Part shown: piece by piece, positions 1-34,806 of the stretch
How positions within the stretch are numbered: the first letter of the stretch is position 1
Layout: the number at the start of each line of letters is the position of its first letter
DNA from: Paracoccaceae bacterium
Lineage (GTDB): Bacteria > Pseudomonadota > Alphaproteobacteria > Rhodobacterales > Rhodobacteraceae
NCBI GenBank assembly: GCA_006226775.1
Contig: SBGD01000023.1
Location: forward strand, 1-34,806
Direction: 5' to 3'
Length of the DNA: 34,806 bases
Program-made: the position numbers and the translations under genes
Notes under the pieces: generated by a model
Database searches by the model: none
What the model was told of the DNA's origin: nothing
What the model saw: the letters and a program-made list of their open reading frames with translations, nothing else

Positions 1-1
1 A

Positions 2-115
2 CGAAGAAGCGCGGTGGCCGCCAGCCCGGCCGCGCGCTATGCTACGCCGAAGGCTCCGCGCGCGGCCTCCTACACCACCACCAGGGACACTGCCCAAAAG
101 GCCAAACCTCCCTAG
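2..115 (+). CDS. possible C-terminal tail of an upstream gene (partial)
   Basis: Frame 2 is open from the window edge to a TAG at 113-115 and would encode about 37 residues rich in Ala, Pro, Arg and Lys, ending in QKAKPP. A good terminator follows 70 bases downstream on the same strand, which is what makes a plus-strand gene ending here plausible. Frame 1 is also open, to a TGA at 121-123, and codon bias does not separate the two clearly. The product cannot be named. Confidence 0.3.
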   Translation, partial: RRSAVAASPAARYATPKAPRAASYTTTRDTAQKAKPP

Positions 116-181
116 GCTCATGACCCGAAAGCCAGAGGGTCAAAGCAAGCGGCGAAAAATAAGAACAAAAACCTTACACCC

Positions 182-210
182 AAGCCGCCCTCAAGGGCGG
201 TTTTTCCATT
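182..210 (+). terminator. Rho-independent terminator
   Basis: The stem CCGCCC (185-190) pairs with GGGCGG (195-200) around a TCAA loop. It is preceded by AA and followed by TTTTT at 201-205 and another T-rich run after CCA. The T-tract lies only on the plus side, so it ends a transcript entering from the left edge and insulates the phosphatase gene from it. Confidence 0.8.
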
Positions 211-508
211 TTTAGCTCCGAAAAAGCCGGCTTCCTGAACGTTCGAAGGACCGGTGCCGCCCTACTCAGGACGCCGCACGTCCGGCACCTCTCCCGAACT
301 GACAAATCCCCAGGCCCGAAGACGCGAAGAGACGTGCCCGTTACGCCCGGCACGGGGCTCCCTGACCGGCCGCAAGGGCAAGCGGAACCGCGTCAAGCGC
401 GCAATTTTTGGGAAAGCTCGACAAATTTCATGCAATCATAGGAACATGTTTCAAAGATTCGGTTCTTTTGCTGAGTTCGCCTCAAGGTCGTAATTTCAGG
501 AGAACAAG
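211..508 (+). promoter_or_regulatory. leader region of the alkaline phosphatase gene with a clear ribosome binding site
   Basis: This stretch holds no convincing gene; the short open frame from about 254 lacks a ribosome binding site and looks like chance. The last 110 bases are more AT-rich than their surroundings and probably carry the promoter, but I cannot identify -35/-10 boxes with confidence and see no pair of CTGTCAT-type Pho boxes. AGGAGA at 498-503 lies 5 bases before the ATG at 509 and fixes the start of the phosphatase. Confidence 0.5.
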
Positions 509-2230
509 ATGATTGCACGAATTGGACCCTGTCTCGCCGTTGCGCTCTGCCTGCCGTTTGCTGCCTGCGCCCAGGGCCGGCCCTCCGGACCGCCGCTCGT
601 GGTGCAGATCACCGTCGATCAATTGCGCGCCGATCTGATCCATCGCTATTCCAATGGCTTCACCGAAGGCGGCTTTAAGCGGCTGGCGACCCGGGGGGTC
701 TGGTATTTCGACGCCCAGCATCGTCACGCCAATACCGAAACCGTGGTCGGCCATACCACCCTGTCGACCGGCACCGATCCGTCGGTGCATGGCATGGTGG
801 CCAACAACTACCGCGACAATCGGCTGCTCGAGGTCGGCGGCGGCGGTCAAAGCGCCGAGTTCGACGTGAGCAATGCCTTCCACTACGCCACGCGCGACGA
901 CGCCTACCCGCTGCTCAACCCCGATGGCAGCCGGTCCGACCCCAGGGACGGACGCTCGCCGCGCGATATCCTGTCGACCACCATCGGCGACGAGTTCCGC
1001 CTGTCGCTGGGACCGGAGGCGAAGATCTTCGGCGTCTCGACCAAGGATCGCGCCGCCATCGGCGCCACCGGTCATGCCGGCACCGCCTTCTGGTACAGCA
1101 CCACATTCTCGACCTATGTCACCAGCACCTTCTACCTCGACGCCTATCCGCAATGGGTCAAGGACTGGACCGACCGCAACCTGGTGCAGGCCTATGCCGG
1201 GACCAGCTGGTCGCTGATGCTGGACCCGGCGCGCTATACCTTCCGCGATTACGACGACCAGGAGTGGGAGAAGTTCTATCCGAAATGGACCCGCGTCTTC
1301 GATCACCACTATGGCGGGCCGGATTTCCAGCTCTTCCAGGGTTTCATCGAGACCAGCCCGGCGGCCGACGCGTTGACGCTCAGCTTTGCCCGCGCGATGA
1401 TCGAAGGCGAGGGGATCGGCGCGGATGCGATCCCCGATTACCTCGCCATTTCGCTCAATTCGGTGGATTACATCGGCCATGCCTTCGGCCCCTCGTCGCT
1501 CGAGGCCGAGGACAACCTGAAACGGCTGGACAGGGAGCTGGCCGGGTTCTTCGACTGGCTGGACGAGCGGATCGGGCTGGACAACGTGCTGGTGGTGCTC
1601 TCGGCTGATCACGGCGCGACCGAGGTGCCGGGCTTCACCAATACCCGGATGCGGACCGATGCCAACCTCTTCGATTACAGCAAGGTCGAGGCGCAGCCGG
1701 CGATTGCCAAGCTGTTGCAGGACCACGGCATCACCCCGCCGCTGTCGCAGTATTCCGCGCCCTTCGTCTATTTCGACAACGCCAAAATCGCCGAAGCCGG
1801 GCTGGACAAGGCCAGGGTGACAAAGCTCTACGCCGATGTGATTGCCCGGATGGACGGCATTGCCCAGGCCTTTTCCCATGACCGGATCGCCACCGGAGCG
1901 GTCCCCGACGACCGCATCGGGCGCGCGGTGACGGCGAATTTCAATCCGTCGCGTGCCGGGGATCTCTACCTGGTGTTTCAGCCCGGCTGGTTCTACATGG
2001 ATCCCAGCCCGCTGGCCGGGGCCTCGCAGCATGGCTCGCCCTACATGTACGACCGGCATGTGCCGGTGGTCTTCATGGGGCCGGGGATCGTGCCGCAACG
2101 GGTGACCCGCCGGATCGAGACGGTGGATGTGGCGCCGACCATCGCCGCCTACATGAAGATCAAGTATCCCTCCGGCGCGCGCGGGCGGCTGCTGGGCGAG
2201 GTGCTGGGTGATGTGCTGGCGATTGACTAG
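509..2230 (+). CDS. PafA-type alkaline phosphatase superfamily protein, exported
   Basis: The 573-residue protein belongs to the alkaline phosphatase superfamily and most resembles PafA-type phosphomonoesterases, which hydrolyse phosphate esters in the periplasm with two zinc ions. It starts with a hydrophobic signal segment ending in ...LPFAAC-AQG; Cys20 could be a lipoprotein cysteine, although Phe at -3 makes the lipobox imperfect. Metal and active-site motifs are in family order: TVDQLRAD (Asp37), the NTETVVGHTTLSTG block with a Thr nucleophile candidate just before VVGH (about residue 78), SVDYIGHAFG, ADHGATE, and a late SQHGSP histidine. The start is fixed by AGGAGA 5 bases upstream. 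The gene runs convergently into the last NRPS gene and shares its stop bases. It may be ordinary phosphate scavenging; a role in activating a phosphorylated cluster product is only a hypothesis. Confidence 0.88.
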   Translation: MIARIGPCLAVALCLPFAACAQGRPSGPPLVVQITVDQLRADLIHRYSNGFTEGGFKRLATRGVWYFDAQHRHANTETVVGHTTLSTGTDPSVHGMVANNYRDNRLLEVGGGGQSAEFDVSNAFHYATRDDAYPLLNPDGSRSDPRDGRSPRDILSTTIGDEFRLSLGPEAKIFGVSTKDRAAIGATGHAGTAFWYSTTFSTYVTSTFYLDAYPQWVKDWTDRNLVQAYAGTSWSLMLDPARYTFRDYDDQEWEKFYPKWTRVFDHHYGGPDFQLFQGFIETSPAADALTLSFARAMIEGEGIGADAIPDYLAISLNSVDYIGHAFGPSSLEAEDNLKRLDRELAGFFDWLDERIGLDNVLVVLSADHGATEVPGFTNTRMRTDANLFDYSKVEAQPAIAKLLQDHGITPPLSQYSAPFVYFDNAKIAEAGLDKARVTKLYADVIARMDGIAQAFSHDRIATGAVPDDRIGRAVTANFNPSRAGDLYLVFQPGWFYMDPSPLAGASQHGSPYMYDRHVPVVFMGPGIVPQRVTRRIETVDVAPTIAAYMKIKYPSGARGRLLGEVLGDVLAID

Positions 2231-5200
2231 GCCAGCACGCGCTGCACCGCCGCGGCCAGTCCGGCGGCGTGCGCCTCGGTCATCATGGTGACGTGATCGC
2301 CGGCGGCGGGGATCACCTCGACCGGCTGTCGGGCGATCCGTGCCCAGCCGGGATCGGCGCTGCCCTCGGCCAGAAACAGCGTGATCGGCACGTCGCAGGG
2401 CCCGGGCCGATAGGCCAGCCGCGCCGCCCGGTGCGCCCGGGCGATGGCCAGCAATCCGGCGACCATCGCCCCCGCATCGCCCCCCGGCATCGCGCTGTCC
2501 GAGGCCGAAAAGGCCGCGGCCACCAGGGCGATCTGCGCGTCAATGGGGCGGGCGCGCAAGGCGGCTTCGTCCAGCGCGATGTCGGCGCCGGTGAACCGGG
2601 CAAAAACCTCGGCGGCACCGGCAAGGTCGCGGGCGGCGGCATGGGGCGCGGGTTGTGCGGCGACCCAGGCGTCATCGGGCCGGGCAAGACTGCTGTCGAA
2701 GAGCACCAGCCGCGCCACCTCCTGCCCCGATGCGCGCAACTGGCGGGCCATCTCATAGGCCACCACCCCGCCAAAGGAATGCCCGGCCAGCCGGTAGGGG
2801 CCGTTGGGCTGCACCCGGCGCAGATCGGCGAGGTAATCGGCGGCCATGGCGGGAATGTCGGCATGCGGCGGCGCCCCGTCGAACAGCCCGCGCGCCTGCA
2901 GGGCATGGACCGGATAGGCCGGCGCCAGGGCGCGTACCAGCGGCAGGTAGTTCCAGATCCCCCCGCCGCCGGTATGCACGAGGCAGAGCCCGCCCGGCCC
3001 GTCCTGCGGCCAGAGCGGCACCAGCGTCGAAGGTGTCGAAACCCTGCCCGCCACACGCGCCAGGTGTTCGATGGTCGCCGACCGGAAGAGTTCGGCCAGC
3101 GGGATCTTCACCCCCATCTTGCGCTCGATCATCAAAAGCAGGCGCAGCGACAGCAGCGAATGCCCGCCCAGGTCGAAGAAATCGTCGCGCACGCCGAAAT
3201 CCTGCCGCTCCAGCAGCGCCTGCCAGATCTGCAGCATCTGCAACTCGGTCGCGCTGCGCGGCGGCTGCGCCCGGCGCATGCCGTCGCCTTGATGCGCGTC
3301 GATCTCGGGCAGGCGGCTGCGGTCGAGCTTGCCGTTCGGCCCCAGCGGCAAGGCCTCGATCAGCGCGATCGCGCCGGGCACCAAGGCGGCGGGCAGGCGG
3401 CGGCGCAGGTGGTCGCGCAGGTCCTGGACACTTGGCCTGGTCCCGGCCTTGGCCACCGCATAGGCCGCCAGCGTCACCGCGCCCGCCGCCGTCTTGCGGG
3501 CGATGACGACGCAATCGGCCACCGTCCCGGCCCGGCGCAGGACGCTGGCGATCTCGCGCGGGTCGGTGCGGATGCCGTTGATCTTGATCTGGTCGTCCAA
3601 CCGCCCCAGCAGGTGCAGGGCGCCATCGGCGCGCAGATAGCCCAGGTCGCCGGTGAAATAGAGGATGTCCTCGGCATCGCCAGTCACCGGGTTGGACCGG
3701 AAACTCTGCGCCGTCCGCTCGGGCGCATTGGCATAGCCGAGGCTGCGATAGGGCGTGCGGATCGCCACTTCGCCCGGCTCGCCGATGGCGCAGGGACGGC
3801 CCTCGTCCGACAGCACCAGCGCCTCTGCCCCGGGCAGGGCATGGCCCACCGGCTGCACGCCGGGATAGGGCGGGTCCGGCACCTCTTGCCAGAATTTCGC
3901 CAGCACGGTCTCGGTCGGCCCGTAGAGGTTGACGATGCGGGTCCGCACAGGGAATCGCGCCCGCCAGTCCTGCACCAGCCGCGCCTGCAAGGGCTCTCCG
4001 GCGCTGAACAGCAGCCGCAGCGCCGGGAGGGTCACGCCGCCTGCCGGATCGAGCAGCCAGGTCTGCAGGACCGAGGGCACCGAATGCACAAGCGTGATCC
4101 GCTCGGCCTCGAGCCAGGCCGGGGCCTGCCCGCTGGCGGCCTCGTGTCCGGGGTCGGGCAGCACCAGTTCCGCGCCGCTGGTCAGCGGCAGAAAGACGTC
4201 GCGCAGCACCACGTCGAAGGACATGCCGGTCATCTGCGCCGCGCGGTCGCCGGGGCCGACCTGAAAGGTCTCGCGCTGCCATGACAAGAACTGCGCCAGC
4301 CCGCCCGCACTGCCCAGAACCGCCTTGGGCGTGCCACTGCTGCCGGAGGTGAAGAAGACATAGGCCGGGTCCCTGGTCCCGGCGCGGGCGCGGCTGTCGG
4401 GCGGTCTCCCCGGCGGCGCGATCCGCCCGTCCTCGGGCAGATCCGTCGCGGCGAGACCTGCCGCGCGCGCCGCCCCGGCGCCGCAGCGCAGGACGTGACA
4501 GGCGCCGGCCTCGCTCAGCATGATGCGCCGGCGGTCCCGCGGCAGATCGGGGGCGAGGGTCAGCAGCACCGCCCCGGCCTCCAGCACCGCCGCCATCGCC
4601 ACGATATAGCCGGGGCAGCGCGGCCCGGCGACGGCCACCACGTCGCCCGGGCCGATCCCGGACTGGTTCAGCTGCTGCGCCACCGCCTGCATCGCGCCGA
4701 CGAAGGCCCGGTAGTCGAGCGTTCCGCCCCGGCCGCTGACCGCTGGCGCGTCTGGATGCCGCGCCGCCACCTCCGCGATCCGCCGGGTCACCGGGACCTG
4801 CGCCGCCTCGGCCGGCGGGGGGCCGGGGGCCACGCGCTCGTCCAGGGCCCGCAGGTCCAGCGCGCCCAGCACCACCTCCGGGTCTGCCGCCACCTGCCGC
4901 AGAACGGCCTCATACTGGCGCAGGACCGCGGCCATGAAACCCGCGGAATAGCGGGCCTTCTGATAGGCCAGTTGCACTTCCAGCGCGCCCTCCCATTCGG
5001 TCACATAGACCACGTTGGAGAACTCGCAGCGCTGGGTCGGCGGCTGCGCAAAGTCCGCGCGCAGCCCGGGCAGATCGAGGCTGCGCGCCGGGCTGGGGGT
5101 GAAGTTGAACATCAACTCGAACAGCGCATGATCGCCGGGCGCGCGCGCCGGGGCGATCTCCTGCACCACCTGGTCGAAGGGGATCTCGTGATGCTCGAGC

Positions 5201-6285
5201 CCGCCCAGCAGCGTGGCCTGCACCTGCTCCAGCGCGTCGTGGAACCGCATCGAGGGGTTGAGCCGGACGCGCAGCGCCAGGGTGTTCAGGAACAGCCCGA
5301 TCAGCGGCTCGGTGTCCTGGCGCATCCGCCCCGAAACCGGCGTGCCGACGATCAGGTCGGACTGCCGGGTGAGGCGCATCAATACCGCGAAATAGGCGGT
5401 CAGCAGGGTGGCGAAAAGCGAGGCCCCGGCGGCTTGCCCGACCTCGGTCAGCCGCGCCTTGAGCGCCGCGTCGATCACCCGTTGCGTGGCCGCGCCGCCG
5501 AGGCACCTCTGGCCCTCTGCGTCCAGCCCGTCGCCGGGCAGATCGGGCGGCAGGTCGAGCAGCGGCGGCGGATCGGCCAGCTGGCCGCGCCAATAGGCCA
5601 TGCCGCGCTGCAACCGCGGGCCGGGCAGCTCGCGGCGCTGGCGGCGGGCGAAATCGGCGTAGGAGATTGCCAGCACCGGCAGATCGGGGGCCAGCCCCTG
5701 CGCGGCGGCGATGTAGATCCGGGCGAATTCCTCCATGAAGATGCCCAGCGACCAGCCGTCCGAGACGATGTGGTGCATGGTCACCATCAGCACATGGGCG
5801 CGCGGGCCCAGCCGCACCAGCACCGCCCGGATCGGCAGATCGCGGGCCAGGTCGAAGCCGGTCTCGGTCTCCTCGCGGTAGCGGCGGTGGCACAGCGCCT
5901 CGCGCGCCGCTTCCGGGTGGTCCTGCGTCAGATCGAGCCGCTCCAAAGGAAACCCCGGCAGAGCGCGCGACTGCGCCCGCGTCTCGCCATCGCGGGTGAC
6001 GAAGGCCGAGCGCAGCACCGCGTGGCGCGACAGGATGCCGTCGAGACTGGCCTGCAAGGCTTGTTCCGACAGGTCGCCGGTTAGCCGCAGCGCGCCGAAG
6101 ATCGCATGTGCCGGGTCGCCGGGCGACATGCGGTCGTTGAAGATCCAGCGCTCCTGCGCGAAGGACAGCGGCGCGTCGGTCTCGCCGGTCCGTGCCTCTT
6201 CCGCCTTGCGCGCCGCCAGCCGGTCGCGCAAGAGCGCGCGTTGCCGGGGTGAAAGCGCCATGATCCGCTGCGCGGCGTCGTTCAT
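2227..6285 (-). CDS. NRPS termination module, C-A-T-TE
   Basis: This 1352-residue synthetase adds the last amino acid and releases the chain. In order: condensation domain (about 40-470) with the intact motif HHIVSDGWS near residue 175; adenylation domain (about 490-990) with FFTSGSSGTPK near 647, NLYGPTET, YFTGDLGY and GRLDDQIKINGIR; carrier protein with DDFFDLGGHSLL (Ser near 1043); and a type I thioesterase (about 1090-1352) with GHSFGG near 1168 and a late GDHV histidine. By eye the ten-residue specificity code reads D-V-R-H-F-A-L-L-A-K. Asp235 means an ordinary alpha-amino acid, but I do not recognise the substrate. A strong AGGAGGT lies 4 bases before the ATG. The gene follows the PKS gene by 14 bases and is the last of the minus-strand assembly line. 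The TE could hydrolyse or cyclise. Confidence 0.95.
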   Translation of the reverse strand: MNDAAQRIMALSPRQRALLRDRLAARKAEEARTGETDAPLSFAQERWIFNDRMSPGDPAHAIFGALRLTGDLSEQALQASLDGILSRHAVLRSAFVTRDGETRAQSRALPGFPLERLDLTQDHPEAAREALCHRRYREETETGFDLARDLPIRAVLVRLGPRAHVLMVTMHHIVSDGWSLGIFMEEFARIYIAAAQGLAPDLPVLAISYADFARRQRRELPGPRLQRGMAYWRGQLADPPPLLDLPPDLPGDGLDAEGQRCLGGAATQRVIDAALKARLTEVGQAAGASLFATLLTAYFAVLMRLTRQSDLIVGTPVSGRMRQDTEPLIGLFLNTLALRVRLNPSMRFHDALEQVQATLLGGLEHHEIPFDQVVQEIAPARAPGDHALFELMFNFTPSPARSLDLPGLRADFAQPPTQRCEFSNVVYVTEWEGALEVQLAYQKARYSAGFMAAVLRQYEAVLRQVAADPEVVLGALDLRALDERVAPGPPPAEAAQVPVTRRIAEVAARHPDAPAVSGRGGTLDYRAFVGAMQAVAQQLNQSGIGPGDVVAVAGPRCPGYIVAMAAVLEAGAVLLTLAPDLPRDRRRIMLSEAGACHVLRCGAGAARAAGLAATDLPEDGRIAPPGRPPDSRARAGTRDPAYVFFTSGSSGTPKAVLGSAGGLAQFLSWQRETFQVGPGDRAAQMTGMSFDVVLRDVFLPLTSGAELVLPDPGHEAASGQAPAWLEAERITLVHSVPSVLQTWLLDPAGGVTLPALRLLFSAGEPLQARLVQDWRARFPVRTRIVNLYGPTETVLAKFWQEVPDPPYPGVQPVGHALPGAEALVLSDEGRPCAIGEPGEVAIRTPYRSLGYANAPERTAQSFRSNPVTGDAEDILYFTGDLGYLRADGALHLLGRLDDQIKINGIRTDPREIASVLRRAGTVADCVVIARKTAAGAVTLAAYAVAKAGTRPSVQDLRDHLRRRLPAALVPGAIALIEALPLGPNGKLDRSRLPEIDAHQGDGMRRAQPPRSATELQMLQIWQALLERQDFGVRDDFFDLGGHSLLSLRLLLMIERKMGVKIPLAELFRSATIEHLARVAGRVSTPSTLVPLWPQDGPGGLCLVHTGGGGIWNYLPLVRALAPAYPVHALQARGLFDGAPPHADIPAMAADYLADLRRVQPNGPYRLAGHSFGGVVAYEMARQLRASGQEVARLVLFDSSLARPDDAWVAAQPAPHAAARDLAGAAEVFARFTGADIALDEAALRARPIDAQIALVAAAFSASDSAMPGGDAGAMVAGLLAIARAHRAARLAYRPGPCDVPITLFLAEGSADPGWARIARQPVEVIPAAGDHVTMMTEAHAAGLAAAVQRVLA

Positions 6286-6289
6286 CGCG

Positions 6290-6296
6290 ACCTCCT
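6290..6296 (-). promoter_or_regulatory. ribosome binding site of the terminal NRPS gene
   Basis: On the minus strand AGGAGGT sits 4 bases before the ATG at 6285, in the short gap after the PKS stop codon (6300-6302). It is one of the strongest Shine-Dalgarno sequences in the window, so the last module is probably translated independently rather than only by coupling. Confidence 0.8.
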
Positions 6297-6299
6297 TGC

Positions 6300-9200
6300 T
6301 CAGGTTTCGGGTTCCGACAGCAACCGCTCCAGCGCCTCGGGGTCGAGGTCGGCCAGGTCGTCCAGCATGCCGTCGATCAGCGCGTCCTCGGCCCCCGCGG
6401 CGCGGCTGGCGTCGATCTTCACCGCCAGGTCGGCAATGGTGCGCGCCGCCAGGACCGCCGCCAGCGACAGTTCCGCCCCCAGCCGCGAGAAGATCCGCGC
6501 GTTGAGTTGCGTGGCCAGCAGCGAATGCCCGCCCAGCTCGAAAAAGTCGTCGTGGATGCCGATACGCTCCAGCGAAAAGAGATCCTGCCAGATCTCGGCC
6601 AGCACCGCTTCGGTGTCACCGCGCGGCGCGGCATAGGCGGATTTCAAGGCCTTGCGCTTGTGGCGTGCGATGGTCGGCGGCTTGGTAGCGCGCGTCACCC
6701 ATTGGGTCAGGCGGGCCTGCAGGTCGCCGGTGGACACAACCGCCTGCGGCACGCCGGGCAGCGCCAGCAGCCGGTCGCAGACCGCCGCCGCCTCCTCCGG
6801 CAGCATGTAGAACTCGCTGACCGTGCCGCCGAACCCCGCCACCGCCGCCTTGACCTCGCCGGTGCGCCAGGCGTCCCAGTTGATGCTGAGCCAGCGCGGC
6901 CCGGCCTGCCCGGCCTTGGACCGGGCAAAGGCATCGAGAAACAGGTTGGCGGCGGCATAGGAGGCAAAACCAAGCCCGCCAAGGATCGAGGCCAGCGAGG
7001 AAAAGAGCACGCAGAACTCGGTCTCGCGGGTCGCCAGCACCCGGTCCAGCGCGCGTGTGCCGTGGACCTTGGCGTGAAACTGCCGCGCGGCGTCGGCCTC
7101 GGTGGTGCGGGCGATCTCGCAGAAGGTCTCGGCGCCGATGGCCCCCGCGCAATGGAACACGCCGTGGATCGGGCCGAGCCCGGCCTCGGCGGTGTCGAAG
7201 GCAGCGGCGAGCGCTTCGGGGTCGGCGACATCGGCGGCGAGCGTCAGCACCCTCGCCCCCGCGGCGCGCAGGTCGGCGACGCTTGCGGTGCGGGGGTCGT
7301 CGGCGCTCTCGGCCAGCGGGGTGCGGCCCAGCAGCGCCAGCCGTACGCCCGGGCTCTGCGCCAGGTGCCGGGCCATGGCCATGCCGACGCTGCCCAGCCC
7401 GCCGGTGATCAGGTAGGTGCCGCCGTCGCGGATCGGAGATGTCGCGGGTGCGGGCAGGCGGACCGGGGCGTAATCCTCGACCCAGCGCTGGCCGGTGCGA
7501 AGGGCGACCAGCGGCGCGGAGAGCGGTGCCGCCAGATCCGCCAGCAGCGCCTCGGCGGCCTCATGCACACCCATCCCCGGCGCGAGGTCGATCACGGCGC
7601 AATCCAGTCCGGGGCGCTCCTGCGGCGCCACCTTGAGCAGGCCGAGAAGCGGCGCGAGGTCGGGGACGGGCGGCTGGCCCATGGCGGCCAGCCCGCGTGT
7701 CACTGCAAGAAGGCGCAACTGCTCCAGCCCGGCCTGCCCCATTGCCGCGCGGATCAGCCGGGTCAGGCAATGAAACCCGGCCTGTTGCGCCACGTCGAAC
7801 CGCTGACGCGGGGTGCCGGCATCGGGCGGCTCCAAGGCCCAGAAATGCACGATGCCGTCGGGGGTCTTGCCGGCTGCCGCCAGGTCCTCGAACAGGCGGG
7901 TGTAGTGGGTGGGATCGGCGGGATCGATCTCGATGCGGTCCGGGTGGCGGGCATAGGCGCGGCGGGCGATCCCTCGGATCACCTCGCAGCCCGCGGCCTG
8001 CAGCGCGGCGATGAGCGCCCCGGCCTCCGGCCCGCCGTCGTCGAGGATCAGCCAGCGGCTGCCGGGCGCGGGGCGAGCCGGGGCGAGCGGCGCGGGCTTC
8101 CAGCAGGGCAATAGCACCCAGTCCTCCACCGGCCTGCGCCCTTGCATGGCCGCGACCCGTTCGGGCGGGTCGATCCAGTGGCGTTCGCGGGCCAGCACCG
8201 TGCCGGGCAGGGGCACCCGCCGCCGCCCGTCGCGCGCCAGCAGGCGCTCGGGATCCAGCGCCCCGCCCGCGGCCCAGTAGCGCCCGATCCCGGCCAGCAG
8301 CGCGCGCCATTCGGTCTCTGACGAATAGGCCCATTTCATCAGCGGGATCACCGGCACCTCCGCCCCCGCGGCGCTGCGCATGGCGATGGCATGGGCGGTC
8401 AGCGACTGGCCCGGGCCAAGCTCGAGCAGCGCCAGCGCAGGGTCGGCCACCAGATGCTCCACCGCATCGCGGAACCGCACCGTGCGGCTGAGGTGGTGCG
8501 CCCAATAGCCGGGGTCGGTGGCCTCGGCCGCGCTCAGCCAATCGCCGGTAACGCAGGAGACGCAAGCGATCCGCGGCGGCGACAGGGGGATCTGCGCCAG
8601 CCTCTCGGCCAGGTCGGGCACGATCCCGTCCATCATCGCGGAATGAAAGGCAAAGCTGCCGGGCAGGCGCTGGGCCGAGGTCCCGCGGGTTTCCAGACCG
8701 GCGCGATAGCCGTCGATCTGCGCCTCCGGGCCGGAGACAATCGACAGCCGTTCGCCGCTGATCGCCCCCAGCGAGAGCCGCTCCGGCAGGTCCAGGTCCG
8801 ACGCCGAGAGCGGCACCGCCAGCATCGCGCCCCGCCCGATGCGCGTCTCGATCAGCCGCGCGCGGGCGGCGACGATCTGCAAGGCATCGGCCAGCGAGAT
8901 CACCCCGGCGACGCAGGCCGCCACGAATTCGCCGATACTGTAGCCCACCATGGCACGCGGGCGGATGCCCCATTCCGCCAGCATCTGCGTCAAAGCATAT
9001 TCGGTGACGAAGATCGCGGGCTGGCCGCCGGAGGGCCGGTCCATCGGTGACGGCGCGGGTGTCCCGGCACCCTTCAGCATTGCCTTGAGGTCCAGCTTGC
9101 CCGCGCCCTGCGCCGCGCCGATCATCCCCGGCGCCGCGTTGCGCCAGTCCTTGCCCGGGTAGAGCACGTCGCGGATGTCCCCGTCGAGATGGGTTTGCAG

Positions 9201-10892
9201 CAGGTCGGCGCAGTGATCGACGGCCCCTCGGAAGGCTTCTTCCAGGCAGTAAAGCTCCCACCCCATCGCCGGGTAATGGTCGCCCAGCCCGGGGAAGAGG
9301 AAGGCGGCATCGCGGGGCGTGCCGGCCTCGGGCGCTTTGACACTGGCAAGCTGCGTTGCCGCTTCCTCCACCGATCCCGCGACAATGGCGGCGCGGCAGG
9401 CCAGCGCCCGGCGCCCGAGGCGCAGCGTATGGGACAGGTCCCCCAAGTCCGGCGGCCCGGCGCGCAAGTGATCGGCCAGCGCCGTCGCGGTCCGGGTCAG
9501 CGTCTCGGGCGAGGGCGCCGAGACCAGCAGCAGGTCGGCGGGATCCGCGCGTCCGCAGGGCTGCGAAGGCGGCGCTTCCTGCAACACCACATGGCAATTG
9601 GTGCCGCCGATGCCGAAGGAGCTGACCCCGGCGCGCATGACGCCGCGCGCCGGGTCATGCGGCTCGAGTGTTCTGGGCACCCGGAACGGCGTGCGCTCCA
9701 GCCCGAGCCGCGGGTTGGGCGCGGTGAAATGCACCGAGGGCGGCACGGCCCGGTGCCGCAGCGCCAGCACCGCCTTGAGCAACCCGGCAATCCCCGCCGC
9801 CGCGTCGACGTGGCCGATGTTGCTTTTGACCGAACCCAAGGCGCAGGCCCCCGGCGCGCCTCCGGCAAAGACCTCGGCCAATGCCGCCACTTCCACCGGA
9901 TCGCCGATCGCGGTGCCCGCGGCATGGGCCTCGATCATCGCGATGGTCTCGGGCGGGGTGCCGGCCAGGTCCTGCGCCTCGGCGATGACCCGCGCCTGGG
10001 GCGAGACGCTGGGCGCGGTGAACCCCACCTTGTCGGCACCGTCGTTGTTGATCGCCGAGCCGCAGATCACCGCATGCACCGTGTCGCCCGCCGCCCGCGC
10101 ATCGGCCAGCCGCTTGAGCACGACCACGCCCGCGCCATCGCTCGACACCGTGCCCGCGGCCGCCACATCGAAAGGCCGGCAGGCGCCATCGGGCGACAGG
10201 ATGCTGTCGGGCGCATGTTGGTAGCCACTGACCAGCGGCAGGTGGATCGACACGCCCCCGGCCAGCGCCATGTCACTTTCATGCGCGATCAGGCTCTGGC
10301 AGGCCACATGCACCGCCACCAGCGAGGTGGAGCAGGCGGTGCCGAGGCTGACGCTCGGCCCGGTGAGGTTGAGCAGGTAGGAGGTGCGGGTGGCCAGAAA
10401 CGTCGGATCATTGCCCACCGCCGCCTGGAAGGTGCCCGCGTCCTTGACCAGCGCCCGGTTGGGCCAGAGGTTCTCCAGCAGGTACATGCTGAGGATCGAG
10501 CCGCCGAAGACCCCGACCGGGCCTTGCGGCGGCGTGCCGCCATGGCCCGCGTGTTCCAGCGCCGCAAAGGCGCAATCGACGAAGACCCGTTGCTGCGGGT
10601 CCATCAGCGCGGCCTCGGTGGGGCTGAGGCCGAAGACATCGGCGTCGAAGCTGTCGGCCTCGGGCAGCAGGCCCTTGGCGGGCACGTAGCCGGGGCAATC
10701 GATGCGGGCTTCGGGGATGCCCGCGGCGCGCAACTCGTCGCGGGTGAAGCGGGTGATGGCGTCGCGGCCCTCGGCGAGCACGTCCCAGAAGGCGTCGATG
10801 TCCGGCGCGCCGGGCAGGCGGCAGGCCATGCCGATCACCGCAATCGCGGCCTCGTCGAACTCGTCCTGCGGCGGGGGGAAGGCGGTGGTCAT
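6300..10892 (-). CDS. type I PKS module, KS-AT-KR-ACP
   Basis: This 1530-residue module performs one two-carbon extension between two NRPS modules. KS (about 15-430): GTACSTSLVA with the active Cys near 186, EAHAAGTAIGD near 319 (family norm EAHGTGT) and NIGHVDAAAG near 359. AT (about 525-830): VGYSIGEF near 654, with Tyr where GHSxGE has His, and SFAFHSAMM near 750, where malonyl-type ATs usually have HAFH. KR (about 1140-1330): nucleotide site ITGGLGSVGMAMA near 1167, and FSSLASILGG followed by YAAAN near 1314, so it looks active. ACP: DDFFELGGHSLL near 1456. No DH, ER or methyltransferase is evident, so the product is a beta-hydroxy unit. Its ATG overlaps the upstream NRPS stop (ATGA). The unusual AT motifs and the neighbouring aminomalonyl-type cassette suggest a non-malonyl extender (inference). 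Confidence 0.94.
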   Translation of the reverse strand: MTTAFPPPQDEFDEAAIAVIGMACRLPGAPDIDAFWDVLAEGRDAITRFTRDELRAAGIPEARIDCPGYVPAKGLLPEADSFDADVFGLSPTEAALMDPQQRVFVDCAFAALEHAGHGGTPPQGPVGVFGGSILSMYLLENLWPNRALVKDAGTFQAAVGNDPTFLATRTSYLLNLTGPSVSLGTACSTSLVAVHVACQSLIAHESDMALAGGVSIHLPLVSGYQHAPDSILSPDGACRPFDVAAAGTVSSDGAGVVVLKRLADARAAGDTVHAVICGSAINNDGADKVGFTAPSVSPQARVIAEAQDLAGTPPETIAMIEAHAAGTAIGDPVEVAALAEVFAGGAPGACALGSVKSNIGHVDAAAGIAGLLKAVLALRHRAVPPSVHFTAPNPRLGLERTPFRVPRTLEPHDPARGVMRAGVSSFGIGGTNCHVVLQEAPPSQPCGRADPADLLLVSAPSPETLTRTATALADHLRAGPPDLGDLSHTLRLGRRALACRAAIVAGSVEEAATQLASVKAPEAGTPRDAAFLFPGLGDHYPAMGWELYCLEEAFRGAVDHCADLLQTHLDGDIRDVLYPGKDWRNAAPGMIGAAQGAGKLDLKAMLKGAGTPAPSPMDRPSGGQPAIFVTEYALTQMLAEWGIRPRAMVGYSIGEFVAACVAGVISLADALQIVAARARLIETRIGRGAMLAVPLSASDLDLPERLSLGAISGERLSIVSGPEAQIDGYRAGLETRGTSAQRLPGSFAFHSAMMDGIVPDLAERLAQIPLSPPRIACVSCVTGDWLSAAEATDPGYWAHHLSRTVRFRDAVEHLVADPALALLELGPGQSLTAHAIAMRSAAGAEVPVIPLMKWAYSSETEWRALLAGIGRYWAAGGALDPERLLARDGRRRVPLPGTVLARERHWIDPPERVAAMQGRRPVEDWVLLPCWKPAPLAPARPAPGSRWLILDDGGPEAGALIAALQAAGCEVIRGIARRAYARHPDRIEIDPADPTHYTRLFEDLAAAGKTPDGIVHFWALEPPDAGTPRQRFDVAQQAGFHCLTRLIRAAMGQAGLEQLRLLAVTRGLAAMGQPPVPDLAPLLGLLKVAPQERPGLDCAVIDLAPGMGVHEAAEALLADLAAPLSAPLVALRTGQRWVEDYAPVRLPAPATSPIRDGGTYLITGGLGSVGMAMARHLAQSPGVRLALLGRTPLAESADDPRTASVADLRAAGARVLTLAADVADPEALAAAFDTAEAGLGPIHGVFHCAGAIGAETFCEIARTTEADAARQFHAKVHGTRALDRVLATRETEFCVLFSSLASILGGLGFASYAAANLFLDAFARSKAGQAGPRWLSINWDAWRTGEVKAAVAGFGGTVSEFYMLPEEAAAVCDRLLALPGVPQAVVSTGDLQARLTQWVTRATKPPTIARHKRKALKSAYAAPRGDTEAVLAEIWQDLFSLERIGIHDDFFELGGHSLLATQLNARIFSRLGAELSLAAVLAARTIADLAVKIDASRAAGAEDALIDGMLDDLADLDPEALERLLSEPET

Positions 10893-13800
10893 CGGGCGGT
10901 GGCCTTCTTGCGGCGCGCGGCCTGTCCGCCGCGGGCGGCAGAACGGGCGGCGGCGCGGTCGGTCGGGGCGGGGTCGGGCCGGGTGGCCTCATGCGCGACG
11001 AAGCGGCGCGCCTGTTCGGCGATGGTGGGGTATTTGAACAGATCGGTGATCTCGATCCGCTGGCCGGTCGCCGCGCCGATCCTCGTCTGCAACTCCATCA
11101 GAAGCAGCGAGGTGCCGCCCTGCTCGAAGAAATTGCGCCGGATGTCGGTGATGGCGCGGCCCAGGACCCCGGCCCAGATCGAGGCGATCAGGTCTTCGCC
11201 CGCGCCCTGCGGTGCGGCGTCCCCGACCGGCGTGCTCTGGGGTTTGCGCAGGTCCAGCAATGCCGCGCGGTCGACCTTGCCGGCGGAAGAGAGCGGCAGG
11301 TGGTCGATGCGGACAATCTCGGCGGGCACCATGTAGTCGGGCAGGTGCTGGCGCGCGGCCTGCAAGAGCGCTTCGGGGTCCAGCGTGGCAGGTGCGATGC
11401 GCCGGGGCGTGCCATCGGGGGCATGGAAAGCGGCGCTGAACGGCTCCTGCCGGAAGGACGTGGCGTGATGCGGGCTGACATGGGCGAAATCAACCGCGCC
11501 GATCCGCGCGGTGACGCGGTAATCGGTGTGCAGCCCGTCGTCGCAGAGCGTGGCGGCGCAATGGGCGTCGATCCGGTCGCCGGGGGTGACGTCGATACTG
11601 GTGGCACCAAGCGGGAAGAACACCGGCAGCCAGCAATGCTCATGCTTGAGGATATCCAGCACCGGCCCCGCGCCGCAGTCGAGCGTCAGCCAGACCAGGA
11701 AGCCGTCGACGCGACCCGTGCGGGTGATCTCGAAGCGGGCATCGCGCGCGAAGGCGGGGTCGACCGGCTGGCGATAGTCGAAATCCTCGAAGGGCGCGGG
11801 CGCGGCCAGCAGCGCGCCGTAACCCAGCCCGCGGGCGCAGAGCCGCAGGTCGAAGGGATGGCCGAAATCGGCGAATATCTTCTCGACGTAGGAGGCCTGC
11901 AGGTCGCCGAAGCCCCGCCTGTCGCGCAGCGCCGTGGGCAGTTCCACCGGGGCGATCAGCGTCCGGCTGCGCTCGGGGATCCAGCGGGCATCCGGGGTCA
12001 GCAACCGGCGCACCGCGTTCAGGATCGTCGCCGCGCCTTCGCTGTTGCCGATGGCGCCGACGATCTCGGACACGCAGACCTCGGCCCGTTCCGGCAACGC
12101 CACCTGTGTCGCATCGGCGTGGATCACCGCGATCCGGTCCTCCAGCCCCAGCGCGCGGACCTTGGCCCGGGCCTTCAGGAAAGTATCCTCCAGAAGCTCC
12201 ACCGCGTAGACCTTTCTCGCCCCCGCCTCGATGCAGAACCGCGCGAGAAGCGCCTCGGGCCCGGTGCCGACCTCCAGCACCACCTTGCCCGGCACCGCGG
12301 CCTCGATCGCGGCGCGGTAGGAGCCATTGCGGCGCTCGTCGCTGGTCATGGCGTGATAGGCGATGTCGTCGTAGACGAGGAATTCCGAGATCGAGGGCCA
12401 CCATTCCAGCGGGTGCGCGGGGCTCTCCGGCGCCACGAAGGCGACCAGCCGGTCGTCGATGGGCAGCACCGCGACCTCGCCGACGCCGGGTCGGGCGCGC
12501 AGCAGGGCCTCGACCTCGCCGGGTTCGACCCGGAAGCCGCGGATCTTGACCTGCTGGTCGGCGCGCCCGAGATAGTCGATTTCGCCAGTCGGCAGGACAC
12601 GCGCCAGATCGCCGCTGCGATAGAGCCTTTCGCCATCACGGGTGACAAAGGCCTGCGCCGTCAGATCGGGCCGCTGCCAGTAGCCCCGCGCCAGTTGCGG
12701 CCCGCCGATCCAGATCTCGCCGGGGGCGCCGATGGGGCAGGGGCGCATACGTGCGTCGAGGATCAGGACGCGCACCGCGCCGATGGGCCGACCGATGGCG
12801 GGCTTGCGGCCGTCGCCCGGCATCTCGCCACAGGTGGCGCAGACCGTGGCCTCGGTCGGGCCATAGGCGTTGAGAAACAGCCGCCCCTCGCGCCATTGCC
12901 GCACGAGGTCGGGCGGGCAAGGCTCGCCCGCCGTCACCAGCGTTCTGAGGTCCGGCAGATCGGTCGCGGGCAACCGCGCCAGCACCGAGGGCGGCAGCGT
13001 CACCGTGTCGATTCGCCAGCGCGCCAGCAGGGCGAGGAACTCGCGCGACGGCAGCAGCACCTGCCGCGGCGCCATGAAAAGGCAGGCGCCGGACAAGAGC
13101 GCGGTGAAGATCTCCGACACCGAGGCATCGAAGCTGAAGGAGGCGAATTGAAGCACGCGCGAGGTGGCGTCGATGCGGAAGGCCTCCAGTTGCGCCTCGA
13201 CCAGGTGGCGCAGGGCGCGGTGTTCGATCACCACGCCCTTGCGTCGCCCGGTCGAGCCGGAGGTGTAGATCAGGTAGGCCATGTCCTGCGGCATGAGGCC
13301 GGGGGCGGGGTTCCCGGCGGCCATGTCGGCGCTGTCCGCGCCGTCCTCGGCCACGCGCCAGAGGGGCACCCCCAGCGGGGCCAGCCGATCCGCCAGCGCG
13401 GCCTGCGTCAGCACAAGCGCCGCGCTGCAATCCGCCACCAGATCGCCGATCAGCGCGTCCGGCAACGCGGGGTCGAGCGGGACGTAGGCCGCCCCGGCCT
13501 TGAGCACCGCCAGCACGCTGACCAGCCGGCCCAGCCCGGCCTCGGCACAGATCGCCACCCGGTCCTGTGGTTGCACGCCCAGATCCCGCAACCGCGCCGC
13601 CAGTTGATTGGCGCGGGTGTTCAGGGCGGCATAGCTCAGGCTCTGGTCGCCTTCGGGTGCGAGAAAGATCGCGGCGGTGGCGTCGGGGGTGCGGGCGGCT
13701 TGCGCCTCGAAAAGCTGCGGAACCGGCAGGTCCGGCAATCGGCAGCGCTTTGGCAGGGGCGCCGGGGCGCGCGACCAGCTGTCGAGCCTTGCATGGTCGT

Positions 13801-15091
13801 CCGCCGGGATCGGGTCGACCGCCGCCAGAGGCGCATCGCCGAGGTCGGCCATCGACAGCAAGGTCTGTTCCAGATGCGCCAGGATCCGCAGCGCCATCAC
13901 CCGGTCGAAGCGCGCGGTGTCGTGGCCGATGCCGATCACGCTCACGTCGCGCACGGCGAACAGCAGGGTCAGCGGCACATTGGCGCGTTCGACGAAGTCC
14001 GAGGCGCCGAGGGTGACGCCGCCGCCGCAAAGCGCATTGTTCTGAAAGGCGAAATCCTCGAAGACCAGCAAGCTGTCGAACAGCGGCGCACCGGCGGGCA
14101 TGTCGCTCAGCGCCTGGATCTCGGCCAGCGGCATGTGCTCGGCCTGGCGCGCCGCGATGGCATCCGCCTGCAAGCCGCGCAGCCAGGGATGCAGCGTGGT
14201 CTCTCCGATCCGCGCGCGCAGCGGCAGGGTGTTGATGAAGAGCCCCACCATCCGCTCGATCCCGGCGATCTCGGGCGGGCGGCCGGCGACGGCGGTGCCG
14301 AAAAGCACATCGTCCGAGCCGGAGAGCCGCGAAAGCAGCAGCGCCCAGCCGCCCTGCACGAAGGTGTTGAGCGTCACCCCGGCGGCGCGGGCGGCGGCGC
14401 GCAGGCGGGCGAGGGTGTCGTCGGACAAGGGCTGGAACGCGAGGCCATAGTCGCGCGCTGCCGCCTGCGCGGGCCCGAGATCGAGCGGTGTTGCCGCGGC
14501 AAACCCCTCCAGATGCGCGCGCCAGAATTCGGCGGCGGGGCCGGTGTCCTGCGCCTTCTGCCAGGCGATGAACGCCTTGAAGGGGCGCACCGGTGGCAGG
14601 GCGGGCCGGATGCCGCGGGTCAGCGCATCGTAGCTGGCCAGCACCTCCTCCAAGAGCAGCGGCCCGGACCAGGCGTCGAGGATGGCATGGTGCCAGGTCC
14701 AGATCAGGTGATGATGCGCGGGGTCGGCCCCCTCGACCAGCACCAGCCGCATCAAAGGCGCACGCGCGAGGTCGAAGCCGCGGGCGCGTTCCTCGGCGCG
14801 CAGGGTGTCGACATCGCCCGTCGCCCGCCGGAAGGGCAGCGCGGCGTGGGGCGCCACGACCTGCAAGGGCTCGGGCAGGCCGGTCCAGGCGAAGGCGGTG
14901 CGCAGCGGCGCATGGCGGGCCTGCGCCAGCGCCCAGGCCTCGCGGAAGAGATCGGCCTTCAGCGGGCCGTGCAGGGCGCAGGAAAATTGCTGGACATAGA
15001 CATCCGAGCCGGGCGCGGAGAGGGTGTGAAACAGCATCCCCTGCTGCATCGGCGACAGCGGATAGGCATCGAGTGCATCGGGCGCGGTCAT
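10889..15091 (-). CDS. NRPS module C-A(methyltransferase)-T
   Basis: The 1400-residue protein starts MTAPDALDAYPLSPMQQG. The reading frame stays open far upstream, but GAGGAG lies 8 bases before this ATG and the standard C-domain beginning follows, so the long extension is spurious. C domain: HHAILDAWS near 134. A domain: LIYTSGSTGRRKG near 610, with the code read as D-A-S-T-V-A-A-V-C-K, which I recall as a published tyrosine or beta-hydroxytyrosine code. Between A8 and A10 lies a class I SAM methyltransferase (about 890-1230) with VLEVGTGPEALLARF near 940, YAVE, and a double-Glu loop VSEIVGAIGNSEG, which resembles the arginine methyltransferase (PRMT5) family more than usual NRPS N-MT domains. 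The A domain then resumes (LPLSSAGKVDR) and ends in a carrier protein, FFEQGGTSLLL (Ser near 1325). The C-terminal tail is Ala/Arg/Lys-rich and may be a docking segment. Confidence 0.92.
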   Translation of the reverse strand: MTAPDALDAYPLSPMQQGMLFHTLSAPGSDVYVQQFSCALHGPLKADLFREAWALAQARHAPLRTAFAWTGLPEPLQVVAPHAALPFRRATGDVDTLRAEERARGFDLARAPLMRLVLVEGADPAHHHLIWTWHHAILDAWSGPLLLEEVLASYDALTRGIRPALPPVRPFKAFIAWQKAQDTGPAAEFWRAHLEGFAAATPLDLGPAQAAARDYGLAFQPLSDDTLARLRAAARAAGVTLNTFVQGGWALLLSRLSGSDDVLFGTAVAGRPPEIAGIERMVGLFINTLPLRARIGETTLHPWLRGLQADAIAARQAEHMPLAEIQALSDMPAGAPLFDSLLVFEDFAFQNNALCGGGVTLGASDFVERANVPLTLLFAVRDVSVIGIGHDTARFDRVMALRILAHLEQTLLSMADLGDAPLAAVDPIPADDHARLDSWSRAPAPLPKRCRLPDLPVPQLFEAQAARTPDATAAIFLAPEGDQSLSYAALNTRANQLAARLRDLGVQPQDRVAICAEAGLGRLVSVLAVLKAGAAYVPLDPALPDALIGDLVADCSAALVLTQAALADRLAPLGVPLWRVAEDGADSADMAAGNPAPGLMPQDMAYLIYTSGSTGRRKGVVIEHRALRHLVEAQLEAFRIDATSRVLQFASFSFDASVSEIFTALLSGACLFMAPRQVLLPSREFLALLARWRIDTVTLPPSVLARLPATDLPDLRTLVTAGEPCPPDLVRQWREGRLFLNAYGPTEATVCATCGEMPGDGRKPAIGRPIGAVRVLILDARMRPCPIGAPGEIWIGGPQLARGYWQRPDLTAQAFVTRDGERLYRSGDLARVLPTGEIDYLGRADQQVKIRGFRVEPGEVEALLRARPGVGEVAVLPIDDRLVAFVAPESPAHPLEWWPSISEFLVYDDIAYHAMTSDERRNGSYRAAIEAAVPGKVVLEVGTGPEALLARFCIEAGARKVYAVELLEDTFLKARAKVRALGLEDRIAVIHADATQVALPERAEVCVSEIVGAIGNSEGAATILNAVRRLLTPDARWIPERSRTLIAPVELPTALRDRRGFGDLQASYVEKIFADFGHPFDLRLCARGLGYGALLAAPAPFEDFDYRQPVDPAFARDARFEITRTGRVDGFLVWLTLDCGAGPVLDILKHEHCWLPVFFPLGATSIDVTPGDRIDAHCAATLCDDGLHTDYRVTARIGAVDFAHVSPHHATSFRQEPFSAAFHAPDGTPRRIAPATLDPEALLQAARQHLPDYMVPAEIVRIDHLPLSSAGKVDRAALLDLRKPQSTPVGDAAPQGAGEDLIASIWAGVLGRAITDIRRNFFEQGGTSLLLMELQTRIGAATGQRIEITDLFKYPTIAEQARRFVAHEATRPDPAPTDRAAARSAARGGQAARRKKATAR

Positions 15092-15096
15092 CGGGC

Positions 15097-18000
15097 TCAC
15101 TCCTCGTCGAAGCGGACCAGGCCCGCCGCCAGAGCCATCAATTCGGGGCTGACCATCGCCATGTCCTTGGCCACGGATTTCGCGGTTGCCTTCAGCACCG
15201 CCTTGTCGTCGCGGGTCGCCAGTCGCAGGTCGACCTTTTGCGCCAGTGCGGCCACCGTGCGGGCGACGAAGATGTCCAGCGCCTCGACCGGCAGGCCCAT
15301 TTCCTGGCAACGCGCGGCGACCTGGATCGAGCGGATCGAATCGCCTCCCGAGTGGAAGAAATCCTCCGTTACGCCCAGGGCCTCGCGTTTGAGCAGCGCC
15401 TTCCAGACCTTGGCGATCGCCGCTTCGGTCCCGGTCCGGGGCGGCACGGCATCGGCCTGCGCGGGCTCCGGCCAGTCGGGGGCGGGCAGGGCGGCGAGGT
15501 CGAGCTTGCCATTGGGCGTCAGCGGCAGCGCGTCGAGCCGGACGAAGTGATCGGGGATCATCACATGCGGCAGACGCTCGGCCAGATGGGCGCGGATGCC
15601 GCCCGGATCGGTGCCGGGTGGCGCCACGATATGGCCGACCAGCCTTTGTTCGCCCGCCGGGTGGGCATAGGGCCGCACCACCGCGCCGCGGATCGCCGGA
15701 TGGGTGTTGAGCGCGGTTTCCACCTCGGCCGGGTCGATGCGCACGCCGTGCAGCTTGACCATGTTGTCGATCCGACCGAGGAAATCGATCAGCCCGTCGG
15801 CGCGCCTTCGTGCCAGATCGCCGGTGCGGTAGAGCCGCGCGCCGGGGCGCGGATCGAAGGGATCGGGCAGGAAGGCCTTGGCCGTGCGCTCGGGCAGCCC
15901 GCGATAGCCGCGCCCGACGCCGATGCCGCCGATGTAGAGCTCGCCCACCACGCCCGCGGGCACCGGGGCGAGGTTGCGGTCGAGCACGTAGGCCGCCATG
16001 TTGCGGATCGGGCGACCGACGGTGATGATCGGCAAGGCGCCATCGGCGCGGCGCAGGGCGTCGAGCCGGTAATGGCACTGGTCGTCGGAGCACTCGGTCG
16101 AGCCATAGGTGTTGAGGATCGGGATCCGCGGATAGAGCGCCAGCCAGCGGCGGCAGAGATCGGTGGGCAGCGCCTCGCCGGTGGGCACCAGCCAGCGCAA
16201 GCGGCCGAGGTCGGGCGGATTGGCAGGGTCCGCCTCCGCTTCTTCCAGCAAAGCGCGCATCATCGAGGGCACCACCTGCAATACCGTGACCCCGTGCGCC
16301 ACGCAGGCAGCGATCAGCTTGGCGGGATCCTCGGCCAGGGCATCGGGAATGATCCGCACCGCGCCGCCACAGGCCAGGGGCGCGAGGTTTTGCCAGACCA
16401 CCACGTCGAAACTCTGCGGCGCGTTCTGGGCCAGCATGTCGGCGGCGGTAAAGCCGAGGTCCTCCAGCTTGCCCAGCGTGTGGTTCACCATGCCGAGGTG
16501 TTCGACCATCACGCCCTTGGGTTTGCCGGTCGAGCCGGAGGTATACATCATGTAGGCCAGATCGGTCCCCGCCACCGTGTCGAGCAGCGGATGGTGGCTG
16601 TCGTCGCGCGACAGCGCCTCGAAGGCAGCGACCTGGGGCGCATCGCCGGGCCACTCGGCGAGCCTTTCGGCCATCCCATCGGCCAGCGCGGCAGAGGTCA
16701 GCACGATCCGCGCTTGGCTGTCGTCCAGCACCTGGCGCATCCGCAGGGCGGGCGCCTCGGGTGCGAGCGGCAGGAAGGCGCCCCCGGCGCGCATCACCGC
16801 CAGCAGGGCAACGGCAAGGTCGCACCCGCGCGGCATTGCCACGGCAACCATGACCTCCGGCCCCACGCCGCGGGCGGCCAGCGCCCGGGCCAGCGGGTCG
16901 ACCCGGGCCAGCACCTGCGCGTAGCTCAAGGTCATGTCGCCTTCGGACAGGGCGGGCGCCTCGGGCGTCTCGGCGGCGCGGGCGGCGAAGAGGGCGTAGA
17001 CCGAGGTCTCGCCGGGCGGCGGCACCTCCGGCCCCTTCCCCTCGGCGATCACCCGCGCGGCGGCGGCGTTGTTCAGAAGCGCAAGGTCGCCGATCGGGCG
17101 GTCGGGCGTGGCCACCATCTGGCGCAGGAGCGTCTCGTAAGCCTCTGCCATGCCGCGGATGGTGGCGAGTTCGAACAGGTCGGCGGCGTATTTCCAGGCC
17201 AGTTGCAGGGCACCATGGGTGTCGCGCTTGGCCTCGACGTTGAGGTCGAACTGGCCGTCCTGCTGCGCCAGTTGCATGGGCTCGAGCGTCAGGTCGGCAA
17301 AGGGCACCGGGGGCTCGTCCTGGCCGGGCAGGAGGGCGGCCTGCAACTCCGGGTAGCGCTGGAATTTCTGCAAGACGAAGGTGGTCTGGAAGATCGGCGG
17401 GCGCGAGATGTCGCGCGCGGGCTGCACCGCGTCGACGATCAGCGAGAAGGGACACTCCTGGTGCTGAATTGCGCCGATCACCGCGGCGCGGGTGGCGGTG
17501 AGGTGGTCGCGGAAGCTGTGAGCAGGATCGAGGTCCGCCACCAGCGGCAGCATGTTGACGAAATCGCCGATCACATGGGTCAGCCCGGCCTGGCCGCGCC
17601 CGGAAAACGGCGTGCCGGTGACGATCCTGTTCTGCCCGGTATAGCGGTGCAGCAGCACCTGGTAGGCGGTGAGCAGCGCCATGAAAAGCGTCGCCTCCGC
17701 GCCGCGTGCCAGTTCTGCCACCTCGGTGACAAGCGCGGCATCGATGGACTGGAATTCGGTCGCGCCGCGGAAGGTCTGGGCCGGGGGGCGGGGATGATCG
17801 CGCGGCAGGTCGAGCAGCGGCAATTCGCCGGACAGACGCTCCTGCCAATAGGCCAGCGCCGGGGCGAAACCGCCGGCTGCGCCCTTGCTGCGCTCATCGC
17901 GGAGGTAGTGCTCATAGGTCAGGTCGAGGGGCGGCAGCGCGGCTTCGGGATCGGCGTAAAGCGCGCGCAATTCGTCCATCAGCACCACCAGCGACCACAG

Positions 18001-18504
18001 GTCGCCGGTGATATGGTGCAGCACCAGCGACAGAACGTGATGCCCGGGCGCGACGGCAAGGAGCCGGGCGCGCAGGGTGACATCGGCCTTCAGGTCGAAC
18101 GGTGCGCGGGCGTGCGCGGTGACCGCCGCCTGCACCTGAGCCGCGCCAAACCCGGAGGCGTCGATCACCTCGGCGGAGACCACATGGTCGGGCTTCGCGC
18201 GCTGCATCACCGTGCCGCCCTCGGCGCGGAACTCGGCGCGCAGGCAGGCATGGCGCGCACCCAGCACCGCCAGCGCCGCTAGCAGCCGCTCCAGGTCCAG
18301 CGGCCCGCGGATGGTCAGCGGCAGCGCCATGGAGAAGGCCGGGCTGTCGGGCGCCAGGGTCCAGAGGAACCACAGCGCCTCCTGCCCGTAGGAAAGCGGC
18401 GCCCAACCGCCGGTCACGCCGATCCGGTCGCGCAGGATCTGCTTCAACTGGGCCTTCAGCGCGTCCTTCGAGGTCTGCGCGGCAATTTCTGTTTCCTGTT
18501 TCAT
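15097..18504 (-). CDS. NRPS first elongation module, C-A-T
   Basis: The 1135-residue protein accepts the acyl chain from the upstream FAAL-ACAD-ACP protein. C domain (about 35-460): HHITGDLWS near 165, which keeps HHxxxD but lacks the following Gly. A domain (about 490-1000): YMMYTSGSTGKPKG near 658, QSFDVVVWQNL, LNTYGSTECSDDQ and YRTGDLARR. The code reads D-V-W-Q-V-T-T-D-D-K; the acidic pair at positions 330/331 suits a basic substrate, and the pattern resembles a diaminobutyrate code as I remember it (DIWELTADDK). With sbnA/sbnB in the same cluster, 2,3-diaminopropionate is the best guess. Carrier protein: DFFHSGGDSIRS (Ser near 1053), the GGDSI type usually found before epimerisation domains, though no E domain follows. 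Its ATG overlaps the FAAL stop (ATGA), and the next gene starts 5 bases after its own stop. Confidence 0.94.
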   Translation of the reverse strand: MKQETEIAAQTSKDALKAQLKQILRDRIGVTGGWAPLSYGQEALWFLWTLAPDSPAFSMALPLTIRGPLDLERLLAALAVLGARHACLRAEFRAEGGTVMQRAKPDHVVSAEVIDASGFGAAQVQAAVTAHARAPFDLKADVTLRARLLAVAPGHHVLSLVLHHITGDLWSLVVLMDELRALYADPEAALPPLDLTYEHYLRDERSKGAAGGFAPALAYWQERLSGELPLLDLPRDHPRPPAQTFRGATEFQSIDAALVTEVAELARGAEATLFMALLTAYQVLLHRYTGQNRIVTGTPFSGRGQAGLTHVIGDFVNMLPLVADLDPAHSFRDHLTATRAAVIGAIQHQECPFSLIVDAVQPARDISRPPIFQTTFVLQKFQRYPELQAALLPGQDEPPVPFADLTLEPMQLAQQDGQFDLNVEAKRDTHGALQLAWKYAADLFELATIRGMAEAYETLLRQMVATPDRPIGDLALLNNAAAARVIAEGKGPEVPPPGETSVYALFAARAAETPEAPALSEGDMTLSYAQVLARVDPLARALAARGVGPEVMVAVAMPRGCDLAVALLAVMRAGGAFLPLAPEAPALRMRQVLDDSQARIVLTSAALADGMAERLAEWPGDAPQVAAFEALSRDDSHHPLLDTVAGTDLAYMMYTSGSTGKPKGVMVEHLGMVNHTLGKLEDLGFTAADMLAQNAPQSFDVVVWQNLAPLACGGAVRIIPDALAEDPAKLIAACVAHGVTVLQVVPSMMRALLEEAEADPANPPDLGRLRWLVPTGEALPTDLCRRWLALYPRIPILNTYGSTECSDDQCHYRLDALRRADGALPIITVGRPIRNMAAYVLDRNLAPVPAGVVGELYIGGIGVGRGYRGLPERTAKAFLPDPFDPRPGARLYRTGDLARRRADGLIDFLGRIDNMVKLHGVRIDPAEVETALNTHPAIRGAVVRPYAHPAGEQRLVGHIVAPPGTDPGGIRAHLAERLPHVMIPDHFVRLDALPLTPNGKLDLAALPAPDWPEPAQADAVPPRTGTEAAIAKVWKALLKREALGVTEDFFHSGGDSIRSIQVAARCQEMGLPVEALDIFVARTVAALAQKVDLRLATRDDKAVLKATAKSVAKDMAMVSPELMALAAGLVRFDEE

Positions 18505-21500
18505 CCCGCGGCCTCCGCCTTCGATCCCATGCGCGCCACCAGCGCGGCCAGTTCGTCCTCGGAGAGCTCGTCGACCCGCGCCAGCAGCGCCAGATCGTCC
18601 TGTGCCGGCGCACCCGCGCCGTCGATCCGGGCCTCGGGCAGGGCGGCAATCGCGCGGGCAATGGCCGCGACCGAGGGGTGATCCCAGACCAGCGTGGGCG
18701 GCAGGTCGGTACCGGTCCAGTCCTCCAGCGCGCTGACCAGCATCATGGCGGCGACCGAATCCATGCCGTAGGCGGCAAAGCGGTCGCTGTCGGCAATCGT
18801 CTCGGGCCGCACCGCGAATTCCCGCGCCATCCAGCGTTTGAGCCAGGCGGAGACCACCTCGGTCCTGGCTGGTGGCGCGGGGGGCGTCTCCGGGGCCTGC
18901 GGTGCGGCGGCCGCCGCGGCCTGACCGGCGCGCGCCAGCAGCCCGTCGAGGGCGCGGTCCTCGCCGGGCAGGGATTGCTCGATGTCGCCGATGGTCTCGG
19001 CAAAGCCCTCGGCCAGCGCCTCGATCTGCGCGCGGTCGAGCAGCGCGGCCTCGCCCGCCGTGGCCGCCAAGGCCCGGGCCCTGAGCGCCTGACCGCGCAT
19101 CTCGGCCCAGGTCTCGGCCCGGTCAAGGGCGGCATCCGCGCCCTGCCGCGCCCTGATGCGAAGGGCGGCGCGCAGGATGCCGTAGGTGGCGATCTCGCCG
19201 ATCTGCAGGTAGGCCCATTGCCGCGCCTGCATCGGCCCGCCGAAAAGCGCCTCCTGCGCCTGTCCGCGCTGGGCGATCTCCTGCGCCATTTCGGCCAGGT
19301 CGGTGGCCAGCGTGGCCTCGCCCAGGGCCTCGGTCAGGAAACCGCACAGCTCCTCGGGCATATGCACCAGTCGCGCGCCGATATGCATGTGCATCGGCTC
19401 GGTCGGGCCCTCGAAGATGCGCAGCACACGGGCGTCGCGCAGGATCTGCGGCGCGATATTGGTCTCGACATAGCCGCGCCCGGCCAGTTGCTGGATCAGC
19501 CCGTCGGCGGCGCGCCAGGCATATTCCGGCCCGGAGGTCTTGCAGGCGCAGTAGAGGTCGATCGGCACCGGCGCCTCGCGGTCCAGCCGGTCGGCCACCA
19601 GCTCCATCAGCGCCTCGACGGCCGTCGCGACGGCCCCTAGCTCGGAAATCCGCAGCCGAGTGGCGGGGTTGTCGATCAATGCGCCGGTCGAGATCGTGCG
19701 CCGCGAAGCATGGCGCAGCATCAGCTGGGTGCAGCGCTTGATAATGCCCAGCGCCATGCCGGCAATGGCGAACCGGCCGTATTCCATCGCATTGGTGGCC
19801 GGGGTCATGCCGTCGCCCAGATCGCCCAGCCGGTCGCGCGCGGTGACCCGCACGCCCTCCAGCAGCACCTGGCTCTGCACCATGCCGCGCAGACCCATGG
19901 TCAGCGCTTCGGACCCGTTGCGCAGCCCCTCCGCGCCCTGCCGCAGCACGAAGCCCGAAACGCCGCGCGCCTCGCCCTCGCTGCCCTGGAGCGTGACGAA
20001 GGTATTGATCACCCCGGCCCAGCTTGCGGTGCCGGACCACCACTTGGTGCCCCAGAGCCGCCAGCCGCCGTTGCCGTCGGGCTGGCCGATCGAGGAGAGG
20101 TTGCGGATGTTCGACCCGGCATCGGCCTCGGTCATGGCGAAAGAGGCCAGTTCGCGCCCCGTCGCCAGCCGCGGCATCAATTCGTCGCGATTTTCCGGCG
20201 TGGCATAGCGCAGGATCGGGCGCAGCCCGAGCGCGTTGTTGACCACCACGAAGGAGGCGACAGTGGTATCGACCGCCGCAAGCTGCTGGAACATCACCGC
20301 CAACTCGCGGTTGCTCAGACCCAGCCCGCCATAGGTCTCGGGCGCGATCATGCCCAGCAGGCCGCGGTTGCCCATGTCCATCACCACATGCGGCGGAATC
20401 GTCCGCCGCTCGTCGATCAGGCGGGAGTTCATCCGGGTTTCGGCATAGTGGCGCAGCCAGCCCGAGAGATCGCGGACACGGTCCGTCATGCCGGTTGCAG
20501 GGGGCGTGTCTGCCGCCGCGGCCTTGGCGGCTTCGGCATATTTCGGCGCCACCCAGGTCAGCGCGGCTTTCAGCGAGCCATCGGCAAAGCCCGCGCGGCA
20601 GGCGTGGCGTTTCTTCTTTCCGGTGTGGGTCTTGGGCAGGGCCTTGGGGCCGAGAAAGACGATCGCGCCGATCTCAAGCTCGTGCTGCTGCGAGACCGCG
20701 GCGCGCAGGGTGCGGATCAGGTGATCGCGCAGCCGCCCGGCCTCTTCGCCACCGGCGCGCAGGGTGCGCAGCGCGGTGCGGCGCAGCTCATGGGCGATCA
20801 CCAGCCGCAACTCGCCACCGATCTCGGCGGCAAAGGCCGCCGCGCCGCCGGGTTCAAGCGCCGGGTCGCAGGCCTCGACGGTCAGTTCCAGGTCCTCGGG
20901 GCTGATATTGACGCCGCGGAGGACCATGACGTCATCCATCCGGCCAAGGATGTAGAGCGCCCCGTCCAAACGCGCGCCAAGATCGCCGGTGCGCAGGTAG
21001 TCCGGCCCCTCCTCCTGCCCGGCCAGGCGGGCGTGGAACCTTGCCGTCGTCAGATCAGGGCGGCGCCAGTAGCCTTGGGCGACCAGCGGCCCGGCCTGCC
21101 AGATCTCGCCGACCGCGCCATCGGGCAGGGGCGCGCCGGTGTCGGGATCGGCGATGACCACCTCGGTGGCCATCCGCGTGCCGTTGCAGGCGACAAGCGT
21201 GCGGGTGCGCCCGTCCTCCGCCCCTGCGGGCACCCCGTCCTCTGCCCCTGCGGGCACAAGGCGCCGGGCGGCCAGCGCGTCACCGTCGAAGACCCGCGCC
21301 AGCGGCGCGCAACCGGGGCCATTGGCCGAGGTCACCAGCGTGTTCTCGGCCATGCCGTAGCTCGGGCATTGCACCCTGGGCCCCAGCCCGTGCGGCGCGA
21401 AGGCCTGCTGGAAGGCGGCGATGGTCTCGGCGCGCACCGGCTCGGCGCCGTTGAGCAGGGCGACCAGCGCGCTCAGATCGAAGCCCGCGCGTCGGTCCTC

Positions 21501-22310
21501 GGGGATGGCGAGACAGGCCTCGTAGCCGAAGTTCGGCGCGGCGGAATGGGTGATGCGCCCGGCGGTGAGCGCCTCGAGCCAGGCGGCGGGCCTGCGGGCA
21601 AACCCGGCGGGGGCCATCAACTCGCCCCGGCAGCCGGCATGAACCGGCAGGACACAGCCGAAAAGCAGCCCGAGGTCGTGGTAATGCGGCAGCCAGGACA
21701 TCAGGCGGCTGGCGGCGTCGATGGCAAAGACCCGCTGCATCTCGGCGGAATTGGCAAGGATATTGCCATGGCTGATCGCCACGCCCTTGGGGGCGGCGGT
21801 CGAGCCCGAGGTATATTGCAGGTTGGCAATCGCCTCCGGTCCGAGGCCAGGGTCGCGCCAGTCGCGGGCATCGGCAAGGTCGGCCAGGGTCAGGACCGGC
21901 AGGCCCGCCAGCGCCTCGGAGAGCACGGGCTGCATCTCGGGCGTGGTCCAGGCCAGCAGCGCTTGGCTGTCGGCGGCGACGTTGCGGCTGTGGTCCAGCG
22001 GCCGGTTGGGCCGGGGATGGCGGATCGGGACGGCGATGGCCCCGGCATAGAGACAGCCGAAAAACGCGCCCAGAAACTCCAGCCCGGCGGGCAGGGCGAT
22101 CAGCACGGGCTGCTGGTGCAGATCGCGGCCCTGCGCCCGGGCGGCGGCCAGAAGGGCCACGGCGGTGGCGCGGGCGCTGCGGTCGAGGTCGGCAAAGGTG
22201 ACCTGGGCGTCACTGCGGGCTCCGTCGATCAGAAAGCGAAACGCCGTTTCGGCGCCCCGGGTCGCTGCTTGCTGACGAAGAACGGAGATCAGGCTGCGGG
22301 TATCCGTCAT
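18501..22310 (-). CDS. trifunctional lipid loader: fatty acyl-AMP ligase, acyl-CoA dehydrogenase, ACP
   Basis: The 1269-residue protein is the first gene of the minus-strand operon. Residues 1 to about 590 are a fatty acyl-AMP ligase: LQYTSGSTAAPKGVAISH near 168, then SWLPHYHDLGLLFG near 210, typical of FAALs, which pass acyl-adenylates to carrier proteins. Residues about 607-1130 are an acyl-CoA dehydrogenase-type flavoprotein, with AMTEADAGSN, GTKWWSGTASW, and a late RIFEGPTEPMHMH whose Glu (about 970) is the likely base. The C-terminal ACP carries YGMDSVAAMM (Ser near 1182). The natural reading is activation of a fatty acid, loading on the ACP, alpha,beta-desaturation and transfer to the first C domain. 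The start ATG has GAGGAT about 7 bases upstream. A 24-bp tandem duplication inside the FAAL part adds VPAGAEDG twice. Confidence 0.92.
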   Translation of the reverse strand: MTDTRSLISVLRQQAATRGAETAFRFLIDGARSDAQVTFADLDRSARATAVALLAAARAQGRDLHQQPVLIALPAGLEFLGAFFGCLYAGAIAVPIRHPRPNRPLDHSRNVAADSQALLAWTTPEMQPVLSEALAGLPVLTLADLADARDWRDPGLGPEAIANLQYTSGSTAAPKGVAISHGNILANSAEMQRVFAIDAASRLMSWLPHYHDLGLLFGCVLPVHAGCRGELMAPAGFARRPAAWLEALTAGRITHSAAPNFGYEACLAIPEDRRAGFDLSALVALLNGAEPVRAETIAAFQQAFAPHGLGPRVQCPSYGMAENTLVTSANGPGCAPLARVFDGDALAARRLVPAGAEDGVPAGAEDGRTRTLVACNGTRMATEVVIADPDTGAPLPDGAVGEIWQAGPLVAQGYWRRPDLTTARFHARLAGQEEGPDYLRTGDLGARLDGALYILGRMDDVMVLRGVNISPEDLELTVEACDPALEPGGAAAFAAEIGGELRLVIAHELRRTALRTLRAGGEEAGRLRDHLIRTLRAAVSQQHELEIGAIVFLGPKALPKTHTGKKKRHACRAGFADGSLKAALTWVAPKYAEAAKAAAADTPPATGMTDRVRDLSGWLRHYAETRMNSRLIDERRTIPPHVVMDMGNRGLLGMIAPETYGGLGLSNRELAVMFQQLAAVDTTVASFVVVNNALGLRPILRYATPENRDELMPRLATGRELASFAMTEADAGSNIRNLSSIGQPDGNGGWRLWGTKWWSGTASWAGVINTFVTLQGSEGEARGVSGFVLRQGAEGLRNGSEALTMGLRGMVQSQVLLEGVRVTARDRLGDLGDGMTPATNAMEYGRFAIAGMALGIIKRCTQLMLRHASRRTISTGALIDNPATRLRISELGAVATAVEALMELVADRLDREAPVPIDLYCACKTSGPEYAWRAADGLIQQLAGRGYVETNIAPQILRDARVLRIFEGPTEPMHMHIGARLVHMPEELCGFLTEALGEATLATDLAEMAQEIAQRGQAQEALFGGPMQARQWAYLQIGEIATYGILRAALRIRARQGADAALDRAETWAEMRGQALRARALAATAGEAALLDRAQIEALAEGFAETIGDIEQSLPGEDRALDGLLARAGQAAAAAAPQAPETPPAPPARTEVVSAWLKRWMAREFAVRPETIADSDRFAAYGMDSVAAMMLVSALEDWTGTDLPPTLVWDHPSVAAIARAIAALPEARIDGAGAPAQDDLALLARVDELSEDELAALVARMGSKAEAAG
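21212..21259 (-). repeat. 24-bp tandem duplication inside the FAAL coding region
   Basis: Two adjacent 24-base units (21212-21235 and 21236-21259) differ at one base near the middle and at the last two positions. They encode two copies of the octapeptide VPAGAEDG in a surface-like Gly/Ala/Asp segment. The reading frame is kept. It looks like a slippage expansion and may be variable between strains. Confidence 0.85.
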
Positions 22311-22330
22311 TCGATATCCTCAAATCGCTG

Positions 22331-22345
22331 GTCGGCCAGGCCGAC
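22331..22345. promoter_or_regulatory. perfect palindrome just upstream of the FAAL start
   Basis: GTCGGCC-A-GGCCGAC is a perfect 7-bp inverted repeat with one central base. It lies 21-35 bases before the FAAL ATG and upstream of its ribosome binding site. It could be a repressor operator or a small hairpin in the mRNA leader controlling access to the start. No family can be assigned. Confidence 0.45.
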
Positions 22346-22392
22346 AGAATCGCTTTGGCCCGCCGACGGCGGGAAGGTCTGAAAACTCGCAA

Positions 22393-22450
22393 CACCATTC
22401 GGGCCCCCGGGGTTCGACCGGTCGGAAAACCGGCCCGCACCCCGATGGTG
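22393..22450. other. GC-rich structured element in the divergent intergenic region
   Basis: CACCAT (22393-22398) and CGGG (22400-22403) pair with CCCG (22441-22444) and ATGGTG (22445-22450), giving a 10-bp outer stem with one bulged T. Inside are the self-complementary CCCCGGGG (22405-22412) and a second hairpin, CCGGT (22418-22422) with ACCGG (22429-22433). No T-tract follows, so it is not a simple terminator. If the FAAL transcript starts near 22630, this lies in its long leader. Confidence 0.4.
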
Positions 22451-22637
22451 AACCGTCCTGCCCCGGCCCGAAATCAGGGCGCAGCATCGGCCGGTCCGGG
22501 CCCCTGGAAACCGGTCCCGCCGGATCACCGGCAGGCGCCGCCCGCCGCGCACCTGCGCCTCTTGCCGGGCCGGTCGCGGGTAAGCCTCTGGCCCCGGCGC
22601 CGATCTGATTTGCCGATCATGCGCCGTTCCTGGTGGC

Positions 22638-22667
22638 CATCTTTCGTCTAAGTTGTAAAAAGGTCAA
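22638..22667 (-). promoter_or_regulatory. candidate promoter for the NRPS/PKS operon
   Basis: On the minus strand TTGACC (22662-22667) is a good -35 match, and AAAGAT (22639-22644) 17 bases downstream is a weak -10. The region is markedly AT-rich compared with the flanking genes. Use of this promoter would give the FAAL mRNA a leader of about 320 bases containing the structured element and the 15-bp palindrome. A closer promoter cannot be excluded. Confidence 0.35.
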
Positions 22668-22690
22668 ATGTTTTCGACTCTTGCGGTTTC

Positions 22691-22703
22691 TTGAATATAT
22701 CAA
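22691..22703. promoter_or_regulatory. TTGA-N5-TCAA inverted repeat
   Basis: TTGAATATATCAA is a dyad with TTGA/TCAA arms and an AT-only centre, in the middle of the divergent control region. The T-N11-A shape is compatible with LysR-type regulator sites, but it is short enough to be chance. No regulator gene is visible in the window. Confidence 0.3.
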
Positions 22704-22706
22704 CAC

Positions 22707-22718
22707 AGGGTAGAGCCT
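22707..22718 (+). repeat. 12-bp direct repeat, copy 1
   Basis: AGGGTAGAGCCT occurs here and again, identical, starting 45 bases downstream (22752-22763). In such a short AT-rich control region an exact 12-mer repeat is unlikely by chance, so it may be an operator or an activator site upstream of the promoter of the mini-protein gene. Confidence 0.5.
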
Positions 22719-22727
22719 AAAAATTTG

Positions 22728-22756
22728 TTGTCCGAATAGGTTTATCGCGCTAGGGT
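22728..22756 (+). promoter_or_regulatory. candidate plus-strand promoter for the mini-protein gene and possibly the downstream operon
   Basis: TTGTCC (22728-22733), a 17-base spacer and TAGGGT (22751-22756) make a plausible sigma-70-like promoter. Transcription would begin near 22763, leaving a leader of about 23 bases with a GGGAG-type ribosome binding site before the ATG at 22786. The second copy of the 12-bp repeat covers the -10 box and the predicted start point, so a protein bound there would block initiation. Confidence 0.45.
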
Positions 22757-22763
22757 AGAGCCT
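22752..22763 (+). repeat. 12-bp direct repeat, copy 2
   Basis: Second exact copy of AGGGTAGAGCCT. It lies across the -10 element and the predicted transcription start of the plus-strand promoter, the position of a repressor operator. Confidence 0.5.
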
Positions 22764-22785
22764 TCTTTGTCAGGGAGTATTCTAG

Positions 22786-22989
22786 ATGGAAAAAGATGAA
22801 GCCAAAGCCAAGAAGGCCGAGACGAAATCCGATTACAAGTCCGAGATGAAGGCCAAGTACAAGGCCGAGTACAAGGCCCAGAAGGCCGAGCACAAGGCCG
22901 ACAAGGAAAAGCACAAGGCCGAGAAAGGCGCTCACAAGTCCGAGGCCAAGGCCCAGAAGGACGCCGAGAAGAAAAAGGCGATGTCCTGA
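22786..22989 (+). CDS. lysine-striped single-helix mini-protein, unknown function
   Basis: The 67-residue protein contains 22 Lys, 14 Ala and 10 Glu, and no Leu, Ile, Val, Phe, Trp, Pro, Cys, Arg or Asn at all. Lysines at 3, 7, 10, 14, 18, 22, 26, 30, 33, 37, 40, 44, 47, 51, 55, 58 and 62 are spaced 3 or 4 apart (mean about 3.7), so in a helix they would form one continuous positive stripe. There is no signal peptide or membrane segment. The start has GGGAG about 10 bases upstream, after a plausible promoter. I do not recognise a family. Binding to nucleic acid or another polyanion is a guess, as is any link to the cluster. A long hydrophobic frame on the opposite strand is just the complement of the AAG codons. 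Confidence 0.6.
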   Translation: MEKDEAKAKKAETKSDYKSEMKAKYKAEYKAQKAEHKADKEKHKAEKGAHKSEAKAQKDAEKKKAMS

Positions 22990-23004
22990 GGGGGCAAGAC
23001 CCCC
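22990..23004 (+). terminator. weak hairpin directly after the mini-protein stop
   Basis: GGGGG-CAAGA-CCCCC begins at the first base after the TGA. There is no T-tract, so termination would be weak, and the plus-strand operon may be partly read through from the mini-protein promoter. The rest of the gap to 23210 contains GCGCCG/CGGCGC arms (23024-23029 and 23042-23047) but no gene I can support. Confidence 0.3.
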
Positions 23005-23210
23005 GCATGTAGGTGCGGACAGCGCGCCGGGCGTCATCTGACGGCGCCTCTGTCCGATTGATTTCAAGTGTTTCCAACAAGTTTTCGAAACGGCGGCGTG
23101 GCGGTTTTCCAGGCCACGCCCCACCCCTGTCCCGGCGGAATTGTGCCCGCTTGCGGACGTGTCTGACATTCATGTGCCCCTGGCGGGCACCAAAGACGGA
23201 TTGGATTGTC

Positions 23211-24437
23211 GTGACGGCACACCGACCGCCCCTATCCTCGCCGCTGGCGCGCGGGCAATGCCTGCTCTGCGGCGCCGCCTGTGCGCTGACCGCCCGAAGC
23301 GAGACCTGTGCCTGCGGCGGCAACCTGGCGGTGCGTCCTGACACCGATGCCGCAACCTTTCACCGCATGAGCGACGCGCCGGGGCTCTGGCGCTACGCGG
23401 CGCTTCTGCCGGTCGGGGCCGAATATGCCGGCAAGCTGAAGGTCGGCTGGACGCCGCTGCTGCATCTCGAGACCTCGGGCGGCGTCGCGCTTCATCTCAA
23501 GGACGACACCCGCAATCCCAGCGGCTCGCTCAAGGACCGCGCCAGCGAAGTGGCGGTGGCCGTCGCCGTGGCGCAGGGGATCGACACGCTGGTCATGGCC
23601 TCGACCGGCAATGCCGCGGCATCGCTCTCGGCCATCGGCGCGGCGGCGGGGCGGCGGGTAATCGTCACCGTGCCCGCCACCGTGCCACCGGCGAAACTGG
23701 CGCAGATCCGGGCCTATGGCGCGCGGGTGCACAAGATCGCCGGCTCCTATGCCGAGGCCTGCGGCGTTGCCGCCCGGATCGCGCGGGAAATCGGCGCGAT
23801 GAACCGGACCACCGGCCTCAACCCCTTTACCCGCGAAGGCAAGAAGACCTGCGCCTTCGAGATCGCCGAACAGCTGGATTGGGAGGCGCCCGACTGGGTG
23901 ATCGTGCCCACCGGCGACGGCAATATCCTCAGCGCCATGGCCAAGGGGTTCGCCGAATTGCAGGCGCTGGGCGTGATCGCGCGCCTGCCGCAGCTGGTGG
24001 CGGTGCAGACCGCCGCTGCCCCCATCATCGCGCGGGCCTTCGACCCGGCGCTGCCCGACGCTTCGGGCCAGGGCACCATCGCCGACAGTATCGACGTGGC
24101 CGAGCCGCAGGATTTCCATGCCGCCGTGATGGCGCTGCGCGCCACCGGGGGCGTCGCGGTGGTGGTCGGTGACGCCGAGATCCGCGCCAGCGTCCTGACC
24201 ATGGCGGCGCGGCACGGGGTCTTCCTCGAGCCCTCCAGCGCCGCCGCCCATGCCGCCTTTGTCCGACTGGCGGGCGAGGGGGTCTTTGCGCGTGGCGCGC
24301 GGGTGGTGCTTCTGGGCACCGGCACCGGGCTGAAGGATCCGCGCCCGGTGCTCGAGGCCTTCGCCACCGAGACCCTGCCCGAGACCCGCCCCGAGGAGTG
24401 GCGGCAATTGCTCGACCCGGTGGGAGAACCGGCATGA
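23211..24437 (+). CDS. threonine-synthase-like PLP-dependent enzyme
   Basis: The 408-residue protein (from the GTG) is a fold-type II PLP enzyme of the threonine synthase family. An N-terminal zinc-ribbon-like segment has Cys17, Cys20, Cys33 and Cys35 (CLLCG and CACGG). NPSGSLKDRAS holds the PLP lysine (about Lys108), STGNAA (131-136) binds phosphate or cofactor, and a later PTGDGN is typical. Threonine synthases use O-phosphohomoserine; the related methanogen cysteate synthase uses O-phosphoserine. In a cluster with a P-loop kinase two genes downstream, a beta- or gamma-replacement on an O-phospho amino acid to make a non-proteinogenic residue is a reasonable inference. The start is uncertain: the GTG at 23211 and an in-frame ATG at 23172 both lack a strong ribosome binding site. 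The next gene begins 38 bases downstream. Confidence 0.85.
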   Translation: MTAHRPPLSSPLARGQCLLCGAACALTARSETCACGGNLAVRPDTDAATFHRMSDAPGLWRYAALLPVGAEYAGKLKVGWTPLLHLETSGGVALHLKDDTRNPSGSLKDRASEVAVAVAVAQGIDTLVMASTGNAAASLSAIGAAAGRRVIVTVPATVPPAKLAQIRAYGARVHKIAGSYAEACGVAARIAREIGAMNRTTGLNPFTREGKKTCAFEIAEQLDWEAPDWVIVPTGDGNILSAMAKGFAELQALGVIARLPQLVAVQTAAAPIIARAFDPALPDASGQGTIADSIDVAEPQDFHAAVMALRATGGVAVVVGDAEIRASVLTMAARHGVFLEPSSAAAHAAFVRLAGEGVFARGARVVLLGTGTGLKDPRPVLEAFATETLPETRPEEWRQLLDPVGEPA

Positions 24438-24475
24438 GCGCGCCGGCAGCGATGGCGCGGGGGTAGGGCAGCGGG

Positions 24476-26350
24476 ATGTGCGGGATCTGCGGCGCATACA
24501 GACCTTCCGGCGGATGCCGCGCCTCCGCGCGGGTGATCGGCGCCATGCAGGGCGCCCTGCGCCACCGCGGGCCGGATGATGCGGGCAGCTTCGGCGACGG
24601 TCGCGCGGCGCTGGGCTTCCGGCGGCTGGCGATCGTCGATCTCGAGACCGGCAACCAGCCGATCGCCAACGAGGACCGCACCATCCGGGTGGTCTGCAAT
24701 GGCGAGATCTTCAATCACCTCGAGCTGCGCGCCGAGATGGAAGCGCGCGGCCATGTCTTTGCCACCCGCAGCGATGTCGAGGTGCTGGTGCATCTCTACG
24801 AGGAGGAAGGCGACGGGCTGCTGGATCGGCTCAACGGCCAGTTCGCCTTTGCGCTTTACGACGCGCGCCGCAACCGGATGCTCTGTGCCCGCGATCCCTT
24901 CGGGATTGCGCCGTTCTTTCACAGCGATATCGGCGGCGAGTTCGTCTTTGCCTCCGAGATCAAGGCGATCCTCGCCTATCCCGGCCTCTCGCGGCGGGTC
25001 GATCTGACCGGGCTCGACCAGGTGTTGTCGCTGCCCGGGCTGGTCAGCCCGCGCACCATGTTCGAGGGCATCCACAGCCTGCCCGCCGGGCATCGCATCG
25101 TGATCGACGCGGCGGGCGTGGATATCGCGCCCTACTGGGATGCGGACTACCCGCGCGCGGATGCGGTGCAGGACATGACGCCCGAGGACGCCCGCGCCGC
25201 GCTGGAGGCCGCATTGGACGCGGCGGTGCGGCGGCGGTTGCAGGGCGATGTGCCGGTCGGCGCCTATCTCAGCGGCGGGCTCGATTCCTCGCTGATCGCC
25301 AGCCTGATGGCGCGGGCGGTGGCCGACCCGATCCGCAGCTTCTCGATCACCTTCGGCGACCCGATGTTCGACGAGGATCGCTTCCAGGACGCGGTTTCCG
25401 GCCATATCGGCGCGCAGCATCACCGGATCGCCCATCCCAGGGCCGAGATCGAAGGCGCGCTGCGCCGCGCGATCTGGCACAGCGAATGCCCGGTGAAGGA
25501 GACCTACAACACCGCCTCGATGGCGCTTTCCGGGGCTGCGCGCGCCGGCGGCGTGCCGGTGGTGCTGAGCGGCGAGGGCGCGGATGAGTTGTTCGCCGGC
25601 TACATCGGCTATCGCTACGATGCCTTCCGCCGGATGTCCGGGCGCGGGGGCGCGCCTTGCCCCGCCGAACAGGCGCTGCGCCGCCAGGTGCTGGGCCATC
25701 CGACGCTGCTCTACGAAAAGGACCTGCTGGCGCATGAGGCCGAGCGCCGCGCGCTTTATTCCGACGAATTGCGCGCCGAAATGGACGGTTTCCGCTTCAC
25801 CAACTGGCCGCTGATCGACGGCTCCAAGCTGGAAGGGCGGCACCCGGTCCACCAACGCTCCTACCTCGATCTGAAACTGCGGCTGGCCGATCACCTGGTC
25901 GGCGATCACGGCGACCGGATGCTGATGGCGAACTCGGTCGAGGGCCGCTTTCCCTTCCTCGATGTCGAATTGTTCGAGGTGATCCGCACCCTGCCGCCCG
26001 ACCTTCTGCTGCACGATTACGTCGAGAAGTTCATCCTGAAGGAAACCGCCCGCCCCTACCTGCCGCCGGGCATTGTCGAGCGCGAGAAATTCGCCTTTGC
26101 CGCGCCGGGCAGCGCCTACCTGTTGCGTGCCAAAATCCCCTGGATCGAGGAGATGCTGGCCCCCGAGGTGATCCGCGCGCAGGGCTATTTCGACCCCGCC
26201 GCGGTCGAGGCGCTCAAGCACAAGGCGCTGGCAGAGGAGGAACGCCCGACCGGCGGCGCGCCCGAGGATCCGCTGCTGACCGTGCTCAGCTTCGGGCTGT
26301 TTCTCGAGGTCTTCGAGATGCCCTGGCTGGGCCAGCGGAGGGCGGCGTGA
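24476..26350 (+). CDS. asnB: glutamine-hydrolysing asparagine synthetase-like amidotransferase
   Basis: The 624-residue protein has the full two-domain AsnB layout. The N-terminal glutaminase begins MCGICGAY with the catalytic Cys2, followed by LRHRGPDDAGSF, ALGFRRLAIVD and VCNGEIFNH. The synthetase half has the ATP pyrophosphatase loop YLSGGLDSSLIAS near residue 265, LSGEGADELFAGY and ANSVEGRFPFLD. Because Cys2 is present, it should transfer ammonia from glutamine to an adenylated carboxylate. In biosynthetic clusters such enzymes make an amide on a side chain or on the released product. Beta-lactam-forming relatives (carbapenam synthetase, beta-lactam synthetase) usually lack the Cys, which argues against that role here. 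Its TGA overlaps the next ATG by one base. Confidence 0.9.
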   Translation: MCGICGAYRPSGGCRASARVIGAMQGALRHRGPDDAGSFGDGRAALGFRRLAIVDLETGNQPIANEDRTIRVVCNGEIFNHLELRAEMEARGHVFATRSDVEVLVHLYEEEGDGLLDRLNGQFAFALYDARRNRMLCARDPFGIAPFFHSDIGGEFVFASEIKAILAYPGLSRRVDLTGLDQVLSLPGLVSPRTMFEGIHSLPAGHRIVIDAAGVDIAPYWDADYPRADAVQDMTPEDARAALEAALDAAVRRRLQGDVPVGAYLSGGLDSSLIASLMARAVADPIRSFSITFGDPMFDEDRFQDAVSGHIGAQHHRIAHPRAEIEGALRRAIWHSECPVKETYNTASMALSGAARAGGVPVVLSGEGADELFAGYIGYRYDAFRRMSGRGGAPCPAEQALRRQVLGHPTLLYEKDLLAHEAERRALYSDELRAEMDGFRFTNWPLIDGSKLEGRHPVHQRSYLDLKLRLADHLVGDHGDRMLMANSVEGRFPFLDVELFEVIRTLPPDLLLHDYVEKFILKETARPYLPPGIVEREKFAFAAPGSAYLLRAKIPWIEEMLAPEVIRAQGYFDPAAVEALKHKALAEEERPTGGAPEDPLLTVLSFGLFLEVFEMPWLGQRRAA

Positions 26351-26982
26351 TGGGCGCTTTCGTCATCGCGGTCAGCGGCACCTCCGGCTCGGGCAAAAGC
26401 ACCTTGCTCAGCCAGCTGGCCGAACGGATCGAGCGCACCACGCGGATGCATTTCGACGATTACATCGTGCTGGGCAGCGATCCCGGCGACATCCAGAACT
26501 GGCTCGATGCCGGCGCCGACCCCGATGCCATCGAGACGCCCGCCATGGTCGATCACCTGAAGGCCCTGCGCCAGGGCGGCGCGCTTGCCCTGCGCGGCGC
26601 GGCGCAGGAAGGCCCCGCCGATTTCGTACTGCTGGAAGAGCCTTTCGGCAGTGCCCGCGCCGCCATAGCACCCCATGTCGACCTTTCGGTGCATATTGAC
26701 CTGCCGCCCGACATCGCCCTGGCGCGGCGGTCCCTGCGCACCATCACCAGCCTGCCCGACAACCCGCCCCATGCCCGGCAGGCCGCGGCGCTGTCGGACC
26801 TGGAACTGCAGTTCGTCGCCTATCTCGGCGCCGGGCGCGCCGCCTATGCCGCGGCGGAAACCGCGGCGCGGGCGGCGGCGGACCTGACCCTCGACGGGCT
26901 GGAGCCGGTCGACATCCTCGTGGACCGGGTGCGCGCGGTGCTGATCGCGCGCGGAGCGCTGGAAAAGGACACGGTCTCATGA
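26350..26982 (+). CDS. P-loop small-molecule kinase, uridine-kinase-like
   Basis: The 210-residue protein has the Walker A motif GTSGSGKST (residues 10-18) and an overall plan like uridine kinase and related small-molecule kinases: MHFDDYIVL, an LLEEPFG segment and an arginine-containing LID-like stretch ALARRSLRTI. The substrate is unknown. Candidates are an amino acid hydroxyl (supplying the O-phospho substrate that threonine-synthase-like or SbnA enzymes use) or the finished product for self-protection. GGAGGG 7 bases before the ATG at 26350 favours this start over the GTG three bases earlier. The gene is coupled on both sides: TGATG with asnB and ATGA with the dehydrogenase. Confidence 0.75.
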   Translation: MGAFVIAVSGTSGSGKSTLLSQLAERIERTTRMHFDDYIVLGSDPGDIQNWLDAGADPDAIETPAMVDHLKALRQGGALALRGAAQEGPADFVLLEEPFGSARAAIAPHVDLSVHIDLPPDIALARRSLRTITSLPDNPPHARQAAALSDLELQFVAYLGAGRAAYAAAETAARAAADLTLDGLEPVDILVDRVRAVLIARGALEKDTVS

Positions 26983-27833
26983 GCGACAGGACATTCCGCA
27001 GGCTGGGCGTGGTGGGCGGCGGGGTGATCGGCGCGGGTGTTGCGCATCTTTTCGCGCAATCGGGGCACGCGGTCACGCTGGTCGATGCGGCGCAGGGCGC
27101 GCTCGACACCGCCCGCGCCAATATCGCCGGCAATGCGCGGATGTACCGGATGCTCGACAAGGCCCTGCCCGACCGCGAGGTGGTGCTGGGCAACCTGACC
27201 TTCACCACCGATCTCATGGCGCTGGCCGAGGCGGATTTCGTGATCGAGAACATCACCGAGAACGTCGCCGCCAAGGCAGAGGTCCATGCGGAGATCGACG
27301 CCATGGTGGGGGCAGAGGTGCCGGTGGCGGCCAATACTTCGGCCATCCCGATCACCCGCATCGCCGGATTCGGCGCCTATCCCGAACGGGTGATCGGGAT
27401 GCATTTCATGAACCCGCCGCCGGTGATGCCCATGGTCGAGATCATCCGCGGCACCCATAGCTCCGACACTGCGCTGGGCGCGGGCGCAGCGCTGGTGGCG
27501 CAGGCGGGCAAGCAGTCGATCCTGGTCAATGACAGCCCCGGTTTCGTCACCAACCGGGTGATGATGCTGATGGTCAACGAGGCGATGTTCCTGGTCCACG
27601 AAGGCGTGGCGGGCGTGCAGGAGGTCGACCGGCTGTTCAAGACCTGTTTCGGGCACAAGATGGGGCCGCTCGAGACCGCCGACCTGATCGGGCTCGACAC
27701 GGTGAAGCTGTCGCTCGACATCCTCTACGACGAATTCAACGACCCCAAGTACCGCCCCTGTCCGCTGCTCAAACGGCTGGTCTATGCCGGCCAGACCGGG
27801 CGCAAGGCGGGGCGGGGCTTCCACCATTATTGA
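26979..27833 (+). CDS. 3-hydroxyacyl-CoA dehydrogenase-type oxidoreductase (FkbK/ZmaG/ClbD-like)
   Basis: The 284-residue protein is of the length usual for the 3-hydroxybutyryl-CoA dehydrogenase family. It has a Rossmann motif GVVGGGVIGAG (10-20), ANTSAIPITRIA, the catalytic His142 in MHFMNPPPVMPMVEII, and NDSPGFVTNRV. Placed next to a stand-alone ACP and an acyl-CoA dehydrogenase, it matches the enzymes that oxidise the primary alcohol of a seryl- or glyceryl-ACP in aminomalonyl-ACP (ZmaG, ClbD) and methoxymalonyl-ACP (FkbK) synthesis. There is no FkbH-type glycerate loader here, which points away from hydroxy- or methoxymalonyl. Its ATG overlaps the kinase stop (ATGA), and 18 bases separate it from the ACP gene. 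Confidence 0.88.
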   Translation: MSDRTFRRLGVVGGGVIGAGVAHLFAQSGHAVTLVDAAQGALDTARANIAGNARMYRMLDKALPDREVVLGNLTFTTDLMALAEADFVIENITENVAAKAEVHAEIDAMVGAEVPVAANTSAIPITRIAGFGAYPERVIGMHFMNPPPVMPMVEIIRGTHSSDTALGAGAALVAQAGKQSILVNDSPGFVTNRVMMLMVNEAMFLVHEGVAGVQEVDRLFKTCFGHKMGPLETADLIGLDTVKLSLDILYDEFNDPKYRPCPLLKRLVYAGQTGRKAGRGFHHY

Positions 27834-27851
27834 CCAGAAAGGGAGTTTGAG

Positions 27852-28106
27852 ATGCAGGACAAAGCCATCAAGGACCAGATTTCCGAGTTCATGGCACAGG
27901 CGTTTTCCGGCGCCGTGATCGCCCATGATCAGGACATCTTCGAGGCCGGGTTCGGCAATTCGATGTTCGCCATGCAACTGGTGAATTTCGTCGAAGTGAC
28001 CTTCGGTATCGAGGTCGACAGCGATGATCTCGACATCGACAACTTCCGTTCGATCGACCGGGTGGCGGCGCTGGTCCAGCGCAAGCGCGCGGTCGCGGCG
28101 GCGTGA
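27852..28106 (+). CDS. stand-alone acyl carrier protein for an extender unit (FkbJ/ZmaH/ClbE-like)
   Basis: The 84-residue, acidic, helical carrier protein carries the phosphopantetheine site EAGFGNSMFAMQLV, with Ser37. The NSMFAMQLV context, rather than the DSL of housekeeping ACPs, is what I remember for methoxymalonyl/aminomalonyl carrier proteins. AAGGGAG lies about 8 bases before the ATG. The predicted cargo is serine loaded by the synthetase-like ligase two genes downstream, oxidised in place to aminomalonyl and handed to the PKS acyltransferase. The PPTase in the cluster should activate it. Confidence 0.9.
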   Translation: MQDKAIKDQISEFMAQAFSGAVIAHDQDIFEAGFGNSMFAMQLVNFVEVTFGIEVDSDDLDIDNFRSIDRVAALVQRKRAVAAA

Positions 28107-29269
28107 ATATCGCCGCCGAGGTGACCTCGGCGCAGGCCGAGGCCCGCGCCCATTGGCAGGCGGTGGCGCAGGCCGAAGTCGCCCCCTTTGCCCGCCAGAT
28201 CGACCGCGAGGCGGCGGTGCCGGAGGCGGTCATGGCGGCCCTGCGCGAGGCCGGGGCCTTTGCCAGCGGTTTTCCCGAAGCCTTCGGCGGGCCCGCGGGC
28301 GCGCAGGGCGATCCGGTGGGCGCGGCTTTGGCCCATGGCGCGCTGCACGAGGCCTTGGGACGGGCCAGCGCCTCGGTGCAGGGCGTGCTGAACGTGCATC
28401 ACATGGGCGGCTCGGCCCTGGCGCGCTGGGGCAGCGCGGCGCAGAAGGCGCATTGGGGGCCGCTGCTGACCAGCGGCGCGACCCGCTGCGCCATCGCCAT
28501 TACCGAGCCGGAGGTGGGCAGCGATGCCACGGCTGTCAGGACCCGGGCGGAGGTGGACGGCGACGGTTGGGTGGTGAGTGGCGAAAAGGCCTGGATCACC
28601 TGTGGCGCCTCGGCGGACCTCTTCGTGCTGATCGCGGCGTCGGCGGCGGGGCCGGTGGCGCTGCTTTTGCCGCGCGAGGCGCCGGGCCTGAGCATCGCGC
28701 CGATCCCCGACATGCTGGGCTGCCGGGGGTATGCCATGGCGCGGCTCATCCTCGAGGACGTGCGGCTTCCGGGCGAGGCGCTGCTGGGCAAGCCGGGGTT
28801 CGGGGTGAGCCATGTGGCGGCGACCGGGCTCGAATCGGGGCGGCACAACCTTGCCTGGGGCTGCGTCGGGCTGGCCGAGGCCTGCCGGCAGGCGGCGCTG
28901 TCCCATGTGCAGCGGCGCGCGCAATTCGGCGAGAAGATCGCGGAATTCCAGCTGGTCCAGCAGTTGATCGCCCGGATGAGCACCGAGATCCACGCCGCGC
29001 GGCTGATGTGCCGGAGTGCCGCCGTGGCGCGCGGGCAACGGGCGATGACCGCGGCGAAGGAGGCGACCATGGCCAAGTATTTCGCCTCGACCATGGTGGG
29101 CCGCGTGGCGAAGGACGCCCAGCAATTGCACGGCGCGGCGGGCATCGGGCCGAAGACGCCGCTCGAGATGTATTTCCGCGATGCCCGCATCATGGAGGTG
29201 ATCGAGGGCACGACGCAGATCCTCGAGGTCATGATCGCCCGGTTCAGCTACCAGGAGGGTCCGGCGTGA
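28103..29269 (+). CDS. acyl-CoA dehydrogenase-type flavoprotein (FkbI/ZmaI/ClbF-like)
   Basis: The 388-residue protein has the standard FAD-binding and substrate motifs AIAITEPEVGSDA, GEKAWITCGASAD, RRAQFGEKIAEFQLVQQ and VIEGTTQILEV, with the usual catalytic Glu near residue 368. In the known cassettes this partner works with the 3-hydroxyacyl-CoA dehydrogenase to complete alcohol-to-carboxylate oxidation on the ACP. It is separate from, and only distantly like, the dehydrogenase fused in the FAAL protein, so the cluster has two ACADs with different jobs. It starts with GTG inside the ACP stop (GTGA) and is coupled to the next gene the same way. Confidence 0.88.
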   Translation: MNIAAEVTSAQAEARAHWQAVAQAEVAPFARQIDREAAVPEAVMAALREAGAFASGFPEAFGGPAGAQGDPVGAALAHGALHEALGRASASVQGVLNVHHMGGSALARWGSAAQKAHWGPLLTSGATRCAIAITEPEVGSDATAVRTRAEVDGDGWVVSGEKAWITCGASADLFVLIAASAAGPVALLLPREAPGLSIAPIPDMLGCRGYAMARLILEDVRLPGEALLGKPGFGVSHVAATGLESGRHNLAWGCVGLAEACRQAALSHVQRRAQFGEKIAEFQLVQQLIARMSTEIHAARLMCRSAAVARGQRAMTAAKEATMAKYFASTMVGRVAKDAQQLHGAAGIGPKTPLEMYFRDARIMEVIEGTTQILEVMIARFSYQEGPA

Positions 29270-30429
29270 TCCGTCGCACCCTGTCGCTGGCGAAGCTCTC
29301 GCCCGACAGCCTGCGCGCCATCGAGGACGGGTTGCGCGCGATCGGCGCGGATATCCGCGCGATGGAATTCGACGCCCGGACCGCGGAATTGATGGTCGAG
29401 GTGGAAACCGAAGCGGCGGCCGAGCAGGTGGAAACCTTCGTCGAGGGGATGCGCCGGACCCATCGGCTGGTGGCGCGCAAGGTGCTGGGGGCGCATCGCG
29501 GCGCGCGTGGTGCGGGGTGCACCGACGCGGAACTGGCGGCTTGCGGCGATCTGCATTTCATCGACGACGGGTTGACGGCGATCAATGGCACGCTGCTGAA
29601 GCTCTTTCGGTTCTTCGAGCGCACCTTCAAGGGCTTCGCCGATGACTTCGGCGCCGAGGAACAGCATTACCCGGTGATGGTGCCGACCCGGCTGTTGCAG
29701 GACGTCGGCTATTTCGGCAACTTCCCGCAGCATGTGACGCTCTGCTCGCATTTTCCCGATAGCCTGCCAGTGCTGGAAACCGTGTCCTCCACCGCGCAAG
29801 CCGCGCAAGACCCGCCCACCGGGTGCTTTGCCGAACACGCCGCCGCGCCGGGCCATGTGCTGACGCCCGCGGTCTGCCTGCCCTGCTACAGCCAGCACCG
29901 CGATCTGGAACTGGCGCCGGGCGCGGTCAAGGTGCTGACCATGCAGAACCACGTTTTCCGCTACGAGGCCAATCGCTTCGCGCCGCTGTCACGCGGCTGG
30001 GATTTCTCGGTGCGCGACATCGTGTTCTTCGGCAGTCATGCCGACCTGGTGCGCCTGCGTTCCGAGGTGATGGAGAAGGTCATGGCGCTCTGCGCCGCGC
30101 TGGACCTCGAGGTGACGCTGGAACTGGCGAACGATCCGTTCTTCCTCGACACCGGGCGCGACAAGATCGTCTATCAGCGCATGGGCGAGGTCAAATACGA
30201 GCTTCTGTTCAATATCCCGCATCGCGTGGATCCGCTGGCGGTGTCGTCCTTCAACCTGCACCGGGATTTCTATACCTCGGTCTACAACACCCGGCAGGGG
30301 GCGGGCCTCGCCGACAGCGCCTGCATGGGCTTCGGGCTGGAGCGCTGGCTTTACGGGTTCGTCACGCAGAAGGGGCTGGACCCGGCGGGCTGGCCCGAGA
30401 TGGCGCGGCAGGGGATCAGCGCGGGATAA
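29266..30429 (+). CDS. aminoacyl-tRNA synthetase-like amino acid:carrier-protein ligase
   Basis: The 387-residue protein has a class II synthetase core of the atypical seryl-tRNA-synthetase type. FRYEAN (231-236) is motif 2-like and CMGFGLERWL (353-362) motif 3-like. Cys187 or Cys204/207, with Glu234 and Cys353, are candidate zinc ligands. Relatives from Bradyrhizobium and Agrobacterium do not charge tRNA; they aminoacylate small carrier proteins encoded next to them with Gly or Ala (work of Mocibob, Weygand-Durasevic and colleagues, from memory). The first 80 residues look like a small alpha/beta domain, perhaps for carrier recognition. The gene directly follows ACP and ACAD genes and has an excellent AGGAGGG before its GTG start (GTGA overlap). 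By context I infer serine as substrate, for aminomalonyl-ACP synthesis. The 3' end overlaps the convergent PPTase gene by 14 bases. Confidence 0.85.
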   Translation: MIRRTLSLAKLSPDSLRAIEDGLRAIGADIRAMEFDARTAELMVEVETEAAAEQVETFVEGMRRTHRLVARKVLGAHRGARGAGCTDAELAACGDLHFIDDGLTAINGTLLKLFRFFERTFKGFADDFGAEEQHYPVMVPTRLLQDVGYFGNFPQHVTLCSHFPDSLPVLETVSSTAQAAQDPPTGCFAEHAAAPGHVLTPAVCLPCYSQHRDLELAPGAVKVLTMQNHVFRYEANRFAPLSRGWDFSVRDIVFFGSHADLVRLRSEVMEKVMALCAALDLEVTLELANDPFFLDTGRDKIVYQRMGEVKYELLFNIPHRVDPLAVSSFNLHRDFYTSVYNTRQGAGLADSACMGFGLERWLYGFVTQKGLDPAGWPEMARQGISAG

Positions 30430-31090
30430 GGGCGGCGGGGCGCAAGGCGTGGCGCGTGACGCGGGGCGGCGGGCTGCGGCTGGCGAGGGCCAGCCAGTGC
30501 GGGCCGCACGAATCGCTGTGCAGCCACCAGTCGCCGGGCGCGCCGTGTTCCGGCGGCAGGGTGGTGAGGGTCGGCGCGGGGCCGGACAGGCCGATCTCTT
30601 GCGGCGGCAGCGAGAAGCCGAGGCCGGTGGCCTTCATCACCGCTTCCTTCACGGTCCAGACCTGAAAGAACCGCGCCCCCGGGTCGGCGCCGGCCTGCAT
30701 CCCGGCCACCTCCTCGGGGCGAAAGACGCTGCGGGCGACGCCTTCGCGGTCGGGCATGTCGCGCTGGAGTTCGACGTCCACGCCGACCTCGGCGCCGCGG
30801 CTCAGGGCGACGGCGACCAGCCCCTCGGTATGGCTGAGATTGAAGTGCAGAACCTGGCCCGGAAGGAAGGGTTTGCCCTGGGCATTCTCGGCAAAGGCAA
30901 GCGCCGTCACCCCCGCCCGGGCCAGCGCATGGTGCAACAGCGCATGGGCGATGACATGGGTGCGCCGGGCAGGTTGGACGACGAAACGCCGGGCGCGGTC
31001 CTGCTCTGCCGCCGTCAGGTGGGGCATGAGGGCGGGCAGGAGCGCATCGTCGCGTGGCGCCACGGGGCAGAGGTAAAGGGTGATCTCCAT
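30416..31090 (-). CDS. Sfp-type 4'-phosphopantetheinyl transferase
   Basis: The 224-residue protein transfers phosphopantetheine from CoA to carrier-protein serines. It carries the family motifs FNLSHTEGLVAVA (83-95), GVDVELQR (103-110, Mg-binding) and WTVKEAVMKATG (145-156). It should activate the five assembly-line carrier domains and the stand-alone ACP. The ATG at 31090 gives the usual Sfp N-terminus (MEITLYLCP); a TTG at 31120 is an alternative. It lies 33 bases after the sbnB stop, probably the third gene of the sbnA-sbnB-PPTase operon, and converges on the ligase gene. Confidence 0.93.
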   Translation of the reverse strand: MEITLYLCPVAPRDDALLPALMPHLTAAEQDRARRFVVQPARRTHVIAHALLHHALARAGVTALAFAENAQGKPFLPGQVLHFNLSHTEGLVAVALSRGAEVGVDVELQRDMPDREGVARSVFRPEEVAGMQAGADPGARFFQVWTVKEAVMKATGLGFSLPPQEIGLSGPAPTLTTLPPEHGAPGDWWLHSDSCGPHWLALASRSPPPRVTRHALRPAALIPR

Positions 31091-31123
31091 GGCGTCAGAC
31101 TGGCCGGATCGAGCGGGCAAAGT

Positions 31124-32161
31124 CTACCAGCGCGAGACATCGCCGAAGAAATTGCCGATCTCCAGCGCTGTCCCGTTCGCGCGGGCGCGGCGGTAGACGA
31201 AATCGCCGAGCGCGAGGTCGAGGATGCCCATGCCGAAGGGGGAATAGATCACCGGGGTCTCGGGCGAGAGGGTCACGCGGCCCTCGAGGACCGCGGCGAT
31301 GGTGCCGGTGACGAAATCGCGGTTGCCGGCGCTTTGCTCGGCCAGGTGCGGCGCGGTTCCGGCCTTCAGGCAGTGGTCGACATCGTCGAAGACGTTCTGT
31401 GCCGCGAGGATCTGCTGGGGGGCGATGTCGCGCAGCGAGATGTTGAGCACAGTCTGGCCGGGGCCGAAGCGCCAGTCCGGGTCGAGATAGGGCGCGCCGG
31501 CGCTGGTGGTGAAGATGACGATCTGCGCGGCCAGCGCCTCCTCCAGCGTTGCCGCTGTCCTCGGCTCGGGTCCCGGCGTGGCGCCCACATGGGCCACCAG
31601 CGCCGCGGCGGAGCGGGGGTCGAGGTCATGGGCGAGGAGCGTGCCGATCTGCCAGCCGGTGGTGCGGAACTGGTCGAGGATGGTGCGGGCGATGATGCCG
31701 CAGCCCACCACCGCGACGCTCTCGGCCCGGCGGTCCAGCCCGGAACAGACCCCGGCGCCCAGCACGGCAGAGGCGGCGGTGCGGGCGGCGGAAATCGCCG
31801 CCCCTTCGAGGATGGCATAGGGATAGCCGGTCTCGGGGGAATTCAGGATCACCACCGCCGAGGCCCGCGCCAGCCCGGCGGCGGTATTGCCGGGATAGGA
31901 GGCGATCCACTTGATGCCGCTGAGGCTCATCTCCGGCGCGTCGATCGCGGCGGGCAGGGCGATGATGCGGTTGGCGGGCTGGTCGGGAAAGCGCAGGAAG
32001 TAGCTGTCGGGATTGACCGTTTCGCCCCGGTCATGGGCGCTGTAGGTCCGCGCCACCAGAGCCTCGATCGCGCGCGCATGGGCGGTCAGGATGGCGCGCA
32101 CCGCATCGCCGGGCACGAGGTGCATCTCGGGGTGCAGCAGGCCGGGATCGGTGCCGGTCAT
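31124..32161 (-). CDS. sbnB: 2,3-diaminopropionate biosynthesis protein SbnB
   Basis: The 345-residue protein belongs to the ornithine cyclodeaminase/mu-crystallin family and closely follows SbnB in its landmarks: SGIKWIASYPGN (81-92), ILNSPETGYPYAILEG, ISAARTAASAV, and the NAD-binding VAVVGCGIIART (149-160). SbnB oxidatively cleaves N-(1-amino-1-carboxyl-2-ethyl)-glutamate to L-2,3-diaminopropionate and 2-oxoglutarate. The start codon overlaps the sbnA stop (ATGA), so the pair is translationally coupled. Together they supply a diamino acid, most likely to the first NRPS module. Confidence 0.93.
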   Translation of the reverse strand: MTGTDPGLLHPEMHLVPGDAVRAILTAHARAIEALVARTYSAHDRGETVNPDSYFLRFPDQPANRIIALPAAIDAPEMSLSGIKWIASYPGNTAAGLARASAVVILNSPETGYPYAILEGAAISAARTAASAVLGAGVCSGLDRRAESVAVVGCGIIARTILDQFRTTGWQIGTLLAHDLDPRSAAALVAHVGATPGPEPRTAATLEEALAAQIVIFTTSAGAPYLDPDWRFGPGQTVLNISLRDIAPQQILAAQNVFDDVDHCLKAGTAPHLAEQSAGNRDFVTGTIAAVLEGRVTLSPETPVIYSPFGMGILDLALGDFVYRRARANGTALEIGNFFGDVSRW

Positions 32162-33183
32162 TCGGCGGCGACCTTCTGCGGCAGCACCTCGCGCGGGTCG
32201 CAGGCCAGATCCTCGGCGCTCAGCCCGAAGCGGTCGGCGACCCAAGCCGCGTTGTAGACCGTGTCGAGGTATTTCTCGCCGCTGTCGGGCGAGATGGCGA
32301 CGACGGTGCGCCCGGCGGGAAAGATCTCGGGGAAGGCGGCGATGGCGGCCAGCACCGATCCGGTCGAACCGCCCGCCAGCAGCCCGTGGCAGCGCGCCAG
32401 CCAGTGACAGAGGTGCACCGCCGCGGTCTCGGAAATCAGGATCGCATCGCCCAGCTCCTCGGCCCGGAAGATCTCGGGCCTGCGGCTGGTGCCGAGGCCG
32501 GGGATATGGCGCGGCCCGGCGCTGCCGGAGAAGGTCAGCGAGCCGAGACTGTCCACCGCCAGCACCTGCACCTTGGGGTGATGGTCGCGGAAATAGCGCA
32601 GACAGCCCATCAGCGTGCCGGTGGTGCCGGCGCCGATCACCACGCAATCGACATCGCCGATGGCCGCCACGATCTCGGGGCCGGTGTGATCGTAATGCGC
32701 CGCCGGGTTGGCGGGATTGGCATATTGATTGGTCCAGATCAGGTCCGGGTCGCGCGCCACAAGCTCGCGGATATGGGCGATGCGGGTGCCGAGATAGCCG
32801 CCATGGGCATCGCGTTCGGTCACCTCGTGGATCTCGGCGCCATAGGCGCGGATCGTCGCCACCGATTGCCGCGCCGCATGGGGATCGACCACGCAGGTGA
32901 AACGGTAGCCGCGTTCCGCCGAGAGCGCCGCCAGCGCGATGCCGAGGTTGCCGGAGGAGGATTCGATCAGCCGCGCGCCGGGATGAAGCCGCCCCTCGCG
33001 CTCGGCCGCGTCGAGGATCGACTGCGCGGTCTTCCACTTGATCGAGCCGGCGGGGTTGAACCACTCGAGCTTCAGCACCAGCCGGGCGTCGACCAGTCCC
33101 TCGATCTGCCGCATCTGGCCATGGGTCAACGGGGCTCTCCCGCAGGGTGAAATGAATTGAGAGGAAACCGGATCACGATCCAA
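32158..33183 (-). CDS. sbnA: 2,3-diaminopropionate biosynthesis protein SbnA
   Basis: The 341-residue fold-type II PLP enzyme is of the cysteine-synthase family. SbnA joins O-phosphoserine and glutamate to give the SbnB substrate. Seen here: KLEWFNPAGSIKWKTA with the PLP lysine (about Lys49; WK replaces the common DR after it), ESSSGNLGIALA (74-85), CVVDPHAARQ, DAHGGYLGTRIA, WTNQYANPAN and LAGGSTGSVLAAI, all matching SbnA landmarks. The start is uncertain. The TTG at 33183 keeps the family's N-terminal PL motif but lies only about 6 bases from the start point predicted by the TTGACA/TAAGGT promoter. A TTG at 33129 has GGGAGAG in front, and the first in-frame ATG is at 33114. Confidence 0.92.
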   Translation of the reverse strand: MDRDPVSSQFISPCGRAPLTHGQMRQIEGLVDARLVLKLEWFNPAGSIKWKTAQSILDAAEREGRLHPGARLIESSSGNLGIALAALSAERGYRFTCVVDPHAARQSVATIRAYGAEIHEVTERDAHGGYLGTRIAHIRELVARDPDLIWTNQYANPANPAAHYDHTGPEIVAAIGDVDCVVIGAGTTGTLMGCLRYFRDHHPKVQVLAVDSLGSLTFSGSAGPRHIPGLGTSRRPEIFRAEELGDAILISETAAVHLCHWLARCHGLLAGGSTGSVLAAIAAFPEIFPAGRTVVAISPDSGEKYLDTVYNAAWVADRFGLSAEDLACDPREVLPQKVAAE

Positions 33184-33195
33184 GAACTGATTTCT

Positions 33196-33223
33196 ACCTT
33201 AGCGCGATTTCGCCACCTGTCAA
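33196..33223 (-). promoter_or_regulatory. sigma-70-like promoter for sbnA-sbnB-PPTase
   Basis: On the minus strand TTGACA (33218-33223) is a perfect -35, followed by a 16-base spacer and TAAGGT (33196-33201) as -10. Transcription would start near 33189. This is the best promoter match I see in the window, and it bears on the choice of the sbnA start codon. Confidence 0.6.
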
Positions 33224-33226
33224 ATC

Positions 33227-33236
33227 CCCATATGGG
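33227..33236. promoter_or_regulatory. CCCATATGGG palindrome upstream of the sbnA promoter
   Basis: A perfect 10-bp palindrome lies just upstream of the -35 of the sbnA promoter, in the divergent gap with creatinase. It could be an activator site. The rest of the gap (33237-33432) shows no gene and no other clear signal except the creatinase ribosome binding site. Confidence 0.3.
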
Positions 33237-33432
33237 TGCCGGCGCCGCGCCGCATTCCGGGATTGCCAAAAAGCCGGTTTTCGGGCATATCCGGCGCAGG
33301 GCAGGCGATGGCGTCGCCAGCGCATCAGGCGCGCCCCATCATCCATCCTGCACGCCGGGGTCTTGCTTTTCCGTATCCGGGAGGGGGAGATCGATCCTTC
33401 TCGCGGATTCGCCACAGAGAAGGAATGTTCCG

Positions 33433-34635
33433 ATGGACCGTCCCGAATTCTACCGCTTCCACCAGGGCGACCGGGTGTTGCCCTTTGCGCCCGCAGAATA
33501 CGACGCCCGGCTGGCCGGCTTGCGCGCCCTGATGGCCGATGCGGGGGTCGAGGCCTGCGTCTTCACCTCGATGCACAATATCGCCTATTACTCGGGCTTT
33601 CTCTATTGCTCCTTCGGGCGGCCCTATGGCCTCGTGGTGACGGCCAGCGAAAGCGTCACCATCAGCGCCGGGATCGACGCCGCCCAGCCCTGGCGGCGCA
33701 GCCATGGCGACGCCATCACCTACACCGACTGGCAGCGCAACAACTACTGGCGCGCGATCCTCTCGGTGACCGGCAGCGGCAAAGTGGTCGGCTACGAGGG
33801 CGATCACATCTCGCTGGCGCAGAAGGCGCTGCTGGACGAGTTCCTGAAGCCACGCGAGAGCCGTGACATCGCCCCGGCCACCATGCGCCAGCGGATGCAC
33901 AAGTCCGAGGCCGAGATCGCGCTGATCCGCCATGGCGCGCAGGTGGCCGATGTCGGCGGCTATGCCATCAAGGAGGCGATCCGCGAAGGCACGCGCGAGA
34001 TCGACGTCGCCATGGCCGGGCGCGATGCGATGGAACTGGAGATCGCCAGGCGCTTTCCGGAGGCGGAATACCGCGACACCTGGGTCTGGTTCCAGTCGGG
34101 GCTCAATACCGACGGCGCCCACAACCCGGTGACCGCGCGCAAGCTGCAGCGCGGCGACATCCTGTCGCTGAACACCTTCCCGATGATCTCGGGCTATTAC
34201 ACCGCGCTGGAGCGCACCATGTTCCTGGGCGAGGTGGATGACGCCAGCCTGAAGGTCTGGGAGGCCAACGTGGCGGCGCATGAATACGGCATGTCGCTGC
34301 TCAAACCCGGTGTCAGCTGCGCAGACGTCACCCACAAGATCAACGATTTCTTCGCCGAGCGTGACCTGCTGCAATACCGCACCTTCGGCTACGGGCATTC
34401 CTTCGGCATCCTCAGCCATTACTACGGGCGCGAGGCGGGGCTGGAGCTGCGCGAGGATATCGACACGGTGCTCGAACCCGGCATGGTGATCTCGATGGAG
34501 CCGATGCTGACCCTTCCCGAAGGCCAGCCCGGCGCGGGGGGCTACCGCGAGCATGACATCCTGATCATCACCGAAGGTGGCAACGAGAACATCACCGGCT
34601 ATCCCTATGGGCCGGGTTTCAACGTGGTGGGATAG
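33433..34635 (+). CDS. creatinase (creatine amidinohydrolase), M24 fold
   Basis: The 400-residue protein follows Pseudomonas creatinase closely along its length, as I remember that sequence: FTSMHNIAYYSGFLYCSFGR, QPWRRSHGD, YTDWQRNNY, WFQSGLNTDGAHNPVTARK (catalytic His about 230), SLNTFPMISGYYTALERT, LQYRTFGYGHSFG, LSHYYGREAGLELREDIDT and EPGMVISMEPM. Creatinase hydrolyses creatine to sarcosine and urea in the cytosol and has the pita-bread fold of M24 peptidases without the dinuclear metal site. The ATG at 33433 has AAGGA about 9 bases upstream; the long open extension to 33157 is rejected. It is divergent from sbnA and may be a neighbouring catabolic gene unrelated to the cluster. A role on a guanidino-containing product cannot be excluded. 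Confidence 0.9.
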   Translation: MDRPEFYRFHQGDRVLPFAPAEYDARLAGLRALMADAGVEACVFTSMHNIAYYSGFLYCSFGRPYGLVVTASESVTISAGIDAAQPWRRSHGDAITYTDWQRNNYWRAILSVTGSGKVVGYEGDHISLAQKALLDEFLKPRESRDIAPATMRQRMHKSEAEIALIRHGAQVADVGGYAIKEAIREGTREIDVAMAGRDAMELEIARRFPEAEYRDTWVWFQSGLNTDGAHNPVTARKLQRGDILSLNTFPMISGYYTALERTMFLGEVDDASLKVWEANVAAHEYGMSLLKPGVSCADVTHKINDFFAERDLLQYRTFGYGHSFGILSHYYGREAGLELREDIDTVLEPGMVISMEPMLTLPEGQPGAGGYREHDILIITEGGNENITGYPYGPGFNVVG

Positions 34636-34702
34636 AAGGGCGTAGGGGGGCTTGTGCGGGCCTTGGCGCTTTGGTTTCGCCGTGCCTGCGCAGGTCGACC
34701 GG

Positions 34703-34752
34703 CTGGGGGGGCAGCCCCCCAGACCCCCCGGAGTTTATCGGCAAGATGAAGA
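34703..34752 (+). repeat. palindromic REP-like element with terminator-like hairpin
   Basis: CTGGGGGG (34703-34710) pairs with CCCCCCAG (34715-34722) around GCAG. It is followed by ACCCCCCGGAGTTTATCGGC and AAGATGAAGA. C/G-rich palindromes followed by CCCCCGGAGTATTT-like and AAGATGAAG-like words are, as I recall, dispersed many times behind genes in Rhodobacterales genomes. It lies about 70 bases after creatinase and may stop its transcript. The remaining bases to the window end are G-rich with no gene seen. Confidence 0.55.
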
Positions 34753-34806
34753 GCAGGGGGCGCTGGGGAGGGGGCTGTTGCGGGGAAATGGCCGAGGGGC
34801 GGGGGA

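Follow-up and report, generated by a model that had tools for sequence, protein, structure and literature searches.

The last four genes of a six-gene operon in the window, the whole 34,806-nucleotide stretch of contig SBGD01000023.1 from a Paracoccaceae bacterium, probably constitute a pathway to aminomalonyl-ACP for the polyketide module of the adjoining cluster, in which, judging from the sequences, a ligase would load serine, a HAD and an ACAD would oxidise it and the KS-AT-KR-ACP protein would accept the product. The analysis supports the assignment of the loader position of this extender cassette to a relative of class II tRNA synthetases. The four coupled genes were found on the + strand where the preliminary description had placed them, and their coordinates, spacing, Pfam matches and the fold and NCBIfam matches of the ligase confirmed them: a 3-hydroxyacyl-CoA dehydrogenase-like HAD of 284 aa (26979..27833; Pfam 3HCDH_N and 3HCDH), a stand-alone ACP of 84 aa (27852..28106; PP-binding, E 1.9e-5) with the phosphopantetheine site Ser37 in FGNSMFAMQLV, an acyl-CoA dehydrogenase-like ACAD of 388 aa (28103..29269; full acyl-CoA dehydrogenase in Pfam) with the base Glu368 and the motif IMEVIEGT, and a class II SerRS-like amino acid:carrier-protein ligase of 387 aa (29266..30429, GTG start at 29266), assigned by NCBIfam and PDB matches, an AlphaFold model and a tree. 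The HAD and ACP genes are spaced by 18 bases, while the ACP gene overlaps that of ACAD, and the latter that of the ligase, by 4 bases each. The same 4-base overlaps occur upstream between the genes of an AsnB-type glutamine-dependent amidotransferase (24476..26350, + strand; TIGR01536 above cut-off) and a P-loop kinase (26347..26982, + strand; PRK and PRK08233-like), and between the kinase and HAD genes. These overlaps and the tight spacing indicate that the HAD-ACP-ACAD-ligase block is the end of a six-gene + strand operon (24476-30429). The AsnB gene is also present in loci L031-L034 and the kinase gene in L031-L035.

The operon adjoins an NRPS/PKS line with one AT, encoded on the - strand and assigned by Pfam: a C-A-PCP-TE NRPS module (2227..6285), the KS-AT-KR-ACP module (6300..10892; also a motif table and PDB matches of its AT), a C-A-PCP NRPS module in which a methyltransferase-like insert was recognised by eye (10889..15100; the start was taken from the overlap with the next gene, and Pfam was run on the open frame 10889-17848, which extends further upstream), another C-A-PCP NRPS module (15097..18504) and an AMP-ligase + ACAD + carrier-protein loading protein (18501..22310). 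Beyond the operon, the - strand also encodes a phosphopantetheinyl transferase (30416..31120; Pfam ACPS), SbnB of the 2,3-diaminopropionate pathway (31124..32101; TIGR03944 above cut-off) and a PLP enzyme (32158..33183; PALP), called SbnA-like because its gene stands beside that of SbnB.

The gene order of the window equals that of six HAD-ACP-ACAD-FkbH cassettes, with the ligase replacing FkbH. In the HAD tree, 35 cassette HADs (29 from ligase and 6 from FkbH cassettes) were split from 18 generic HADs by one branch (95/95), and over 266 aa the window HAD shares 53% identity with that of a cyanobacterial FkbH cassette. A tree test did not reject a single origin for the HADs of the ligase cassettes (p 0.196). 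The window ACAD, 40% identical to that of the FkbH cassette L113, falls into a clade of 21 rows with the FkbH-cassette ACADs (100/97, with a long-branch warning for other rows of the tree). Fourteen actinobacterial ligase cassettes contain an ACAD of another lineage, which lacks the usual Glu and lies outside the FkbH-type clade. The ACP site reads GFGNSMFAMQLVNFVE in the window versus GFVNSMFAMQLVLFVE in the FkbH-cassette ACPs of L112 and L113, and the identity of the window ACP to three FkbH-cassette ACPs ranges over 40-50%, with 50% to that of L112.

FkbH was absent from the window genome in a profile search that recovered it over cut-off in 6/6 FkbH-cassette records. Thus, the idea that the ligase acts on a different carrier, while HAD, ACP and ACAD produce hydroxymalonyl-ACP from glycerate loaded by an enzyme whose gene lies elsewhere, was set aside as very improbable. 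It could draw on L115, where a full FkbH cassette is neighboured by a distant ligase that has its own ACP, and on the ligase-cassette genome G304, which has FkbH on another contig; against it, the search found no FkbH in 5/6 ligase-cassette genomes (G000, G299, G300, G301 and G307, the window genome included), and the start of the ligase gene overlaps the stop of the ACAD gene. The preliminary description had stated that neither an A domain nor FkbH is present. The statement holds for FkbH, but the cluster NRPS carries A domains of its own, and only a stand-alone one is missing from the operon, none of whose proteins matched the AMP-binding domain of Pfam.

The ligase had no Pfam match at E 0.001. 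Its best NCBIfam matches were PRK07080, amino acid--ACP ligase (126 bits, below the cut-off of 357), and PRK00960, type-2 SerRS (99 bits, below the cut-off of 611). A fold search of its AlphaFold model (mean pLDDT 80.8) against the PDB gave type-2 SerRS and the glycine:CP ligase Bll0957 as best matches; the nine best were type-2 SerRS (3w3s, 2cim to 2cjb) at 19-20% identity. The zinc ligands (C204/E234/C353) and the motif 2/3 residues are kept in 29/29 cassette ligases aligned, and C204, R232, E234, C353 and R360 are invariant across the 29 cassette and 21 characterised-type CCL rows. In the tree, the 21 CCL rows form a clade of their own (100/100), outside which the window ligase lies. The two annotated Streptomyces cassettes that were inspected give the ligase as a hypothetical protein.

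Homology to Bll0957 also raises the idea that the block acts like the rhizobial CCL operon (ACP-ACAD-CCL-DUF1839), loading Gly or Ala onto the ACP for modification and passage to a non-PKS acceptor. The ACP-ACAD-ligase order is the same in the Rhizobium operon L030, and a 2010 note (PMC2922099) proposed transfer to a surface sugar, which was counted in favour of such a role. However, L030 has neither HAD nor PKS nearby, its ACP and ACAD are 27% and 22% identical to those of the window and its ligase belongs to the other clade, DUF1839 was not found among the window proteins scanned, and the window HAD and ACAD belong with those of extender cassettes. This reading was consequently set aside as very improbable, and production of a polyketide extender unit is retained.

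Two marks have been reported for ATs using ACP-bound extenders: GYSxG and hydrophobic residues at the RXR positions. The window AT contains GYSIG, while its RXR positions are S-A-Q, neither basic nor hydrophobic. According to excerpts of PMC4207774 (Table 2), GYSxG occurs in the ACP-using ZmaA and ZmaF and GHSxG in CoA-using ATs. Tallied by eye, GYS is present in 17/24 ligase-cassette ATs (the other 7/24 have GHS), 5/5 FkbH-cassette ATs and 0/18 others; when the GHS ATs of the cassette contigs L126, L139 and L145 were added to the ligase-cassette set, the counts became 17/27 versus 0/15. The best PDB match of the window AT was 5yda, which has GHSLG, and the second best was ZmaA. Taken with the HAD and ACAD clades, the ACP signature and the FkbH-less genome, the GYSxG motif, though not the RXR positions, supports the earlier claim that a ligase is the loader of this extender cassette.

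Eighty loci were collected by the ligase alone, and a HAD was considered cassette-grade at 200 bits or more. Such a HAD lies inside the locus in 23/80 cases (26 if HADs elsewhere in the genome are counted). A chance neighbourhood was rejected on this count. The HAD-ACP-ACAD-ligase set spans six phyla and four gene orders, and loci holding all four components have them on one strand. KS or AT was found in 14/23 HAD-bearing loci versus 4/57 remaining ones, and three of these four (L035, L046 and L049) come from genomes that carry a cassette-grade HAD outside the locus; a pair test of HAD versus PKS on the ligase tree (6 independent pairs) was not significant. In all ten loci of the window clade, the window included, ACP and ACAD lie upstream of the ligase within about 2.5 kb, and in nine of them HAD is also upstream; in the tenth, L035 of Granulicella, a HAD with 63% identity shares the contig with the ligase at a distance of about 20 kb. 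Loci L027-L029 are ligase loci without HAD, and a Xenorhabdus HAD match has no annotated cassette around it. The block was not met in genomes devoid of a PKS, an occurrence that the preliminary description had named as evidence against its reading: a KS-AT stretch was matched at E <= 1e-60 in 16/16 cassette genomes searched, many of the matches covering mainly KS. Among the matches listed, however, KS-AT shared a contig with HAD and lay within 30 kb of it in only 9/16 genomes and in none of the other 7/16; several of the genomes searched are drafts.

The preferred pathway would begin with adenylation of an amino acid, most likely L-serine, by the ligase and its transfer to the phosphopantetheine carried by the 84-residue ACP. 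In the order of oxidations that we infer, HAD would first turn the alcohol in the side chain of seryl-ACP into an aldehyde, which ACAD, acting on its hydrate or enol form, would take on to the carboxylate, giving aminomalonyl-ACP. The aminomalonyl unit may then be picked up from the ACP by the AT of the KS-AT-KR-ACP protein, and with it the KS would extend an NRPS-bound chain by an alpha-amino unit (beta-hydroxy after KR). Serine is proposed on chemical grounds only, because, among the reported substrates Ala, Gly and Ser, it alone has the C3 hydroxyl needed by a 3-hydroxyacyl dehydrogenase. PDB titles for Bll0957 name glycine; excerpts of PMC9437257 tabulate amino acid:CP ligases adding Ser under SerRS, with Mocibob 2010 as source, as well as Ala and Gly. 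No serine-marking column common to the cassette ligases and SerRS versus CCLs was seen by eye among the columns conserved in the window clade. The pocket positions V203, T225, W245 and D251 of this clade, with C207 in 9/10 members, are unlike both SerRS and CCL, which would suit loading of another amino acid (2,3-diaminopropionate, threonine or another beta-hydroxy amino acid) and formation of another ACP-bound unit. The presence of SbnA/SbnB in the window and in loci L031-L035 points the same way, but they were not seen within the loci L036-L039 despite the same cassette. By established chemistry, moreover, the extender needs a C3 carboxylate, which the HAD/ACAD pair could yield from serine and not from threonine, and an amine, as in 2,3-diaminopropionate, is an unusual HAD substrate. 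We therefore regard a different amino acid as unlikely. Similarly doubtful is a bolder proposal, namely that relatives of class II tRNA synthetases took up the role of extender loader on at least two occasions, once with the FkbI-type ACAD and once with the other-lineage ACAD of actinobacteria, and that the window clade loads a non-serine amino acid to form an undescribed extender unit.

In keeping with the earlier view that the arrangement is undescribed, no description of a synthetase-like ligase in an extender-unit pathway was found in the open-access literature searched; two key papers lie outside it. If aminomalonyl-ACP is indeed formed in this way, a relative of the translation machinery is coupled to polyketide extension and joins FkbH and A domains as a third kind of loader for ACP-bound extender units. 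The ligase could then serve as a genome-mining marker of cryptic aminomalonyl-using clusters, and the soluble ligase-ACP pair as a means of putting amino groups into polyketides.

Among known systems, zwittermicin biosynthesis has an aminomalonyl-ACP pathway (ZmaG/H/I/J). According to excerpts of PMC6395733 and PMC4207774, serine bound to a stand-alone ACP is likewise processed there by a HAD and an ACAD and the product is passed to an AT; the AT of ZmaA in the PDB was the only zma sequence compared. In that pathway, serine is loaded by the adenylating enzyme ZmaJ (PMC6395733), whereas the window has a class II tRNA-synthetase relative instead. The FkbH-type methoxy/hydroxymalonyl-ACP cassettes share gene order, HAD and ACAD clades and ACP signature with the window, but in fourth place they have FkbH (TIGR01686 over cut-off), which, according to the same excerpts (PMC6395733), activates a glycolytic C3 unit, not an amino acid. 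The Bll0957-type amino acid:[carrier protein] ligases have the class II synthetase fold and zinc ligands of the window ligase, and an ACP gene adjoins the ligase operon in L030; however, they form the separate 21-row clade and have 346 aa, while the window ligase, with 387 aa, has a longer N-terminal part, and L030, unlike the window, has no HAD or PKS annotated. Finally, type-2 (methanogenic) SerRS provides the folds nearest to the ligase model, and its zinc site aligns with that of the window ligase, but it has about 520 residues versus 387, and the window ligase stands in a carrier-protein context.

The sequence bore out the positions that the preliminary description gave for the four cassette genes on the forward strand, HAD (26979-27833), ACP (27852-28106), ACAD (28103-29269) and the SerRS-like ligase (29266-30429), which are spaced by 18 bases or overlap by 4 bases. 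Upstream of them, in a shared operon of six genes, lie those for an AsnB-type amidotransferase and a P-loop kinase. The opposite strand carries an NRPS/PKS line composed of an AMP-ligase-ACAD-ACP loader, C-A-PCP, C-A-PCP with an insert, KS-AT-KR-ACP and C-A-PCP-TE, and the window also encodes a phosphopantetheinyl transferase, SbnB and an SbnA-like enzyme. The window spans a contig from end to end in a 4.58 Mb genome, so part of the cluster may be missing; a single further modular KS-AT match was found in this genome (contig C33). AMP-ligase, ACAD and ACP are fused in one loading protein (18501-22310), which suggests a desaturated acyl starter. The proposal considered here is that the ligase would load serine on the ACP and that, after oxidation by HAD and ACAD, aminomalonyl-ACP would feed the KS-AT-KR-ACP module.

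A profile search of genome contigs with a three-ligase alignment as query gave 87 ligase relatives, and 80 loci were kept. In 23 of them the locus itself contains a HAD of cassette grade (at least 200 bits); such a HAD is located elsewhere on the same contig in L035 and L046 and on another contig in L049. KS (200 bits) or AT (140 bits) was detected in 14 of the 23 HAD-bearing loci versus 4 of the 57 others (Fisher p 1e-6, relatedness ignored); the test respecting relatedness had too few pairs and lacks power. Cassette loci occur in Pseudomonadota, Acidobacteriota, Myxococcota, Actinomycetota and, as metagenome bins, Binatota and Chloroflexota. All 16 cassette genomes searched contain a KS-AT match and a HAD at least 52% identical to that of the window (next best HADs, at most 45%), and among the matches listed KS-AT lies within 30 kb of this HAD in nine. 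Within the family of the window genome, a ligase search at E <= 1e-10 gave matches in 5/394 genomes, only the window's own exceeding 33% identity. The Streptomyces ligase-cassette cluster L026 includes an M1 metallopeptidase gene (26855-28243), perhaps a target or resistance gene. The operon kinase (26347-26982) is present in five loci of the window ligase clade (L031-L035), all with SbnA and SbnB, and neither the kinase nor SbnA/SbnB was seen in L036-L039; L063 and L070 have SbnA/SbnB matches without the kinase. The kinase might supply O-phosphoserine for diaminopropionate synthesis.

Within the plasmid collection, the closest relatives of the window HAD are two ligase-cassette HADs (59%), followed by a series at 50-54%. 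Five loci of this series (L111-L114, L116) and the more distant L115 were examined, and all six showed the order HAD, ACP, ACAD, FkbH, with FkbH, the glycerate-loading protein, above its model cut-off in every record. In L115, on an Alkalihalophilus plasmid, a distant ligase (24%; 4521-5893) with its own ACP immediately precedes the full FkbH cassette. In the HAD tree 35 cassette HADs (29 ligase, 6 FkbH) split from 18 generic ones (95/95), and in the ACAD tree the 10 window-clade ACADs group with six FkbH-cassette and five other ligase-cassette ACADs (100/97). The window ACP shares its site signature with the FkbH-cassette ACPs. The expected ACP Ser37 and ACAD Glu368 are present, as are the HAD stretches ANTS, GMHFMNP, VEII and NDSPGF, all of which we take to be catalytic. 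Against the proposal, 14 actinobacterial ligase cassettes (L025, L026, L045, L052, L053, L055, L057-L062, L065, L073) have an ACAD of different lineage, lacking the usual catalytic Glu.

Two family models match the ligase below their cut-offs, one for amino acid:ACP ligases and one for type-2 SerRS. An AlphaFold prediction of the ligase, built on 18 sequences (mean pLDDT 80.8, with low confidence near residues 151-190 and 231-240), matched type-2 SerRS first and the Bll0957 ligase next. All 29 cassette rows of the alignment, all 21 rows of characterised carrier-protein ligases (CCL) and both SerRS rows keep the zinc ligands C204, E234 and C353; the pocket residues are unlike those of SerRS, which counts against the proposal. 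In the 74-row tree the 10 window-clade ligases cluster at 86/66, not starred, away from the 21 CCL rows (100/100). The cassette label requires 4 changes versus a shuffled mean of 23, a distribution that fits two or more assemblies, or loss on several occasions. A Rhizobium operon, ACP-ACAD-CCL-DUF1839 (L030, 4485-7805), lies immediately behind nif genes.

The single AT found in the window has the motif GYSIG. PMC4207774 ties GYSxG to ACP-bound and GHSxG to CoA-bound extenders; the window AT does not follow the RXR rule stated there. GYS occurs in 17/24 ligase-cassette ATs, 5/5 FkbH-cassette ATs (L115 gave no AT match) and 0/18 others; the mixture of motifs among cassette ATs counts against the proposal. 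Among 85 PDB matches of the window AT, 5yda, with GHSLG, was the best and ZmaA the second.

The oxidation order of such ACP-bound units is given in part in PMC6395733. The pathway would require a C3 hydroxyl at the start and give a C3 carboxylate at the end, and from this chemistry we infer serine, which would fit, as the loaded amino acid. The oxidations would presumably follow the order of the zwittermicin and FK520 pathways.
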